Source: Massilia antarctica (GTDB lineage Bacteria > Pseudomonadota > Gammaproteobacteria > Burkholderiales > Burkholderiaceae_D). Taken from it: a stretch of 64,000 nt of DNA. The DNA lies in contig NZ_CP065053.1 in assembly GCF_015689335.1 (NCBI RefSeq), forward strand, positions 5,952,001 to 6,016,000. Reading direction: 5' to 3'. Under the pieces are notes generated by a model. That model ran no database searches. It was not told where the DNA came from and saw only the letters and a program-made list of their open reading frames with translations. The stretch's first letter is position 1, and the number at the start of each line of letters is the position of its first letter. Both the position numbers and the translations under genes were made by a program. Below, piece by piece: positions 1 to 64,000 of the stretch.

Positions 1-1
1 C

Positions 2-1003
2 GCCAGTACCAACGCCGCGCTGTTCGACCGTGGCCGCAACACCTGCGGCACCGTCGACGACGCCGGCAGCGGCTGCCGCCCGTTCATCACGGCCGAGGGC
101 ATCGGCGGCGCAGGCATCATGGGCGACGGCGGCATCGACGGCCAGGGCGGCCAGCGCATCGACGGCAAGAGCGAAACCTGGTGGCAGATCGCCCGCCGCG
201 CGCAAAAGGAAAATCTGCGCCAGAATGTGCCGCGCCTGATCCAGCTGGACCGCGCGCGCGAGTTCACGATGTACCGCATCACCCTGCGCAACGCGGCCAA
301 CTTCCATGTGGCGATGAACCGGGTCGACGGCTTTACCGCGTGGGGCATACGCATCGACACGCCGCGCGACGCGCGCAACACCGACGGCATCGATCCCGGC
401 TCCTCGCGTAATGTCACCATCGCGCACAGCCATATCCGCACCGGCGACGACAACGTGGCGATCAAGGCGGGCCACAACGGCCCGTCCGAAAACATCTCGA
501 TCCTGCACAACCGCTTCTACAGCGGCCATGGCATGTCGATCGGCAGCGAGACCGACGGCGGGGTGCGCAAGGTGCTGGTTGAAGACCTCGACATGGACGG
601 CACCACCTCGGGCCTGCGCATCAAGAGCAACGACCGGCGCGGCGGCGAAGTCAAAGATATCGTCTACCGCGATGTATGCATGCGCAACGTGCAGTGGCCG
701 CTGTATATCGATACCAATTACGCGCCAGGGCCGCCGGGCGAGCTGATTCCCGACTATGCCGGCGTGCGCATGGAGCATGTGCACAGCCTCACGCCAGGAC
801 GCAACGTGATCCTGCAGGGCTATGACGATAAACGCCCCTTGCGGCTCACCCTCGACGACGTGGTGGTGGACGGTAGCCCGGCGTTGAAGATCGACTTCGC
901 GCGCCTGGCCGGCCGGATTAATCCGCCAGGCGCCGCCGGCATCGACTGCGGCAAGCGCCTGCTGCCGTTTCCGGACGATGCGGCTCGCGTGGCACGACAA
1001 TAG
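2..1003 (+). CDS. Glycoside hydrolase family 28 (polygalacturonase-like), 5'-truncated by window edge
   Basis: The reading frame is open from the first bases of the window, so the N-terminus lies outside. The visible ~333 residues hold the GH28 right-handed beta-helix signatures in order: GDGGIDGQGG near the start, NTDGID (about 378-395), GDDN (about 442-453), GHG (524-532) and RIKS (about 617). In GH28 enzymes the NTD and GDD motifs supply the catalytic aspartates and the GHG and RIK motifs bind substrate, so all key residues are present. The family hydrolyses alpha-1,4-galacturonosyl bonds in pectin, usually outside the cell. The internal ATG at 119 is not the start, because coding similarity continues upstream of it. 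Exact substrate (homogalacturonan or rhamnogalacturonan) cannot be told. Confidence 0.92.
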   Translation, partial: ASTNAALFDRGRNTCGTVDDAGSGCRPFITAEGIGGAGIMGDGGIDGQGGQRIDGKSETWWQIARRAQKENLRQNVPRLIQLDRAREFTMYRITLRNAANFHVAMNRVDGFTAWGIRIDTPRDARNTDGIDPGSSRNVTIAHSHIRTGDDNVAIKAGHNGPSENISILHNRFYSGHGMSIGSETDGGVRKVLVEDLDMDGTTSGLRIKSNDRRGGEVKDIVYRDVCMRNVQWPLYIDTNYAPGPPGELIPDYAGVRMEHVHSLTPGRNVILQGYDDKRPLRLTLDDVVVDGSPALKIDFARLAGRINPPGAAGIDCGKRLLPFPDDAARVARQ

Positions 1004-1407
1004 CCACGCGTTTCCGTATTCCGGCCAACGACACGGCATCCCGACGTCAGCGCTTGCCTTGCGAACTTGTAGGACAGCTGCTTGACGGTCTTGAGATAAA
1101 TCTTGTCCTTCAACCGTGCGGCCCGGGCATGCCCGGCCAACCGCATGTTGCGCGACCTGCCGCGCGGGTTGGCTTGTCGTCGCGACACGACAACGACGTG
1201 TCAACCGCTACGCTCGGATAAGCGCTATGGGTATGGCGATCCGGAACACCATCAGCGCAGCCAGCGCGGACATGATCCGGAATTTGCTCAATTGGGTAGC
1301 AGTGGGAGTGCGCCTGTGTGCGCGACTGTCACGTGTTGCGCGCATCGGGACCCCCGACAGCGCCCGCCGCCCGTCTCAACGCCGGATCAACCGAAAGGAA
1401 ATTTGTC
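1004..1407. other. Gene-free stretch
   Basis: About 400 bases between the pectinase and the next small gene. Open frames here have no recognisable domain and no convincing ribosome binding site. No clear terminator hairpin with a T-run was seen. Confidence 0.5.
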
Positions 1408-1617
1408 ATGCCTGCACGCCCACACACCGCACCATCCGCGGGAACCTTCATCATCGTGCAACAGCGCGGGCATGATCGCATCCTGTTCGAAGTCAATGCC
1501 GGGAAAATGCTGTCCATACGCGTCGAACCGGAGGGCGACGAAGCGGCTTACACCGTCGCGGACGAGGACGACGCCGTTCACGCAGACCTGCCGATGGACA
1601 CAAAATCAATGTGCTGA
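1408..1617 (+). CDS. Small hypothetical protein, 69 aa
   Basis: Not recognised. The ATG at 1408 is preceded by a good Shine-Dalgarno sequence (GAAAGGA, 8-9 bases upstream), which is why this start is preferred to an in-frame one at 1318. The product is short and acidic at the C-terminus (EDEDDAVH region), with a hydrophobic strand GTFIIVQ near residue 12 and a possible beta-hairpin after it. There is no signal peptide or membrane segment. It stands alone, with gene-poor DNA on both sides. Confidence 0.5.
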   Translation: MPARPHTAPSAGTFIIVQQRGHDRILFEVNAGKMLSIRVEPEGDEAAYTVADEDDAVHADLPMDTKSMC

Positions 1618-2319
1618 TCGCGAGCCCGGTCACGCCACCGTCCATCGTTTTTTTGTGCGGGATGGCGAAGTGCCGGGCAATGCCCCCACACCGCGTAGAT
1701 GAACTGCGCTCCGTAGCCCGCTTTCCGATCGGCTGGCGGCAGCCGCCCGGGGCGGCGTTTTTGTCGAGCAGGACCGCGGATTCCCCGAGCGCCGCCGCAG
1801 CGCAAAAAAATGCCTCAACAGTCAGCGTGGCCATGTCGTTCATCGAGTGCGATGGGATGCATTTGCAACCCTTTCGCCTTTTTCCTCGGGCAGCACGCCC
1901 ATCGCGCACATGCCCGCGCCGGGTTCGGTCCCGTCCAGGAAGGAGGCGCTCGCGGATGCGGTACGGCGGCCATTGCTCAACGCGTGCGACCATGCGCTGC
2001 GGGGCCGTGCCTGGGTCTGGCGCCCGTCGTGCTGGCCCCCCGGTTCGGGAATCGGCCTGCTGGTCGCGTTAGCGTCCCCGGGTAAACCCTGCTCCGCGCC
2101 TGGACGCAAGCGGTTCGGTATCGTCCCTGATGCACTGCCGCAGGCCCTCTTGTTCTGCTTAACCGTGTCTGCCCGGCGCAACCGCATAAGCAGACGTGAA
2201 TTTGGTACATTATTATGTAAAAGTACTTGTTTGTAGTCGAAAAACATTGCTATCGTGTCATTTTCCGCGGCGACCGCGCTGCGCGGATTAACTCCTTAAA
2301 TCTTTCCCGGAAACTTACA
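1618..2319. other. Gene-free stretch upstream of a PEP-CTERM gene
   Basis: About 700 bases without a supportable gene; long GC-rich open frames exist on both strands but show no domain. The last ~120 bases turn AT-rich (around 2205-2260) and probably contain the promoter of the PEP-CTERM gene, but no unambiguous -35/-10 pair stands out. Confidence 0.45.
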
Positions 2320-2883
2320 ATGCTTAAAAAACTGCTCTGTAGCACCGCCATGATGGCGTGCGCCATGTCCGCCCATGCCGAAGTGAAGGTGTTCGATTTC
2401 AGCTACCAGAATTTCATGAAGGATTTCCTCAATGTGCCTGATATCCTCAAGGGCCGGTTTTCGGCGGAAGACAAAAATGGGGATGGCGTGTATGGCGCAA
2501 GCGAACTGCTTACGTTCAAATTTGCCGACATCGACTTCGCACCCTGCGTCAATGCGGCGGGCGTCAGCACAACGACATGCTCGATCGATAAATTTTCCTA
2601 TCAAGCAGGCGGACCGTTGAATTTTTCGGCGATCAAATCAGTACATAGCGATTTGGGCAACGCCTATTACGCAGCCAGGTCGGGCGACTCCTACGGCACT
2701 ACTTTCTGGTCGCCCGACGGCGGCGCACCGTACGACACGGTATATGTCTGGACCGATGCCACGCAGTTTTCCATCACCGCCGTGCCCGAACCGCAGACCT
2801 ACTTGATGTTCGGAGCCGGTTTGCTGGCCTTGGTCGGTGCCGCCCGCCGCCGCCCGACTTGTTCGGCGAAGTTCGCGGACTGA
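2320..2883 (+). CDS. PEP-CTERM sorting domain protein, 187 aa
   Basis: Exported protein of unknown function. Residues 1-19 are a signal peptide (MLKKLLCSTAMMACAMSAHA). The C-terminus has the exosortase signal: VPEP, a hydrophobic stretch (YLMFGAGLLALVGAA), then an arginine cluster. In this family the tail is cut by an exosortase/archaeosortase-type transpeptidase and the protein reaches the outer surface, often with exopolysaccharide. The middle has an EF-hand-like acidic loop (EDKNGDGVYGASEL) and two cysteines (CVNAAGVSTTTC) that may form a disulfide. The start at 2320 is chosen because the signal peptide begins there. After the arginine cluster about 10 extra residues follow, which is longer than usual. 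Confidence 0.85.
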   Translation: MLKKLLCSTAMMACAMSAHAEVKVFDFSYQNFMKDFLNVPDILKGRFSAEDKNGDGVYGASELLTFKFADIDFAPCVNAAGVSTTTCSIDKFSYQAGGPLNFSAIKSVHSDLGNAYYAARSGDSYGTTFWSPDGGAPYDTVYVWTDATQFSITAVPEPQTYLMFGAGLLALVGAARRRPTCSAKFAD

Positions 2884-2937
2884 CCCGGCCGCGGCGGAGT
2901 GCCTTTCCTGCTCCACCACGCTCCCCGAGGAACTTAA

Positions 2938-2956
2938 CAGGGCGGAAACTGCCCTG
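2938..2956. terminator. Short hairpin after the PEP-CTERM gene
   Basis: Perfect 6-bp inverted repeat CAGGGC / GCCCTG with a 7-base loop, about 55 bases after the stop codon. It has no T-run, so intrinsic termination is uncertain. Confidence 0.3.
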
Positions 2957-3039
2957 AATAAGCCTCATGCTTCGGCCCCTTGCCACCAGATGGCCGCAAC
3001 GGCCCGGGCATGACCTTAATAACTTCTCAGGAGCACCAT

Positions 3040-3624
3040 ATGACGATCACCACCAATGCACAACGCAGGCGGCTGCTGCAGGCCGCCGCCGGGATCGGCG
3101 CGGCTGGCCCGTTCGGGCTCGGCAGCGCCAGCGCAGCCGCGCTGCCACCGGCGGCGACCGGCAAGCCGGGCGATTTCGACTTCCTGTCGGGCCAGTGGAC
3201 GATCCGCCACAAGCAGTTGAAGGACAAGAACTGGGAGTCGTTCGACGGCGAAGCGACCGTGATCGGCATGCTGGGCGGCCTGGCCAGCGTCGAAGAACTG
3301 CGCATCCCAGCGAAAGACTTCAGCGGCATGGGGCTGCGCATTCTCGATATCGAAAAAAAACTGTGGGCGGACCACTGGTGCAACCGAAGGAACGGGGTGC
3401 TCACGCCAGCCGCGTGGGGCAGTTTCACCAACGGCGTCGGCACCTGGGACAGCGCCGACATGGAAGCCGGCAAGCCGGTGATCACGCGCGGCGTGTGGGA
3501 CCGGATCAGCCCAAGCGCATGCCGCTGGTACCAGGCCGTCTCGCGCGATGGCGGCGCCACCTGGGAAGAGAACTGGATCATGGACTGGCAGCGCAGCGGT
3601 TCGCCCGCCGTGACCGCGACATGA
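3040..3624 (+). CDS. Tat-exported DUF1579-like protein, 194 aa
   Basis: Probably a periplasmic calycin-like beta-barrel protein of unknown ligand. The ATG at 3040 follows a clear AGGAG (3029-3033). The N-terminus carries a twin-arginine-type signal (QRRRLLQAAAGIGAAG) ending in an Ala-rich cleavage region near residue 33. Mature sequence opens with FDFLSGQWTIRHKQL, which resembles the DUF1579 family opening (a Trp in a 'G.W' motif followed by alternating strands), with later Trp-rich strands (WADHWCNRR, WYQAVSRDGG, WEENWIMDW). Tat export suggests that the protein folds, perhaps with a cofactor, in the cytoplasm. The family assignment rests on motif pattern only. Confidence 0.7.
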   Translation: MTITTNAQRRRLLQAAAGIGAAGPFGLGSASAAALPPAATGKPGDFDFLSGQWTIRHKQLKDKNWESFDGEATVIGMLGGLASVEELRIPAKDFSGMGLRILDIEKKLWADHWCNRRNGVLTPAAWGSFTNGVGTWDSADMEAGKPVITRGVWDRISPSACRWYQAVSRDGGATWEENWIMDWQRSGSPAVTAT

Positions 3625-3660
3625 TCTGACCGAATTTGCTATGCTCGCGCGACCAGGGCG

Positions 3661-3729
3661 GCGCAAGTGCTGGCCACGCAGGCGGACGCGGCCCTGTACG
3701 GCGCCAGGCTTGCGGGCAAAACCAGTATC
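3661..3729 (+). pseudogene. Remnant of a GGDEF (diguanylate cyclase) C-terminus
   Basis: The frame beginning at 3661 reads QADAALYGARLAGKTSI, which matches the highly conserved end of GGDEF domains (pattern ADxALYxAKxxGRNR). No GGEEF motif, start codon or upstream domain precedes it; a stop (tga, 3622-3624) lies in the same frame 36 bases upstream. It is therefore best read as a leftover scrap of a deleted diguanylate cyclase. Confidence 0.55.
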
Positions 3730-3795
3730 GCGTCGCCTGCATGCCTTGACGATGGCATGCCGGCACTGACTATCGGCTACTTTCAAGGTGACATC

Positions 3796-4209
3796 ATGAC
3801 CGTGTTCGCGGATTTCCTGGCGCAGATCTCCGATCCACAGCAACGTGAACGTACGCAAGCCGTTCTCGATTGGGTAGGCCAAAAATTTCCGCATCTGGAA
3901 GGGAAAATCGCCTGGAACCAGCCGATGTTCACCGATCACGGCACCTTCATCATCGGTTTCAGCCTGGCCAAGCCGCATCTGGCGGCCGCGCCCGAAGCGG
4001 CTGCGATCGATCATTTTGCCGGGGAAATCGTTCAGGCTGGCTATGAGCATACCAAACTGTTAATCCGCATTCCGTGGAAGGCCGAGGTCGATTTTTCCCT
4101 GCTCGAGAAAATCATCGCATTCAATATCCGCGACAAAGCGCATTGCGGCACGTTTTGGCGCAAACAGGCAAAGCCGGTTTCTTCCTTGCTGGAGACCGGG
4201 GGCCGATAG
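3796..4209 (+). CDS. YdhG/DUF1801-family protein, 137 aa
   Basis: Small cytoplasmic protein of the YdhG/DUF1801 family, some members of which are called iron-chaperone-like (frataxin-like fold). Recognisable features are the helix pair at the N-terminus, the signature KIAWNQPMFTDHGTFIIGFSL (residues ~38-58) and the C-terminal LLIRIPW and LLEKIIAFNIRDK blocks. The ATG at 3796 (with AAGGTG upstream) gives the usual family length of about 130 residues. An upstream in-frame extension would read through the diguanylate-cyclase remnant and is rejected. Actual function is uncertain; the iron role is from family naming only. Confidence 0.8.
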   Translation: MTVFADFLAQISDPQQRERTQAVLDWVGQKFPHLEGKIAWNQPMFTDHGTFIIGFSLAKPHLAAAPEAAAIDHFAGEIVQAGYEHTKLLIRIPWKAEVDFSLLEKIIAFNIRDKAHCGTFWRKQAKPVSSLLETGGR

Positions 4210-4286
4210 CGCGGGAATCGCCGCACTTTGTCCGATCACCATCGCGCACGGTAAAATTAGCATATTGCAATCACCCTGTCCCCCTC

Positions 4287-5426
4287 ATGACCATTTCCGC
4301 CGCATTTTCCCCGTCCCGGCTGCCGCGCCGGCTTGCCGCAACGATTGCCGTGCTGGCGAGCGTGTGCGCGCATGCGCAGCAAGACGCGGGGCAGGCGATT
4401 GCCTCACCCGCGCCAGCGCAAAGGGCCAAAGCCACAATGGCCGTGGTGGATTTCAGCACCTGTGCCAAGCCGGACTATCCCTTGGCCTCCCTGCGCGCCG
4501 GGCAAGTCGGTGCAGTCGTGCTGGCATTCCTGATCGGCAGTGATGGCACGGTCAAGGACGCCAAATTAGTCGCGTCGAGCGGATTTCCCTTGCTCGACAT
4601 GGCGGCGCAGGACGGCGTCCGGCGCTGCAGATTCAAGCCGAGCCGGGTCGACGGGAAAGCGGTGGAAGCATGGATGAAAATGCAGTACGTCTGGTCGCTC
4701 GGCGGGCTCGACCCAGCCCAGAGCGCGGCCGCGCTGACCACCGCCCGGGCCGGTGCGGAACGGGGCGACCCCGCATCGCAGCACCATCTGGGGTTGATCT
4801 ACATGGAGGGGGCTGGTGTGGCGCGCAAGCCCGCCGAGGCCGTTGCCTGGTGGCACAAGTCGGCGCAGCAAGGCTATGTCCCGGCCTACCTTAGCCTGGG
4901 GATGGCGTCGCAAACCGGAGATGGCGCTGAGCCAGACCCGGCGCAAGCCCTGATCTGGTTGCGCAAAGCCGCCGAGCATGGCTTGCCCGAAGCGCAGCAC
5001 ATGGTGGGATACATGTTGATGGGCGACGCCGGCGTGCCTGCCGACAAGGAGGCGGCGCGAGAATCATTTCGCAAGGCGGCTGCACGAGGATGGGCGCCTG
5101 CCCAGGCCCGCTACGGCATCATGCTGTTGGAGGACAACGTTCCAGAGTCGATGGAGCAAGGCCTGGCACTGCTGCGCAAAGCGGTGGCGCAAGGCGACAA
5201 CGCGGGGCGGTTTTCCCTCGCGCGCTGCTATGAAACGGGACACGGCGTGCCGCTCGATCTGGCCAAGGCGGCGGCGCTCTACGAAACGGCCGCATTCGGC
5301 GGCAATAAGCCGGCGCAACAAGCCATCGCCATGATGTACGAACGCGGCGAGGGTGTCGTGGCCGACGCTGTCAAGGCGGACCAGTGGCGCAAGGCTGCGG
5401 AAATACCGATCCCGCGCCCACGCTGA
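4287..5426 (+). CDS. TonB C-terminal domain / Sel1-repeat protein, copy 1 (379 aa)
   Basis: Secreted or periplasm-facing protein with a signal peptide (residues ~1-31, ending AHA), a TonB_C-type domain (about 55-130; TCAKPDYPLASL, GAVVLAFLIGSDGTV, VASSGFPLLDMAA) and then about six Sel1-like repeats (about 145-370; HHLGLIYMEGAGVARKPAEA and similar). Sel1 repeats are TPR-like scaffolds for protein binding; TonB_C domains bind peptidoglycan or transporter plugs. There is no proline-rich linker or TonB N-terminal anchor, so it is not an energy-transducing TonB. The start at 4287 opens the signal peptide. The next gene is a close paralogue in the same orientation, 86 bases away, so this is a tandem duplication. 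Confidence 0.88.
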   Translation: MTISAAFSPSRLPRRLAATIAVLASVCAHAQQDAGQAIASPAPAQRAKATMAVVDFSTCAKPDYPLASLRAGQVGAVVLAFLIGSDGTVKDAKLVASSGFPLLDMAAQDGVRRCRFKPSRVDGKAVEAWMKMQYVWSLGGLDPAQSAAALTTARAGAERGDPASQHHLGLIYMEGAGVARKPAEAVAWWHKSAQQGYVPAYLSLGMASQTGDGAEPDPAQALIWLRKAAEHGLPEAQHMVGYMLMGDAGVPADKEAARESFRKAAARGWAPAQARYGIMLLEDNVPESMEQGLALLRKAVAQGDNAGRFSLARCYETGHGVPLDLAKAAALYETAAFGGNKPAQQAIAMMYERGEGVVADAVKADQWRKAAEIPIPRPR

Positions 5427-5512
5427 CCCCGAACCTGCCGGCGACGAATGATTTTTCCATCGAGAACGCCATCGTATGAAATGGACCCAATGAAATTCTT
5501 CCCCGAGCCTGC

Positions 5513-6658
5513 ATGACCTTCCCTGTCCCACTCCCCCGCTTGCCGCGCCGGCTTGCCCTCATGCTTGCCGTGCTGGCGTGCGTGTCCACCAACGCGTTTG
5601 CACAAGACGCGGGCGGGCAGATGCCGGTCGATGTGCAAGCCCCGCCCGCGCAGAGCGCCAAGCCGGTCAAGCCCGCGATCAAGCCCGGTTCCTGCGCCAA
5701 GCCGGTGTTCCCCAAAGCCGCGCTGCGCGGCATGCAGGAAGGAACGGCCACCTTGTCGTTTTTGATCGGCACCAGTGGCGCGGTCGCGGATGCCAAGATC
5801 GTCAAGTCGAGCGGTTTTCCTTTGCTCGACATGGCCGCCATCGATGGCATCCGGCGCTGCGTGTTCAACCCGACCATGGTCGACGGCAAAGCGGAGCAAT
5901 CGTGGATGCAGATGCAATACGTCTGGACCCTCGACGGACCAAGCGCGGCCGAGGCCGCCGTCCCGCTGGCCACCGTGCGCGCGGCTGCCGAACGCGGCGA
6001 GCCCGCATCGCAGCTGCGGCTCGGCGCAATCTACATGACTGGCGAGGGTGTGGCGCGCGCCCCCGCCGAAGCCGTCGCCTGGTGGCGCAAGGCGGCCGAC
6101 CAGGGCGACCTGAAGGCGCATCTGAGCCTGGCCAGGGCGCTGCACTACGGAGACGCCGGCAAACCGGACCTGGCGCAAGCCATGACCTGGTATCGCAAGG
6201 CCGCCGACCTGGGCATGCCCGAGGCGCAGAACATGCTGGGATTGTTGCTGTTCGAAGGCACAGGCGTGCCCGCCGACAAGCTAGCGGCACGCGAGTGGTT
6301 TCGCAAGGCGTCCGCGCAAGGGTGGGCGCGCAGCCAGGCGTACTACGGCAAGCTGCTGTTGGACGACAACACGCCGGAAGGCATCGAGCAAGGCGTTGCG
6401 CTACTGTCGAAAGCTGCGGCGCAAGACGATTTCGTGGGCCAGTATTTCCGCGGACAATGCTACGACACGGGGCGCGGCGTGGCGCAGGATAAAACCATGG
6501 CGGCGACCTTGTTCGAAAAAGCGGCGCTCGGCGGCAGCAAGCCTGCGCAGCGACTCATGGCCACGATGTACGAACGCGGCGAGGGTGTGACGGCCGACCC
6601 GGTCAAGGCGAAGCAGTGGCGCATGGCCTCGGAGATACGTCCGCCGCGCCCGCACTAA
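5513..6658 (+). CDS. TonB C-terminal domain / Sel1-repeat protein, copy 2 (381 aa)
   Basis: Same architecture as the preceding gene: signal peptide (about 1-26, ending NAFA), TonB_C-type domain with the same SSGFPLLDMAAIDGIRRC block, and Sel1 repeats to the C-terminus. The two proteins align over their whole length, including the shared RLPRRLA signal-peptide core and the C-terminal MYERGEGV block, so they arose by local duplication. The proline-rich stretch after the signal peptide (VQAPPAQSAKPVKPAIKPG) is longer than in copy 1. Its stop lies 2 bases from the stop of the convergent LysR gene. Role unknown; envelope scaffold is an inference. Confidence 0.88.
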   Translation: MTFPVPLPRLPRRLALMLAVLACVSTNAFAQDAGGQMPVDVQAPPAQSAKPVKPAIKPGSCAKPVFPKAALRGMQEGTATLSFLIGTSGAVADAKIVKSSGFPLLDMAAIDGIRRCVFNPTMVDGKAEQSWMQMQYVWTLDGPSAAEAAVPLATVRAAAERGEPASQLRLGAIYMTGEGVARAPAEAVAWWRKAADQGDLKAHLSLARALHYGDAGKPDLAQAMTWYRKAADLGMPEAQNMLGLLLFEGTGVPADKLAAREWFRKASAQGWARSQAYYGKLLLDDNTPEGIEQGVALLSKAAAQDDFVGQYFRGQCYDTGRGVAQDKTMAATLFEKAALGGSKPAQRLMATMYERGEGVTADPVKAKQWRMASEIRPPRPH

Positions 6659-6660
6659 AG

Positions 6661-7593
6661 TCAGCACGGCTTGGCGGCCAGGGCCGCGCGGATGGTGCCG
6701 ACCTTGTCGAGCACCGCGCCGCGCGTTTCGTGCGCGCGCGAGACCACCTGCACGTCGATCGACAGCAGGCGTGCCAGTGCCGGCGCCAGCGCGCGATACG
6801 CCACGCCGATGCGCGAGGTGGCCTGCATCGACTGCGGGCACAGGGCCACGCCCTCGCCCGCCGCCACGGCGGCCAGCAGCATCGTGAAATCCTTCGGTTC
6901 GAGGCGGCGCGGAGCGGCGTAGCCGACCTGCCGGAAGCTGCGTTCGCACTTGTCGTAAAAGGCGGGATTGTCGGTGCGCGAAAACCAGAACAGGGGCGTG
7001 GCGCCCAGTTCGGCCAGGTCCACCTCGCTCTTGGCGGCGGCCGGATGGGAGGCTGGCAGGACCACGATCATCGCTTCGCTGCCGACCGTCTCGAGCGCCA
7101 GGTCGTCGCTGGGCGGGACGATGTCGCCGACGATCGCCAGATCGAGCTCGCCGCTGCGGACCCGCTCCACCAGGCGCTTCGACCAGGCGCGCTCCAGCGC
7201 CCGTCCGCCGGTAAAGGCCGGATCGGTGACGAGCGTATTGAGCCCGGGCATCAGGCAATGATTGATCACGCTGGTCAGGCCCATGCGCACCGTGCCGGCA
7301 TCGTCATCGCGAAGGCCGGCCTTGACGCCGGCGACGGCGGCGTCCAGCGCCAGCAGGATCCTGCTGGCCTCGTCCTTGAAGGCTTCGCCGGCCGTGGTGA
7401 GGCTGACCCGGTGGGTGTCGCGCACGATCAGCTGCACCCGCAGCATCTCTTCCAGGCCCTTGATCTGGCGCGACAGCGGCGGCTGCGACATGTTCAGCAG
7501 CTCGGCCGCACGGCGGAAATTGAGTTCCTGCGCAACCGCAAGATAGCACTGCAAGGTCCTGGTGCTGGGTAAGTGCTTCGACAGCATGAGCAT
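6661..7593 (-). CDS. LysR-family transcriptional regulator (310 aa)
   Basis: Canonical LysR architecture: winged helix-turn-helix at residues ~10-68 (RAAELLNMSQPPLSRQIKGLE) and a periplasmic-binding-protein-like effector domain in the remainder. The ATG at 7593 is preceded by GGAG. It is encoded on the same strand as, and 59 bases downstream of, the radical SAM gene, so it may be read from the same transcript, although LysR genes usually regulate a divergent neighbour. The inducer and targets are not visible. Confidence 0.92.
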   Translation of the reverse strand: MLMLSKHLPSTRTLQCYLAVAQELNFRRAAELLNMSQPPLSRQIKGLEEMLRVQLIVRDTHRVSLTTAGEAFKDEASRILLALDAAVAGVKAGLRDDDAGTVRMGLTSVINHCLMPGLNTLVTDPAFTGGRALERAWSKRLVERVRSGELDLAIVGDIVPPSDDLALETVGSEAMIVVLPASHPAAAKSEVDLAELGATPLFWFSRTDNPAFYDKCERSFRQVGYAAPRRLEPKDFTMLLAAVAAGEGVALCPQSMQATSRIGVAYRALAPALARLLSIDVQVVSRAHETRGAVLDKVGTIRAALAAKPC

Positions 7594-7652
7594 GACAAGG
7601 TCTCCGGAACCGGTTCTTCGTTGCCTATTATCCCATCCTTCCGCGACGCCGG

Positions 7653-8738
7653 TCAGCCCGGCGCCAGCGCCGCCTCGCGCGCAACGCTACGCCACGCCAG
7701 GGTCGCGCCGAGCCGATGCGAGGCCAGGCGCAGCACGTCGCTGGGATTGAACACTGACGGAGCGGATGGCGCGGCAAGTTCGTCCAGCAGGCCGCGTCCC
7801 AGCCGGACGAGCCGGCGGTAGCCATCGCCGAGCCAGGGTTCCCACATCGATCCGAGCGGCTGTTCGAGAATGTTCCCCAAGCCGTACGAGGGACCAAAGC
7901 CGAAGCTGACCGGATTGACCTTGCCATCGGGTTCCAGCACGAGCACGCCGAGCAGGTCGGCCGGCCGCGCCTCCGCGTCGCCGGCATCGGCGGCGCGGGC
8001 GTAGAGCATGCAGGGCCGCGCGAGGACGCTGTTGCGGTGCACCAGGTCGGTGTGCACGCCCATCTTCCCGGCGTAGGCCGCCGCGAGCAAGGTGCCGGCC
8101 AGGTACAGCAGGTTGGCGTCGCCGGGGCCGAGCACCGCGTCGGGCATCGTGGTGAGTGCGCGCCCCGCCGCCGAGATCGGGTGCAGCTGGAGCGCCGCCG
8201 CGCCCTGGTCGCAGGCCAGCGCGGCCAGTTCGTCGATATCGTCCAGGTTCTCGCCGCTCACGCCGCAGATGATGTGAAAGCCGATGCCGGCGTCGGCCAG
8301 CAGGCGGATGCTGTGCAGCACGCCGGCGAAGGCGCGCGGACGGCGGCGCAAGGCGTCGTGGGTGGCGCCCAGGCCGTCGATGCTGACCGCCACCGTGCCA
8401 ACCTGGCGCAGGATGTCCAGGTTGTCCCGGTGCGGCACCAGCAAGCCGTTGGTGATGAGGGCCGTCTGCATGCCGCAATCCTTCGCCAGCGCCACGACAT
8501 CGGCCAGCCACGGGTAGAGCAGCGGCTCGCCGCCCGAGATGGCGAGCCGGGTGTAGCCCCACGCCGCAGCCTGCCGGATCGCGCTACCAGCCTGCTCGAA
8601 GCTGAGCAGGCCGGCGGCGTGCGGCGCGCTGTCGGAATAGCAGTGCGCACACGCCAGGTTGCATCTGCGCAGAGGGTGCAGATGGAAGATGGCGCTGGCG
8701 GTCGGGCCGGCGCCAGGCGTGACGGCGGCGGGGTTCAT
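7653..8738 (-). CDS. Radical SAM enzyme (361 aa)
   Basis: S-adenosylmethionine radical enzyme. The cluster-binding CX3CX2C motif is at C26, C30 and C33 (CNLACAHC), followed by the GGEP SAM-binding motif near residue 71, a strand with SIDG near residue 119, and a TIM-barrel-like body. The C-terminal region (VLEPDGKVNPVSFGFG, LGNILEQPLGSMWEPW) resembles the region after SPASM domains in peptide-modifying enzymes, but lacks a SPASM-type cysteine cluster; only one Cys (RPCMLYA) remains there. It overlaps the upstream small gene by 4 bases (ATGA), so the two are translationally coupled. It probably modifies a protein or peptide, possibly one encoded in the operon; the substrate is unknown. Confidence 0.88.
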   Translation of the reverse strand: MNPAAVTPGAGPTASAIFHLHPLRRCNLACAHCYSDSAPHAAGLLSFEQAGSAIRQAAAWGYTRLAISGGEPLLYPWLADVVALAKDCGMQTALITNGLLVPHRDNLDILRQVGTVAVSIDGLGATHDALRRRPRAFAGVLHSIRLLADAGIGFHIICGVSGENLDDIDELAALACDQGAAALQLHPISAAGRALTTMPDAVLGPGDANLLYLAGTLLAAAYAGKMGVHTDLVHRNSVLARPCMLYARAADAGDAEARPADLLGVLVLEPDGKVNPVSFGFGPSYGLGNILEQPLGSMWEPWLGDGYRRLVRLGRGLLDELAAPSAPSVFNPSDVLRLASHRLGATLAWRSVAREAALAPG

Positions 8739-9049
8739 TTCAGGCCGACCCGGACATGCATGCGCCAGAGATCGCGCACCGGAATGCCGTAAGGGAAAAT
8801 CTCGATGCGGCGCAGCTCGGGATGCTTCTGGATTTTCAAGATCGCCGCCTCCAGCCCGGCCATCGGCACCGAGGTTTTCAGGACCAGGGCGTCGGGCGTC
8901 GGCATGCCGTCCGGGAAGATATCGTCGAATTTGAACCCCATGCCATGCAGCTCGGCCACCGAATCGGTGAGGCCGGCAATCTGCTCCTTGGTGTAGTGGT
9001 AACGCAGGCGCGCCGTCAGCGCGGTGTTCAGGTCGTTTGGCTTAGACAT
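8735..9049 (-). CDS. Small protein coupled to radical SAM enzyme (104 aa)
   Basis: Not a family I recognise. It has no cysteine, no signal peptide and no membrane segment. The N-terminal half looks helical (LTARLRYHYTKEQIAGL). The C-terminal half holds two related blocks, IFPDGMPTPDALVLKTSV (about residues 44-61) and IFPYGIPVRDLWRMHVRV (about 83-100), separated by a helix, suggesting a small repeated alpha/beta fold. Its stop overlaps the start of the radical SAM gene and its start overlaps the upstream gene by 8 bases. It may be the substrate, a substrate-recognition partner or a scaffold of the enzyme; this is inference from position. Confidence 0.75.
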   Translation of the reverse strand: MSKPNDLNTALTARLRYHYTKEQIAGLTDSVAELHGMGFKFDDIFPDGMPTPDALVLKTSVPMAGLEAAILKIQKHPELRRIEIFPYGIPVRDLWRMHVRVGLK

Positions 9050-9398
9050 GTGCGGGCTCCATGATGGTGTTGGTGATCAGAAGGGAAAGGTCGGACAGCA
9101 GTTTCAGTACGGCATCGTATTTGTCGATGGTAAAAACCAACAATTGCAGCGCGTCGGTCAGGGCCTTGCTACGCGCAACCGTCTCTGCCGACGGCGGCCG
9201 GACCTGGATTCTTTCTTGAAGGATGTCGATGATGGCGTTGTTGACCGTGTTGCGGCGCTCGCGCAGCTTGGCCAGCACCATGTACACCTTGGCCCGGTCC
9301 TTCAGGCTGGCAGTTTCGTACTCGATGGTGACGTCGGCGATAGCGCGCTGCAAAATGGTTTCGACGCTTTGCAGCCAGGGAAGTGCTGAGTCGGACAT
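9042..9398 (-). CDS. Small helical protein of the radical SAM operon (118 aa)
   Basis: No family recognised. The sequence is predicted to be mostly helical, rich in Leu, Ile and charged residues, with no Cys, no signal peptide and no transmembrane segment, and looks like a small helical bundle or coiled coil (ETASLKDRAKVYMVLAKLRE, ALQLLVFTIDKYDAVLKLLS). It lies 27 bases after the 197-aa lipoprotein gene and overlaps the next gene by 8 bases, so it is part of the five-gene operon. Confidence 0.75.
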   Translation of the reverse strand: MSDSALPWLQSVETILQRAIADVTIEYETASLKDRAKVYMVLAKLRERRNTVNNAIIDILQERIQVRPPSAETVARSKALTDALQLLVFTIDKYDAVLKLLSDLSLLITNTIMEPAHV

Positions 9399-9425
9399 AG
9401 TGTTTCTCCTGGTTAGTGGATGGAC

Positions 9426-10019
9426 TTACTGCGGAACTGCGAGGCCGGTACTCTTTGGCAGCTCCTTGGCCGTGCTAGCGGCGATATCGGTTGCCGCAGC
9501 CTGGTTCTTCTTTGCTTCTTCGCGCACCTCTTCAAAAAACGATGCCGCCAGCGCGGCGCGCTCGGCGAACGGCAATTCCTTGCCCAGTGCGCCGAACGCC
9601 TTGCCGGTCGCGCCGAGGGCCTCGCCCACCGGAGGAAGCGGCGTGACCAGCTGGCTGATCAGTTCCTCGACGTGGGCCACACCCGCTTCCTTGGCCGACA
9701 CAGTGGCGCCCAGCAATGCCACTCTGCTGCGCAACTGCCTGAGCGCCGCCAGCCGTCTGGCCTGGCCGCTGAACTCATATAGCTGATCGTCGCCCGGCAA
9801 GTCGAGCAGGCGTACGTTGTAGCTCTTGATGTTGTCGCCGAGCTGCTCCTTGCGCATATCGTCGACGGCGGCCTGGCGCCTGGCGTAGAGCGCCAGCTCC
9901 TGCTTGAGCTGGGCGCTCAGGGACAGGCCGTGCTGCGCCTCTTCCAGCGCCACCGGTGAGGTGGCGCAGCCAGCGAGCAGCAGCGCGGCCGTGATGCAGG
10001 GTAAAAAGCGGATCGTCAT
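9426..10019 (-). CDS. Lipoprotein (197 aa), radical SAM operon
   Basis: Signal peptide with a lipobox (ITAALLLAGC, Cys at residue ~17), so the mature protein is expected to be lipid-anchored in the periplasm or outer membrane. The body is helical and Ala/Glu-rich with coiled-coil character (AALRQLRSRVALLGATVSAK; FFEEVREEAKKNQAAATDI). No known domain. The start at 10019 is fixed by the signal peptide and by a 4-base ATGA overlap with the stop of the upstream lipoprotein gene, which shows translational coupling. Confidence 0.82.
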   Translation of the reverse strand: MTIRFLPCITAALLLAGCATSPVALEEAQHGLSLSAQLKQELALYARRQAAVDDMRKEQLGDNIKSYNVRLLDLPGDDQLYEFSGQARRLAALRQLRSRVALLGATVSAKEAGVAHVEELISQLVTPLPPVGEALGATGKAFGALGKELPFAERAALAASFFEEVREEAKKNQAAATDIAASTAKELPKSTGLAVPQ

Positions 10020-11545
10020 TTGTTCACTCCTCGTCCAATCCAGAGCAGGGACAGGGCCTGGACCAGGTCTTTGTAATCGGACGCTTTCTGGCCCGACGCC
10101 GCGTACGCCACCGCCTGTCCCGCTGTGGCATCGATCAGCACCGCCCATTGGCCGGCGTTGGCCTGGGCGAAAGCGAGCTGCCGTTCACGCTTGAGGTCGC
10201 GGCGCAGTTCTTCGAGCCGCAAGGTGCGGGCGCGCTGGTCGCCGATCGCATAGGCATAGCGGCCGGCGGCGTCGTACAGCGCTGCCCGGCTGTCGGCGTC
10301 GTCGCAAGGGGGACTGACCTTAACCGCAGGAAAGGCTATGGCGTCGACGAAGCGCATGCTCCTGTAGCAGCCTTTGAGTGTGTCGAGTCGTGACCGCGCC
10401 ACCAGCAGTTCGACTGCCTCGGCCACCCTGGACGCCTGGGCAGCCCGCACCAGTTCAATATCCTTGCGAACCAGATCGGCCTGGACCGTGGCCAGGTCGG
10501 CGCGGTTTTTCTCCAGGTCGCGCCGGATCAGCAGACTCATCGGAACCAGCGGCTTGTCCAGATCGGCGAGCACCTGGGCATCGTCGGCCACGCGCGTGAC
10601 AAGCACCGCCGCCAGTTCGGCGCGGCTGGCATCCTTGCCGGGATCGGCGCTGGTACCCAGCTTGCGCAGGATGGCATCGATGCGCTTGATCCGGTCGTCG
10701 GCAAGCGCCTCGTTGCCGAGCACGTTGTTGAGCATCGCTATCCGTGCCAGCACGGCGCGCACCTTGTCGCCGAGCACAGTCAAGCGCTCGGAAGGAGCGG
10801 TGCCGGGCTGGCTAGCGCGTACCGCCGCCGCATACGCCTCCAGCGAGGCGCGGTACTGCGCCATCAAGACGTCGGCCTCGGCAGCGAGAGCAGCGTGCTT
10901 TTGCTCGAGCTCGACTGTGTTTTTGGCGCTGGTGAGCAGCGTGCCGGCCGGTAGCTTGGCGATCAGCGCGTCCTGATCGCGGGCGAGCGCTACTTCGCTT
11001 GCGCACAACGTGCCGAGCTCCTTAAGATACTCGGCGGCATACTTGCTCAGCTCGCCGCTACCGGGGGCATTAACAGCACGGCAGGATGGTGCGTCGGCGC
11101 CGTCCGCCTTGAGCAGTTTGCGGTAGGCGGTTTGCCTGGCCCGGTTCGCCTGCAGTTGCAGTGACAGGCTCTTCCATCCCTTTACCACGACCAGGAACGC
11201 ACTGGCGTCCGGCACAGTAGCCAGTTCCTTGAGCTGTTCGTCCAGTATCGAATAAAACGTTCTCGCATTGGCGTTGTCCTTGGCGAGGGACGCATCGAGC
11301 AGCAGCACCAGTGCGCTGTCGACCTCGGCGCTGCGGCCGGCGGCGATGCTGTCGATGTCCGCCTTGAGCAGTTTCTTGCGCTGCTCATGCATGGCCACGA
11401 AATAGCCGTTCAAGTCCACTTTCGCCCACGCCGCCTTCAGGTCCTTGCCTTGCTGGTCGCGCTTCTCGCTGTACAGGTGCATCCCGGCGCAGCCCGATAA
11501 CGCCATGCATAGCGACGCGCAGCCCAGTCGATGAAAAGTATTCAT
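10016..11545 (-). CDS. Large helical lipoprotein (509 aa), first gene of radical SAM operon
   Basis: The ATG at 11545 is preceded by AAGGGA and opens a short lipoprotein signal (CMALSGCAG, lipid Cys near residue 19). The rest is almost entirely predicted helix with heptad-like repeats (TVELEQKHAALAAEADVLMA; DLEKNRADLATVQADLVRKD), suggesting a long periplasmic coiled-coil or stalk. No recognised domain. It begins the minus-strand operon that ends with the radical SAM enzyme, and is transcribed divergently from the NarL-type response regulator, with about 230 bases between them. Confidence 0.8.
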   Translation of the reverse strand: MNTFHRLGCASLCMALSGCAGMHLYSEKRDQQGKDLKAAWAKVDLNGYFVAMHEQRKKLLKADIDSIAAGRSAEVDSALVLLLDASLAKDNANARTFYSILDEQLKELATVPDASAFLVVVKGWKSLSLQLQANRARQTAYRKLLKADGADAPSCRAVNAPGSGELSKYAAEYLKELGTLCASEVALARDQDALIAKLPAGTLLTSAKNTVELEQKHAALAAEADVLMAQYRASLEAYAAAVRASQPGTAPSERLTVLGDKVRAVLARIAMLNNVLGNEALADDRIKRIDAILRKLGTSADPGKDASRAELAAVLVTRVADDAQVLADLDKPLVPMSLLIRRDLEKNRADLATVQADLVRKDIELVRAAQASRVAEAVELLVARSRLDTLKGCYRSMRFVDAIAFPAVKVSPPCDDADSRAALYDAAGRYAYAIGDQRARTLRLEELRRDLKRERQLAFAQANAGQWAVLIDATAGQAVAYAASGQKASDYKDLVQALSLLWIGRGVNK

Positions 11546-11647
11546 GTTGATTCCCTTGTCCGCATCCGATGGAAGGCAGTCCGGTTGGCATCGCAGTCCG
11601 CCGCCCGGTGACTGGAGCAAGTATAGGAAGTTGCACCAACGAGCGAA

Positions 11648-11726
11648 ATTGTCCGAATGGCCAGTCCGAGGGCCCATTCCGAATGGACAATGTGCTAGCC
11701 TTACGGGGTCAGCTGGCCATTCGGCC
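11648..11726. promoter_or_regulatory. Cluster of CGAATGG / CCATTCG repeats between divergent genes
   Basis: The intergenic region between the lipoprotein operon and the response regulator has an outer inverted repeat ATTGTCC (11648-11654) / GGACAAT (11685-11691), inside which lie CGAATGGCC (11654-11662) and GGCCCATTC (11671-11679), plus CGAATGG (11680-11686). A further palindromic copy GGCCATTCGGCC is at 11715-11726. The spacing and repetition suggest operator sites, most simply for the adjacent NarL-type regulator. This is inference; no promoter hexamers were identified with confidence. Confidence 0.5.
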
Positions 11727-11776
11727 CAGTGCCGGACTGAGCACTAGTCCGGACGATGTCCTCAAAGGAGCCCGTC

Positions 11777-12481
11777 GTGCGCTTGCTGCTTGTCGATGAC
11801 CACAAGATGTTCACGGAAAGCCTGACCATGGCGCTGGACCGCCTGCAAAAGGGCAACACGCTGTTGGTCGCGCAAAGCCGCGAGGAAGCACTGGACTACG
11901 CCAGCGCCGGTCAGTGTTTCGAGGTGATTTTGCTCGACCTGCACATGCCCGGCAACGACGGCATGGACAACCTGGCCGTCCTGCGCAAGACCTACGATAC
12001 GGCCTGCATCGTGATCGTCTCCGGCGAGACCGATCCGCGCATCGTGTTCCAGACCATCGAGCATGGCGCCGCCGGCTATGTATCCAAGGCGTCCGACCTG
12101 AACACCTTGCTGGAGGCGCTCGAAACCGTGCTCAACGGCGGCGTGGCGCTGCCGAGCAAGCTGCCGCGCCCGCAATTTCCGGGCGCACTGCCGCCTTCGC
12201 GCCCGCCGCCTTCGCACAATGCGGTGCTCGACGCACTGTCGCCGCGCCAGCGGGAAGCCCTGTTCAGCGCGATCCGCGGCCAGAGCAACAAGGTGATCGC
12301 GCGCGAAATGTGCGTGACCCCGAGCACGGTCAAGCATCACCTGGCCATTGCGTTCAAGGTGCTGGGCGTGCTCAACCGCACGGCGGCGGTGTACGAGGCA
12401 AACCGGCTGCAACTGTTTCCCGACACGGAGTCAAGCCAGCCCAGCTACCGCGCGCCGGAGCGCACCCACAGCGCCTGCTAG
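11777..12481 (+). CDS. NarL/FixJ-type response regulator (234 aa)
   Basis: Receiver domain (residues ~1-118) with the acidic pocket at VDDH and the phospho-acceptor Asp at residue 54 (VILLDLHMPG), a conserved Ser/Thr (IVIVSGE) and Lys (YVSKAS). A Pro-rich linker is followed by a LuxR-type helix-turn-helix (about 157-215; LSPRQREALFSAIRGQSNKVIAREM). A GTG start at 11777 is preferred because AAAGGAG lies 6 bases upstream; an in-frame ATG at 11756 would add 7 residues but has no ribosome binding site. The likely partner is the hybrid kinase encoded at 18.1-19.9 kb. Its stop codon overlaps the stop of the convergent 1895-aa gene within the sequence ctag. Confidence 0.93.
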   Translation: MRLLLVDDHKMFTESLTMALDRLQKGNTLLVAQSREEALDYASAGQCFEVILLDLHMPGNDGMDNLAVLRKTYDTACIVIVSGETDPRIVFQTIEHGAAGYVSKASDLNTLLEALETVLNGGVALPSKLPRPQFPGALPPSRPPPSHNAVLDALSPRQREALFSAIRGQSNKVIAREMCVTPSTVKHHLAIAFKVLGVLNRTAAVYEANRLQLFPDTESSQPSYRAPERTHSAC

Positions 12482-15400
12482 GGCGCTGCGCGGTCGAAGG
12501 TGCAGACGATGTCCCAGCGGCCGCCGCACTGCTCGGCCGTGACCAGCGCGAAACCGTCGCCTTTGGCATACACCACCTCCTCCACCTTGCAGTCGAAACG
12601 GCCGGGAAACGCGCCGGCCGGGTCCGTAAAGTCGAAGGTATCCCCGCTGTCGGCCAGGTCTTCCGCGATCGAATTGGCGAACGGATAAGGCGCGTACAGG
12701 GCCGAACTGTGAAACGAGCGGATGGTGACCGCCGGCCCGGCGCCGGGCGGCTGGACCAGCAGGGTCGCCGTGCACGAAAGATGCTCGTCGCCTGACAGGA
12801 ACACGACATTGCGCATGCCATGCCCGCCGATGTGCGCCAGCAGGCGTTGCATCGACGCCGGATAGCCATCCCACGCGTCCGAGCGCAGGCAGTGCGCGCC
12901 CGGACCGCCGTGGACGGCACGCAGCCGGCGCGGCACCAGGATCGAGGGCGAGGCGATGAACTTGGGCCGCTCCGGATCGGCCCGGTGCTGGACCAGCAGC
13001 CAGTCGAGCAAGCGCGTGAACTGGCGCTCGCTCATGATGGAGTCGCTGGCGGCCGTGGCCGCGGAACGCGGCATGCGCTCGGTGCGGGTGTCGGCGATGA
13101 AAAAGGCAAAACCCCGCAGCGGCATTCCCGTCTCCAGGCAGTGCGGCGTCTGCGCCGCCCCCAGCGAAGGCACCAGCGCGTTGGTGCGCTGGAAACGCAG
13201 GTAGCCCGCGCGGCCCGCCGTCAGGTTGGGGTCGACCCGGCGCGCATGCGCCAGTGGTTCCCAGTTATCCATGATCTCGTGATCGTCCAGCATCATGAAG
13301 GTGGGCAGGCGCCGCATGACCGACTTGACGTGTTCGTTCGCAAACAGCTTTTCGTAGGGCTGCACATAGCGGTCGTCCAGCGCGCTGGGATCGAACAGGC
13401 CGGCCGTGGCGTCGCTGTAGATCTGATCGCCCAGCAGGAGCAGGAAGGCCGGCACCGTGCCGTCTTCGTTGTCGAGCCTCCGAGAAAGACGCTGAAAGGA
13501 AGCGAACGCCGGTTCCTCGTCGAGCAAACCGGCCGGGTACTGGCAACTGCCCATCGCAAAGCACAGGCGCGCTGGCTGCTTGCCGGTGGCCCCGGCGCCG
13601 AAACCGAGCAGGCCCGGCACCAGCGTCGTCGCCAGGCTGGACGCCAGTTCGCGCTCGATGCTGACGACAATATCGTCGAAGGTCTTGTCGACGAAATCGA
13701 GCAGCTCGGCGAGGATCGCCGCCAGCGCCAGCGGGTTGCCCGGCAGGATGGGCGGGGTGCTCATGGCGCGCCGCCCGCGCAGCAGCCCCATCAGCTCCCG
13801 GCCGCGCAAGGACGAATGGAGGAACTGCGGCAAGTCTACCCTGTTATCCCAGAAGGTCGGCTTTCCGTCATAGAAGAGCAGCATCAGTAATCCGTCCGCG
13901 CCGTCCGGCCGCGCCGGCGCGAATTGCATCCAGCCATTGTCGTCGCCGGCGCCGGCGTAGAGCTGCAGGCCGCGCCACAAGGCGGCCTTGGACGAATCGC
14001 CGGACGTGCCGGACCATATGCGGTAGTGTTCTCCATCAACCTTGACCGGAATAAAGGCGACCAGCAGCGCGCGCGTGTAGGCGGGGTCCGATCCGGCCCC
14101 GACCTGGAAGCCATTCGGCGTGTCGACACTGGTGCGTACCGGCCCGCTCCAGGGCGTGCGCAGCGCCCAGCGGTCGACGCTGGGCGAGTCGCTCGTCTTG
14201 TATTGCGCCAGCGAAGTCGATTCCGGTCCGATGAACGCATCCACGGCCGCGAACACCTTGCGCGCGTCGCGCCCGATGAAGCAGTCCTGGTGGCCGAACC
14301 CTTCCATCGGCCGGGTGACATAGGCGAACAGCGTGTCCTTGAACATGGCATCCATGCGGCCCAGGGTGGCCGGATCGGACAAACCGTTGTCCAGGCCGTG
14401 CACGCTCATGGTATCGAAGATCCAGCGTTTCTTGATGTCCTCGCGCGACACGTACACATTGCGTCCGGCGCGGTTGGTGATGGTTTTCAGGCGCGCGAAA
14501 TGCATCGCCTGCGAGACCGTTTCGATGCTCAGCGGGCCGAAGAAATCGTCGATATGGTCGAGCACCGGCCGGTCCACATTGCACAGGCTGAAGTCGCGCC
14601 CGTAGAGCGCGTCCATCCGGTGGCGCGTACGGACGAAATCAGCCTTGCCCCACGGCCACCACGGGTTTTCCACATGGAATTCTTCCGTTGGATACGGGGT
14701 GGTCGCCAGCAGGCGGTCGATTACCTCGTCCATGAGGCCTGGTTCGCCGTCGATCCGGAACGCGAAATCACGCAGCGGCAGCAAATGGCGCAGGTAGCCG
14801 AGCAGATAGGCGCGGAAAATATTGGCTTGGCTAAATACCACCAATGGTCCCACCTGCGACAACACCAGGCGCCGGATGCTGCCATTCATCGCCCGCCGCT
14901 CCGCCGCAAAGCGCTCGCCTGCGCGCGGCTCGGCCAGGATGGCCATGCTGATCATGGCCGCGCCCATGCAGTGGGCGACCACGTCCAGATAGCCGAAACC
15001 GCTGGCGCGGCAGATATGGTCGATCGCGGCCGGGATGTCGGCGTGCGCCGCATCCTCGAACGTCCACGGGTGGCGCGCGTGCGGCATGCCGCTGCTGGTG
15101 CGCAGGTCGACGATCCAGATGTCGCGTTTTCGCTTCCACAAATAGCTGGCCAGGTTGGGCTTGACCTGCGGATGGGCAAAGGTGGTGCCGCTCGCGCTAT
15201 AGCCGTGGATCATGACCACCGGCGGGCGATCCGGGTCCTGCTGGTCGCAGCGGTAGCGCGTCAGGCGCACATGCACCGGCGTGCCGTCAGGTAACTGGTC
15301 AACTTCGAGCTCGGTGATTTCCGGATGCGGCAGTCCGGGGATGATGCCTGGCAGGCGCGCCGGCGCCCGCATTGGCGTCGCATCGGGCTTGCGCAGGCTC

Positions 15401-18165
15401 CACACATGAATGGTGAGCAGCAGGCGCAGCAGGTAGGCGCCGAGCGAGACCACATCGGCCAGCGCGGATGGCTGGTCCTGCTGCTCCAGGATGCGGAACA
15501 ATGGCACGTTTTCACGCACCAGGAAATTGGTGTCGAGCTCCAGCTCGGGCCGGGTGCCTGTTCTCAGGCAGGGGAAGGCGCCCAGCTCCATGCGCATGAG
15601 CTGGTTCCAGGGGTTCGAGGCGCGGGCGTAGGTAAAGCGCTTGGTGCCGAGCATCGGCTGGCCGCTGAATTTGCCGGCGTCCAGGCGCGTGCCGGCCACG
15701 TCGGCGGCGCCGATCACGAGGGCGTACTCGAACAGGCGCACTTCGCCGGCGTGCGAGGCCACGGCCATGGCGTTGTCGTAGCGCGTACGCACGTCGCCCC
15801 ACAACTGGCGGGCCGTCTCGCGCGTAAACGACAAACCGCCGCGCGAGAAGCGCTCGGCGCCCCACTGCCATAAGTCGCGCAAGCCGCGGTTGAGCAGCCA
15901 GGGCAGCAAACTGTTGGACCGGCGCCGCTGCGGCGTGGACGCTTCCCGATGGAAGAAATGCAAGGTGCCCGCCACGCCAGCCTTGAGCAAGGGCGGCGGC
16001 GGCATCTCGCCCGGCACGTCGCGTCGCATTTTCCAGTCGTCCCACTGGGTGGCGTCGAAGATGTCCAAGGTGCTGGTCGCGGGATCGACCTGCAAGGCGC
16101 GCTGGATGGGTACCGCCTTGCCTCCCTGCGGCAGCACCAGGGCGGCCAGGTCGATGGTGGAAAAATGCAGGCTCAGCTCGATTACGCAATGCAGCTTGAC
16201 GCCACCGCGGTCGACCAGGGTGGCCGGGCCGGACATGCGTTCGATGAACTCGGCCGTGGTCGGGCGTGCTGTCTCAGGTTCCTGTTCTGGCCGGAAGCGC
16301 GGCCGGATCACCGGCATTGGTGCGGCGGCCGGCGCCGTACTCCACTCCCATTTCCGTTTCAGCTTGTCGACCGCCCGCAACGCCAGCGCGGTGATGGTCA
16401 GCGCTGGATTGACACCGAGCGCGCCGGGCAGGATGGCGCCGTCGAGCACCATCAGGCCGTCGTACACGGCACCGTCCTCCCCGGCCTGGGCGCGAAACAC
16501 CTCGCCGCAATCGTTGACGACGCCATCGAGCGCGTTCGCGCCGATGGCGCAGCCGCCCAGCGGATGCACGGTCAGCAAGGGCCCGCGCCGGTTCGCCAGC
16601 AGGAATTCCATCGATTCGGGCAGCATTTTCCACAGTGGATTCGGGAGAATGGTGCCGTTCGGACCGGGCCCGGGATTGCCGCTGTCCGGTGCGCCGCCAA
16701 GCACGCGCACCTGGTCCTCGAACAGGGGATGATCGCGCAGCGCCGGCCAGCGTACCCGGATCGCGCCGTCGCCGCTGTCATCGTTCTTGCCGCCGACCAG
16801 TTCGAGCGCGCCGCCGGCGCCGTCGTCGCCCATCACGGCCAGCAGCGCGCTGCGCCGCAGCCGCTCGGGGTCGACCGCGCACGGGTCGCGCTCGTCGGGC
16901 AGGCCGCTATGCGCGCCGCTGTCGCGCCGGCCGAGTTCATGCAGGCTGTTCGCGGTGGTGGCGATTTCCTCGAACAGGCGGCGCAAGGGACCCGGCACCG
17001 CCATGTCCTCGACCAGCAGGTCGCCGAACCGGCCACGCAGGTCGACCATGCCGGTGATCGTCGGCCCGACCTGGCGCTCGCGCGGCGCCACGCTCTCGAC
17101 GGCGACGCCATTGATCTGATCGAGGCCATCGTAGGCGACCGCGATCATGTCGCCGTTGCTGGAAAAATTCTGCCCGATCCTTGCCGAGAACCTGAGCTCC
17201 TCGCACTGGGAGCGCAGCAGGATTTCGGTGGAGCCGAAGGTGCCGGCCGCCAGGATCAGCTTGCGCGCCCGGATCTTGTACGGCAGGTCGCGCCGCGTAC
17301 GCAACTGGGCGTCGGTGTAGTTGACGTGCACGCACCAGGCGCCCAGCCTGGCGTCGCGCTCGATGCGCAGCACCGTGGCCCCGGTGTAGAGTTTCGCGCC
17401 CTGCTTCCATGCCGTGTACAGCAGGTTGGTGTCGAGCGACTCCTTGGCGTTCAGATTGCAGCCGGTGGCGCAGTCGCCACACATGGCGCAGGCCGACAAG
17501 CCCACGCCGCCGGCGCTGGGGCGCTCGCTCATGGCGACCGTGATCGCGGCAGGGCTGAACACGCCATCGTTCGCTTGCAGCCGGCCGGCCATCTTGCGCA
17601 GGGCTTCGTATTTGGCTGGTACCGGGCCGGCGTGCTTGGCTATCGTATTCGCCTCGCCGCCGACGCGCGCGCCCAGGGCGTCGAGCGCCCTGGCGAAGTA
17701 CGGTTCCAGGTCGCCCACCAGCGCGGCCAGTTTCTTGAGCGGCGCCCCGCGCGGGCGCACCATGACACCGGCATTGATCAGCGATCCGCCGCCCAGGCCG
17801 TTGGCGACCAGCGCGCTGACGTCGCTGCCGACGCGCACATCGAACAAGCCCTCGCGCTCGCCGCCCGGAGCGGCCTCGTTGGGCGTGCTGAACCGCACGT
17901 GGCCGGCCAGTTCGCTCATGCGGCCGGGGAAGGAACCCGGCAGGTATTCCTTGCCGCGTTCGAGCACCCAGACCGTCACCGGCTTGCCATCCTTGGCGCT
18001 GCCGGCCAGCCCGGCCGCCGCCACCGCACCGCCGTAGCCGCTGCCGACGATCAGTACGTCGACATCGATCGCCGGCTCGCCCTCCTCTTTCAAGGTGGAA
18101 AACAGCTGTTCAACGCCTTGCGAGAGCCATGCCGGCGCCCGCTTATTGCTGTTCGTCTGGTCCAT
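12478..18165 (-). CDS. GMC oxidoreductase / alpha-beta hydrolase / PhoD-like phosphatase fusion (1895 aa)
   Basis: Three enzyme modules in one chain. (1) Residues ~35-610: FAD-dependent GMC oxidoreductase of cholesterol-oxidase type, with VGSGYGGAV near 42, NGLGGGSLINAG near 122 and HPLGGCAIG near 535. (2) About 960-1330: alpha/beta hydrolase with VVMIHGYSASG near 983 and the nucleophile elbow AHCMGAA, in which the nucleophile position is Cys1066 rather than Ser. (3) About 1530-1895: PhoD-like metallophosphoesterase, with GSCQYPAG near 1540, GDQIYSD near 1580, DDHEIMDNW near 1629 and GDEHLSC near 1792. No signal peptide was seen. It overlaps the upstream kinase gene by 23 bases, so it belongs to a sensor-linked operon. 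A steroid, terpenoid or lipid ester substrate is plausible but not shown. Confidence 0.88.
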   Translation of the reverse strand: MDQTNSNKRAPAWLSQGVEQLFSTLKEEGEPAIDVDVLIVGSGYGGAVAAAGLAGSAKDGKPVTVWVLERGKEYLPGSFPGRMSELAGHVRFSTPNEAAPGGEREGLFDVRVGSDVSALVANGLGGGSLINAGVMVRPRGAPLKKLAALVGDLEPYFARALDALGARVGGEANTIAKHAGPVPAKYEALRKMAGRLQANDGVFSPAAITVAMSERPSAGGVGLSACAMCGDCATGCNLNAKESLDTNLLYTAWKQGAKLYTGATVLRIERDARLGAWCVHVNYTDAQLRTRRDLPYKIRARKLILAAGTFGSTEILLRSQCEELRFSARIGQNFSSNGDMIAVAYDGLDQINGVAVESVAPRERQVGPTITGMVDLRGRFGDLLVEDMAVPGPLRRLFEEIATTANSLHELGRRDSGAHSGLPDERDPCAVDPERLRRSALLAVMGDDGAGGALELVGGKNDDSGDGAIRVRWPALRDHPLFEDQVRVLGGAPDSGNPGPGPNGTILPNPLWKMLPESMEFLLANRRGPLLTVHPLGGCAIGANALDGVVNDCGEVFRAQAGEDGAVYDGLMVLDGAILPGALGVNPALTITALALRAVDKLKRKWEWSTAPAAAPMPVIRPRFRPEQEPETARPTTAEFIERMSGPATLVDRGGVKLHCVIELSLHFSTIDLAALVLPQGGKAVPIQRALQVDPATSTLDIFDATQWDDWKMRRDVPGEMPPPPLLKAGVAGTLHFFHREASTPQRRRSNSLLPWLLNRGLRDLWQWGAERFSRGGLSFTRETARQLWGDVRTRYDNAMAVASHAGEVRLFEYALVIGAADVAGTRLDAGKFSGQPMLGTKRFTYARASNPWNQLMRMELGAFPCLRTGTRPELELDTNFLVRENVPLFRILEQQDQPSALADVVSLGAYLLRLLLTIHVWSLRKPDATPMRAPARLPGIIPGLPHPEITELEVDQLPDGTPVHVRLTRYRCDQQDPDRPPVVMIHGYSASGTTFAHPQVKPNLASYLWKRKRDIWIVDLRTSSGMPHARHPWTFEDAAHADIPAAIDHICRASGFGYLDVVAHCMGAAMISMAILAEPRAGERFAAERRAMNGSIRRLVLSQVGPLVVFSQANIFRAYLLGYLRHLLPLRDFAFRIDGEPGLMDEVIDRLLATTPYPTEEFHVENPWWPWGKADFVRTRHRMDALYGRDFSLCNVDRPVLDHIDDFFGPLSIETVSQAMHFARLKTITNRAGRNVYVSREDIKKRWIFDTMSVHGLDNGLSDPATLGRMDAMFKDTLFAYVTRPMEGFGHQDCFIGRDARKVFAAVDAFIGPESTSLAQYKTSDSPSVDRWALRTPWSGPVRTSVDTPNGFQVGAGSDPAYTRALLVAFIPVKVDGEHYRIWSGTSGDSSKAALWRGLQLYAGAGDDNGWMQFAPARPDGADGLLMLLFYDGKPTFWDNRVDLPQFLHSSLRGRELMGLLRGRRAMSTPPILPGNPLALAAILAELLDFVDKTFDDIVVSIERELASSLATTLVPGLLGFGAGATGKQPARLCFAMGSCQYPAGLLDEEPAFASFQRLSRRLDNEDGTVPAFLLLLGDQIYSDATAGLFDPSALDDRYVQPYEKLFANEHVKSVMRRLPTFMMLDDHEIMDNWEPLAHARRVDPNLTAGRAGYLRFQRTNALVPSLGAAQTPHCLETGMPLRGFAFFIADTRTERMPRSAATAASDSIMSERQFTRLLDWLLVQHRADPERPKFIASPSILVPRRLRAVHGGPGAHCLRSDAWDGYPASMQRLLAHIGGHGMRNVVFLSGDEHLSCTATLLVQPPGAGPAVTIRSFHSSALYAPYPFANSIAEDLADSGDTFDFTDPAGAFPGRFDCKVEEVVYAKGDGFALVTAEQCGGRWDIVCTFDRAAP

Positions 18166-19909
18166 GGCACGCGCTCGCTTGAAGTGCGCTGGCAGCGTTC
18201 AGGGCTTGCCTGAGAACGTCGGCAGCGACGGGTTTGTGAAGCAATGGAAGACCGGCACTGTTCGCTTCGCGCAGGCGGTCGGGTGCGGTGTCGCCGCTGA
18301 TCAGGATGGCGGGCAGGCGCGGGTAGAGCTGGCGCAGCGCCGCCACGGTGGCCAGGCCGTTGTCGCCGTCGCGCAGGCGAAAGTCGACCAGCAGCAAGTC
18401 CGGACACCAGTGCGCGCCCGCCGCCAGCGCTTCCGCGGTGCCGCCGGCCAGGGTGACTTGCGCGCCCATGCCTTGCAGCAAGGCTTGCATGCCGGCGCGC
18501 ACCGAGGCGTCGTCGTCGACCACCAGCACATGGCGGGCCGCGATCGGAGCGGCTGGCGCGGCTGCGCAGCGCGGGCCGGCGACCTGCTGGCCGAGCTGCT
18601 CGCATATCAGGTAAAAGCTGGTGCCGACACCGGGAAACGACACCATTTCCAGGCGCATGCGCAGCAGGTCGGCCAGCCGGCGCACGATCGACAGGCCCAG
18701 GCCGAGGCCCTTGCTCTGGTCGCGCTCGGAATTGCCGAGCTGGTAAAACTCTTCGAACACGCGGTCGTGCTCCGCGTGCGGAATGCCGATGCCGGTGTCG
18801 ACCACGGCCAGCACCACCTGTCCGCCCTGCCCGTCCAGGCTCAGGCTGACCGTGCCGCTGGTGGTGTACTTGATGGCGTTGTCGACCAGATTGCACACCA
18901 GCCGGCCGAGCAGCACTTCATCGGTCACGATCAGCGGCGCGCAGCCGCAGTCGAGCGTCAGCTGCAAGCCCCTGGCCTGGGCGGCCGGCAGGTATTCGTC
19001 GAACACGCACGCGAGAAAAGGCGCCACTTCCAGCTGCGCCGGCCGGACCTGGACGATGCCGGCGTCGAGCTTGGAGACGTCGAGCAAGGCGTCCAGCTGG
19101 CCCGACAGGGTTTGCAGTGCTTGCCCCATGTGGCGCGCGATGTCGCGGCTGGTGTCGTCGAGCGGCTGCATGCCGAGCGCGCCGGCGAACAGGGATAGCG
19201 CATGCACCGGCTGGCGCAAGTCGTGGCTGGCCGAGGCCAGGAAGCGGGTCTTGGCGCGGTTGGCCGCTTCGGCCGCGCTGAGCGCCGTGTTGAGCTGGGC
19301 GTTCAGGCTGGCCTGCTGGAGGCGGATCTCGAACGATTCGCGAAACAGGCGGAACGAGTCGCTGGCCAGGGCGATCAGCACGGCGCCGAACAGGGCCAGG
19401 ATGAGCGCGGTGGCGCCGCCGATCCAGCCGCCATGGCCCATCAGCGCCCATTGGGCCACCAGCGGCGCCATCACCGGCAGCAGGAAGGCGAGGAACACCG
19501 GGCGGTAGCCGGCGGTGGTGGCGACCGAGCCGGCGCACAGCCCCACCAGCAGCAAGGACTGGATGGCGCGCTGGAATTCGGGCAGCGCCGTGAAAAACAG
19601 GAGCGAGAGCGCGTGCGTGCAGCCGTTCAGGGCGCTCAGGGCGATGCAGATTTGCAAGCGGCGCGCGTCGCTCAGGTCCGACAGCGCCGGCAGCCGTCCC
19701 AGGATGATCCAGCGGGCCACCAGCACCAGCGCCACCAGCAGCAGCCAGGCGCCGAGGTACACGGTGGGAATCCGTCCCCATGCCAGGGCGGCGATCATGA
19801 GCGCGCCAAGGAAGACGGGGATCGGCACGCGCCGGCCCTGGCGCGCGAGCAGCCGGAGCAGCTCGGCTTCGAGGCTGTGTGCGGTTGCATCCCTGACTTC
19901 TGACGTCAT
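18143..19909 (-). CDS. Hybrid histidine kinase with C-terminal receiver (588 aa)
   Basis: Membrane sensor kinase. About six hydrophobic segments fill residues ~28-195, with very short periplasmic loops (MASE-like sensor). A coiled linker leads to the HisKA domain with phospho-acceptor His229 (SASHDLRQP), then a HATPase_c domain with the N box (NLVDNAIKY), G1 (DTGIGI) and G2 (GLGLGLSIV), and a receiver domain with Asp509 (LLLVDFRLRD). The ATG at 19909 has AAAGGTGG just upstream; in-frame GTG/ATG codons at 19936 and 19933 are alternatives. It directly precedes and overlaps the GMC fusion gene, and its likely output is the NarL-type regulator at the other end of that gene. Confidence 0.92.
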   Translation of the reverse strand: MTSEVRDATAHSLEAELLRLLARQGRRVPIPVFLGALMIAALAWGRIPTVYLGAWLLLVALVLVARWIILGRLPALSDLSDARRLQICIALSALNGCTHALSLLFFTALPEFQRAIQSLLLVGLCAGSVATTAGYRPVFLAFLLPVMAPLVAQWALMGHGGWIGGATALILALFGAVLIALASDSFRLFRESFEIRLQQASLNAQLNTALSAAEAANRAKTRFLASASHDLRQPVHALSLFAGALGMQPLDDTSRDIARHMGQALQTLSGQLDALLDVSKLDAGIVQVRPAQLEVAPFLACVFDEYLPAAQARGLQLTLDCGCAPLIVTDEVLLGRLVCNLVDNAIKYTTSGTVSLSLDGQGGQVVLAVVDTGIGIPHAEHDRVFEEFYQLGNSERDQSKGLGLGLSIVRRLADLLRMRLEMVSFPGVGTSFYLICEQLGQQVAGPRCAAAPAAPIAARHVLVVDDDASVRAGMQALLQGMGAQVTLAGGTAEALAAGAHWCPDLLLVDFRLRDGDNGLATVAALRQLYPRLPAILISGDTAPDRLREANSAGLPLLHKPVAADVLRQALNAASALQASACHGPDEQQ

Positions 19910-20103
19910 CAAGCCACCTTTTAGCGAACGCATCACAGGTGCGGCGGCGCCCCGGCGGCGCGAATCTCATGACATTACAGCAAGTGGTTTGAAAAGCCAA
20001 CTGGCCAATAGGCCAAGCCTTCAGGCCAGCACGGGGGCCTTGTGTGGGCCTTCCAAGGGAGATATCAAAAGGCGGCGCGGCCAAGGTTGCCTGGCCAAGG
20101 ATG

Positions 20104-20649
20104 TCATCCCGATGCGTACCGGTCCTTGCCATCGGGAAGTACGTATCGTCGACATGCCTCTGCGACGGCACCCATGCATTGGAAATTGCGCTGCGCTTCC
20201 CGCAGCGTCATGTGATTGGGGCCGCTGGGGCGGTCAGGGTCGCTTGTCCCGTCATCTTCCCAAAAGCAGACGCGGCAAATGTCGTACGCACCACTTTCTT
20301 GCAAGCTCCGGTATCCGCAACAGGGGCAAGTCGCCAGCTCCTCAACATCACCCTCGATCGCTTCATCCCATCCCAGGAGGGCGGTCTGTTTTTTCAGATA
20401 TGCGTTGACAACTCCTGTGTACGCGTAAGCCAGGGCAAGTTGCAGAAGAGGATCATAGACCTGGTTTGCCGGGTCCTGCGGTTCGTCGGAGCGTGACATC
20501 ATCAGCTTCAACAGATCGGGAAGACCATCGTAGTCAGGATCATCAGCATCAATGGACCACCAGTCGAGCAACAAGCCCGCTCGCTCCTCGAACGACAGTC
20601 GGGCCAGATCGCGGTGTGCCAACAGCTTGATTGCTTCGTTTCTTGTCAT
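20104..20649 (-). CDS. Cysteine-rich CPCC-family protein (181 aa)
   Basis: The C-terminal half carries the CPCC family signature: CPCCGYRSLQESGAYDIC, VCFWEDDGTSDPDRPSGPNH and LREAQRNFQ. The two Cys pairs (CPCC and CxxC) probably bind a metal such as zinc. The N-terminal ~100 residues are helical with no assigned domain. Proteins of this family are often found near toxin/immunity or stress genes, but the function is not established. It follows the frameshifted gene at 20661-21199 by 11 bases on the same strand, which suggests a former operon. Confidence 0.85.
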   Translation of the reverse strand: MTRNEAIKLLAHRDLARLSFEERAGLLLDWWSIDADDPDYDGLPDLLKLMMSRSDEPQDPANQVYDPLLQLALAYAYTGVVNAYLKKQTALLGWDEAIEGDVEELATCPCCGYRSLQESGAYDICRVCFWEDDGTSDPDRPSGPNHMTLREAQRNFQCMGAVAEACRRYVLPDGKDRYASG

Positions 20650-20660
20650 AGGCCATCATC

Positions 20661-21199
20661 TTAAGCTGCCGCACGCACGCTTACCCTGTCCCCGCCATTA
20701 CAGCATGTCGTTGGGACATGCATTGCCTCGTCGATGTTCGTCCTGGCCGCAACCAGCCTGATATTCGGTCCGTGCTCATCATGGGCGATGACACCATCTT
20801 TAAACGCCGCATGCAAGGTGGTGCGGTGCAGATAAGGTACATGGTCGCCCTCAAAATAGGTCTTGAGCAGCAGCTTTTAAGTCGCTTGTTTCACCACCAT
20901 TGTCTTCGTATAGGAAATCAATTCCCCGATGTTGAGTGCTCGAGATCGTCGGCGATATCACCGAGATAGCTTCGGATGTCGAGCGACGCCGTCGCGGTCG
21001 GATGAACCCACATGAGCCCGAACGCTTCCGCAACGGGAAGCTCGCGCAGATTGCAGTTTGCGGGATCGAGATCCGAATAGACGTTGACGGGTAGCTGAAC
21101 GACATGGCCCAGCATGTCCGGTTGGCGGCCGCGCTCTCGCAGGGCCAACAGCTTGCGCATGAGAGCCACTTGTGTTTCGTGCTTTATTGGAATGGCCAT
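20661..21199 (-). pseudogene. Unknown gene broken by two +1 homopolymer frameshifts
   Basis: Three consecutive minus-strand frames read as one protein. Segment 1 (21199 to about 20928) begins MAIPIKHETQVALMRKLLAL and ends LEHSTSG. Segment 2 (to about 20879) reads IDFLYEDNGGETSD. Segment 3 (to 20661) reads KLLLKTYFEGDHVPYLHRTT and continues to a stop after VSVRAAA. Removing one G from the run at 20924-20927 and one A (T on plus) at 20875-20878 restores an uninterrupted frame of 178 codons plus stop. No family recognised. Both changes are single insertions in 4-base homopolymers, so true decay and assembly error are both possible. Confidence 0.7.
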
Positions 21200-21315
21200 A
21201 TTGTTGTGCCGGCGAGGGCTGCCGCGCCGGCACAAGGTACTCTCACACAAGACCCTGGCCAGCTGTGCGAACGCATGGATCGGATCAAGTTCCCGCGTCC
21301 TCGAGAAAGTGCTGG

Positions 21316-21723
21316 CTAGTCACTGCGCACCACGGTGCCTTGTGCGATAGCGCAGATTTTCTCCACCCCGTCTTGCACCGCATAGATCTCCGCCGAGCAA
21401 ACGGCCTGGCGCTTTCCGACGCTCTTTGCCTGGGCGCGAGCGATCAGATGCGTTCCCGTCGCGGGTCTGACGTAGTTGATCTTGTACTCGGATGTCAGGG
21501 CATTGCCGCCGAGCGCTACGCCACCGGCGAAGGTAATCGCGTTGTCGGCGAGGTAGCTGACCACCCCGCCATGCACGAAACCGTGCTGCTGTTTCAGATT
21601 ATCAGTGATGTCGATGCGGATTTCCGCTTCAGTCGGTCCGGTGCTGACGAGCTTGGCCCCCAGGAATTGGCTGAACGGCTGGGCTTCAAAGATTTCGCGT
21701 GCAATATTGTGAATGTCGGGCAT
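21316..21723 (-). CDS. PaaI-type hotdog thioesterase (135 aa)
   Basis: Small cytoplasmic hotdog-fold protein. The HGGVVSYLADNAITFAGGVAL block (residues ~50-70) matches the PaaI family catalytic region, with the conserved HGG and the acidic residue on the following helix (LADNA). The strands SEYKINYVRPAT and LIARAQAKSVGKRQAVCSAE fit the family. Such enzymes hydrolyse acyl-CoA thioesters, often phenylacetyl- or aromatic-CoA. Length is typical. Its substrate and any partner genes are not evident from the neighbours. Confidence 0.9.
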   Translation of the reverse strand: MPDIHNIAREIFEAQPFSQFLGAKLVSTGPTEAEIRIDITDNLKQQHGFVHGGVVSYLADNAITFAGGVALGGNALTSEYKINYVRPATGTHLIARAQAKSVGKRQAVCSAEIYAVQDGVEKICAIAQGTVVRSD

Positions 21724-21989
21724 GTCAACCTCTTAAAGAAAACGGTAAGAGCCGTGGAAATCGGGGGGCATGCGTTGGCGTACGAGCGCAATTTCAAGCG
21801 CAACAAGCCGAACTGTTGCCGCTCGAATGCCGCTGCCGACATGCGCAGGTATTGGACATATTCATTCGTCTTATCCGCCCCGGCCATCGCGATCAGCTCC
21901 GGTTTGACGGCCTCGCCGGGCCAGCTCCCTCGCAGTCGTTGTGAGGGCAACTGGCCGCATGCCGGCGCTCACCCCGCCGGCACCATCGA

Positions 21990-22553
21990 TCAGGCGCGCG
22001 CGCCCAACTGCCGGCGCCGCATCGCGCCCAGCGCCACCAGGCCGACGCCCATCATCAGGTAGCTGGCCGGCTCGGGCACGACCTGCACCGAACCGTTATC
22101 GGCCCTGACCGCGATCTCGTTCTGGTGGGAGTCCAGGAAAAGCACGTCGGAAAACGTCAGCGCCGCGCTGCCCGCGGAGAGCGCGTTAAGGCTGATATGC
22201 GCCAGGTCGCCGCTGCCGGAAGCACCGGCCCCTGCACCCAGCCGCGTGTTGAACACGAACGAAATCATGCCGGTCGCGTTGTCGATCACGCCGCCGTCGC
22301 TGAAGGTCGGCCCGGCCGTGCCCAGGAAAGCGCCCTCGGCGACACTGTTCGCCTTGAGCAAAGCCGCGTCAAAAGTGAGCGTGAACTGGTAGCCGTACAG
22401 GTCCGCAATGTCGGAAATTCTCACGGCCAGGTCCATCGTCGAGCCCACCGTGGCCGGCGCTGGTGTGGCGCTCAGGGACAGCGTTGGAATAGCAAAAGCC
22501 TGGGTACTGGCGGCCAGCAGCATGGCAGCCAGGCATTTCTTCAAAATCGTCAT
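21990..22553 (-). CDS. Cohesin-domain PEP-CTERM protein (187 aa)
   Basis: Signal peptide (about 1-21, ending AFA) followed by a cohesin-type jelly-roll domain (about 24-160), with the typical opening LSLSATPAPATVGSTMDLAV, then YGYQFTLTFDAALLKANSV, DNATGMISFVFNTRLGAGAG and DLAHISLNAL. The C-terminus has the exosortase signal VPEPASYLMMGVGLVALGAM followed by RRR. In cellulosomes cohesins bind dockerins; here the gene immediately upstream on the same strand (80 bases away) encodes a protease with a dockerin domain. The obvious inference is that this protein displays that protease at the cell surface or in the matrix. Confidence 0.87.
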   Translation of the reverse strand: MTILKKCLAAMLLAASTQAFAIPTLSLSATPAPATVGSTMDLAVRISDIADLYGYQFTLTFDAALLKANSVAEGAFLGTAGPTFSDGGVIDNATGMISFVFNTRLGAGAGASGSGDLAHISLNALSAGSAALTFSDVLFLDSHQNEIAVRADNGSVQVVPEPASYLMMGVGLVALGAMRRRQLGARA

Positions 22554-22633
22554 CGTGTTTATCCTATTGCCCCGAGGGGCGTGTTGTGCGGTAGCGGCCG
22601 GCCGGATGCGCGCACCCGGCCGGCCGCACAGGG

Positions 22634-25600
22634 TCAGTTGCAGGAAGTGCCTTTCGACAGGCGCTGCGCTACATAAGTCAGGTCGCGTGCATTGACGACG
22701 CCATCGGCAACCACATCGGCGCGGACGTCAAAGCCCGCCTCGCCGCTGCGCTTGCCGAACGATGCCTTGACGATCGCCAGGTCGGCGCAATCGGCAGTGC
22801 CATCGCTGTTCAAGTCGCCCGCCAGGTGGATCGTGAAGTCGGCATTCGACACGTCGAAGAACACGTTGCCGACCGCTTCGACCTTGATGCGCGCCGCTTT
22901 CGTCGTCACCGCCGGCAAGCTCACCTTGGCGCTGCCGTTGTTCGGCACGCCGTCGGCCAGCTGGTAAGGCCAGGTCTTGCCGCCGTCAATCGAGAGCGCG
23001 ATGTTCACGCTCGCCGTGTTCACCGGCGCAACATTGGTGTTGGCAACATTCCAGGTGACTGTCTGCGCCGTGCCCGCGTCGAGCGTGACCGCCGTGTCGA
23101 ACGAGGTGACCAGGAACGGCCCCGCGTTCGGCGCCAGCACCAGGCTGGTGCTGGCGCTGTTGACGCCGCCCCTGCCGTCGCGCGCCGTCAGCTTGAAGTT
23201 CAAGGATGGCGGCGAGGCGTTGGTGCCAGCCAGGCCGACGTAATCGGCGGTCGGCAGGAACTCCGAGTAGCAGTCGATATCGGCGCCGCTCGGCGGCGTG
23301 GCGGCAACGGCACAGGCACCCGTGACCGCATTGGTGTTGTTGGCCAGGATCTGCGCCATGTCCGGGAACACCCGGGTCGGGTCGGCCGTCGTGTGGTTCT
23401 CGCCCGCCGAGTTGTATTCGAGCGAACCGGCGTTGGTCACGACTGCGCGCGTGCCGAACTGGCGGAACAGCGGGCCATTGAGCTTGGTGTTGCTGATCAA
23501 GCCGGTGCCGCTGGCGGCGCCGCGGTCGTTCTGCTCCCACATGTAGGTGATCAAGTCGCCATCGGCATCGGTCGCGCTGCCGGTCAGGGCGAACGGCGTG
23601 CGCAGGGGGATCGTGTAGCCGGCCGCCACCGTCACGACAGGGGCGATGTTACCCGACGCCGACACGGCGCCGCCGCGCGTGGTCGGTCCGCCCTTGGCGA
23701 CTTCACCCACCAGGCCGCTGCAGCCATTGCTGCAGTCGACCAGCTTGAGTGCCGCCACATTGGTGCCGGCGAGGGCACCGTTGAAGGTCACCGTAAATGC
23801 CGTGTCCGACAGTGCGCTGACCGTCACCGTGGCGCCAGCCGGCCAGCCCGGGCTGCCTTCGAGCGCGGCCTTGACCCCGGCCGTGGTGTAATTGGTGCCC
23901 CGTACGATCGGCGCCGACAGGTTGCCGCTGACATTGATCCGGAATTGCTGGCCTGCCGTATTGAAACCCCTCAGTGCCACGACCTGGACTTCGTTCAGGG
24001 CCGACTCGGCGCTGGACGTGTAGGCCACGATTTCGTCGAGGCTGCGCTGCGACCAGTACGGATCACTGTGCGGCTGCAGGTTGTCGGTGCCGCAGATGCC
24101 GGCGTAGGCCATGATCGACGAGCCGCTGCCCACTTCCACCGAGGTGCCGCCATTGCGGTTGCCGCCGCTGCAATTGGAAGTGATGCCGTTGAAGGTATGG
24201 TTGCCGGAAAACTGGTGGCCGAGTTCATGCGCCACATAGTCGACGGCGAACGAGTCGCCGACCGGCTTGGGCAGGCCGGTGCAGCCCTGCGCCTTGGCGC
24301 TGCCGCCAACCACGCCGAGGCTGGCAATGCCGCCGCCGTTCAGGCCGAGCGCAATGTGGCCGACGTCGAAGTTGCTCGCTCCCGCCAGCAGGCCGGTCAC
24401 GACCCGGGTGCGCGACAGGGTGGAGCTGGCGCAGCCTTCCGCCTGGGTGGGGGTGTAGCACGCCGCCGCGCCGCAGGGGCCGTCGGTGCCGGTCATCTGG
24501 GCCGCAGTGTCGAGGTTCAGGGCATCGGTGGCGTCGATCAGGGTCAGGCGGATCGCCGTTTCATCCTCGTAGACCTGGGTGACCCGGTTGATCAAGGTGA
24601 CCTTGGCGGCCGTGACGTTGGCCGCACCGCCGAAGTAGCTGGCGTAGTTGGGATCGGTGACCAGCGCCAGGCGGTAGGTGCGCAACTGGTCGCTGACGAC
24701 GGCATTCGGCGTCATGCCGCCATCCATCACGCGGAACGGGGTGGCGCTGGTGGTCTTGCCGTCGGTCGCGCTGACCTCGAAGGCGCCGGAACGGCCGGCA
24801 GGCAGGCTGGCCGTCACCACGCCCTTGCCGTCGGCCGTGGCCGCGACGCTGTGCAAGGTGGCGGTGTCGCCTTCGCCGCGCACGCTCAGGTTGACGCTCG
24901 CGCCCGGCGTAAAGCCGGAACCGCGTACCTCGACCACATCGCCCTCTTTATAAAACGAATGCGACAGCGCCAGTTGCGATTCGGCCTGCGCGCCTTCGAC
25001 CAGCGGGCCGTGCGAGTTGATCAGGTCGATACGGTTGTAGCTGGCGTACATGCTCGTGTCGAGATGGTAGTACGGGTCCACATACCAGGCGCCATTGGCC
25101 GAGCGCACCGAGGCGTGCAGGCCCAGCGGCGTGATGTCCATGCGCAGGGTGGCGCTCGGATCATCAATGCCACGGCCCTTGTAGGTCTTGATCTCGGGGT
25201 GTTTGGCGGCCAGGCCGGCTTCCATGATGGGCGATTCGACCAGGGTGAAACGCTGGTAGCCGCCATCCGGGTGCGGCAGCGAAATCGTCTGGGTGCTGGC
25301 CAGCGCGCTGCTGCCGCGTTCGAGCGGGGCGTCGGCCAGCAGCGACTGCATGCCGGCCGCATCCAGGGTGGCGCCGCGGAAGCGCTTGAGAGCCAGGGCC
25401 GGCGTGCGGACGCTGGTGGCGCTCATCCGGTTGGCGGGGGCTGCAACGTCCTGCCAGTACGGCGCGGCGCGCTGGGTCGACACGGCCGCTGCGGCGGTCG
25501 GTCCGGCCGCGCCAGCCTGCGCGAATGGCGCGGCGGCAAAGGCAAGGGCAATACACAGGGCAAGAGAGGATTTCTTGCATGCGGCGCTACGCGGATGGTG

Positions 25601-25642
25601 CAATCCGCCGTTGTCTAACGGATTCCAAGGCTTCATTGTCAT
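22634..25642 (-). CDS. Reprolysin-like zinc metalloprotease with C-terminal dockerin (1002 aa)
   Basis: Secreted protease. A signal peptide (residues ~22-45, ending AQAGA) is followed by a propeptide-like region. The metzincin zinc site HELGHQFSGNH is at residues 472-482 (ligands H472, H476, H482; catalytic E473), with the Met-turn SIMAYAG downstream, as in M12-type peptidases. Ig-like or beta-sandwich regions follow. Residues ~938-1002 form a type I dockerin: two calcium-binding repeats, DLNSDGTADCADLAIVKASFG and DVVADGVVNARDLTYVAQRL. The ATG at 25642 follows AAAGGG. Many Cys pairs in the catalytic part fit an exported, disulfide-bonded enzyme. The neighbouring cohesin gene suggests non-covalent surface attachment. 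Confidence 0.9.
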   Translation of the reverse strand: MTMKPWNPLDNGGLHHPRSAACKKSSLALCIALAFAAAPFAQAGAAGPTAAAAVSTQRAAPYWQDVAAPANRMSATSVRTPALALKRFRGATLDAAGMQSLLADAPLERGSSALASTQTISLPHPDGGYQRFTLVESPIMEAGLAAKHPEIKTYKGRGIDDPSATLRMDITPLGLHASVRSANGAWYVDPYYHLDTSMYASYNRIDLINSHGPLVEGAQAESQLALSHSFYKEGDVVEVRGSGFTPGASVNLSVRGEGDTATLHSVAATADGKGVVTASLPAGRSGAFEVSATDGKTTSATPFRVMDGGMTPNAVVSDQLRTYRLALVTDPNYASYFGGAANVTAAKVTLINRVTQVYEDETAIRLTLIDATDALNLDTAAQMTGTDGPCGAAACYTPTQAEGCASSTLSRTRVVTGLLAGASNFDVGHIALGLNGGGIASLGVVGGSAKAQGCTGLPKPVGDSFAVDYVAHELGHQFSGNHTFNGITSNCSGGNRNGGTSVEVGSGSSIMAYAGICGTDNLQPHSDPYWSQRSLDEIVAYTSSAESALNEVQVVALRGFNTAGQQFRINVSGNLSAPIVRGTNYTTAGVKAALEGSPGWPAGATVTVSALSDTAFTVTFNGALAGTNVAALKLVDCSNGCSGLVGEVAKGGPTTRGGAVSASGNIAPVVTVAAGYTIPLRTPFALTGSATDADGDLITYMWEQNDRGAASGTGLISNTKLNGPLFRQFGTRAVVTNAGSLEYNSAGENHTTADPTRVFPDMAQILANNTNAVTGACAVAATPPSGADIDCYSEFLPTADYVGLAGTNASPPSLNFKLTARDGRGGVNSASTSLVLAPNAGPFLVTSFDTAVTLDAGTAQTVTWNVANTNVAPVNTASVNIALSIDGGKTWPYQLADGVPNNGSAKVSLPAVTTKAARIKVEAVGNVFFDVSNADFTIHLAGDLNSDGTADCADLAIVKASFGKRSGEAGFDVRADVVADGVVNARDLTYVAQRLSKGTSCN

Positions 25643-26039
25643 GCAGTGCCCTTTCGCGGCTGGGTAACTAGTTATTCTTCGGTGAGATGAGTTCCTGTAC
25701 TTTTTTGCGGCCGTGCGGGCACACTCCTCTGCGCAAGCGAGTGGTCCGGTTTTGCTGCAACTTGTGCAACAAAACTGTCGTCATAATATTGTCAAATTTC
25801 CACTTTGCACAAGAATAATTAATTGCTTATTGCAAATTCAGCGACACAAGGATGGCGGGCAGGCCAATGCGCCGCATAGTTATGCGAATGGCATGTCCGC
25901 GACGGTCATGATGCTGATTTTTTGTGCAGCCACCGGCCCCGACAGCGGTCGGGTGCGGGCGCCAGTGGCCAAGGAGTAAGGCAGCGACCGCGTGCGTCCG
26001 ATCGCCGAACGCCGCTGGCACGCGATGGCAGCGGCCCGC
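25643..26039. other. Gene-free AT-rich stretch
   Basis: About 400 bases between the protease start and the end of the ankyrin gene. It is notably AT-rich around 25775-25840, in contrast with the rest of the window, and should hold the promoter of the protease/cohesin operon. No gene with support is seen. Confidence 0.5.
25783..25812 (-). promoter_or_regulatory. Candidate sigma-70 promoter for protease/cohesin operon
   Basis: On the minus strand, TTGTGC (25812-25807) and TATTAT (25788-25783) are separated by 18 bases in an AT-rich region upstream of the protease gene. The -10 matches 5 of 6 consensus bases; the -35 only 3 of 6. Confidence 0.3.
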
Positions 26040-29000
26040 TTACTGCCGCTCGAATTGCATCGGAACGCCCTCTTTTCGTTGCATCCGCAGCGCGGCGCCG
26101 TCGATGTCCAGCATGACATCGAAACCTTCGTCGTCCTCGATCATCCTGGCGTCGATCTCGAAGTCGAAGCGGTTCGCGGCGCCCGGCAAGTCGATCATGT
26201 TCCAGTCCGCCGTAGGGATGCCGTCGTGGTGCACCGCGATCACCCGGCTCTTGCCGGATCCGGGCAACAGCCAGAAGCCATCCTGCGCCCGCGGCTCGTA
26301 GCGCAACGGGCCGTCCTTTCCCGGTATGAAGACGGTCAACTCCTCCAGCGGCTTGCCCTGATAGCGAAAACGCAGCGCGATGCCGGCCTGGGCTTTATCG
26401 AGAGTGGCGCCGACCAGCTTGAAAGGCGGTCCGGCCTCGCCCGGCGCGCTCGACAGCACCACCTTGTCGGCCAGCACCCGCCAGCGTCCCTTGGCCGCCT
26501 GGTCGGTGGCGCCGTAGGACAGGGCGTAGTCGAAGCTGCCGTCGGCCCGCAGCAGCAGCTCGGCGCCCACCTCGCTGACGCCCCTCAGGTAATAGTGGCC
26601 GGCCAGGGTGGCGGCGCGCGCCTGTTCCTGCGCCGTCATCGCCGCGTCAACCGGGCAGGCGGCGGCGCCGGAGGCAGCGGGCAGCGCCGCCACCGCGCGG
26701 AACGACGCGCTTTCGCGGCAACGCACATGATCGGCCAGGCTCGGTCCCGCCGGCGTGGCCGCCGACAACGGCGCGCCGTGCGACGCCAGCAGGCGCAGGA
26801 TGGCGGGCTGGCGGCTCACCACGGCCTGCCACGCGCCTGCGTCATCGGCTTTGGCGCCGTTGTCGAGCAAGATGCCCACCAGGTCCGCACGGCGGCGCCG
26901 GATGGCTTCCTGCAGCGGGGAACGGGCGTCTTCACCCAGGCGCACGGCGGCCCCGCCGGTGGCGTCGATGCGCGCCAGGCGCCGGGTCATCGAGGCGCGC
27001 TGTTCGCCCATCAAGGGCAGTGCGTGCTTGTCGAGCAGCGCGCCGTACATCCGCGCCAGCAAGGTGGCCTTGTCCGCACAGGGACGGTCGAACTTCAGGC
27101 CGCGCGCGACCAGGGCGTCGAGGTAAGCCTCGCTCCCGTCCAGCAGGGCGCGCGCCGCCTCCGGGCTGGCGACGCAGGCAGCGGCGACACTGGTGCCCGA
27201 CAAGGCGGCGATCCGGTCCACCAGCGCGATCTTGCCCGAGCCGATCGCCAGGTCGATCGCCGATGCCCCGCCGCCGGTGCCGGCGCCGAAGTCTAGTCTG
27301 GCGCCGGCGCCGAGAAGCCGCGTGAGCAGCTCGTCCTGGCCACTCCGCAAGGCCACCTGGACCTGCAAACGGCCGGCACCGTCGACCCGGTTGACCTGGG
27401 CGCCGTGCGCCAGCAACAGCGTCACCAGGTCGGGCTGCCGCATGGCGATGGCGGCGGTGAGCGGCGTGCTCGTGCCGGGGTCGGAAGGGGTCTGGACATC
27501 GTCGGGCCCGGTGCAGTCGCCGCAGTTGACGGCGGCGCCACCGTCGATCAGCTCGCGCGCCAGAACGTCGTTGCCTTCCAGGATGAACGAACCGAGCCTG
27601 CCCGCGCTGATGCGCCTGGCGTCGAAGCCAGCCTGCGCGAGCAAGGCCTTGATAACGGGCCGGGATTGCGGTGTGTTGAGCGCTGCCGACCTGGACCAGG
27701 CAGCGGCCACCCGCGGCGTGGCTGCTGCAAACGCGGCGCGCCGCGCCGGGCTGATATGGCGCAGCAACAGCTCGACCTTGGCGACGTCGCCTTTTTCAAG
27801 GGCGTCTTCCAGGATCTGAGGACGCCCTCGCAGCGGATCGGCGCCCAGTTCAAGCAGCAGTGCCGCCATGGCGGGACTGTCCGCCAGCAGCGCGTCGGCC
27901 AGCGGCGGCGCCAGGCCGGCTTCCATCTCGTCCCCGGTCGGCGCGGGCACGCCATCGGCCAGCGCGCCCATGGACACCAGCTCGCGCACGAAGGCGGCAT
28001 CGCCGGCGCGCACCGCGAAGTGCAGCAAGGTCGCTTTGGCAAACTCGGGCCGCTCGAAGCCGAGCACCTCGCGATTGAAGCCGCGCGGGCCGATCTGGTC
28101 GAACGGCATGCCGCGCGCCGCCAGCGACCTGGCCAAGGCCATATGTCCGGCCGCGGCCGCGGCTTGCGCGGCGTCGAGCTCGATGTTCCATTGCTGCTTG
28201 CCAGGCGCCGCTCGCGCAAGCAAGGTGCGCACCACGGCCACGGCGGCGGCATCGCCATTGGCGGCGGCCACGGCCAGCGCGGTCGGGTCGTTGCCGTGTT
28301 CGAGGTCGAATACCGGGCGGGTGCCGGTCTTGATGAGGGCCCGCACCACCTCGGCGCCCTCGGTCACGGCCAGGAAGGAGTTCCATGCCACGTAGTCCGC
28401 CATCGGCCGGTCGATGCCTTCCTTTTTCGCTTGCGCATCCTGGCGCCGGTACGGGCGCAGCGCACCGGCCTTGAACAGGTGCAGCAGCATGACGCTGCGT
28501 TCGGTGCGCGACACCAGCGGCGTCTTCGACGTCGTGCGCATGAAGTATTCCTGCTTGAGCACGAATTCGAGCGCCGTGCTGCCTTCGCGCCGGTCGCGTC
28601 CTTCCACCGGCGCGCCCGCCGCCAGCAGCATCCTGACAATGTCGGGGGTGCCGAACACCATCGCCAGGTGCAGCGGCGGGCGCGACGACTCGGACGTGGC
28701 ATCGGTCACGCTGGCGCCGTGCGCGATGGCGGCGGCGATCATGCGTGTGATGGCGGGCATGCGCGCGCGGTGGGCGGCCAGTCGCTGCGCGATGGCCTGC
28801 GGCGTTTTCTCGGCATCGTCGGCGCCGACCTGCGCCGCGGGTGACCACAGCAAGGCTTGCAGTATCGGGCGATTGTCGACGGCATAGTCTGCCAGCCTGG
28901 TGATGCGCGGCAGCACGGACAGGAATGCGGCTTCATCACCGGCCCTGGCGGCAGCCCACAGGGCGATGACATCGGGCGTGGGCGTGGCGGTGTAGGTGCG

Positions 29001-29150
29001 GCCGATCGGCTCGCAGTGGCAGTCCGCGGCAGCCGCGGGCGCGGCCTTGCGCGGCTTGGGCTTGGGGGCGGCATCGGCCGTGGTGCCGCTCAATACGATC
29101 AATGACGCGCCCAGGAAGCGGGCGAGCACGGGATAGGACGGGAGGGCCAT
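26040..29150 (-). CDS. Large exported ankyrin-repeat protein (1036 aa)
   Basis: An N-terminal signal peptide (about 1-27; VLARFLGASLIVLSG..ADA) leads into a Lys/Pro/Ala-rich linker and many ankyrin-type repeats spread over residues ~40-850 (for example PPLHLAMVFGTPDIVRMLLA, TLLHFAVRAGDAAFVRELVS, TPLTAAIAMRQPDLVTLLLA). The last ~180 residues form a separate beta-rich domain (GHYYLRGVSEVGAELLLRAD) of unknown family. The start at 29150 is chosen because it opens the signal peptide; upstream in-frame codons would add a basic, non-conserved leader. Ankyrin repeats bind proteins; the partner is unknown. The gene is monocistronic by spacing. Confidence 0.85.
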   Translation of the reverse strand: MALPSYPVLARFLGASLIVLSGTTADAAPKPKPRKAAPAAAADCHCEPIGRTYTATPTPDVIALWAAARAGDEAAFLSVLPRITRLADYAVDNRPILQALLWSPAAQVGADDAEKTPQAIAQRLAAHRARMPAITRMIAAAIAHGASVTDATSESSRPPLHLAMVFGTPDIVRMLLAAGAPVEGRDRREGSTALEFVLKQEYFMRTTSKTPLVSRTERSVMLLHLFKAGALRPYRRQDAQAKKEGIDRPMADYVAWNSFLAVTEGAEVVRALIKTGTRPVFDLEHGNDPTALAVAAANGDAAAVAVVRTLLARAAPGKQQWNIELDAAQAAAAAGHMALARSLAARGMPFDQIGPRGFNREVLGFERPEFAKATLLHFAVRAGDAAFVRELVSMGALADGVPAPTGDEMEAGLAPPLADALLADSPAMAALLLELGADPLRGRPQILEDALEKGDVAKVELLLRHISPARRAAFAAATPRVAAAWSRSAALNTPQSRPVIKALLAQAGFDARRISAGRLGSFILEGNDVLARELIDGGAAVNCGDCTGPDDVQTPSDPGTSTPLTAAIAMRQPDLVTLLLAHGAQVNRVDGAGRLQVQVALRSGQDELLTRLLGAGARLDFGAGTGGGASAIDLAIGSGKIALVDRIAALSGTSVAAACVASPEAARALLDGSEAYLDALVARGLKFDRPCADKATLLARMYGALLDKHALPLMGEQRASMTRRLARIDATGGAAVRLGEDARSPLQEAIRRRRADLVGILLDNGAKADDAGAWQAVVSRQPAILRLLASHGAPLSAATPAGPSLADHVRCRESASFRAVAALPAASGAAACPVDAAMTAQEQARAATLAGHYYLRGVSEVGAELLLRADGSFDYALSYGATDQAAKGRWRVLADKVVLSSAPGEAGPPFKLVGATLDKAQAGIALRFRYQGKPLEELTVFIPGKDGPLRYEPRAQDGFWLLPGSGKSRVIAVHHDGIPTADWNMIDLPGAANRFDFEIDARMIEDDEGFDVMLDIDGAALRMQRKEGVPMQFERQ

Positions 29151-29320
29151 GAGGGCTTTCAGTTGGCGCTGCGGGGGCGGATTGCCATGCCGGTCAGGGC
29201 TGGAAATCATGGAGTATCCGGATTCCGGATTTTTGCGCGCCAGATGACCTTGGAGCGATTGTTCGGTGTGCCGTCGATCGTGTCCGGCCGGCGGCCGACC
29301 TACGCGCGGCCGGTTGTCGC

Positions 29321-29746
29321 TCATGCGGCAGCAACATACGCCTCGAGAAACTCGGCGGGCATGCGGCGCACCCGGCCGCTGCTGATTTCAATGCACACCA
29401 GGTCCCAGCGCCCGCGCAGGACGGTGACGCCATCGCGCTCCCTGACCAGTTGAAAACGCCGCTCCATCGCGATCTTGCCATCGCCGCCGGTCAGCCAGGT
29501 GGCCAGGGTCAGGGACTCGCCCAGCACGGTGGGAAGCAGATAGTCGTACTCGCCGCGCCGGATCGCCATGGCCCGGTCGAGGCGGCGGTAATCGTCCAGG
29601 TTCAAACCAAGCTTGTGGGAATGCGCCCAGCCGATCTGTTCGCACCATTGAACGTACACGGCATTGTTGGTGTGATTGAGCCCGTCGATATCCCCGGGCT
29701 GGGGTGTGATCGTCTGCACAAACGGATTTTCGTGGTCCCAGTCCAA
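29321..29746 (-). CDS. Acyl-CoA thioesterase, 4-hydroxybenzoyl-CoA / YbgC type (141 aa)
   Basis: Hotdog-fold thioesterase. The N-terminal motif GDIDGLNHTNNAVYVQWCEQ (residues ~18-37) matches the YbgC/FcbC active-site loop, in which the Asp (here D in GDID) is catalytic and an H-N-N block follows. Further strands (IRRGEYDYLLPTVLGESLTL, MERRFQLVRERDGVTVLRG) fit the fold. Enzymes of this group release free acids from acyl- or aroyl-CoA. The start at 29746 gives normal family length. The DNA just upstream is a broken regulator remnant, so it has no visible operon partner. Confidence 0.88.
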   Translation of the reverse strand: MDWDHENPFVQTITPQPGDIDGLNHTNNAVYVQWCEQIGWAHSHKLGLNLDDYRRLDRAMAIRRGEYDYLLPTVLGESLTLATWLTGGDGKIAMERRFQLVRERDGVTVLRGRWDLVCIEISSGRVRRMPAEFLEAYVAAA

Positions 29747-29889
29747 AACAGTCCCTTTTCACTAGATTTGTGCGATTGCACACGTTCTCCAACGGCATTT
29801 TGTTCACCACGCCCCCGCATGCGCAACCGGCCTCTCGACATACACACGGGTTTCCAAAGACCCGCATCATCGCGTTCCCGTCCGCAGTC

Positions 29890-30058
29890 GAAGCGCGCCT
29901 GGTGGTCGCCCGGCTCCACGTCCAGTTGCGCGGCAAAGGCGCGGCGCAGATTGTACTCCGTGCCGAAGCCGCTCTGGCTGGCGGCGCGCTCGACCGTCAT
30001 GCCTGCGCAGCCGCCGCCAGCGGTCCAGGGTCAGGGCCGACAGCGCCAAGCGGCCACC
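29890..30058 (-). pseudogene. AraC/GlxA-family regulator remnant
   Basis: Two minus-strand pieces resemble the DNA-binding end of the intact GlxA-type regulator at 39373-40350. The first (about 30058-30008) reads LALSALTLDRWRRL, comparable to CALSVRTLHRRL. The second (30000-29890), in a different frame, reads MTVERAASQSGFGTEYNLRR and continues to QARF, comparable to MTVKRAAGQSGFGNEYNLRR...QARF. About 40 residues between them are missing. This is a decayed paralogue with an internal deletion. Confidence 0.7.
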
Positions 30059-30331
30059 ATCTGCCGGGACGGATGACAAAAAAACCGTGAAGAAAGGCGC
30101 GCTCCCTCCGAAATGCATGAGCTTCCCACCTTATGCCGCTTTCTCATCTTATCCCGCCGAAACGCGACGCTGATCCGCCGCAGGCTGAATCCAGGCTTCT
30201 CCAATAGTTGAATGACAACTGAGCCGGGTCGGGTTGCAACGCTACTCTGCCAGGCGCCACGTCGGGTCGGCGTCGCACTGTTTTATCCGCGTATGTATCA
30301 GCTTACGACCGCCGCAGCCTACCTATACAAC

Positions 30332-30361
30332 TTGATAGCTACATCCCTAAAGAGGTATATG
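30332..30361 (+). promoter_or_regulatory. Candidate promoter upstream of vioA
   Basis: TTGATA (30332-30337) and TATATG (30356-30361) are spaced 18 bases apart, about 345 bases before vioA. If used, it would give a long untranslated leader. Confidence 0.3.
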
Positions 30362-30372
30362 TAAAGTCGCAC

Positions 30373-30390
30373 TGCCTTTGCAATAAGGCA
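30373..30390. repeat. Inverted repeat in vio leader
   Basis: Perfect 6-bp inverted repeat TGCCTT / AAGGCA with a 6-base loop, just downstream of the candidate promoter. It could be an operator half-site pair or a leader hairpin. Confidence 0.35.
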
Positions 30391-30704
30391 AGAATAGCGA
30401 ATAGGTAACTATATGTTGTCGTGCGGATCCGGCAGTGCGGCAATGAGAAATACGCAGTGGAATTCGCAAGGAATATTTTCTCTTGAGCATTACCCGCTTG
30501 CCACAAAGGCGGCGCCGTTGGCCTGGAAACAGAAAACACGCCAACCACATCGCCCTTCTTGAACCACGCCACTTGTCGACAGACGCGCGTCATCCCAGCG
30601 CCGGTACCGCCCGGCGAGCGGGCTGCGCCCTGCGCCTGTCGATAGGTCAAACATGGCGGGAGCACCGTTGCTACCGGTTATTGATTAACTAAAAGGAATT
30701 CTGG

Positions 30705-32012
30705 ATGACAAATTATTCTGATATTTGCATAGTTGGCGCCGGTATAGGGGGATTGACTTGTGCGACCCAATTGATGAACGCCGCCGCTGGCAAGAATTTG
30801 CGGGTCCGGGTGTTCGACATGGATACGACCGTGGGCGGCCGCATTCAGTCGCGCAAGATAGACGAGGAGGAAATCGCCGAACTCGGTGCCGCCCGCTACT
30901 CGCCGCAGCTCCATCCGCATGTCGAGCAGCTCATGCGGGAATGCGGACTGGCGCATGCGACCTACCCTTTCACCCAAGTCGTGTCGCTCGATCGCGCACA
31001 GGAAAAGCTGAAGGCCACCCTGGTGAGCCTGAGTGCGATGCTGAAAGAACATCCGAATGAGTCTTTCCTTGAATTCGTCAGCCAGTATCTGGGCGCCGCA
31101 GAAGCCACCCGCATGATCAAGGCCACTGGCTATGACGCCTTGCTCATGCCGGTCATCTCGGCAGCCATGGCTTACGACATCCTCAAAAAGCACCCGGAAA
31201 CCCAAAGCTATACCGAAAATGCCGCCAACGAATGGCGCTATGCCACCGAAGGCTACAGCGAGCTGCTGAGCCAGCTGCAGCGCCAGGCACAGGACGCCGG
31301 CGTGGAATTCCGGCTGGGGCATCGCTTGCTGTCGGTTGAAAAATGCGGCGCCGACCATGCTCTCGCCTTTCGCCATATGGGCGATACCCAGATGCATAGG
31401 GCACGCCATGTGATCATGACCATTCCGCCGAGCGCGATGAAGCGCCTGAACGTCGACTTTCCGGCTTCCTTCAGTCCCTTCCAGTACGATTCCCTGCCTT
31501 TGTTCAAAGGCTTCCTGACCTTCGATACGGCGTGGTGGGACGCGCTCGGGCTGACCGACAAAGTGCTGATGGCCGATAATCCCCTTCGGAAAATCTACTT
31601 CAAGGGCGACAAATACCTGGTGTTCTACACCGACAGCGCCAGCGCCACCTACTGGCGCGAATACCTGGAGCAAGGGGAAGACGTGTACCTGGACCGGGTG
31701 CGCCACCATCTGAAAGAAGTGCTGCCGCTGAACGGCCAGCCGCTGCCGCAGATCAAGGCGCATTTTTACAAGCACTGGCCCCATGGCGTCGAGTTCAGCC
31801 TGGAACCGGAAGCCGAGCATCCGGCCACCCTGCTCCACCGCAACGGCATCATTTCCTGCTCGGACGCCTATACCGCGCATTGCGGCTGGATGGAAGGAAG
31901 CCTGATCAGCGCCGGGCACGCCACGCGCCTGTTGCTGGAACGGCTCAACCAACCGGCTGAACAATCCGACGACGGTTTTACACGCCTCACCTCCCAGACT
32001 GAGCGCGCATGA
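30705..32012 (+). CDS. vioA: VioA, FAD-dependent L-tryptophan oxidase (435 aa)
   Basis: First step of violacein biosynthesis: oxidises L-tryptophan to indole-3-pyruvate imine, releasing hydrogen peroxide. The N-terminal FAD-binding motif is IVGAGIGGLTCATQL (residues ~8-22), followed by the monoamine-oxidase-like R-G-G-R substitute TTVGGRIQSRKID (about 43-55). A C-terminal FAD contact lies in the GWMEGSLISAG block. Length is slightly above the 418 residues of Chromobacterium VioA. The ATG has a good ribosome binding site (AAAAGGAA). Its stop overlaps the vioB start by 4 bases (ATGA), so the operon is translationally coupled from the outset. Confidence 0.96.
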   Translation: MTNYSDICIVGAGIGGLTCATQLMNAAAGKNLRVRVFDMDTTVGGRIQSRKIDEEEIAELGAARYSPQLHPHVEQLMRECGLAHATYPFTQVVSLDRAQEKLKATLVSLSAMLKEHPNESFLEFVSQYLGAAEATRMIKATGYDALLMPVISAAMAYDILKKHPETQSYTENAANEWRYATEGYSELLSQLQRQAQDAGVEFRLGHRLLSVEKCGADHALAFRHMGDTQMHRARHVIMTIPPSAMKRLNVDFPASFSPFQYDSLPLFKGFLTFDTAWWDALGLTDKVLMADNPLRKIYFKGDKYLVFYTDSASATYWREYLEQGEDVYLDRVRHHLKEVLPLNGQPLPQIKAHFYKHWPHGVEFSLEPEAEHPATLLHRNGIISCSDAYTAHCGWMEGSLISAGHATRLLLERLNQPAEQSDDGFTRLTSQTERA

Positions 32013-35000
32013 GCATTCTCGACCTTCCCCGCTTTCATTTCCGAGGATTTGCTCGCGCCAATGTGCCGACTGCTAACCGCAATACGCACGGCCATATCGA
32101 TATCGCCACCAATGCGGTATCGATCGCGGGTGAACCATTCGATCTGCGCCGCCCGCCGTCCGAATTCCATGAGCACCTGAAACAGCTTGCCCCCAGGTTC
32201 AATGCCGCCGGCAAGCCCGATCCGGAAGGCATCTTCAGCGAGGCGGCAGGCTACAATTTTTGCGGCAACAATCATTTTTCATGGGAAAATGCCAGGATCA
32301 CCGGCGTCCAGCTGCGCGATGGCGAGGTCGATACACAGGACGCGCTGGTCGGTGCCAAGCTGGCCTTGTGGGGACATTACAACGACTATCTGCGCACCAC
32401 GATGAACCGCGCCCGATGGGTCGACAGCAATCCGGCCGAGCCGGATAGCACGCTCATTTACGCGGGCCAGTTCACGCTGAGCGGCAAGCAAGCCACGCCC
32501 AATACGCCCAGCCTGTTCAGTGCCGACATCGGGCCGGCGCACTCGGTACGCTGGGTCGGCAACGGCCATATCAGCGAGCGCCAGGGGCATTTTCTCGACG
32601 ATGAATTCGGCCGTTCCAGGCTGTTCCAGTTTTCGGTGGCGAAGCAGGATCCGCATTTCCTGTTCAATCCGGACACACCGCTGCCGGACAGCATGCGCGC
32701 ACTGCAACAGGCGCTGGCCGACGAGGATGTGCTGGGGCTGACGGTCCAGTATGCCTTATTCAATATGTCGACGCCGCAAAAGCCCGACTCGCCGGTATTC
32801 TACGACCTGGCCGGCAGCATCGGCCTGTGGCGCCGCGACGAACTGGCCACCTACCCGGCCGGGCGCCTGCTGCTGCCGCGCCAGGGCAGCCTGGGGCCGG
32901 TGCTGGTGAAGGTGCATGCGGACCGGGTCTCGCTGAATATGCCGACCGCCATTCCATTCACCACGCGCGAGGCCGGCGCCGTGTCCGAACAGCATCCGAC
33001 CCATGCCCTGGGCGGCAAGCGGGCGCTGGGCGACCTCCTGCTGCACCGCGCCTCCGGCAGGCTGATCGCCCGCATTCCCGAGCAGCTGTACCTGGATTAC
33101 TGGCGCCATCATGGCGTGGTCGATGTGCCGCTGCTGCACCCCGCCACGGCCGCTGGTTCGCTGAGCCTGTCGAGCGCCCAGGCGCAGTGGGACGAAACCG
33201 ACTGGGTGCTGCAATCGGACAGCAATCAGCTGTATCTGGAAGCGCCCAACCGGCACAAGCGGCAGGACTTTCCGCAAACGATCACGGTACAAAGCCGTTT
33301 GCGCGGCGAACTGGCCGTGCATCCGGCCTTGACGGCGCAGGCGCAAGACGGCGCGCTCGTCAGCGCGCAGGTGGCACCATCGGCCTTGGGCGACGGCTAC
33401 GCCGAACTGACCCTCACCGGCCGCCGCCCGGGCGCGACCCGCATCATGCTGGGCGAGGCGAAGGGGCAGCAGTTCATCGGCGCCCGCGTCTTGCCCGACG
33501 ACTGGGATCTGGACGAGGTACCGGCCGAACAGGTCGATTATGCCTTCCTCTACCGGCACGTGATGAGCTATTACGAGCTGGTGTATCCCTTCATGTCGGA
33601 CAAGGTGTTCAGCCTGGCGGATCACTGCAAGTGCGAAACCTATTCGCGCCTGATGTGGCAAATGTGCGATCCGCAAAACCGCGACAAGAGCTACTACATG
33701 CCGAGCACGCGCGAACTGTCGCAGCCGAAAGCGCGCCTGTTCCTGAAATACCTGACCCAGGTCGAAGCCGCCGCCAAGACCACGCTTCCCCAGGCCGGCG
33801 CGCGCCATGTCATCGGCTGCAAGGGCGAACTGATCGCCGAGCTGAAAACGGCAATCGACCTGGAACTGTCGCTCATGCTGCAGTACCTGTATGCCGCCTA
33901 TGCCATTCCCAACCATGCACAGGGCATGAAACTGGTCGAAGCCGGCCGCTGGCTGCCGGACGAGCTGGAACTGGCCTGCGGCACCGAAGACCGGCGCCGC
34001 AACAGCGGCGCGCGCGGCGCCCTGCTCGAAATCGCCCATGAGGAAATGCTTCACTACCTGATGGTCAACAATGTGCTGATGGCGTTGGGCGAGCCGTTTT
34101 ACGCCGGCGCCCCGGCGCTCGGCGAGCAGGCGCGCCAGCGCTTCGGCCTGGACACGGAATTTGCATTCGAACCTTTTTCGGAGCATGTGCTCGCCAGGTT
34201 CGTGCGTTTCGAGTGGCCCGACTATCTTCCCACGCCGGGGAAATCGATCGCCACCTTCTATGCGGCGATCCGTCAGGGCCTGGCCGATCTGCCGGATCTG
34301 TTCGATGCCGGCGGCGGCAAACGCGGCGGCGAACACCACCTGTTCCTCAAGGAGCTCACCAACCGCGCCTATCCCGCTTATCAGCTGGAAGTTAGCGACC
34401 GCGACAGCGCGTTGTTTGCGATCGACTTCGTCACCGAGCAGGGGGAAGGCGTCGCTGTCGAATCGCCGCATTTCGCCGTGTCGCATTTCCAGCGGCTGCG
34501 CGAGCTGGCCGGCCGCTTTTCGGCACGCGGCAAACCGTTCGAACCGGCAGTGCCGGCGCTGAAAAACCCGGTGCTGGAAGCACGCGCCGACTGCACCCTG
34601 GTCACCGACCGGAAGGCGCGTTCGCTGATGCGGCTGTATCAAGGCTGTTATGAGCTGACCTTCCAGCTGATGGCGCACCATTTCGCGCAAAAGCCGCTGG
34701 GCAGCCTGCGCCGCTCGCGCCTGATGAATGCGTCCATCGACATCATGACCGGTTTGCTGCGGCCCTTGTCGGCCGCGCTGATGAACATGCCGTCCGGCGT
34801 GCCCGGCCGCAACGCCGGACCGCCGGTACCCGAGCCGATCACCACCACCATTGACAGCGACTACAGCCTCGGCTGCGAGATGCTGGCGCAGAAATGCCTG
34901 GCGCTGGCGCAGTACGCCCGCAGCCTTGAAGCCGATGTGGTCGGCATGGCGCAGATCGCCATGCTGGAATTCTTTAATCAGCAATTGACCGATTTATCTC

Positions 35001-35026
35001 GGGGAAAGATGTCAAGAGAGGCCTAA
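32009..35026 (+). CDS. vioB: VioB, iminophenyl-pyruvate (IPA imine) dimer synthase (1005 aa)
   Basis: Couples two indole-3-pyruvate imine molecules into the dimer that VioE uses. Typical start MSILDLPRFHFRGFARANVP and full family length (Chromobacterium VioB about 998). The central and C-terminal part has a ferritin-like domain: DLELSLMLQYLYAAYAI near residue 618 and EIAHEEMLHYLMVNN near 674, whose Glu and ExxH residues fit a metal site. The enzyme was originally described as heme-containing. It overlaps vioA by 4 bases, and its stop directly abuts the vioC start. Confidence 0.96.
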   Translation: MSILDLPRFHFRGFARANVPTANRNTHGHIDIATNAVSIAGEPFDLRRPPSEFHEHLKQLAPRFNAAGKPDPEGIFSEAAGYNFCGNNHFSWENARITGVQLRDGEVDTQDALVGAKLALWGHYNDYLRTTMNRARWVDSNPAEPDSTLIYAGQFTLSGKQATPNTPSLFSADIGPAHSVRWVGNGHISERQGHFLDDEFGRSRLFQFSVAKQDPHFLFNPDTPLPDSMRALQQALADEDVLGLTVQYALFNMSTPQKPDSPVFYDLAGSIGLWRRDELATYPAGRLLLPRQGSLGPVLVKVHADRVSLNMPTAIPFTTREAGAVSEQHPTHALGGKRALGDLLLHRASGRLIARIPEQLYLDYWRHHGVVDVPLLHPATAAGSLSLSSAQAQWDETDWVLQSDSNQLYLEAPNRHKRQDFPQTITVQSRLRGELAVHPALTAQAQDGALVSAQVAPSALGDGYAELTLTGRRPGATRIMLGEAKGQQFIGARVLPDDWDLDEVPAEQVDYAFLYRHVMSYYELVYPFMSDKVFSLADHCKCETYSRLMWQMCDPQNRDKSYYMPSTRELSQPKARLFLKYLTQVEAAAKTTLPQAGARHVIGCKGELIAELKTAIDLELSLMLQYLYAAYAIPNHAQGMKLVEAGRWLPDELELACGTEDRRRNSGARGALLEIAHEEMLHYLMVNNVLMALGEPFYAGAPALGEQARQRFGLDTEFAFEPFSEHVLARFVRFEWPDYLPTPGKSIATFYAAIRQGLADLPDLFDAGGGKRGGEHHLFLKELTNRAYPAYQLEVSDRDSALFAIDFVTEQGEGVAVESPHFAVSHFQRLRELAGRFSARGKPFEPAVPALKNPVLEARADCTLVTDRKARSLMRLYQGCYELTFQLMAHHFAQKPLGSLRRSRLMNASIDIMTGLLRPLSAALMNMPSGVPGRNAGPPVPEPITTTIDSDYSLGCEMLAQKCLALAQYARSLEADVVGMAQIAMLEFFNQQLTDLSRGKMSREA

Positions 35027-36316
35027 ATGCACAAAATCATCATCGTAGGCGGCGGCCTGGCCGGTAGCCTGAGCGCCATCTATCTGGCGCAGCGCGGACA
35101 CCAGGTCCACGTTGTCGAAAAGCGCAGCGATCCGCTGCTGGAAAGCGCGGCAAACGCCGATCCGGTCAGTTCGCGCGCCATCGGCGTCAGCATGACCGTG
35201 CGCGGCATCAAGGCGGTGCTGGGAGCCGGGATCAGCAAACACGACCTGGACCAGTGCGGCGAGCCCATCGTCGGCATGGCATTTTCGGTCGGTGGTCAAT
35301 ACAGGGTGCGCGAACTGGCTTCGCTGGAAGGCTTGTTTCCCCTATCGCTGGACCGCACCGCGTTCCAGCGCCTGCTGAACAACTACGCCGCCAGGCACAA
35401 GGTGACCTACTATTTCGGGCATAAGTGCCTGGATGTCGACCTGGAAAAGAAAACCGTGCTGATCCAGGGCGAGGATGGCGTGTTGCAGCAGTTGCAGGGC
35501 GACCTGATCATCGGCGCCGACGGTGCGCACTCCGCAGTGCGGCGTGCCATGCAAAGCAGCATGCGGCGCTTCGAGTTCAAGCAGAGCTTTTTCCGGCACG
35601 GCTACAAAACCCTGGTGCTGCCGAACGCGGCGGAACTCGGCTTCCGGAAGGATCTGCTGTATTTCTTCGGCATGGATTCGAAAGGCACGTTCGCCGGCCG
35701 CGCAGCCACCATCCCGAACGGCAGCATCAGCTTCGCCATTTGCCTGCCCTACTCCGGCACCCCAAGCCTGACCACGCACGACCGCGAAGCCATGACCGGC
35801 TTCTTCAGCCGCTACTTCGGCCGCCTGCCGCAAGCCAGCCGGGACGCGCTGCTGGAGCAGTTCCTGGCGCTGCCCAGCAACGACCTCATCAATGTCCGCT
35901 CCAGCACCTTTCATTACAAGGGCAATGTGGTCCTGGTCGGCGATGCGGCGCACGCCACCGCCCCCTTCCTCGGGCAGGGCATGAACATGGCGCTCGAAGA
36001 TGTCCAGGTCCTCGTCACCTTGCTGGACCGCTACGGCGACGACTTGGCGCGCGCCCTGTCCGAGTTCACGGAGCAGCGCAAGGTGCAGGCTGACGCCATG
36101 CAGGATATGGCGATCGCCAACTACGAAGTGCTGAGCAACCCGAATTTTATTTTCTTCCTGCAGACCCGGTACACCCGCTACATGCACAAGAAATTTCCCC
36201 GTGTTTATCCGCCCGACATGGCGGAGAAACTGTACTTCACATCGGTTCCTTACGATGTGCTGCAACAAATCCAGAAGAAGCAAAACGTTTGGTACAAACT
36301 TGGAAGGGTAAACTAA
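35027..36316 (+). CDS. vioC: VioC, violacein synthase (FAD monooxygenase, 429 aa)
   Basis: Late-step flavin monooxygenase that hydroxylates the second indole ring (C2) to give, after oxidative decarboxylation, violacein; acting on the non-hydroxylated precursor it gives deoxyviolacein. Rossmann motif IVGGGLAGSLSAIYLAQRG at residues ~5-23, the DG motif IIGADGAHSAVRRAM near 162 and the GD motif VVLVGDAAHATAPFLGQG near 302 are the three hallmarks of the PHBH-type fold. The length equals that of Chromobacterium VioC. Start and stop are directly contiguous with vioB and vioD. Confidence 0.96.
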   Translation: MHKIIIVGGGLAGSLSAIYLAQRGHQVHVVEKRSDPLLESAANADPVSSRAIGVSMTVRGIKAVLGAGISKHDLDQCGEPIVGMAFSVGGQYRVRELASLEGLFPLSLDRTAFQRLLNNYAARHKVTYYFGHKCLDVDLEKKTVLIQGEDGVLQQLQGDLIIGADGAHSAVRRAMQSSMRRFEFKQSFFRHGYKTLVLPNAAELGFRKDLLYFFGMDSKGTFAGRAATIPNGSISFAICLPYSGTPSLTTHDREAMTGFFSRYFGRLPQASRDALLEQFLALPSNDLINVRSSTFHYKGNVVLVGDAAHATAPFLGQGMNMALEDVQVLVTLLDRYGDDLARALSEFTEQRKVQADAMQDMAIANYEVLSNPNFIFFLQTRYTRYMHKKFPRVYPPDMAEKLYFTSVPYDVLQQIQKKQNVWYKLGRVN

Positions 36317-37431
36317 TGAACATTCTCGTCATCGGCGCCGGACCAGCCGGACTGATCTTTGCCAGTCAAATGAAGCAGGCCCAACCCGCCTGGAATATCA
36401 GCATTGCGGAAAAAAATACCCAGGAAGAGGTGCTGGGCTGGGGCGTGGTGCTGCCGGGACGCCCGCCGCGCCATCCCGCCAATCCGCTGTCTTACCTGGC
36501 GCAGCCGGAACAGCTCCATCCGCAATTCTTGGAGGAATTCAAGCTGGTCCACCACGACCAGCCGAACCTGATGAGCACCGGGGTGACGCTGTGCGGCGTC
36601 GAACGGCAGGCCCTGGTGCAGGCGCTGCGCGCCAAATGCGTGGCGGCCGGCATCACGATCAGTTACGAGACCCCGCTGGCCAGCGTGGCGCAACTGGAAG
36701 CCGGATACGATCTGGTGGTGGTGTCGAACGGCATCAACCACACATCGCTGGAGCTGCCGCAAGCGCTGGCGGCGCAGGTCGATTTCGGGCGCAATAAATA
36801 TATCTGGTACGGCACCACCCAGCTGTTCGACCAGATGAACCTGGTGTTCCGCGAGAACAAGCACGGTCTTTTCATCGGCCATGCCTATAAATACTCGGAC
36901 ACGATGAGCACCTTTATCGTCGAGTGCAGCGAAGAGACGTATGCCAAAGCCGAGCTGGGATTCGATTCCGCGCGCGACGCCGCCTATATCGCCAAGGCGT
37001 TCGCGCCGGAACTGGGCGAGCACAGGCTGGTCAGCCAGCCGGGCCAGGGCTGGCGCAACTTCATGACGCTCAGCCACGATGTGGCCAGCGACGGCAAGTT
37101 CGTCCTGATCGGCGACGCGCTGCAATCGGGCCACTTCTCGATCGGCCATGGCACCACCATGGCGGTGGTGGTGGCCCAGCTGCTGGTGAAAACGCTCAGC
37201 GCCGAAGCCGACACGGCCGCGGCCCTGGCCAGCTTCAACGCGCGCGCGGTGCCACTGGTCAAGCTGTTCAAGGACCATGCCGACGCCAGCCGCCTGTGGT
37301 TTGAAAGCGTGGGCGAGCGTGCCGCTCTGAGCAACGCCGACCTGACCGCCAGCTTCGACGCGCGCCGCAATCACTTGCCGCCGCTGCAGGACGCGCTGAT
37401 GGCCAGCCTCGGCTACGCCCTCGGTCGCTAA
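36316..37431 (+). CDS. vioD: VioD, protodeoxyviolaceinate monooxygenase (371 aa)
   Basis: FAD- and NADPH-dependent monooxygenase that hydroxylates C5 of one indole ring before VioC acts, so it decides violacein versus deoxyviolacein. Rossmann motif ILVIGAGPAGLIFASQM at residues ~3-19, and the C-terminal FAD motif FVLIGDALQSGHFSIGHGTT. The ATG at 36316 shares one base with the vioC stop (TAATG); an in-frame start 27 bases earlier would lie inside vioC and is rejected. Length is close to the 373 residues of Chromobacterium VioD. Confidence 0.95.
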   Translation: MNILVIGAGPAGLIFASQMKQAQPAWNISIAEKNTQEEVLGWGVVLPGRPPRHPANPLSYLAQPEQLHPQFLEEFKLVHHDQPNLMSTGVTLCGVERQALVQALRAKCVAAGITISYETPLASVAQLEAGYDLVVVSNGINHTSLELPQALAAQVDFGRNKYIWYGTTQLFDQMNLVFRENKHGLFIGHAYKYSDTMSTFIVECSEETYAKAELGFDSARDAAYIAKAFAPELGEHRLVSQPGQGWRNFMTLSHDVASDGKFVLIGDALQSGHFSIGHGTTMAVVVAQLLVKTLSAEADTAAALASFNARAVPLVKLFKDHADASRLWFESVGERAALSNADLTASFDARRNHLPPLQDALMASLGYALGR

Positions 37432-37441
37432 AGGAACCGCC

Positions 37442-38017
37442 ATGCCGCCACACGCCACGCCGCCGCTGCTGCCGATGCAATGGAGCAGCGCCTACATCTC
37501 GTACTGGTTGCCGATGCAGCAAGACGACGAGCTTACCTCCGGCTATTGCTGGTTCGACTATGCCCGCAACATCTGCCGCATCGACGGCCTGTTCAATCCC
37601 TGGTCGGAAAAGGAGACCGGACACCGGCTCTGGATGTCGGAAACCGGCGACGCCGGGCGCGAGCGAAGCCGCAAACAGAAGGTCGCGTATGCCAGGGAAG
37701 CGTCGGCAGTCGGGATGGAACTGCGCGACACCGTGCTGGCCGACGAGGTGACACCGTTCCAGGCGCTGTTCCTGCCGCAGGCGATCCTGGTCGACGGCGC
37801 GGCCCGTCACGATGGCCGCCACACCGTGCTGGGCCAGGCGGCTGACGCCTGGGTGGTGGAGCGGCCCGGCAAGACGCGTTCGGTGTTTTATCTCCAGGCC
37901 GGCGGCAACGGCTTGCTGCGCATGGTCACCGGCAACGATGCGCAGCATCAGTCGGTACGCGACTTTCCAAACTTTGTTGCCGGGGACATCGCGGACAGCG
38001 TTTTCATGTCGGAATAA
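37442..38017 (+). CDS. vioE: VioE, prodeoxyviolacein synthase (191 aa)
   Basis: Cofactor-free enzyme that rearranges the VioB dimer product (1,2-indole shift) to protodeoxyviolaceinic acid; without it the pathway diverts toward chromopyrrolic acid. Typical opening MQWSSAYISYWLPMQ and LTSGYCWFDYARNICRIDGLFNPWS (read here in two parts), and the exact 191-residue length of the Chromobacterium enzyme. It is a LolA/LolB-like beta fold by family knowledge. It follows vioD by 10 bases with an AAAGGA ribosome binding site, and closes the vio operon proper. Confidence 0.96.
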   Translation: MPPHATPPLLPMQWSSAYISYWLPMQQDDELTSGYCWFDYARNICRIDGLFNPWSEKETGHRLWMSETGDAGRERSRKQKVAYAREASAVGMELRDTVLADEVTPFQALFLPQAILVDGAARHDGRHTVLGQAADAWVVERPGKTRSVFYLQAGGNGLLRMVTGNDAQHQSVRDFPNFVAGDIADSVFMSE

Positions 38018-38052
38018 AACGACGTTCCGTCCCGATCACAGGCGAATCAGCC

Positions 38053-38072
38053 CGGCGCATCGACGTGCGCCG
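38053..38072. terminator. Hairpin between vioE and the MFS gene
   Basis: Inverted repeat CGGCGCA / TGCGCCG with a 6-base loop, 35 bases after the vioE stop. No T-run follows, so it may only attenuate read-through or stabilise the vio mRNA 3' end. Confidence 0.35.
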
Positions 38073-38150
38073 CCGGCGTTCCGGGGATGGCCTCATCCGC
38101 CATCCTCGCCCTCATTCCAGTTTCTGCAATTACTCGTAAAGGAATCCTGT

Positions 38151-39332
38151 ATGCCATTGCTTGTCTATATTCTCGGGTTGACGATTTTCTCGATCACGAC
38201 GTCCGAATTCATGGTGGCGGGCATGATGCCGTCGCTGGCCCGGGCGATGGGCGTGTCGTTGACGCAGATCGGCTATCTGATCTCGCTGTACGCCATTGGC
38301 ATGGTCATCGGTGGCCCGCTGACCACCGTCGCTTTGCTCAAGCTGCGCATACCGAATAAACAAGCATTGCTGTGGATGCTGGGTTTGTATGCCATTGCCC
38401 AATCGATCGCGGCATCGGCCGCCAGCTACGACATCATGGCCATCGCACGGGTCGCCACGGGCGTAGCCGGCTCGGCCTGCTTTGGGATGTCGCTGGCGAT
38501 CTGTGCCGAACTGGTCCGCCCTGAAGCGCGCGGCCGCGCCGCAGCGGTGGTCATCGGGGGGCTGATGCTGGCCTCGGTCGTGGGCTTGCCGATGGCGACG
38601 CTCATCGACCAATACATGGGGTGGCGCGCCAGCTTCTGGCTGGTGGTTGTACTGGCGGCAGCGTGCATGGCGCTCATCGCCATCCTGGTGCCGCGCTCCA
38701 GGCCCGCCGACGCGGTCAGCCTCGGCGACGAACTGGGGGAATTCAGGAATCCCCATCTCTGGACGGCCTACGCCAGCAGTGGACTGATCATCGGCGCGAC
38801 CTTCGCGGCCTTCAGCTACTACACGCCGATCCTGACCGGGATTAGCGGTTTTCCGTCTTCCTCGATGCCCTGGCTGCTGGGTGTCTACGGCATCGCGAAC
38901 GTGGTGGGCAATGGCGTGGTGGGCCGTTTTGCGGACCAGTACACCATCCCCATCATGGTCGGGGGCATGATGGTCCTGGGCATCAGCCTGGCGCTGTTCG
39001 CCCTCTTCGCCGACAATCAACCGATCAGCGTTGCGATGCTGGTCGTCACCGGCCTGGTTGGCATGTCCATGAATCCCGCCATCATCGCGCGCGTGATGAA
39101 GACCGTGCATCCCGGGCCACTGGTCAATACCGTGCACACATCGGTCATCAACATCGGGCTGGGCGTCGGGTCGTGGATAGGCGGCCTGGGTATCGCCGCC
39201 GGCTGGGGCTTGCGCTCGCCGCTGTGGGTCGGTGTTGCGCTGGCACTCCTTGCACTGCTCAGCTTGCTGCCTTACCTCGGGCAAAAGTCGGGTGATGCGG
39301 GCAGGGTCGCGTTGACGGCCGGGAGGAATTAA
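38151..39332 (+). CDS. MFS transporter, DHA1 type, likely violacein or drug exporter (393 aa)
   Basis: Twelve hydrophobic segments fill the 393 residues. The opening TIFSITTSEFMVAGMMPSLA and the loop after helix 2 match DHA1-family proton-coupled exporters of the AraJ/YdhP type, with the family motif around ARVATGVAGSACFG. The ATG at 38151 follows AAAGGA 7 bases upstream. It lies 133 bases after vioE in the same direction, separated by a hairpin without T-run, so co-transcription is possible and export of violacein or self-protection is a reasonable inference. It ends at a strong hairpin shared with the convergent regulator. Confidence 0.85.
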   Translation: MPLLVYILGLTIFSITTSEFMVAGMMPSLARAMGVSLTQIGYLISLYAIGMVIGGPLTTVALLKLRIPNKQALLWMLGLYAIAQSIAASAASYDIMAIARVATGVAGSACFGMSLAICAELVRPEARGRAAAVVIGGLMLASVVGLPMATLIDQYMGWRASFWLVVVLAAACMALIAILVPRSRPADAVSLGDELGEFRNPHLWTAYASSGLIIGATFAAFSYYTPILTGISGFPSSSMPWLLGVYGIANVVGNGVVGRFADQYTIPIMVGGMMVLGISLALFALFADNQPISVAMLVVTGLVGMSMNPAIIARVMKTVHPGPLVNTVHTSVINIGLGVGSWIGGLGIAAGWGLRSPLWVGVALALLALLSLLPYLGQKSGDAGRVALTAGRN

Positions 39333-39335
39333 GAA

Positions 39336-39377
39336 GCTGAGCTTGACCATGGCGTAGCCCCATGGTCAACGTTCAGC
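39336..39377. terminator. Strong bidirectional hairpin between convergent genes
   Basis: A perfect 10-bp inverted repeat TTGACCATGG (39343-39352) / CCATGGTCAA (39360-39369) with a 7-base loop is extended by GCTGA (39336-39340) / TCAGC (39373-39377) across a small bulge. It lies between the end of the MFS gene and the end of the GlxA-type gene and overlaps the latter's stop codon. No T-run is present on either side. Confidence 0.55.
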
Positions 39378-40350
39378 CGAAGCGCGCCTGGTAGTCGCTC
39401 GGCACCACGCCCAGCTGCGCGGCGAAGGCGCGGCGCAGATTGTACTCGTTGCCGAAGCCGCTCTGGCCGGCGGCGCGCTTGACCGTCATGCCGGGCCGTT
39501 CGAGCAGGCCGCAGGCGGCTTCCATGCGCAGCCGCAGCAGCAGTTGGGCCGGCGTCAGGTTGGCCGCCTGCCGCAGCCGGCGGTGCAGGGTCCGCACCGA
39601 CAGTGCACAGGCGGCCGCCATCTGGTCGACATCGATCTGCTGCCGCAGGCGCGGCCTGAGCCATGCGATCAGCCGGGCGTGCACGTCCTGCGGATCGTCC
39701 TGCGCCAGCAGCTGGGAGCTGAACTGGCGCTGTCCGCCCGGCCGCTTGAAGAACACCACCATCCGCTTCGCCACCGCCAGGCTGGCGGCGCGGCCCAGGT
39801 CTTCCGCCACCAGGCTGAGCGCCAGATCCATGCCGGCGGCGATGCCGGCCGAGGTGTACACCGGACCATCCTTGATATAAATCGCATCGTCCTGCACATC
39901 GATGGCAGGATATTGCGCCTGCAGCGAGGCCGCATCCATCCAGTGCGTCACGGCGCGGCGGCCGTCGAGCAGGCCGGCGCGTGCCAGCACGAAGGCGCCG
40001 GTGCACACCGCGCAGCAGCGCGCCACCCGGCCCGCCGCGCGTGCCACCCAGCGCACCAGGGCCGGATCGTGCGCGCCGTCCGCGTCCTCCATGCCGGTTG
40101 CGCCGGAGACGATCAAGGTCGCCCCGGCCAGCTTGCGCCCCGCCGGCGGCAGCGGCGCGGCCAGCACCGTCACGCCGCACGACGACGCAACCGCTCCGCC
40201 GCCGGGCGCGATCATGCCGATCCGGTAAGGCGGCGCCAGGCCCGCATCGCGCGCCTCGTCGTTGGCGCTGGCAAAAACCTGGGCCGGGCCGGTCGCATCG
40301 AGCAGCACGAAACCGGGGAATACCAGCAGCCAGATATCGATTGTCTTCAT
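39373..40350 (-). CDS. GlxA-type transcriptional regulator (DJ-1/PfpI + AraC, 325 aa)
   Basis: An N-terminal DJ-1/PfpI-like amidotransferase domain (residues ~1-190) includes the nucleophile-elbow region CCAVCTGAFVLARAGLLDG, as seen in GlxA-family regulators that sense small molecules. A C-terminal AraC-type double helix-turn-helix (about 220-322) includes MAAACALSVRTLHRRLRQA and GFGNEYNLRRAFAAQLGV. The start at 40350 opens MKTIDIWLLVFPGF, typical of the family. It is divergent from the stand-alone DJ-1/PfpI gene at 40431, which shares the same fold and is its likely target. Confidence 0.92.
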   Translation of the reverse strand: MKTIDIWLLVFPGFVLLDATGPAQVFASANDEARDAGLAPPYRIGMIAPGGGAVASSCGVTVLAAPLPPAGRKLAGATLIVSGATGMEDADGAHDPALVRWVARAAGRVARCCAVCTGAFVLARAGLLDGRRAVTHWMDAASLQAQYPAIDVQDDAIYIKDGPVYTSAGIAAGMDLALSLVAEDLGRAASLAVAKRMVVFFKRPGGQRQFSSQLLAQDDPQDVHARLIAWLRPRLRQQIDVDQMAAACALSVRTLHRRLRQAANLTPAQLLLRLRMEAACGLLERPGMTVKRAAGQSGFGNEYNLRRAFAAQLGVVPSDYQARFG

Positions 40351-40430
40351 GTGGCAGATATTCCACCATGAATGTCATTTCTGTCAATCCACTCCGTGAC
40401 ATGATGGGCCTCTTACTTAACGGAGGCAAT

Positions 40431-41048
40431 ATGACACGCACCATCGGTATCTATGTGTTTGACGACGTCGAAGTCCTCGATTTCGCCGGTCCCTACGAAG
40501 TGTTCACCTGCGCCACCCGCGTGGCGGCGACGGTGACGCCGCAGGCCGAAGCACCGTTCCGGGTGCGCATGATCGGCGCCACGGCGGCGATGCTGCGCGC
40601 CCGGGCCGGCCTGAGCGTGCTGCCGGAAGCCGATTTCGCCAGCGCCGGCCACATCGATGTGCTGATCGTGCCGGGCGGCGTGGTCACGGCCGAATTGCCG
40701 AAGGCGGAGGTGATTGCCTGGATCGCCGCCACCGCCCGCACCTCGGAACTGACGGCGTCGGTCTGCACCGGCGCCTTCCTGCTGGCACAGGCGGGCCTGC
40801 TCGACGGCCAGGAGGCCACCACCCACTGGGACGACGTGGCCGGCCTGCGCGACGCCTTCCCGCAGGTGCGGGTGCGCGGGGAGCGGCGCTGGATCGACAA
40901 CGGCGCCATCGTCACCTCGGGCGGCATTTCGGCCGGCATCGACATGTCGCTGCACCTGGTCGAACGGCTGGCGGGGCGCGAACTGGCCCTGGCCACCGCG
41001 CGCCAGATGGAATACGACTGGAACCAGAACGCCGGCGGCGCGCAATGA
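40431..41048 (+). CDS. DJ-1/PfpI family protein (205 aa)
   Basis: Stand-alone DJ-1/PfpI domain: opening TIGIYVFDDVEVLDFAGPYE, the central DVLIVPGG strand, and the elbow ASVCTGAFLLAQAGLLDG with the conserved Cys, followed by TTHWDDV. Members include isonitrile hydratases, glyoxalase-III-like enzymes and regulator-associated amidases; the THW motif is typical of the isonitrile hydratase-like group. CGGAGG lies 8 bases before the ATG. It is divergent from the GlxA-type regulator and overlaps the cupin gene by 4 bases (ATGA). Confidence 0.88.
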   Translation: MTRTIGIYVFDDVEVLDFAGPYEVFTCATRVAATVTPQAEAPFRVRMIGATAAMLRARAGLSVLPEADFASAGHIDVLIVPGGVVTAELPKAEVIAWIAATARTSELTASVCTGAFLLAQAGLLDGQEATTHWDDVAGLRDAFPQVRVRGERRWIDNGAIVTSGGISAGIDMSLHLVERLAGRELALATARQMEYDWNQNAGGAQ

Positions 41049-41356
41049 GGATCGTGCGCAGCCGGGACTACACCGGCGCGCGCGCCTGGGAGGCGGAGCT
41101 GATCGCCGTCATGAAAGACGCCACCGTGCGGCTGCACTGGACCGACCAGCCTTACCCCTGGCACGTCAACGACGGCGACGAAGTCTTCGCCGTGCTCGAT
41201 GGCGAGGTAGCGATGCACTATCGGGACAATGGGCGGGAGCTGGTGGCGCTCCTGGGCCCCGGCGACATTTTTTACGCCGCCGAGGGCGACGCCCACAGCG
41301 CGCACCCGCGCGGGCAGGCGCGCATCCTCGTCATCGAGCGGGCGGGCAGCGTTTGA
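41045..41356 (+). CDS. Small cupin-domain protein (103 aa)
   Basis: Single-domain cupin. The region WHVNDGDEVFAVLDGEVAMH (about residues 39-58) contains motif 1 with a conserved His and Glu, and PGDIFYAAEGDAHSAHP (about 76-92) contains motif 2 with metal-ligand His residues. It probably binds a metal or a small molecule. It is coupled to the DJ-1/PfpI gene by ATGA overlap; the pair, with the divergent GlxA-type regulator, looks like a small detoxification module. Confidence 0.86.
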   Translation: MRIVRSRDYTGARAWEAELIAVMKDATVRLHWTDQPYPWHVNDGDEVFAVLDGEVAMHYRDNGRELVALLGPGDIFYAAEGDAHSAHPRGQARILVIERAGSV

Positions 41357-41535
41357 CGGTCAGGCGGCTTTCGCCGCGGCGGCAAGTACGATGGCCGCGG
41401 CGGCCCGATACCGGGGGATGCTGCGCCCGGTGCCGGATCGCCAGGGCTTTATCCGGGCCGCCACCCGCACCCGGAACGCCATCCGCACCACACTGCAAAT
41501 TTACAACAAATTCACATATTTTCGATATTTTATGT

Positions 41536-41580
41536 ACAACACGAATGCTTAATTAGCACTGTTGTTCGTATTTGAAATAC
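41536..41580. repeat. Two palindromes upstream of the SGNH esterase
   Basis: A nested inverted repeat ACAACA (41536-41541), TGCT (41546-41549) / AGCA (41555-41558), TGTTGT (41560-41565), then a perfect palindrome GTATTTGAAATAC (41568-41580). They lie in AT-rich DNA 75-120 bases before the esterase start, so they may be operators or overlap its promoter. Confidence 0.4.
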
Positions 41581-41654
41581 ATTGGGTGTACCGAGCTCAG
41601 GTTTGTTGACATGGCAGGCCTGACAGCCCGGACCCACTATAAAGGAGACACTAC

Positions 41655-42743
41655 ATGAGCATTCGCTTTCGTCGTTCCTTGCACGCCCTTCTACCCACCA
41701 TCGCACTACTCGTCTCATCCTCCGAGGCGGCCGCCAGCACCATCAACCAAAACGCCTCGTGGACCATCGACCGCGCCGGCACCTCCACCAAATACCGCTC
41801 GGTGGCCTACGGCGACTCGATCTACGCGGGTTTCAACGGTTCCGTCACCAGCGCGGCCAAATTCTCGGCGCCCACGGTGAACGCGGAATATCTCTCGGCG
41901 CAGTGGGGCACGGACATCGAGAGCGTGCGCCGCACCAAGTCCGGTGCGGTTGCCGAAGACGTGTACAACAATAAAATCGTGGCTGAGCGCTCCTACATGC
42001 AAGCCAGTAACACCCGGGTCGTCACCTTCGAAATGTGCGGCAACGATGGCTTGCAGGCGCGCTCCAGCTTCAAGAGCCAGACCGGCACCTGCAATTACAG
42101 CGGACTGACCGCGGCCGAAAGCAACTGCAAGAAATACGTCACGGCGGCGATGGACTACATCAACGCCAACGCCTACGCCGGGGTCAAGCTGAAGGTGGTG
42201 TCCAACCTGCACTACCCGGGCTATGCGGTGGACAATGTGCAGAGTTCCTGCACCGATGCGACGACCGGTACCACGGTAAAAATGCAGGACAAATTCCTGC
42301 CCGCCCTGGCCAGAATGAACTTCATGATGTGCGACGTTGCGCGCCAAAAAGGCTTCATGTGCGCCGATAACTTCGCCCAGTACATGGGCGCCGACTACGA
42401 CAGCAACGGCGACGGCCGCATCGACGCCGACGCGCTGCGCTATGTGTCCGGCGAGAGCGAAGCGAGCTATGTCTCCCGCATCACCTCGACGTTGCGCTCG
42501 ACCATCCGCGACGCCAACACCCACTTCGTGTCGTCGAGCAGCAGCTACGATTACATCCAGTCGGACGACACCCACCCGACCTACAACGGCAGCACCGTCA
42601 GCTCGGGCCTGTTCGGCAGCAGCACGGGCAGCGGCGCGCCGCGCTACACCACGATCAGCGGCGGCAAGAACCCGATCTGGAACCAGTACGGCCACGAGCG
42701 CATCGGCTGGGCGGTATCGACCTACAACCCGGCCACGCCGTAA
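41655..42743 (+). CDS. Secreted SGNH/GDSL-type hydrolase (362 aa)
   Basis: Signal peptide at residues ~1-27 (ending EAAAS). SGNH hydrolase blocks are present: block I AYGDSIYAG (catalytic Ser near residue 53), block III MCGNDGLQAR (Gly/Asn oxyanion residues) and block V DDTHPTYNG with the Asp-His pair near residue 300. Between them are several Cys that could pair, and an EF-hand-like loop DSNGDGRIDADAL. The family cleaves esters of lipids, polysaccharides or aromatic acids. AAGGAG precedes the ATG by 9 bases. It starts a three-gene operon with the next two genes. Confidence 0.87.
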   Translation: MSIRFRRSLHALLPTIALLVSSSEAAASTINQNASWTIDRAGTSTKYRSVAYGDSIYAGFNGSVTSAAKFSAPTVNAEYLSAQWGTDIESVRRTKSGAVAEDVYNNKIVAERSYMQASNTRVVTFEMCGNDGLQARSSFKSQTGTCNYSGLTAAESNCKKYVTAAMDYINANAYAGVKLKVVSNLHYPGYAVDNVQSSCTDATTGTTVKMQDKFLPALARMNFMMCDVARQKGFMCADNFAQYMGADYDSNGDGRIDADALRYVSGESEASYVSRITSTLRSTIRDANTHFVSSSSSYDYIQSDDTHPTYNGSTVSSGLFGSSTGSGAPRYTTISGGKNPIWNQYGHERIGWAVSTYNPATP

Positions 42744-42760
42744 CGGCCAGGCGCCGATTC

Positions 42761-43447
42761 GTGGATACGCCACCGCGTTCCAGGCCAGGTGCGACCGGCA
42801 GCGCGACCAGCGCCGCCGGGCGCGCCTGGCGTCCATCCCGGGGCCGCATCGTCGTCGCCCTGCTGCTCTGCATCGCCGGCGGCGCCCTGCTGGCGCTCCT
42901 GTGGATGCCATCGCGCACCGGGCCGGACCGAGCCGACGTCGCCGGCGGACCGGCGCCCTTGCCTGCCCAGGCAAGGGTGGCGCTGCCGGCCGCACCGCCC
43001 GCCACGCCGGGCCCCATCGCGCGCAAGGAGCCGGCGCGCGCGCCCGAGGGCGACGCCGACCCGACACCGGACCTGAAAAGCTACGTCGCGCGCGGCGACA
43101 ATCCCAGCATGGCCGAAGTCATCGAACGCCTGCACCAGCGCGGCATCCACTCCGGCCTGGGCGCCTTTTCACCGCCGGGCACCAGCCCGCCGCTGGTCGG
43201 GCTCGCGGTGCCCGAGGATTTCGTTTTGCCGAAGGGGTATGTGCGCCATCACCAGGCCACCGATGACGGTCAAGCCATCGAAGCGGTCCTGATGTTCGCT
43301 CCCGACTTCCAGATGCTCGATACCGCGGGCAAGCCCGTCGCGATGCCGAAAAATGGCATCGTGCCGCCCGAACAGGCGCCACCCGGTTTGCCGATCCGGC
43401 GTATCGTCATCCCCGCGGCCAACGAGCCGGCACCAACGAGGCGCTGA
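42761..43447 (+). CDS. Membrane-anchored protein of unknown function (228 aa)
   Basis: Single N-terminal membrane segment (about residues 29-49, VVALLLCIAGGALLALLW) preceded by an Arg/Ser/Ala-rich cytoplasmic tail, then a long Pro/Ala-rich periplasmic stretch and a ~100-residue folded part (NPSMAEVIERLHQRGIHSGL). No family recognised. The start codon appears to be GTG with a weak ribosome binding site, so the N-terminus is uncertain. It lies 17 bases after the SGNH gene and 5 before the Lnt-like gene, so all three are likely co-transcribed. Confidence 0.7.
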   Translation: MDTPPRSRPGATGSATSAAGRAWRPSRGRIVVALLLCIAGGALLALLWMPSRTGPDRADVAGGPAPLPAQARVALPAAPPATPGPIARKEPARAPEGDADPTPDLKSYVARGDNPSMAEVIERLHQRGIHSGLGAFSPPGTSPPLVGLAVPEDFVLPKGYVRHHQATDDGQAIEAVLMFAPDFQMLDTAGKPVAMPKNGIVPPEQAPPGLPIRRIVIPAANEPAPTRR

Positions 43448-43452
43448 ACACC

Positions 43453-45906
43453 ATGATCCTGTTTTCCAACACGACGGCACGCGTTGCCGGGGCTATCCTC
43501 GCCAGCGCGGCCATGGCGGCGCTGTACGCGCGCGGCGGGGCCGCCTGGCCGCTCGGTTTCGTCCTGCTGGTGCCGTGGCTGCGTACCCTCGACACCAGCC
43601 CCACCCTGCGCGCCAGCCTGCTGCGCGCTTGCCTGATGTCGCTCGCCTTCACGGCGGCCGCTTTCGCCTGGTTCGGCATCGCGCTCGGGCTGTATGCGCA
43701 GGTTGGCGCGGCCACCGGCGTGGCGCTGCTGCTGCTGGCCGCACCGCTGTTCCAGCCGCAGTTCCTGGTCTTCGCCGTGGTGCGCCACCTTGCGCGGCGC
43801 CGCCACGGCACCATCGTCGGCGCCCTGGCTGGTGTTGCGGCATGGGTCGCCACGGAATGGCTGCTGCCCAAACTGCTGGGCGACACCTTGGGCTATGGGC
43901 TCTATCCGTCGCGGCTGCTGCGCCAGGGCGCCGATGTGGGCGGCAGCGCCGGCCTGACCGCCCTGCTCCTGCTGGCCAACGAAGGCGTCGCGCTGGCGCT
44001 GGTCAATCGCGCTGGCGGCGTGCGCGCGTTCGCCAGGCCGCTGGCGCTGGCCGCGTCCTTGCCCATGCTGCTGGCCGGTTACGGCCTGGCCGTGCTGTCC
44101 GTCGACCCCGGCCCGGCCGGCAAGCCGCTGCGGGTGGGATTGATTCAATCGAACATCGTCGCCTACGAACGCCAGCGCGAGGAAAAAGGCACGCACGCGG
44201 TGGTGCGCGAGGTGCTCGATGCGCACTTCGCGATGAGCTACGACGCCGTCGTGCGCCAGCATGCGGACGCGGTGCTGTGGCCGGAAACCGCCTATCCCAC
44301 CACTTTCGGCCATCCGAAAAGCGAGGCCGGCGCCGACTTCGACCGCGAGATCCTGGACATCGTCAATGCGGCCGGCGTGCCGTTCGTCATCGGCACCTAC
44401 GATCGCGACAGCGCCGGCGAATACAACGCGGCGGCCTTCGTGCAGCCCGGCAGCGGCCTGACGGGCTTTTACCGCAAGACGCGCCTGTTTCCGCTGACCG
44501 AATACGTGCCGGCCTGGCTCGATGGCCCGCGCGTGCGGCGCGCGCTGCCATGGAGCGGCAACTGGCGGGCCGGCAACGGCGCTCGCGTATTCCCCTTGCG
44601 CCTGGGCGACGGGCGCGAGATCCCCGTGCTGCCCTTGATCTGCCTTGACGATGTCGACAGCGCGCTGGCCATCGACGGCGCACGGCTGGGCGCGCAAGCC
44701 ATCCTGACCATGTCCAACGATTCCTGGTTCTCCGCCAGCCCGCTGGGCGCGCAGCTGCATCAGGCCGCGGCGGCGTTTCGCAGCATTGAAACGCGCCTGC
44801 CGCAATTTCGCGTCACCACCAACGGCTACAGCGCGGCCATCGATGCGACTGGCCGGGTACTGGCAGGCACGCGCATGGGCGAACGCACCCTGGTGATCGC
44901 CGACGTGCAGGTGCGCGCTCCCGGGCGCACCCTGATGGTGATCTGGGGCGACTGGGTCGGGCCCGCAGCGGGCGCCTTCCTGGCGACCCTGGCGGCATGG
45001 TCGGCCCTGGCGTCGTTGCCGCACCGCGCCGCGCAGGCACAGGCGCCGGCCGGCCATGCGCTCCCGGCGCCGCTCGACGCGGCCGTCCTGCCGCCCGCCG
45101 CCCGCCTCGGATCGGGCCTGTTGCGTGTCATCGCCCGCGGCGGCCTGCTCTGGATGTGCGTGGCGCTGCTGCTCGACGATGCCTTGCGCACCAACACCCT
45201 GGCGCAAGTGCGGATGTTCGCGGCCTGCTTCCTTGCTCCGGAGGCTGCGTCATGGTGCGTGCTGTTCCTGTTTTCGGCCAAGGCATCGGTCGCCAACGGC
45301 AGCCTGGTGCTGACACACGACGCGCGCAGGATCGCGTTCGCGCTGGGCGACATCGCCGCGGTGCGCTTATGGCGCCTGCCCGTGCCCCGCCCCGGGATGA
45401 CCGTGCAGCTCGCGTCCGGCCGGCGCTATGCCCTGGCATTGGACGACCCGGGCGCGCTGGCCGGCGCGCTGGCCGCCGCCGGCGGGCCCACGGTCGAGCG
45501 GCGTCCGCGCGCGCTGATGCAGGCCTATGCGCAAGCCGGCCTGGCGAGCCACCGCTCGCGGCTCGACCACCCGCTGGTCAAATTTGTCCTGCTGCCTCTG
45601 GCGCTGGCGATTCCGGCTTTCCACCTGCACCAGCACATTGCCTACGGCGGCGCATTCGGCGAGTTCTACAGTTTTGGCCTGAAAGCCTACCTGACCGCCT
45701 TCGCGCTATGGTGGGCGGCATGGTCGATCGGCGTGGTACTGAGCGAGGCCCTGCTGCGGGCGGCGGTCGAAACCGGTACCTTGCTGGCGGCATGGCTGCG
45801 CCCCGCGCGGGCGGGCGCTATCCGTTACCGGCTCAAGCGCGCCAGCCATGCCGCGCTGTTTCTGGGCTTGCCGGCGTGGCTGATGGTGACCATCTTCCGT
45901 ACGTAG
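43453..45906 (+). CDS. Apolipoprotein N-acyltransferase-like enzyme with C-terminal membrane extension (817 aa)
   Basis: The N-terminal ~210 residues contain several membrane helices, followed by a nitrilase-type (CN hydrolase) domain at about 225-500 with a recognisable triad: Glu278 (LWPETAYPT), Lys342 (FYRKTRLF) and Cys397 (ICLDDVD). This is the arrangement of Lnt, which N-acylates lipoproteins. Beyond ~500 there is a further ~300-residue region with more hydrophobic segments that standard Lnt (about 510-550 aa) lacks. The core gene lnt is usually elsewhere in the genome, so this is probably a specialised paralogue linked to the SGNH esterase. Confidence 0.82.
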   Translation: MILFSNTTARVAGAILASAAMAALYARGGAAWPLGFVLLVPWLRTLDTSPTLRASLLRACLMSLAFTAAAFAWFGIALGLYAQVGAATGVALLLLAAPLFQPQFLVFAVVRHLARRRHGTIVGALAGVAAWVATEWLLPKLLGDTLGYGLYPSRLLRQGADVGGSAGLTALLLLANEGVALALVNRAGGVRAFARPLALAASLPMLLAGYGLAVLSVDPGPAGKPLRVGLIQSNIVAYERQREEKGTHAVVREVLDAHFAMSYDAVVRQHADAVLWPETAYPTTFGHPKSEAGADFDREILDIVNAAGVPFVIGTYDRDSAGEYNAAAFVQPGSGLTGFYRKTRLFPLTEYVPAWLDGPRVRRALPWSGNWRAGNGARVFPLRLGDGREIPVLPLICLDDVDSALAIDGARLGAQAILTMSNDSWFSASPLGAQLHQAAAAFRSIETRLPQFRVTTNGYSAAIDATGRVLAGTRMGERTLVIADVQVRAPGRTLMVIWGDWVGPAAGAFLATLAAWSALASLPHRAAQAQAPAGHALPAPLDAAVLPPAARLGSGLLRVIARGGLLWMCVALLLDDALRTNTLAQVRMFAACFLAPEAASWCVLFLFSAKASVANGSLVLTHDARRIAFALGDIAAVRLWRLPVPRPGMTVQLASGRRYALALDDPGALAGALAAAGGPTVERRPRALMQAYAQAGLASHRSRLDHPLVKFVLLPLALAIPAFHLHQHIAYGGAFGEFYSFGLKAYLTAFALWWAAWSIGVVLSEALLRAAVETGTLLAAWLRPARAGAIRYRLKRASHAALFLGLPAWLMVTIFRT

Positions 45907-45973
45907 CGCGAATCGCCGCCTGGCCTTGCAGTGAACGAGCCGCCGGCGGGTGGTCGAACAGCATGAGCTCGGC

Positions 45974-45979
45974 TATAAT
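45974..45979 (+). promoter_or_regulatory. TATAAT box immediately before the DUF2946 gene
   Basis: A perfect -10 hexamer ends 6 bases before the ATG at 45986. The expected transcription start would fall at or very near the start codon, suggesting a leaderless mRNA. The -35 region (around 45951) is poor, only about 2 of 6. Confidence 0.45.
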
Positions 45980-45985
45980 TCGCGC

Positions 45986-46357
45986 ATGATCACCCTGGCA
46001 CGACGACACACACTGCACATCTGGATCGCCATGCTGGCCATCCTGTTCAGTGCATTCGCGTCCGCGCTGGGCAGCGCCGCCATGGCCGCCACGCCGATGG
46101 AAGTGTGCACCGCCGACGGCTACAAGTTCGTCGACGCCGGCGGCAGCGACGGCGCGCCCGGCTCCGCCCATCACAGCATGCAGCATTGCGCGTTCTGTAC
46201 CAGCCACGCCGGCACCCACCTGCCGCCCGCTCCTCCCACCGGCATGCTGGTGATCGAGATCGGACGCAGTATCTATCCATCGCTGTTCTACCGCGCGCCG
46301 CAGCCCTTGCATGCGTGGTCGGCCGCCAATCCGCGCGCCCCGCCTCTGAGCACCTGA
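45986..46357 (+). CDS. DUF2946 protein (123 aa)
   Basis: Short exported protein of the DUF2946 family: hydrophobic N-terminus (WIAMLAILFSAFASALG), then MEVCTADGYKFVDAG and HSMQHCAFCTSHAGTHLPP with Cys and His residues suited to metal binding, and a C-terminal PLHAWSAANPRAPP typical of the family. The family is commonly found next to TonB-dependent copper receptors, as here. The ATG at 45986 is chosen because it opens the hydrophobic segment and lies just after a TATAAT box; an upstream in-frame codon at 45950 is unlikely. A role in copper handling is inferred. Confidence 0.82.
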   Translation: MITLARRHTLHIWIAMLAILFSAFASALGSAAMAATPMEVCTADGYKFVDAGGSDGAPGSAHHSMQHCAFCTSHAGTHLPPAPPTGMLVIEIGRSIYPSLFYRAPQPLHAWSAANPRAPPLST

Positions 46358-46470
46358 GCGCAGGCATTTGCCTGCGCCGTCGCCCCATCCAGTAACAGTT
46401 CTGCGCACCGGCTTGCCGGCGCGTGCTGCCGCCTTCGCGCGGCCCTGCCACCTGTTTGACGAGGATTACC

Positions 46471-46686
46471 TTGAAACCGAACCCTGTCGCTTCGGCGACC
46501 ACGCTCGCCATCGTCCTGAGAACGATGCGCTGCTTCAATACTGCCGCCTTCACTGCGCTGGCCTTCTTCTATTTCGCGTCGTATTGCCTGCCCGCGGCGC
46601 CCTTCTTCGCGCTGCAACTGCTGCCCTCGGCCGCCGCCACGCACCCGACCACGCCATCACTGTCCGCCACCAAGGATACGCAATGA
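46471..46686 (+). CDS. Small membrane protein coupled to copper receptor (71 aa)
   Basis: A TTG start at 46471 is preceded by GAGGA 5 bases upstream. The product has one strongly hydrophobic segment (residues ~25-45, TAAFTALAFFYFASYCLPAA), with a basic N-terminus, and otherwise is Ala/Thr-rich. Its stop overlaps the receptor ATG by 4 bases (ATGA), suggesting coupled translation. No family recognised; it could be an inner-membrane accessory protein or a leader whose translation opens the receptor start. Confidence 0.5.
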   Translation: MKPNPVASATTLAIVLRTMRCFNTAAFTALAFFYFASYCLPAAPFFALQLLPSAAATHPTTPSLSATKDTQ

Positions 46687-48788
46687 AGCACTACCACCTC
46701 CCCGCCTTCCTGGCACTGGCCGGCGCCACAGCCGGCGCCTGCGCCCAGGGCGCGCCCGGCAGCGCGATCGAAGCGCGCATGAAAGTCATCGTCACCGCCA
46801 TCGGCGAAGGCTGGCGCGCGCCGCAGAATGGCAGCGGCGATACGGCCCTGCTGCTGAACACAACACCCGGCTACAGCGTGGCCCAGGCCGGCGGCGTATC
46901 CGGCCTGCCCGTCGTCAACGGACTGGGCGACGACCGCCTTAAAATCCGCATCGACGGCATGGAAATCACCCCCGCCTGCGCCAATCACATGAATGCGCCG
47001 CTGTCGACCATCGACCCCAGCCAGGTCGGCCACATCGAGGTGCTGGCCGGGGTAACGCCGGTCAGCGCGGGGGGCGACAGCACCGGCGGCACAGTGACCG
47101 TCAAATCGCCCGCGCCGCTGTTTGCCGGCCAGGGCGAGCGCCTGCTCACCAGCGGCAAGCTCAGCTTGAGCGGGCGCAGCAATGGTGAGGCAATCAACGC
47201 CTCGGTGTCGGCCAGCATCGCCAGCGACAGCATGAGCTTCGGCTACAGCGCGGCGCAGGCGCGCGGCCACAGTTATGACGATGGCGACGGGCAGCGCGTG
47301 CTGGGCAGCCTGTACCGCAGCACCAACCAGGCGGCCGTGCTGGCCTTGCGCGCGAGCGGCCAGCGGATCACCGTGCGCGCCGGCACCCAGCGCATTGCCT
47401 ATCAGGGCTTCCCCAACCAGTACATGGACATGACCGGCAACGATGGCACCTTCGCCAATCTGCAGTGGCTGGCCACATTCGGCTGGGGCGAGCTGGACAC
47501 AAGCGCCTACTGGCAGAACACCAAGCACGAGATGGGTTTCTTCACGCCGGAGCGTCCCGGCAGCATGCCCATGCTGACCGAAGGCCGCAATACCGGTTAT
47601 GCGCTCAAGATCACCATGCCCGCCGGCGACGCGGCCAAGGTGCGGCTCGGCCATGAAGTTCACACGTTCAGGCTGGACGACTTCTGGCCCGCCATCCCCG
47701 GCTCGATGATGATGGGGCCGCAAACCTATGTGAACATCAACGATGGCCGGCGCGACCGCATCGCGCTGTATGGGGAAGTGGAGACCCGCCACAGTGCGCG
47801 CTGGAACTCGCTGGTCGGTGCGCGCTGGGAATCGGTGCGCATGGATGCGGGCACGGTCCAGCCGTACGCCAGCAACAGGATGAACGCGGCCGATTCGGCG
47901 GCGGCGCGGGCCTTCAACGCGGCCGGGCGGCGCCAGCGCGACGGCAACCTGGACCTGACCGCGCTGGCGCGCTTCGACGCCGATGCCAACACCACCTTCG
48001 AACTGGCGGCGGCACGCAAGACGCGTTCGCCCAATCTGTACGAGCGCTATGCCTGGGGCCGGGGCACGATGGCGATGACCATGACCAATTGGTTTGGCGA
48101 TGGCAACGGCTACGTCGGCAATATCGACCTGAAACCGGAAACGGCCGCCACGCTGGGTTTCACCGCGCACTGGCATGGCGCCGGCGCGGCGGACTGGTTC
48201 GTCAAGCTCAATCCTTACTACAACCGGGTGCGCGACTACATCGACGTCGATACCTTGGGCCAGTTCAATCCGTACATGGCCATGGGTGCGCGCGGCGCCC
48301 TGCTGCGCTTCGCCAATCATGACGCCAGGCTGCACGGCGCCAATCTGTCGTGGCGCATGCCGCTGCCGGCCGGCCGCGCGGCGGGAACCTTGGCGTTCAC
48401 GGGCAATGCCGCGTACACGCGCGGCAAGCGCGCCGATGGCGGCGACCTGTACCACATCATGCCTTTGAACGCCTTGCTGGCACTGGAACACAGCAGCGGC
48501 GCATGGAGCAGCCAGGTCGAGACCAAGGTGGTGGCGCGCAAAGACCATGCCGACCTGCGCCGGCTGGAGCCGCACACGGCAGGCTACGCGCTGCTCAATG
48601 CGCGCACCGGCTACCAATGGCGCAAGAACGTGCGCCTGTCGGCCGGCGTGAGCAATCTGCTCGACAGGCAATACGCCGATCCGCTTGGCGGCGTCTACCT
48701 TTCAGGCCTGAAGATGCAGCGCGGCGCCTTGCAGCCTTTGCCGGGTTACGGCCGTTCTTTCGAACTGGGGCTGACGCTCGGCTTCTAA
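46683..48788 (+). CDS. TonB-dependent copper receptor, OprC-like (701 aa)
   Basis: Outer-membrane TonB-dependent receptor. A signal peptide (about 1-21, ending CAQ) is followed by the plug domain, including GLPVVNGLGDDRLKIRIDGM and TPACANHMNAPLSTIDPSQV; the Cys/His/Met-rich stretch here is characteristic of OprC-type copper receptors. The 22-strand barrel follows and ends in a terminal aromatic residue (LGLTLGF), needed for outer-membrane insertion. The start at 46683 has AAGGA upstream and opens the signal peptide. Genes for DUF2946 and a small membrane protein precede it, so the three likely form a copper-uptake or copper-sensing operon. Confidence 0.9.
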   Translation: MKHYHLPAFLALAGATAGACAQGAPGSAIEARMKVIVTAIGEGWRAPQNGSGDTALLLNTTPGYSVAQAGGVSGLPVVNGLGDDRLKIRIDGMEITPACANHMNAPLSTIDPSQVGHIEVLAGVTPVSAGGDSTGGTVTVKSPAPLFAGQGERLLTSGKLSLSGRSNGEAINASVSASIASDSMSFGYSAAQARGHSYDDGDGQRVLGSLYRSTNQAAVLALRASGQRITVRAGTQRIAYQGFPNQYMDMTGNDGTFANLQWLATFGWGELDTSAYWQNTKHEMGFFTPERPGSMPMLTEGRNTGYALKITMPAGDAAKVRLGHEVHTFRLDDFWPAIPGSMMMGPQTYVNINDGRRDRIALYGEVETRHSARWNSLVGARWESVRMDAGTVQPYASNRMNAADSAAARAFNAAGRRQRDGNLDLTALARFDADANTTFELAAARKTRSPNLYERYAWGRGTMAMTMTNWFGDGNGYVGNIDLKPETAATLGFTAHWHGAGAADWFVKLNPYYNRVRDYIDVDTLGQFNPYMAMGARGALLRFANHDARLHGANLSWRMPLPAGRAAGTLAFTGNAAYTRGKRADGGDLYHIMPLNALLALEHSSGAWSSQVETKVVARKDHADLRRLEPHTAGYALLNARTGYQWRKNVRLSAGVSNLLDRQYADPLGGVYLSGLKMQRGALQPLPGYGRSFELGLTLGF

Positions 48789-48901
48789 GCCGCGGCCTTT
48801 GCCGATAAGGCTAGCCTTCCAGCGCGGACCGCGAGCAATTGCTTCTGCGCTGAAGGGCATGTGGCCGGCGTGCAAACGCACACTGCCATGTGGCCATTCA
48901 A

Positions 48902-49873
48902 TCAAGACGGTGTCGTTTGATTGGCAGTGCGCATGAAATCCACGAACGCACGCAGCTTTCCGGGCATGTGCTCGCGATGCGGATAGTAGAGATGAAAAGC
49001 GTCGTCCAGTGCCCAGTGCTGCCTGAGTATTTGCTTCAGCAAGCCGTCCGCCAGCTCTTGTTTCGCAAAATTTTCCAGGATGAAAGCGATGCCCTGGCCT
49101 TGTATTGCAGCCTCCATCACGGAGCGCATGTCGTCAAACATAAAGCGCCCTTGAACATCGATGTGAACCTTCTGGCCGCGCTCTTCGAACTTCCAGTCAT
49201 ACAATCTGCCCCCGACACTATAGCGCTGGCGTATGCAATTGTGCTTGAGCAGTTCAGCGATCGTTGTTGGTTCACTGCGCTCGCGGAAGTAATCCGGCGC
49301 TGCCACCACAATTCTCTTTTGTACTGCTCCCAGCTGTACGGAAATCATGTCATTTTGCAGTTTCCTCCCCATGCGTATGCCGATATCAAATCCGGCGCCG
49401 ACGATATCGCTCAATTGATTGTCGAGCGATATCTCGACATTAATCAGCGGGAATTGTTCCAGGAACGACGCGATGTGCGGCTCGATCAAGATATGGTAGG
49501 CAACATAGGATGAACTGACGCGCAACATGCCCGACGGTTGATCCGTCGCGAGCAACGCTTGCGACAAGGCGTTTCTGATCAAGGCAAGTGCAGGCGCCAG
49601 TGCCGCATTCAATGACGCGCCAGCCTCGGTCAGGCTGACACTGCGCGTGGTGCGATTGAACAGACGCACATTCAATTGTGCTTCGACATTTTTGATCGTG
49701 CGCGATACCGCCGTCGGCGTGACGCCTATTTCCGCGGCGGCGCGAGCGAAATTCAAATGCCTGGCGGCAGCCTCGAAGGTCAGCAGGCCTGGAAGATGCA
49801 GCGGCGGCGCGGAGAGTGCGCCTTCCACACCCTCCACGCCGCCTGAAGGTTCAATTATAACCTTTTTGCTCAT
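48902..49873 (-). CDS. LysR-family transcriptional regulator (323 aa)
   Basis: Winged helix-turn-helix at residues ~25-85 (FARAAAEIGVTPTAVSRTIK), followed by a substrate-binding effector domain. The pattern LTFEAAARHLNFARAAAEIG and RLFNRTTRSVSLTEAG is typical of the CrgA/GcvA-like LysR group. The ATG at 49873 has GGAG upstream; upstream in-frame codons would add 63 non-conserved residues. It is divergent from the Old Yellow Enzyme gene (about 106 bases apart), its probable target, in the usual LysR arrangement. Confidence 0.93.
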   Translation of the reverse strand: MSKKVIIEPSGGVEGVEGALSAPPLHLPGLLTFEAAARHLNFARAAAEIGVTPTAVSRTIKNVEAQLNVRLFNRTTRSVSLTEAGASLNAALAPALALIRNALSQALLATDQPSGMLRVSSSYVAYHILIEPHIASFLEQFPLINVEISLDNQLSDIVGAGFDIGIRMGRKLQNDMISVQLGAVQKRIVVAAPDYFRERSEPTTIAELLKHNCIRQRYSVGGRLYDWKFEERGQKVHIDVQGRFMFDDMRSVMEAAIQGQGIAFILENFAKQELADGLLKQILRQHWALDDAFHLYYPHREHMPGKLRAFVDFMRTANQTTPS

Positions 49874-49979
49874 ACCGTATCTCCGTCTATGACTATTCAC
49901 GTCATTATCGCCGATCCGCATACTGGTCACATCAAGCAAATCAATCCGGCTACGCAAGCCTTCTTTCGAGAAAAGAACC

Positions 49980-51149
49980 ATGAGCAAACTCTTTGAACCC
50001 CTGACATTGCGCGGCGTCACCCTGCGCAACCGCTTTGCCCTCAGCCCGATGTGCCAGTACACGGCGAAAGATGGCTACGCCAGCGATTACCACACCATCC
50101 ACTATGGACGTTTCGCGCTTGGCGGCTTCGGCCTGCTGATGGTCGAAGCGACCGCCGTGTCGCCCGAAGGACGGATCACACACGGCGACCTGGGCCTGTG
50201 GGATGACGCCCACATACCGGGCCTCGCACGCATCGCCGCGTTTGCCAAGGCCTATGGTGCGACACCTGGCATCCAGATCGGCCATGCAGGACCTAAAGCC
50301 AGCATCCAGCGCGCTTTCGAAGGTAACGGCCCACTGAACGCGGTTGACGCGGCACGCGGTGAACCCGCCTGGCCGGTGGTGTCGCCGAGCGCGCGCCCGG
50401 TCACCGACGGTTGGCTGGTACCCACCGCCCTCGATGCAAACGGCATCGCCAAGGTCTGTGCGGACTTTGTCGCTTCGGCACGCCGCGCCTTGCAGGCAGG
50501 CTTCGATGTGCTCGAACTGCACTACGCGCACGGCTTCCTGCTCAACGCTTTCCTGTCGCCACTGACCAACGACCGCAGCGATGAATACGGCGGCAGCTTC
50601 GAGAACCGCATCCGCCTGCCACTGCGGATCGCCCGCGCAGTGCGTGAGGTCTGGCCGCGGGACAAGCCACTGTTCGTGCGCCTGTCGGCAGTCGATGGCA
50701 GCAGCAGCGGCTGGACCATCGCCGACAGCGTCGCTTTCGCCGAGGCGCTGAAGGCGGTCGGCGTGGACGTCATCGATTGTTCGTCCGGCGGCTTCGGCGT
50801 CTACGAATACCCCAGCGGCTATGGCTTCCAGCTGCCGTTCGCCGAGCAGATTCGTCGCGAAGCACACATCGGCACCATGGCCGTGGGCATCATCGTCGAT
50901 CCGCGGCAGGCCGAATCCATCATCGCCTCGGGCCAGGCCGACCTGGTCGCGCTTGGGCATGCGGCGCTGCGCGATCCCCACTTTCCCTTGCATGCGCAGC
51001 AGACGCTGGGGGCGGTTGGCCCGGATGCAGCCTATGCCGACTGGAATGTGCAGGCCGGCTGGTGGCTCGACCACCGCGCAAGCAAGCTGGTCCAGTTGGG
51101 GCCATGGGCACCGATGAAGGACGCGGCAGCGAACAGCCACAAGGATTGA
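49980..51149 (+). CDS. Old Yellow Enzyme family NADH:flavin oxidoreductase (389 aa)
   Basis: FMN-binding TIM-barrel enzyme of the YqjM-like class. Signatures: NRFALSPMCQYTAKDG (residues ~17-32), GIQIGHAGPKAS near 98, the active-site region LHYAHGFLLNAFLSPLTNDR near 180-199 containing the H-x-x-H substitute, and SDEYGGSFENR near 200. Family members reduce alpha,beta-unsaturated carbonyls with NAD(P)H. Length is typical. It is divergent from a LysR gene, suggesting inducible expression by an electrophile. Confidence 0.92.
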   Translation: MSKLFEPLTLRGVTLRNRFALSPMCQYTAKDGYASDYHTIHYGRFALGGFGLLMVEATAVSPEGRITHGDLGLWDDAHIPGLARIAAFAKAYGATPGIQIGHAGPKASIQRAFEGNGPLNAVDAARGEPAWPVVSPSARPVTDGWLVPTALDANGIAKVCADFVASARRALQAGFDVLELHYAHGFLLNAFLSPLTNDRSDEYGGSFENRIRLPLRIARAVREVWPRDKPLFVRLSAVDGSSSGWTIADSVAFAEALKAVGVDVIDCSSGGFGVYEYPSGYGFQLPFAEQIRREAHIGTMAVGIIVDPRQAESIIASGQADLVALGHAALRDPHFPLHAQQTLGAVGPDAAYADWNVQAGWWLDHRASKLVQLGPWAPMKDAAANSHKD

Positions 51150-51221
51150 ACACGATGCCGGCCAGGGCGGCCGGATTTGACCGTGACTCGCATGATTACC
51201 TTAACAACCCGGAGTGAAAAC

Positions 51222-51605
51222 ATGAAAAAACCTACCTACGTGCAAGATTATCAAGCCATCGTCGACGTACTGAACAAGTACAACGAAGGCTGCAAGCAGG
51301 CGAAGAGCAGCATCATGAAGCCAGCGTTCAGCGAGCAGGCCACGATTTTTGGCGTCGATGGCGACGGCAAGCTGACTGGCGGCCCGATCCAGGGCCTGTT
51401 CGACGGCATCGACAACACCTTCCATCCGTCTCCTGAAGCCCGGGGGGCGATCGTCAACGTCGACATCGTGGGCAGCGCCGCCAGTGCGCGCATCGACACC
51501 AACGATGTCTCGGGCTTCTGCTTCACCGACTTCTTCAACCTGCTGAAGGTCAAGGACAAGTGGACGGTAGTGAGCAAAATCTACCATACCCACGTCGCGC
51601 CCTGA
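51222..51605 (+). CDS. NTF2-like protein, cytoplasmic copy (127 aa)
   Basis: NTF2/lumazine-binding-like cone fold. YQAIVDVLNKYNEGCKQAKSS (about 8-28) is the N-terminal helix pair, and FCFTDFFNLLKVKDKWTVVS the strand core near the C-terminus. There is no signal peptide. The ATG at 51222 is preceded by CGGAG; longer in-frame starts reach into the Old Yellow Enzyme spacer and are less likely. The next gene encodes a near-identical domain with a signal peptide, so this is the cytoplasmic member of a tandem pair. Substrate unknown. Confidence 0.85.
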   Translation: MKKPTYVQDYQAIVDVLNKYNEGCKQAKSSIMKPAFSEQATIFGVDGDGKLTGGPIQGLFDGIDNTFHPSPEARGAIVNVDIVGSAASARIDTNDVSGFCFTDFFNLLKVKDKWTVVSKIYHTHVAP

Positions 51606-51628
51606 ATCTCGGTGCGCATGGAACACGC

Positions 51629-51661
51629 GCGGCAGATCATGCTCCCCGCCAGGTCTGCCGC
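51629..51661. terminator. Hairpin between the two NTF2-like genes
   Basis: Perfect 8-bp inverted repeat GCGGCAGA / TCTGCCGC with a 17-base loop, about 25 bases after the first gene. No T-run follows, so it may stabilise or partly terminate the upstream mRNA. Confidence 0.35.
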
Positions 51662-51698
51662 CTCCGTCAGCAATTGAAACCCTATCGAGAGTGACTCA

Positions 51699-52199
51699 AT
51701 GAACATGACCTTCTTCAAAACCTTGTTGTTCACGGCAATTATTTCTGGCTTGGGCACGGCGGCTCAAGCCGCTGACCTGCAGGGCGGTCACCAGACTGCC
51801 AGTAACAAGAGCATCAGCAAACCTACTTATGTGAAAGAATATCAAGCCATCACCCGGGTACTGAACAACTATATCGACGGCTGCAAACAGGCCAGGAGCA
51901 GCATCATGAAGCCAGCCTTCAGCGAACAAGCGACCATGTTCAGTGTCGATGCCAAGGGCGAGCTGACTGGCGGTCCGATTCAGGAGCTGTTCGACGCCAT
52001 CGACAACCCGCCATTTCGCCCATCACCCGAAGCGCAGAGTGCGATCGTCCAGGTCGACATCGTGGGCACCGCCGCCAGTGCGCGTATCGACTCCAACGAC
52101 GTCTCGGGCTTCTCCTTCAGCGACTTCTTCCACCTGCTGAAGGTCGAAGGCAAGTGGACGATCGTCAGCAAGATCTACCACACCCACGTGGCCCCCTGA
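51699..52199 (+). CDS. NTF2-like protein, exported copy (166 aa)
   Basis: Paralogue of the preceding protein with the same core (KPTYVKEYQAITRVLNNYID, SSIMKPAFSEQATMFSVDAK, SKIYHTHVAP) preceded by a signal peptide at residues ~1-25 (FFKTLLFTAIISGLGTAAQA). The shared C-terminal KIYHTHVAP is identical in both copies, and the two differ mainly in the leader. Duplication followed by re-targeting to the periplasm is the simplest reading. It is followed by convergent genes of the LodA operon. Confidence 0.86.
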   Translation: MNMTFFKTLLFTAIISGLGTAAQAADLQGGHQTASNKSISKPTYVKEYQAITRVLNNYIDGCKQARSSIMKPAFSEQATMFSVDAKGELTGGPIQELFDAIDNPPFRPSPEAQSAIVQVDIVGTAASARIDSNDVSGFSFSDFFHLLKVEGKWTIVSKIYHTHVAP

Positions 52200-52237
52200 T
52201 CCCGGCGTCCAGGCCGCTGGGTCCGCGCGCCCGGGAT
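52199..52237. terminator. Possible hairpin after the exported NTF2-like gene
   Basis: A 7-bp inverted repeat ATCCCGG (52199-52205) / CCGGGAT (52231-52237), beginning at the stop codon, lies in the convergent spacer before the LodA operon. It lacks a T-run. The remaining ~180 bases to 52414 show nothing else. Confidence 0.3.
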
Positions 52238-52414
52238 GACAGCGGCAACGTTCAAGCACTTCCCGCGAACGCGAGATGGCCAGGCTGAACGACGAAATCC
52301 TAGACGCGCGCTTCGGCGCCGGTCATGGCGCCGCCCGCGAAGGCGGTTTGCAGGTCCCAGGTGGGCATATCCCCTTCTCCACCCTGGCTGACGTGGGACG
52401 GTGCCGGGGGCGCA

Positions 52415-53644
52415 TCAGTTCCCGTTTTCCTCCGACACATCGGTGTAAGGGAGATACGAGCGGCGCGCCGGATCGACTTTCACCATGAGCATGCCGGCCG
52501 CGCCCACATGCCGGTTCGGGCCAAAGCGCATGTCCGGCAAACCATCGACACCAAAGGCGCGCAGCTGTTCGATGGCATGAACGAAGGTCTCGCGGTCGAG
52601 CCTGCGCCCACTGCGTTTGAGTGCCTCGACCAGGATCGCGACCGCGCCGAGCGCCAGGCGTTCCTGCACCGGCCGCGCGGCGCCGGGATAGGATAAGGCG
52701 GCCGGTGCGGCCAGGCGCAGGCGGCGCGCCGCGTCCGGGGCCAATACGAACACCGTGCTGCCCGCCTGCATCGCCAGCGCATAGATGGGTACGGCCGCCA
52801 CCTTGTGCGCAACGCCTGCCAGATGGGCGCCGTCGCCCAGCGACAATACGGCAACTGCGCCATTGCCACGCGCGTGCGAACCGGCCAGCGGCACCAGGGT
52901 GATACCACGCGCCACGGCCCGCGCCTGTAAAACCCGCACGGTATCGGGTTCGGTGTCGGCGGCGGCCGACAATGCCAGCGTTGCCCCGCTGGGCGCCGCG
53001 GCCAGTGCCTGATCGAGCATAAAGCGCGCCTGCGCCTCGCTGCCCGGCAACAAGCCGAACGCGGCGGCGCCAGTGCCCGCGCCAGGCGCGATCGATGGCG
53101 TGTCAGGCGGCAGGTCCCTGCCCCAACCCAGGATCGCGAAGACGGCCGCGCCCGGATCACGCTGAAGCACCAGGCGCCGGCCGTAAATGCCGCCAACGGC
53201 ATTGATCCGCGCGAAACCAGCCTGCACGGCCGGCACGACGCTCGCATCGAGCCGCACGCCGATCATCAAGGTATCGGAACCGATGCCGGGATCGGCATCG
53301 GCCTCGCTGCCCAGCACGTCCAGATAGGCCGACAGGTCGGCCAGCGCACCGGCATCGAAGCGATAGCGCGGCATCAGCCGATGCAGCGCGCGTCCGGCGG
53401 AGAGGCCATCGTTGACCGCCAGCCGCAGCGAATCGAGGTCGGCCTTCTGCCCCGCAAAACGCTGCAAGGCAGGCGCCGCGACGGCGCCTTCACGCCGCCC
53501 CTCGCCGTGGCGGCCGTGGCAGCGCGCGCACGCGGCCGCACCGCTCTGATAGGCCGCACGCCCGCGCTCCACCGTCGCCTGTGCCCCGGCCCAGCCACCC
53601 GATACAAGCAGGCAGGCAGCGAGCATGGCGCGGCCGGAGGTCAC
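52415..53644 (-). CDS. Cytochrome c / type I periplasmic-binding-protein fusion (409 aa)
   Basis: Signal peptide (residues ~1-22, ending AGAQA) followed by a class I cytochrome c domain with the heme-binding motif CARCH (near residue 38) and a candidate Met axial ligand (LMPRYRFDAG near 91). The rest, from about residue 120, resembles a periplasmic amino-acid-binding protein of the Peripla_BP type (DTLMIGVRLDASVVPAVQAG, VGGIYGRRLVLQ). The GTG start overlaps the stop of the double-SCO gene by 4 bases (GTGA). It is the last gene of the LodA operon and may be the electron acceptor or a ligand sensor in the periplasm; the function is inferred. Confidence 0.8.
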   Translation of the reverse strand: MTSGRAMLAACLLVSGGWAGAQATVERGRAAYQSGAAACARCHGRHGEGRREGAVAAPALQRFAGQKADLDSLRLAVNDGLSAGRALHRLMPRYRFDAGALADLSAYLDVLGSEADADPGIGSDTLMIGVRLDASVVPAVQAGFARINAVGGIYGRRLVLQRDPGAAVFAILGWGRDLPPDTPSIAPGAGTGAAAFGLLPGSEAQARFMLDQALAAAPSGATLALSAAADTEPDTVRVLQARAVARGITLVPLAGSHARGNGAVAVLSLGDGAHLAGVAHKVAAVPIYALAMQAGSTVFVLAPDAARRLRLAAPAALSYPGAARPVQERLALGAVAILVEALKRSGRRLDRETFVHAIEQLRAFGVDGLPDMRFGPNRHVGAAGMLMVKVDPARRSYLPYTDVSEENGN

Positions 53645-54693
53645 GGCCGCGCGCTCAGCATCGGCACCACCGCCGCCACGATCCCGGCCGGCGCGCCCAG
53701 CGCCATCAGCTTCTTCCATTCACCGGTGCGCAAATTGCCGGCCAGCAGAATGGTGCTGTGATCATCGATCTGTTCGCCGTTGTAGCCGCCCAGCTTGTAG
53801 CGCACCCAATCGACGTTCTCCTTCTTGCCGGTCAAAAAAGTCCAGCCCGGCTTGATCTGGAAACGGCGCGCGAAATCGCGCAATACCATGGGCGTGTCGG
53901 TGCCGGGATCGACCGTGATCGACAGCATGTGCACATCGTGCCCGGCGCGCTCGCCCAGCAAGGCCTGGACCCGCGCCAGGTTGGCGGTCATCGGCGTGCA
54001 AATGCCGGGGCAGGTGGTGAACATGAAATTGATCAGCACCACCTTATCCTTCAACATGTCGTCGTAAAAGCGCACCGCCTGCCCGTCCTGGGTCAGCAGC
54101 GGCAGATTGGTGAAATACGTGGCCGCCACATCGCGCCCCGTCTTGACCGGCCCGGCCGCCTGCTGCGCCGCGCGCACGATCTCGGGCGCCGACGCCAAGC
54201 CTTCGAGCCGGGTCCAGCTGCCGACGCTGTCATTGATCACCAGTACCAGGCCGCTGTGCTCGGCCGGCGCCGCGCCGCCCGCACCGAGCGCCGCCAGCAA
54301 GGTATCGACTTCCGGCTTGCGGCCCGTGACAAAGTGCCAGCCCGGCCCGGCATCGAAGCGTTTGGCAAACGCCTTCAGGCGGGCCGGCACATCGACCGCC
54401 GGGTCGATACTGATCGAAATGAGGGCAATATCGCTCCCGACCCGCGCGCCCAGGCTTTTTTGCACCTCGCGCAGGGTGGCTGCCTGGGTCGGGCAAATCA
54501 TGGTGCAACTGGTGAAAATGAAATTGACGATGACGGTCTTGTCCTTGACCAGATCGCGGTAAAACGCCACCTGGCGCCCATCCTGGTCGAGCAAGGATGC
54601 TTCCGGAACCGCCTTCGGCGCCGCCTGGGCCATCAGCGCCCAGCACCACAACACGCCCATGCACAGCCACTGTGCGTTCATGCGTCTGCCCAT
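53641..54693 (-). CDS. Tandem double-SCO1/SenC protein (350 aa)
   Basis: Signal peptide or anchor at residues ~1-24 (LCMGVLWCWALMAQA). Two complete SCO-type thioredoxin-fold domains follow. Domain 1 has SCTMICPTQ (CX3C near residues 63-67) and the His partner in AEHSG near 146. Domain 2 has TTCPGICTP (near 229) and DDHSTILL near 312. SCO proteins deliver copper to CuA of cytochrome oxidase or act as thiol redox factors; each domain has the Cys-Cys-His copper site. Two fused SCO domains are unusual. The start at 54693 has TTTTGGAGG just upstream. It overlaps both neighbours, so it is translationally coupled in the operon. Confidence 0.85.
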   Translation of the reverse strand: MGRRMNAQWLCMGVLWCWALMAQAAPKAVPEASLLDQDGRQVAFYRDLVKDKTVIVNFIFTSCTMICPTQAATLREVQKSLGARVGSDIALISISIDPAVDVPARLKAFAKRFDAGPGWHFVTGRKPEVDTLLAALGAGGAAPAEHSGLVLVINDSVGSWTRLEGLASAPEIVRAAQQAAGPVKTGRDVAATYFTNLPLLTQDGQAVRFYDDMLKDKVVLINFMFTTCPGICTPMTANLARVQALLGERAGHDVHMLSITVDPGTDTPMVLRDFARRFQIKPGWTFLTGKKENVDWVRYKLGGYNGEQIDDHSTILLAGNLRTGEWKKLMALGAPAGIVAAVVPMLSARP

Positions 54694-55766
54694 CGTTGCC
54701 TCCAAAAGTCTGAATCCGGCCAGCGCCGTTCGCGCCGGTAATAGTGGGCGCGCTGCACAAGATAATCGGCATACATGCTGCCGATCCGGTCCGCGTAGGC
54801 CGGCATGGCGCCCGGGTCGCCGCCGAGGGCGGCAGCGAGCGCGCCGGCAGCGGCCAGTGCCTGGTCGAGCGCGCTCATGATGCCCTGCGACGACAGTGGA
54901 TCGACACTGGCGGCAGCGTCGCCCACGGCAAGCCAGTCGGCGCCGGCCGCTTGCGCCAGGCAAGCGCTGTAGGCCGGCACGATGGCAGCGGCTGCCTCGG
55001 CCTGGCCGCCGTGCCGTACCAGGCGCGCATGCGTCAGCGGCGCACTGTCCGGCCGGGGCGGCCCGGCCAGGGTGCGCCGCCGCTGCCGGCCCGCCTCGGT
55101 CATGTACACCAGCACCAGGCGTCCCTGCGGCAGCGGCGCCGAGTACCACCAGCCGTCGCGTTCGGCTTCGATCAGGGTATGGCATGGCACCTTGTTGCCG
55201 GCGCCATGATAGGTAACGACCCCGACCAGGTGATCGAGCGGACGGCGCGCGCTGCCGCAACGGCGCGCCACAGCCGCGCGGCGCCCGGTCGCATCGACGA
55301 CGAAGCGCGTGTGCCAGTCCAGCGGACCGTTGGGACCGGCCAGCCGCAAACGCCAGCCGCCAGCCACCCTCGCCAGCTGCTCCAGGCGGGTGCCGCCATG
55401 CAGCATGGCGCCGCACAACTGCGCCTGCCGGCGCAAGGTGGCGTCGAAGCGGCCGCGCTCCAGATGCCAGCCATTGCCGTAGGGGCTGAACAGGAAGTCG
55501 CGGCCGGCCGCCTCCGGCGCGCCCCAGGCCGACATATTGCCGAGCGACTCCAGGTGGCCATCGGCGAGGAACGCATCGAACACGCCAAGCCGCTCCAGCG
55601 CGACCCGGATACCCGGCCCGACCGACTCGCCCACCGCCAGCCGGGGCCCGCTATCGCACTCGGCCAGCAGTACGCGATGCCCTGCGCGCGCCAGCGACAG
55701 CGCCACGGCCGCGCCGGCCGGCCCGGCGCCAATCACGGCCACATCGGCGTCACAAGGCGCCATCAA
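54678..55766 (-). CDS. LodB-like FAD-dependent oxidoreductase (362 aa)
   Basis: FAD-binding fold with VAVIGAGPAGAAVALSLARAG at residues ~8-28, a DATGRR-type motif near 163 (VVDATGRRAAVARR), and the GD motif WLAVGDAAASVDPLSSQGIM near 277. This matches the flavin-dependent halogenase / geranylgeranyl-reductase-like clade to which LodB belongs. LodB-like proteins are needed to form the cysteine tryptophylquinone cofactor of LodA-type oxidases, probably by hydroxylating the tryptophan. The gene is adjacent to and overlaps the LodA-like gene by 4 bases, so it is read here as its maturation partner. It has no signal peptide, as expected for a cytoplasmic modifier. Confidence 0.82.
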   Translation of the reverse strand: MMAPCDADVAVIGAGPAGAAVALSLARAGHRVLLAECDSGPRLAVGESVGPGIRVALERLGVFDAFLADGHLESLGNMSAWGAPEAAGRDFLFSPYGNGWHLERGRFDATLRRQAQLCGAMLHGGTRLEQLARVAGGWRLRLAGPNGPLDWHTRFVVDATGRRAAVARRCGSARRPLDHLVGVVTYHGAGNKVPCHTLIEAERDGWWYSAPLPQGRLVLVYMTEAGRQRRRTLAGPPRPDSAPLTHARLVRHGGQAEAAAAIVPAYSACLAQAAGADWLAVGDAAASVDPLSSQGIMSALDQALAAAGALAAALGGDPGAMPAYADRIGSMYADYLVQRAHYYRRERRWPDSDFWRQRWADA

Positions 55767-58700
55767 TGCGGCGTTCCCATGCCCCAGATGTGGTGCGGCC
55801 GCCCGTCCTTGCCCTTGGACAGATAGTTGGTCGACACCATGCCCGTGTGCGGCACCACCGGCAGCGGCGCCTTGGCGGCCAGATGCCGGCCGCGCACCAT
55901 CTTACCCACCGGACAGCCCATGCCGATCCACTGCACGATGATGCTCTTGTAACTGGCGCCATCGGTATTTGCCGGGATCGCCTGGAACGCCGTTGCCATC
56001 GCGCCGTTACCGGCCAGCATGCTGGTCACCAGCGGACTGTTGAGCGGATCGAAGCGCTGCACCCAGCCGTTGCGTTCGCATGCCAGCGCGCGCATCAGGG
56101 CATCGTTGTCCTGCAGGGCGAACCAGTCCTGGATCGCCATCGATACCAATGGCGCGTCCTTGGCGGCGGGATCGGCGCAGCGCGGATCCGGGCCTTCCAG
56201 CTGGACCCGGTGCCCGCTGACGCCCATCTGGCGCTGACGCATGAAGTCGATGGTCAGGTGCATGCGCTGCGCGATATCGGTGTGCACGGCCGGCTTCTGT
56301 CCCAGATACAGGATGTAGTCCTGCCACAGCTTTTGTTCCGCGGCCGAGAACACGTGGTACATCGGCCCGTTAAAACCGATCAGCTCGAGGATGGTGCTGT
56401 GCGCCAGATCCCCCGGCACGATCAGGCCGGCCTTCTGCATTTCGTGCAGCAGGCCGAGCGGGTCGAGCATCCAGTCGTTGATCAGGTTCGGCCCGAGCAT
56501 TTTCTCGCGGTGGGCGCGGCTGGCGTACGGCGCCTTGGCCTGGATCATCGCCACCATGCGGTCTTCCGGCGTTGGCGGGCTGCTGCTGGCGTTGGCCAGG
56601 TCGTCGCCCAAGGTTCCCAAGGTGCCGAACGCCACATACCCGGTCCAGATGCGTTTCCAGACCTGCTGCATGGCCGCTTCGCCTTCCGACTCGCGCACCT
56701 GGTCGAGGTACATCTCGACGCAGGCCTTGGCGACGGCCCCGTGGCCGGCACTGGCATTGTCGATCCCCAGGTGCAGCGCGTAATACAGCGGATTGATGCC
56801 CAGCGCCTTCATCTGGTCGACTGAGCTGAGCAGGCCGATCGCACTCCATTCCAGGTACAAGGTCATGCCCAGCAACTCCGGCATGAATTCATCGCCGAAC
56901 TGCGAGATCGCCAGCAGGAACACGGGCTGGGTAAAGGCTGAAGGGAACAAGTCCGGATTGTCCGCATACGCGCGCGTATGCAAGTCCGGCAGGTAGATAT
57001 TCAAGCTCTTGAGCAAGTCGGTGTAGACGTTGGCGTGGTTCTGTTCCACGTTGCCATCGCCCATCTCGTCCATGCGGATGCTGAACATCATGGAATCGAT
57101 CGAGCCGATCGGGCCGTCCGGCGTGATGCCGCGCAGCCAGGCGCCGTCGAGCTGATTGAATGGCGCCATCTGGAAGATGCTCCTGATGACGCTTGCGCGG
57201 CTGTTGCTCAGGTAACTCTGGTGCGCGCTGCCGCTCTGCTCGACCTCGTACTGCTGCCGGGCCGAACTGAGGCTGGCGTCGCGCACGAAATTGTCGTAGA
57301 TCAGTTCGAGGCGCGCATCGAAGCTGTCCTTCGTAAAAGGAAAGAACTTCCAGACTTCGTCAGGATCGGCCTGCTCCTGATTTTGCCAGGCTTGCGCGAG
57401 AAATTCGCCCACCAGGCTGTGCGCGCGCGGCAGGAAATCGCCGTAGGACGCGATATTCATCAGGTAGTAGAAATAGTCGCGCATATTGGCGCCCATGTAA
57501 GGCGAGCGCTCCGTCTCGATCATCACGGTTTGTCCGTTGACCTGCTTGCGCACGACGAAACCCAGGTCTTTCCAAAGGTCGACCATGGCATTGTCGAGGC
57601 CGGGCGACGCGGGCGGCAAGCCGCGCGCCCACGGCACGCGCTTGGCCAGCACCGACGACAAGGGTTGCTTGTCGATCCTGTCGTCCGATTGCACGCTGGC
57701 GTCCAGGGTCCCGACCGGCACCACGTCGTCCGGACGCTGGGCCGGCCACCAGTTGGTATTGCACTCCGAGAAGTCGGCCTGCCATGGCAAGGCCATGTGC
57801 ATGGTCAGGCCGCCCGGCGCCGTGGCCGGGTTGATCCGGCACAGACCGGCCCAGGTACTCGCCTCACGCGAGAAATACGTCATTTCAATGCCAGGATAAA
57901 AGGCGCCGCCGACGCAGGGTTCGAGCGCGGCGCGGTCGAGCGCGGCCGGTTGTTGCGCCACGGGCAAGGAAGACAGCGGCGGCGCCGCGCCTGGCTCGCC
58001 CTGCCAGTCGGCGCTGAAGTCGCCTTCGGCCCAGCGTTTCATCTTGGCGTATTGCACCGGGCTGAGCGTGAGCCAGGTGACATACACGCCGCTGCCCGGC
58101 AGCGGCGCGAGCGGCGACCCGTCGGCCAGCACGGTCGCTTCGCCGCCATCGCCCGACATCTGCGGCATGAAGCTGGCGTTGGCGTAGCGCAGGGTTTCCG
58201 GCGTGTCTTTTGCATCCGCATTGGCGGCGACCAGGTTGGGCGGACGCAGGCGGCCGAACACGTGGGCGCGCGCATCGCGGAACAGCTCCTCCTTGCTGTT
58301 CGACGCCAGCGCCAGGAACACCGGATTGCTCGCGCCCATGAACGAACCCTGGGCCGTGTCGCTGCCGTGGCCCCGGTTGGCGGTCTTGTTCAGCCAGGTG
58401 AAGGTGTCGAGCCGCTTGAGGATCGGATACACGTCCTGCATGAACGACACCGCATCGCTCTCGGCGGCGTCGCCCACCGCTTCGCGCGCGATATCGTACA
58501 GCGTGGTCAGGGTTTCGGCCGCCGGCACGAACTTGGGCACGGCGCACAGCACCCAGGCCTGGTCCTTCATGGTCACGCTGGTGCCATCGTGCAGCACCAC
58601 GGTGGCGCTGACCGGGCCATCGGAGATGTCGTCGTACCAGTAATCGTTATTGGCGTAGGAGCTGCCCACGTTCAGCAAGCCGATCGGATTGTTCGGAATC

Positions 58701-59482
58701 AGCGAGCCCGATTTGCCGGCGCCCCCCAACACCAGCAAGCGGCCATCGCTATCGGTGCGCAATTCGCCCAGCGGCACCTCGAGCTTGGGCGACTGCGCCA
58801 CCGGTTTGATCACTTCGCCCGGCGTCCAATACTGCGTTTTCAGCGGCGGCGATTGATTGGGCGGCACATCCGACGCCTTGATGTTCATGTAGCCGTCGCG
58901 GCTGCCCCGCACCCAGTCCGGATCGGCGCCGCCCTGGGCCGGCATCAACACCGTGTAGGGCAACGGCCCGATGGTGCCGCCGTCGAACCTGACCCGCACG
59001 CCGGGATCGGTGCCGCTGATCGAACGCGGGCCGGGGTCGATCACCAGCCGTTCGCGCTCGGGCGAACCGCCCGGGATTTGCTGGTTGCGCAGCGGCGGCG
59101 CGTGCGGATTTTTTTCATAGAAATCGGGATACTGGCTCTGCCAGAAGCGTCCCAGGAACATATTGTTGACCGCCTTGCGGTTGGCCAGGTGCACGGTCCA
59201 GGTGATGCTGGCGTCGGCCGCCGTCAATTCGCGGATCGGCTGGTCGTTGGCGTCGTAGGCGTAAATGCGAAAGCGCGCGGCCTGGCGCTTGATGCGACCA
59301 TCGGCATCCTTGTAGCCGCCCGGCGGATCGACCACCTCGCCGGGCGACTCCGGGCCGCAATAGTAGGCGTCCGGGCTGTTGCCGGCGCGGGCGATGCCCA
59401 GCCCGGGGTGGATGCGGCAATAGGCAATCGCCGCTGCGGCGGCGGCGCTGCTGGTGCTGCTGGGATCTCGATGTGTGCTCAC
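55763..59482 (-). CDS. LodA-like CTQ oxidase fused to heme-oxygenase-like diiron domain (1239 aa)
   Basis: The N-terminal ~700 residues match the LodA/GoxA family of cysteine tryptophylquinone oxidases, from the opening CRIHPGLGIARAGNSPDAYY to the block LPWQADFSECNTNWWPAQRP, in which Cys574 and Trp578/Trp579 are candidate cofactor residues (which pair is crosslinked is not established here). LodA enzymes oxidise amino acids such as lysine and release hydrogen peroxide. From about 750 a second module follows: PELLGMTLYLEW (Glu869, Glu878) and YYALHLGIDNASAGHGA (His904, Asp908, His914), matching heme-oxygenase-like diiron proteins. LodA itself is about 730 residues, so this is a fusion. GTG start with AGGAG upstream. 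No classical signal peptide. Confidence 0.83.
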   Translation of the reverse strand: MSTHRDPSSTSSAAAAAAIAYCRIHPGLGIARAGNSPDAYYCGPESPGEVVDPPGGYKDADGRIKRQAARFRIYAYDANDQPIRELTAADASITWTVHLANRKAVNNMFLGRFWQSQYPDFYEKNPHAPPLRNQQIPGGSPERERLVIDPGPRSISGTDPGVRVRFDGGTIGPLPYTVLMPAQGGADPDWVRGSRDGYMNIKASDVPPNQSPPLKTQYWTPGEVIKPVAQSPKLEVPLGELRTDSDGRLLVLGGAGKSGSLIPNNPIGLLNVGSSYANNDYWYDDISDGPVSATVVLHDGTSVTMKDQAWVLCAVPKFVPAAETLTTLYDIAREAVGDAAESDAVSFMQDVYPILKRLDTFTWLNKTANRGHGSDTAQGSFMGASNPVFLALASNSKEELFRDARAHVFGRLRPPNLVAANADAKDTPETLRYANASFMPQMSGDGGEATVLADGSPLAPLPGSGVYVTWLTLSPVQYAKMKRWAEGDFSADWQGEPGAAPPLSSLPVAQQPAALDRAALEPCVGGAFYPGIEMTYFSREASTWAGLCRINPATAPGGLTMHMALPWQADFSECNTNWWPAQRPDDVVPVGTLDASVQSDDRIDKQPLSSVLAKRVPWARGLPPASPGLDNAMVDLWKDLGFVVRKQVNGQTVMIETERSPYMGANMRDYFYYLMNIASYGDFLPRAHSLVGEFLAQAWQNQEQADPDEVWKFFPFTKDSFDARLELIYDNFVRDASLSSARQQYEVEQSGSAHQSYLSNSRASVIRSIFQMAPFNQLDGAWLRGITPDGPIGSIDSMMFSIRMDEMGDGNVEQNHANVYTDLLKSLNIYLPDLHTRAYADNPDLFPSAFTQPVFLLAISQFGDEFMPELLGMTLYLEWSAIGLLSSVDQMKALGINPLYYALHLGIDNASAGHGAVAKACVEMYLDQVRESEGEAAMQQVWKRIWTGYVAFGTLGTLGDDLANASSSPPTPEDRMVAMIQAKAPYASRAHREKMLGPNLINDWMLDPLGLLHEMQKAGLIVPGDLAHSTILELIGFNGPMYHVFSAAEQKLWQDYILYLGQKPAVHTDIAQRMHLTIDFMRQRQMGVSGHRVQLEGPDPRCADPAAKDAPLVSMAIQDWFALQDNDALMRALACERNGWVQRFDPLNSPLVTSMLAGNGAMATAFQAIPANTDGASYKSIIVQWIGMGCPVGKMVRGRHLAAKAPLPVVPHTGMVSTNYLSKGKDGRPHHIWGMGTPH

Positions 59483-59519
59483 GCGGCTCTCCTGTTGGGT
59501 ATCGGTCGGGGTGCTTGCT

Positions 59520-61343
59520 TCATTCGATGGCAGTCAAGACCAACCGGGTCGGATCGGCCCAGCGCAGGCCCAGCGACGGGGCCTGGAAATGCATGAAGTA
59601 CAGGCCAGGCGCGGGCGCGGCGAAGTCGACGCTGTAGGCGCCGTTGCCCTGGGCGCTGGCCAGCAAACGCGTTTGCGAGATGCCGGAGGCGTCGAAAATG
59701 AGCACCTCGAGGTCGCTCGCCGGCGCCAGCCCGGCCGGCTCGCCGGCGGCGCCCACGCGCAGCAGCAGGCGCTGCCTGCGGCCCGCGGTCAGCGCGCCCT
59801 GCCCCGGTTCGAGCGCCACCGCCAGCGGGCGTGCCGGCCGGACCCCGTCCGCAGCGGCGATATCGAGCGCGAAACAGTGCAGCACGCGCGGCTGGTCCAG
59901 GTACATCACCAGCTGGTAGGCGCCGGCTGGCGGAAGCCGGGTGTCGACCCGGTAGTGTCCGGGGTCGCGCTCTTGCAGGCTGCGATCGACCACCATCAGC
60001 GCGCGCGGCGTGCGGCCGTAATTGCGGAACGCGCCGAGCGGCGCGGCCATGCCTTCCTTGTAATAGTAGATGCTGCGGTCGGCCGGATTGGCCAGCAGCA
60101 TGGCGTCGCCATTGGGCGCCGCCGCCATCACGCCGGCCAGGCTGCTGCGCTGGCCGGGCGCCAGCTGGCCGCCGGCGAAACCGGCTACCGTGATCGATTC
60201 GCCGCTGCGCCCCAGGCCGTCGAGCGCGACCAATTGCACGTCGGCCGCGCCCTGGCGGTGGATGTACGCCATGCGCCCGGAAAAAGCCAGCTGGTCCGGG
60301 CCGTTGCCGATGCGGGCGCTCTGGACGATCTGGTTGCTGGCGGTGTCGAGCACCTGCAGTTCGCCGGTCACGCCGTTGAGAATGAGTCCCAGCCTGCCCC
60401 CGGGGACGAAGCCGAGCTGGTTCACGCCGGGCGCACCGGCCAGGCGTGCCGCCACCCTCCCGCCGCTGTCGATGGCGACGATGCCGCCGCCGCTATCGGC
60501 CACATAGGCCAGCCGCGCGGCGCTCGACCAGGCCAGCGCGACCGGCGCCGCTCCGGTCGCGACCACGGCGCGCTGGCGCAGCGCCACCGCATCGATCACG
60601 GTCACGCTGCCGGCGCCCCGGTTGCTGACGAAGGCTGCCGCGCCATCGTCGCTGAAGGCAATCTCGTGCGGGCCTGCCCCGGTGTCGATGCGCGCGGCCA
60701 CCTTGCCGTCGGTGCTGCCCAGCACGGCGACACCGCTGGCGGTGGCGACCCAGACCCGGCCCATGCGGCCGGGCTGGCGCGCCAGGCGCGCCGGCTGCGA
60801 GCCGACCTGCGTGTTGGCGATCACTGTCCAGCTGCGCGTGTCGACCAGCGCCACCGCGCCGGCTTCCGGCATCGACACCAGTACGCGCTCGCCCTCTTGC
60901 AGCCAGTCGGCCCCGGGCGCCTGCAAGTCGACCAGCGCCAGCAACTTGGAACCGCCAAAGCCGTTGAGCGGATTGATCACCGAAATCGATGGATCCGCAT
61001 TCAGGGCCAGCACGTAATAGGCGTTCAGGTCGAGCGCCGGGGTGTCGAACCAGTTGCCGCCGACGAAGTGCGAAGCCTTGCGCCGGCACTCGCCGGCGTC
61101 GCCCGCGCTGTCCGGGCGCAGCCGGTCCAGCCACGCGGCCGGCCGCGCACCGCGCAGCGGTGCTCCCTGGCTATCGAGCAGGCGCAAGGTGAAGCCGACA
61201 TCGGCGCCGTCGCGCAAGGCGCCCGACGCGCTTAGTTGCACACGCACGCCCTCGTGCTCGATCTGGCCCAGCGGCACCGGCTGGGCCAGCAGCGCGCCCG
61301 ACAGCAGGCAGCCGGCCGCCAGCAGCATCGCGCGCGGCCCCAT
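59520..61343 (-). CDS. Secreted beta-propeller protein, YVTN/NHL-like (607 aa)
   Basis: Signal peptide at residues ~1-21 (MLLAAGCLLSGALLAQ). From about 120 to 420 there are repeated blades with the 'VxVID / VAxxGxxP' pattern (VWVATASGVAVLGSTDGKVA, AFVSNRGAGSVTVIDAVALR, LAYVADSGGGIVAIDSGG), typical of YVTN-type seven-bladed propellers. Flanking regions are beta-rich and unassigned. The start at 61343 shares a base with the stop of the upstream gene (TAATG), so translation is coupled. It lies 37 bases before the LodA-like gene and probably acts as an extracytoplasmic scaffold or docking partner of the complex; this role is inferred. Confidence 0.83.
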   Translation of the reverse strand: MGPRAMLLAAGCLLSGALLAQPVPLGQIEHEGVRVQLSASGALRDGADVGFTLRLLDSQGAPLRGARPAAWLDRLRPDSAGDAGECRRKASHFVGGNWFDTPALDLNAYYVLALNADPSISVINPLNGFGGSKLLALVDLQAPGADWLQEGERVLVSMPEAGAVALVDTRSWTVIANTQVGSQPARLARQPGRMGRVWVATASGVAVLGSTDGKVAARIDTGAGPHEIAFSDDGAAAFVSNRGAGSVTVIDAVALRQRAVVATGAAPVALAWSSAARLAYVADSGGGIVAIDSGGRVAARLAGAPGVNQLGFVPGGRLGLILNGVTGELQVLDTASNQIVQSARIGNGPDQLAFSGRMAYIHRQGAADVQLVALDGLGRSGESITVAGFAGGQLAPGQRSSLAGVMAAAPNGDAMLLANPADRSIYYYKEGMAAPLGAFRNYGRTPRALMVVDRSLQERDPGHYRVDTRLPPAGAYQLVMYLDQPRVLHCFALDIAAADGVRPARPLAVALEPGQGALTAGRRQRLLLRVGAAGEPAGLAPASDLEVLIFDASGISQTRLLASAQGNGAYSVDFAAPAPGLYFMHFQAPSLGLRWADPTRLVLTAIE

Positions 61344-64000
61344 TATTTCGGCGCGCCGCGGCGGCGCGGCGAGGAGCGCAACGCGGCCGCGGCCCGCGCC
61401 AGCGGCGGGCTGGATGCGACTGGCGCGGCACCGTAACGGGCCTGGCCGCCGAAAGGCGAGGCCACCAGCACGGTGTCGGGCAAGGTGGCGCTGGCGGTAT
61501 AGGTCCAGCGCCCATGCGGATCGACCGGCACCCTGGCCTGCCAGCCCTTCGTGCCGCTCAAGGTCAGGCTGCTGGTGCGTACCCGTTCGCCCGGCGCGGC
61601 AGCCGGCCGCACCGTGACCGTTCCGCTGATCTGGTAGCCGGCCCCGCTCGGCCGGACGGCGTCGATCGCGATGGTGTCGGGCAGGATGGCGCCGGCGGCG
61701 CCGGGCGCGACCCGGAACAAGCCCCACAATCCCGCCTGGTATTGGGCGGCGGTGGCGCTGCGGTACAAATAATCGCCGGGCGTCTTGAAGTGCCCGCCGG
61801 CCTGGGGAATGACGATATCGAAGTGCGAGGTCGGACCAACCCCGGTCGTGGCACCGGTCACGGCCGACTCCGGGTTGTGGCCGATCCTGGTCGAGCGGTC
61901 GAGATACGGCTGCTCCTGCCACTGGTGTCCGCTCAACTCGAACACTTGCTGGTTGTCGCCGATCCCGGGCGCGTGCAGCACGCGAAAACGCACCGGCATG
62001 CCGGCCGGGGCGCGAAATACCGGTGTCACCGGATCGCCTCCCGTCAGCGCGTTCGAGATGGCGCTGCTGGTGTCGATTGCCGAGTACGAGATGCTGCTCA
62101 GATTTCCCAGATCGCCTGCTTGCAAGTCATACCACGAAGCGGGTGGCGCCGTGCCGGCTTTTAACCCGGCAGCGGCGTTCACCCCGTAGCGATAGAAAAA
62201 CGGTTCGCTGCGGTAGTTAAAGGCCGACAGCGGCATGCCCGCGTCGTACAGCGGATTGCCATTGAGTTCCATCGAGATATCGTTCTGGAACATCAAGGTG
62301 AAATCGCGGAACACGCCACCGTCGGCGGCGAACACGGTGGCCGAAGTGCGCGTGCCAGGGTCTTCCACCCAGCTCGCGCCCTTCGGCTCGATGACGATCG
62401 CGCCGAACAGCCCGCGGTAAGCCTGCATCAAGGGGTCGGCCGGCTGCAGATTGACGGCGCCAAATTCGACCGGCGTTGCGCGCAGATCGCCATCGGCACC
62501 GCGTTCGAGGGTGCCGGCGTACCAGAGGTAGTCGCGGAAAGGCACAGCGCAATCGCGGCAAGCCGGGTCCCGCGGCGGCACCGTCTGCACCGGGTTGTTG
62601 CCCACGTTGGCGCCGTTCGACGAGGTGATGTCAAAGGCCAGCAGTTGCGGATGCAGGCCCACGCTGGAGGAGGTGCTCATCATAATGTCGGCATAGCCAG
62701 CCGAATAGGCGGTGGTGCCGTCCGGCCGGTTCGCCGATTCTTTCTTTCTAAACACACTGTCAGCGCCATTGACGCGATTGCTCAGGCGGACCTTGATCCA
62801 GTCGCCAGCGGCAGCGCGCAACACCAGCGGTTCGAGCGACACGCCTGGGCGCAGGCGCTCGCCGTCGAGAAGATCCTCGTCGCGCACATAGACGACGGCG
62901 TTCGGATCGTTCAGCGGGTGGCTGCTATCGTAGCCTTTTGGTCCGACATTGATGCCGCGCTCGTTGTATGAGAGCGTGCCTTTCTCGCCGAGCAGCTGCT
63001 TGACCGTCAGCGCCGATACATGGAACTGGCGCAGACAAGGCAGGCCCAGGCTGCAATCGTCCTTGAGATCGCGCGGCAGCGTGGTGGCCAGCGCCGGCGG
63101 TGGTGTCAAGTTGCCCGGCAATGGCGCCAGGTCCGGCGTCGCCTTGCGGTAGGCGCGCAACAAGCCCCAGGCGCCGTTGGTCAAGCCTTCGTAGGAGGCA
63201 CTCGGATTGTACAAATAATCGGCGCCCTGCTCGCCCGCGGTGCGCGGCACGGTGAACAAGGCTTCGAAGTGCTCGGACAAGATCATGAACTGGCTGTTTC
63301 GGAATCCGGAATTCGGATCGAAAGGCGCATGCTGCCACTTCAGGCCATGCATCGTGAAGTCGTGCATCGACGTGTGCGACCCGACCAGCATGCGGATCTG
63401 GACCGGGTCGTCCTCGTAGGCGCGCAACAGCGGCGTATACGGATCGGCCGGGTTCATGCCGGCACTGATCGGCCGGCGCGGGAATCTCAAGCAGTCGCCG
63501 GTGCACGCGGGGTTGATCCTGGCGCCGCCAGCCGGCTGGGTGTTCATCGCTGGATCAAGGCGCGGGATCGAGCGGAACACATGGGCCAGATCGGTTTCCA
63601 CCCCACCCGTGATGGGCGTGACGGGCGACGCGGCCACGCGCTGCGGCAGCGGCTCGCCCCGGTAATTCATCGACACGATGCCAGGGCCGAAGTCGCTGAT
63701 CAGGAACGGCTTCGGGCTCGCTGGGGGGCTGGGGGGCTGGCCGGCGGGCGGGCAGCCCGGACAATTTATCGCATGCACCGTGTCGGCCCAGCCGCGGTAT
63801 TCGGCGCCTGGCGCCAAGGGCTTGCATTGGAAAAATGCCGCAACCTGACCCGGGTAGCAATCGGGCTGGGCGCGGCTGCCCGCCCCGTACGCCAGTTGCA
63901 GGTCGCCCCAGGCCAGCGCGAATTCGCGGTAGGCGCGCTGCCCGCCCCTGGGCAGGATGTTGGCCGCATAGCTGGTTGGTCCGCCGTCGGCGCGCCGGCC
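61343..64000 (-). CDS. Multicopper-oxidase-like protein with lost copper ligands, 5' end beyond window
   Basis: The frame is still open at base 64000, so the N-terminus lies outside. At least 885 residues are visible. They show multicopper-oxidase-like cupredoxin features: SHTSMHDFTMHGLKW (a partial His-x-His region), GANVGNNPVQTVPP and LWYAGTLE, and a terminal cupredoxin with PGDYLYRSATAAQYQAGLWG. In active enzymes that last region carries the HCHxxxHxxxxM copper ligands; here they are replaced by R, S, A, Q/Y and L. It is thus either inactive as an oxidase or binds fewer coppers. The C-terminus is Arg/Ala/Pro-rich. It is coupled to the beta-propeller gene by a 1-base overlap. Confidence 0.78.
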   Translation of the reverse strand, partial: GRRADGGPTSYAANILPRGGQRAYREFALAWGDLQLAYGAGSRAQPDCYPGQVAAFFQCKPLAPGAEYRGWADTVHAINCPGCPPAGQPPSPPASPKPFLISDFGPGIVSMNYRGEPLPQRVAASPVTPITGGVETDLAHVFRSIPRLDPAMNTQPAGGARINPACTGDCLRFPRRPISAGMNPADPYTPLLRAYEDDPVQIRMLVGSHTSMHDFTMHGLKWQHAPFDPNSGFRNSQFMILSEHFEALFTVPRTAGEQGADYLYNPSASYEGLTNGAWGLLRAYRKATPDLAPLPGNLTPPPALATTLPRDLKDDCSLGLPCLRQFHVSALTVKQLLGEKGTLSYNERGINVGPKGYDSSHPLNDPNAVVYVRDEDLLDGERLRPGVSLEPLVLRAAAGDWIKVRLSNRVNGADSVFRKKESANRPDGTTAYSAGYADIMMSTSSSVGLHPQLLAFDITSSNGANVGNNPVQTVPPRDPACRDCAVPFRDYLWYAGTLERGADGDLRATPVEFGAVNLQPADPLMQAYRGLFGAIVIEPKGASWVEDPGTRTSATVFAADGGVFRDFTLMFQNDISMELNGNPLYDAGMPLSAFNYRSEPFFYRYGVNAAAGLKAGTAPPASWYDLQAGDLGNLSSISYSAIDTSSAISNALTGGDPVTPVFRAPAGMPVRFRVLHAPGIGDNQQVFELSGHQWQEQPYLDRSTRIGHNPESAVTGATTGVGPTSHFDIVIPQAGGHFKTPGDYLYRSATAAQYQAGLWGLFRVAPGAAGAILPDTIAIDAVRPSGAGYQISGTVTVRPAAAPGERVRTSSLTLSGTKGWQARVPVDPHGRWTYTASATLPDTVLVASPFGGQARYGAAPVASSPPLARAAAALRSSPRRRGAPK

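Follow-up and report, generated by a model that had tools for sequence, protein, structure and literature searches.

A LodA-type quinoprotein gene lies in a run of six minus-strand genes at 52415..64000 of the window (the whole 64,000-nucleotide stretch of Massilia antarctica DNA analysed here), which raises the question of whether the other genes serve the quinoprotein or whether the quinoprotein belongs to a different system. The earlier note took the first view, with the extra genes forming an apparatus around a CTQ oxidase. Judged from the sequence, the locus is instead an MnxG-type manganese-oxidase operon with an integral LodA-HDO/LodB module.

Gene content and layout

The six genes run head to tail, and a PsiD-like gene lies beyond the window edge:

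61343..64000, minus strand: C-terminal part of a MnxG-like giant multicopper oxidase, which runs on beyond the window edge
59520..61343, minus strand: YVTN/YncE-like beta-propeller, 607 aa, signal peptide by eye (TIGR02276, TIGR03866)
55763..59482, minus strand: LodA-HDO fusion, 1239 aa, CTQ oxidase plus heme-oxygenase-like dimetal domain (LodA_N, LodA_C, Haem_oxygenas_2)
54678..55763, minus strand: LodB/GoxB-like flavoprotein, 361 aa, probable CTQ maturase (GoxB, LodB, QhpG)
53641..54681, minus strand: fused double SCO1/SenC protein, 346 aa, signal peptide by eye (SCO1-SenC 2.4e-37, two stretches)
52415..53644, minus strand: c-type cytochrome (CARCH), 409 aa from GTG, signal peptide by eye (Cytochrome_CBB3, Cytochrom_C)
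67379-68641 in extended coordinates, divergent: PsiD-like decarboxylase (PDB matches)

The junctions bore out one operon-like run. Overlaps of 1 base were found at mnxG/propeller (TAATG) and lodA-HDO/lodB (TGATG), and of 4 bases at lodB/sco (ATGA) and sco/cytochrome (GTGA; 79 bases with the upstream ATG as start); the 37-base gap between propeller and lodA-HDO carries AGGAG ahead of the GTG start. A 16-base overlap, as previously described, was not seen. Nor did scans of 52000-62000 split the run: there were no sigma-70-like promoters (1.2 in shuffles) and four terminator-like sites, which is chance level (4.6 in shuffles), the two on the minus strand both falling within lodA-HDO, although this type of scan is weak evidence. 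A search for sigma-54 sites at locus L002 gave 9 matches against 12 expected by chance.

Extending the contig past 64000 located the start of the first gene at approximately 66865 (GTG, 1840 aa) or 66964 (ATG, 1873 aa) in extended coordinates. What had been called the MCO-like gene is thus just the C-terminal part of this long MnxG-like protein. The protein matched MnxG in the PDB (9bxa, E 5.3e-94), with which its copper motifs align, and the copper-ligand residues H486, H489, H491, H493, H540, C541, H542, H546, M551, H830, H832, H947 and H949 were kept in 29–31 of 31 rows of the MnxG alignment. A signal peptide was present by eye, and pfam07731 and pfam07732 were matched, each just below its gathering score. 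Against NCBIfam MnxG (NF041487) the protein scored 1192.8 bits, under the 3100-bit equivalog cut-off, so that Mn(II) is not assured as its substrate. Two other LodA-linked MnxGs scored 1060 and 1069.1 bits, and that of a Burkholderiales locus without LodA, at 2405.9 bits, likewise fell under the cut-off.

The operon of Pseudomonas putida GB-1 and relatives is described as mnxG-propeller-SCO-SCO-SBP/cytochrome c (PMC11409713, Table 4), and the order here is the same, with mnxG first, then the YVTN propeller, SCO and SBP/cytochrome c, except that lodA-HDO and lodB are inserted between propeller and sco. Because all the genes here other than lodA-HDO and lodB, four in number, match that operon, we took the mnxG operon as the core reading; the propeller, SCO and cytochrome/SBP genes belong there rather than to an apparatus around the CTQ oxidase. 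As listed in that source, the Pseudomonas operon contains SurA and a pair of unfused SCO genes but no LodA or LodB, whereas here SCO is fused, with a CxxxC pair read from the translation in either half, LodA-HDO and LodB are present, and SurA was not seen in the operon. The cytochrome gene sits in the position of the Pseudomonas SBP/cytochrome c gene. Its earlier labelling as cytochrome c/PBP holds for the cytochrome c part, with both matches under gathering scores (Cytochrome_CBB3 9.7e-5, Cytochrom_C 7.7e-4), but not for the PBP part: the long C-terminal region had no family match in Pfam/NCBIfam-type domain searches, and we take it to be substrate-binding-protein-like solely by operon position.

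Gene order in other genomes

We found the order mnxG-propeller-lodA-HDO-lodB-sco-cytochrome again in three further genomes, from Massilia frigida, from a Bradyrhizobium and from a gp7 Acidobacteria MAG (counted in loci L003, L006 and the gp7 contig, L049 + L105), and an Acidobacteriaceae MAG (L104) carries mnxG-propeller-lodA-HDO up to its contig end. Identity to the window genes was 32–55% in Bradyrhizobium, which is of another class, and 33–54% and 42–52% in the two Acidobacteria MAGs; as the order is kept at such low identity, it is beyond chance. The neighbours are conserved in these other genomes, and the refuting condition set by the earlier note did not overturn its reading of one operon-like run. 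In 24 other genomes, the mnxG loci retrieved did not show the LodA-bearing order. Among 34 other mnxG stretches, the propeller followed mnxG in 25, and propeller and sco were directly adjacent without LodA in 17, which counts further against assigning these genes to LodA. Co-occurrence gave a hypergeometric P of 6e-5, which was discarded because the three lodA-HDO-positive genomes had been sample centres.

Conversely, lodA-HDO was found without a nearby mnxG, SCO or cytochrome gene at four Streptomyces loci, in B. uaiense and at a second M. frigida locus. One of the Streptomyces loci has a propeller gene approximately 9 kb off on the opposite strand.

In the MnxG tree (30 rows, L039 left out) the LodA-linked MnxGs formed one clade (100/100, recovered by every one of 200 bootstrap trees), which was also present in a 31-row quick tree. 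This sets the window MnxG apart from the other sampled MnxGs; the GB-1 protein itself is outside the tree. The mnxG-linked LodA-HDO proteins likewise formed one clade (100/99; 13 rows, with a second tree without L009 and L012). The LodB tree was unresolved, and mnxG-linked LodBs did not group. Members of Beta- and Alphaproteobacteria and of Acidobacteriota carry both, an MnxG clade and a LodA-HDO clade each distinct from its relatives, with the genes in fixed order.

The LodA-HDO fusion and LodB

Domain matches upheld the earlier description of a LodA fused to an HDO domain in the company of LodB and copper-handling genes. The fusion matched LodA_N (2.1e-64), LodA_C (3e-29) and Haem_oxygenas_2 (2.1e-18), with PF14518 (HDO) at 67.2 bits against a gathering score of 28.9. 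Residues C574 and W579 align with the CTQ residues C516 and W581 of LodA, and among 13 aligned LodA-HDO rows the Cys is missing solely in L012. The pair C523/W567, first assumed, was ruled out by the LodA numbering (PMC4417212) and the alignment. H816, H904, H914, E806, D908 and E869/E878 were invariant (13/13 rows) and are putative dimetal ligands, assigned from sequence; the HDO ligand set is described as three His and three carboxylates (3H/3C) (PMC13108848). The predicted structure of residues 600-1239 was mostly helical (mean pLDDT 72.6, pTM 0.52). A profile of the C-terminal part matched no solved structure at E 0.01, and phmmer matches to the HDO entries 9pfw and 9pfx were weak (0.028 and 0.065). 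The protein ends in GMGTPH, and a C-terminal GxGxxH is invariant in the subfamily.

The LodB-like flavoprotein, which adjoins LodA-HDO in the window, matched GoxB (2e-68), LodB (2.6e-65) and QhpG (3.6e-50), each under the equivalog cut-off. No LodB match was found beside the L005 and L012 lodA-HDO copies.

As in the Marinomonas lodAB/goxAB operons (PMC4417212), a lodA-like gene is followed by that of a lodB-like flavoprotein and the CTQ Cys and Trp are conserved; unlike them, an HDO domain and an mnxG cassette are present here, and the fusion scores under both equivalog cut-offs (GoxA 329.7 of 750, LodA 182.3 of 600). The same source describes a Bradyrhizobium japonicum USDA6 operon that also pairs a LodA-like quinoprotein with a multicopper oxidase bearing pfam07731 and pfam07732, but there a 138-142-aa gene separates lodA from lodB and a tyrosinase is encoded as well, whereas here there are a giant MnxG-like MCO, an SCO fusion, a propeller and the HDO fusion. 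Its Table 3 lists five LodA-pfam14518 fusions, which join LodA to an iron-containing redox (HDO) domain as here; there the domain is termed N-terminal and no mnxG neighbor is named, whereas here it is C-terminal with a GxGxxH end. LodA-HDO fusions and LodA next to other MCOs are thus already published. We found no report of a LodA-MnxG linkage in the titles and abstract openings listed by searches of an open-licence library.

No signal peptide was seen by eye in four readable LodA-HDO N-termini. Given that MnxG, propeller, SCO and cytochrome all have one, LodA-HDO and the exported MnxG half may lie in different compartments.

Possible roles of the combined operon

By its PDB matches (9jer 1.5e-75 and 8x4q 3e-71, versus 6l06 1.6e-6) the PsiD-like protein is nearer to PsiD and L-tryptophan decarboxylases than to phosphatidylserine decarboxylases. 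The gene is near mnxG in two of the four lineages, Massilia and gp7 (49% identity in the gp7 MAG); it was not found in the 8.7 kb covered upstream of the Bradyrhizobium mnxG or in the 12.8 kb covered in the Acidobacteriaceae MAG. Proteins of this type also occur widely elsewhere, as in 24 plasmid records.

We propose that the exported MnxG-like oxidase would oxidize Mn(II) with O2, the fused SCO protein loading its copper and the propeller and cytochrome proteins assisting. LodA-HDO would be made in the cytoplasm, have its cysteine tryptophylquinone formed by LodB, and oxidize an amine or amino acid, giving ammonia, H2O2 and an aldehyde or keto product; its substrate would perhaps come from the PsiD-like decarboxylase in Massilia and the gp7 organism, and the dimetal HDO domain would act on what LodA takes up or releases. 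H2O2 reacts readily with Mn(II)/Mn(III,IV), and for this reason the most likely role of the module is to tie peroxide formation to the redox cycling of Mn, whether for peroxide removal or for a stronger extracellular oxidant. We hold this reading, operon and mechanism together, with moderate confidence. That such distantly related bacteria share the arrangement is a hint that the oxidation of manganese and the chemistry of hydrogen peroxide could be linked in function. More tentatively, one pathway could join the decarboxylation of an amino acid, the oxidation of an amine by the CTQ enzyme, which releases H2O2, and the oxidation of Mn(II) by MnxG; biogenic Mn(III,IV) would then consume or amplify the cell's own peroxide.

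Unlikely is an account in which the PsiD-like protein, LodA and HDO build an amine-derived product (e.g., a Mn(III) ligand, pigment or signal) that the MnxG-like enzyme oxidizes in place of Mn(II). The kinship to L-tryptophan decarboxylases and the MnxG score under the cut-off agree with it, as do several HDOs that use amino acids (PMC13108848) and a P. caribensis plasmid on which a tyrosinase gene and an SCO gene lie approximately 7 and 9 kb, respectively, from lodA-HDO; however, the copper motifs align with solved MnxG, the PsiD-like gene was found in just two of the four lineages, and beyond the six genes no searched-for gene is common to all four.

We consider it improbable that a single ancestral insertion of lodA-HDO-lodB into an mnxG operon simply spread horizontally, its parts acting independently under one promoter. 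The MnxG tree is compatible with a single origin, and the operon with the PsiD-like gene forms a 16.3-kb block that M. frigida shares in differing surroundings, but the order is kept at approximately 32–55% identity across phyla and the active-site residues are retained.

Very unlikely is a LodA-centred peroxide weapon with the other genes supplying copper or iron, electron transfer and docking: LodA and AlpP both combine antimicrobial and lysine oxidase activity (PMC4417212), and the first Trp hydroxylation of LodA, described as copper-dependent (PMC7876137), could give SCO a LodA role, but mnxG has propeller, SCO and cytochrome neighbours also at loci that lack LodA, and the four Streptomyces loci have lodA-HDO-lodB without mnxG or SCO. 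The violacein genes lie approximately 15 kb off, outside the block shared with M. frigida.

The PsiD-like decarboxylase is a substrate clue for LodA-HDO. The operon also adds an MnxG clade spread across phyla and a LodA-HDO subfamily with an invariant C-terminal GxGxxH. The reason for bacterial manganese oxidation is still described as unknown (PMC11930936). A manganese-oxidase operon with a conserved quinoprotein module, in a relative of M. frigida, offers a genetic handle on why bacteria oxidize manganese, and the one-pathway reading, if true, would give bacterial manganese oxidation a physiological role in these organisms.

Layout of the operon and its products

The window (G000:C1:5952001-6016000) lies in a 7.43-Mb single-contig genome. 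As the earlier note had proposed, the region from 52415 to beyond 64000 carries six genes on the minus strand, arranged head to tail. Read in the sequence from mnxG onward, successive genes first overlap by 1 base, then stand 37 bases apart, then overlap by 1, 4 and 4 bases. We continued the window numbering into the neighbouring stretch L002 of the same genome (64001 being L002 position 4001), and this sequence contains the start of the first gene. Begun at its first ATG, the mnxG-like gene encodes 1873 aa. Since the frame of M. frigida is already closed upstream of residue 29, translation more probably begins at the GTG preceded by AAAAGGAG (extended coordinate 66865), for a product of 1840 aa.

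Features of the window and its extension
30705-37431: violacein genes vioA, vioB, vioC and vioD, with scores above cut-offs
52415 to beyond 64000, minus strand: mnxG, propeller, lodAH, lodB, sco and cytochrome c genes
55763: LodAH C-terminus, GMGTPH
67379-68641 (L002:7379-8641), plus strand: PsiD-like decarboxylase gene, divergent, upstream of mnxG
71467-74588 (L002:11467-14588), minus strand: second, ordinary lodA-lodB pair (650 + 390 aa), about 4.6 kb upstream of mnxG
77334-78008: reverse-transcriptase frame

The MnxG-like protein scored 1192.8 bits against NCBIfam MnxG, below the equivalog cut-off of 3100, and matched PDB MnxG 9bxa (E 5.3e-94); its copper ligand motifs were conserved in 29-31 of 31 aligned relatives. 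The second product is a YVTN propeller, and the third, of 1239 aa, carries LodA_N, LodA_C and Haem_oxygenas_2. The flavoprotein is LodB/GoxB/QhpG-like with a score under all three cut-offs, the SCO protein has two SCO1-SenC stretches in one chain, and the sixth product is a CxxCH cytochrome whose family matches fall under the gathering score and whose C-terminal part had no match in family profile searches.

The CTQ residues of LodA are C516 and W581 (accessible text of PMC4417212, section 7), which aligned to C574 and W579 of the window LodAH. W579 is invariant across the 13 LodAH rows, as are D779, E806, D809, H816, E869, E878, H904, D908 and H914 of the heme-oxygenase-like (HDO) region. C574 and D570 occur in 12 of the 13. 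The sole row lacking C574 and D570 is that of B. uaiense (L012), with R and G there instead; this relative (L012:10001-12938) retains the HDO positions. The 13 LodAH proteins whose C-terminus is complete (the window, L003, L005-L008, L010-L012, L041, L104, L105 and L122) all end in G-x-G-x-x-H behind a little-conserved tail, for example GYGAVH in L012 and GNGVAH in L122.

A conserved variant of the mnxG operon

In P. putida GB-1, the mnxG operon comprises mnxG, a YVTN propeller, two SCO genes, an SBP with a cytochrome c domain and SurA (available part of PMC11409713). It has four of the six window genes in common (the SCO fusion counted once), whereas the window operon lacks SurA and adds lodAH and lodB between propeller and SCO. 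The placing of LodA at the operon's centre was therefore not sustained, four of the six genes being those of this known operon. Neither the LodA-HDO fusion nor LodA with a multicopper oxidase is new alone, since PMC4417212, in the part available, already describes five LodA-pfam14518 fusion proteins as well as operons in which LodA accompanies a multicopper oxidase and a tyrosinase. We found no report of LodA together with MnxG in searches of an open-licence library, and conclude that the window operon is a real, conserved variant of the mnxG operon, unreported as far as those searches reach.

A scan of genome contigs with LodAH alone as query, which is blind to mnxG and reaches close relatives only, gave 10 loci. 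Whole-genome searches found a MnxG relative in four of these 10 LodAH genomes (M. frigida, Bradyrhizobium sp. SRS-191, an Acidobacteriaceae MAG and a gp7 Acidobacteria MAG), adjoining a lodAH in all four. Conservation of the neighbours upheld the operon: the complete six-gene order recurred with 90-95% identity in M. frigida and 32-55% in Bradyrhizobium, and all six genes were matched in order in the gp7 MAG. There the sco and cytochrome matches share one open frame (L105:9254-10192), suggesting a putative SCO-cytochrome c fusion. The Acidobacteriaceae MAG has mnxG-propeller-lodAH, its contig stopping about 0.4 kb past lodAH. The same scan found a second gp7 lodAH on another contig (L005), a stretch with no mnxG or lodB match. 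The remaining six genomes (five Streptomyces and B. uaiense) gave no MnxG match in whole-genome searches; lodAH-lodB was present at four of the five Streptomyces loci, the fifth being cut by a contig end, and the B. uaiense stretch had no lodB match.

On the two sides of the Bradyrhizobium cluster lie a weak phage-integrase match (L006:213-1403) and a large frame matching insect-toxin-complex families (L006:17278-23664). On P. caribensis plasmid NZ_CP013105.1 (L122), a flavoprotein gene follows lodAH, and further downstream come a tyrosinase gene (about 7 kb) and an SCO gene (about 9 kb).

MnxG relatives occurred in 2 of 17 own-genus genomes, 6/300 of the own order, 1/146 of a Bradyrhizobium sample (the sample's centre itself), 3/200 of the order of G317 and 18/148 of the class of G318. 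The samples were centred on known carriers, and for this reason no P value was drawn from them. From the own-order, G317-order and G318-class samples, the centres G000, G317 and G318 excluded, 24 mnxG genomes provided 34 control stretches. None had a lodAH match at E 1e-3; in one (L080), a flavoprotein on the opposite strand weakly matched LodB (26%). The sco gene directly followed the propeller in 17 of the 34, lay upstream of mnxG in 3 and elsewhere on the stretch in 1. A propeller followed mnxG with no sco seen in 4, the propeller was reversed in 1, and mnxG lacked a propeller in 8 (5 cut by contig ends).

When the C-terminal half of LodAH was searched at E 1e-20 in the samples of 148, 300 and 200 genomes, only the centre of each matched over most of its length. 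Partial-cover matches were seen in 1/148 and 10/300 genomes (frames of 477-778 aa); G031, among those 10, is an mnxG genome whose HDO frame and mnxG are >2 Mb apart in contig coordinates. LodAH matches were found in 3/17 own-genus genomes, at full length in the two with MnxG and via ordinary LodA in the third. Shorter frames (477-758 aa) that match the HDO part distantly occur at G000:C1:4376296-4377228 (L120) and in ten other Burkholderiales-order genomes, G031 included.

Phylogeny and likely transfer of the block

In a tree of 30 MnxG proteins (L039 omitted as a long branch, fragments <1500 aa excluded), the five LodA-bearing MnxGs were split off by one branch with support of 100/100, present in 100% of 200 bootstrap trees; the grouping also appeared in a 31-row quick tree. 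The mnxG-linked LodAH proteins and the gp7 second copy formed one clade (100/99) with 13 rows, and also without L009 and L012. The mnxG-linked LodBs were not grouped in the LodB tree. The carrier species span two phyla, and the block has therefore likely spread by horizontal transfer.

The window genome and M. frigida match in a single alignment (extended 52385-68680; 16,315 columns, 93.3%). To its left and right, the only further similarity in the M. frigida stretches from that contig was one 77-base lodA-lodA match. This 16.3-kb block consists of the operon and the PsiD-like gene, and the M. frigida surroundings differ.

Neighbouring genes and proposed working

The PsiD-like protein is nearest to PsiD L-tryptophan decarboxylases (9jer, 1.5e-75; 8x4q, 3e-71), against about 2e-6 for phosphatidylserine decarboxylase chains, and a GGST stretch was found in it and its gp7 relative. 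The gene is conserved in M. frigida (92%) and the gp7 MAG (49%), in the latter about 2.6 kb from mnxG with an intervening frame that is chloride channel-like by eye. The neighbourhood of mnxG in Bradyrhizobium and in the Acidobacteriaceae MAG yielded no such gene, and the 34 other mnxG stretches gave no convincing match (E 1 or worse; upstream cover varies). Such proteins are frequent in other contexts (24 plasmid records). In M. frigida, a fragment like the PsiD-like C-terminal part (L041:5670-5846) lies just before a second lodAH-lodB pair, one free of mnxG. The ordinary lodA-lodB pair had no HDO match; G003 carries this pair too, as does M. frigida, there on another contig.

Alongside the demonstrated gene order, clades and retained active-site residues, we considered how the operon might work. 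At the level of the protein families, MnxG is an Mn(II) oxidiser and SCO a predicted copper chaperone (PMC11409713, accessible text); CTQ is completed by LodB-type flavoproteins (PMC7876137, available part), and LodA-type enzymes release H2O2 (PMC4417212, accessible text). Manganese chemistry and LodA-type peroxide release might be coupled. Judged by eye, LodAH has no signal peptide at the four readable N-termini (window, M. frigida, Bradyrhizobium and Acidobacteriaceae), while MnxG has one, which counts against tight coupling of peroxide and manganese. The PsiD-like neighbour hints that LodAH may act on a decarboxylated amino acid.
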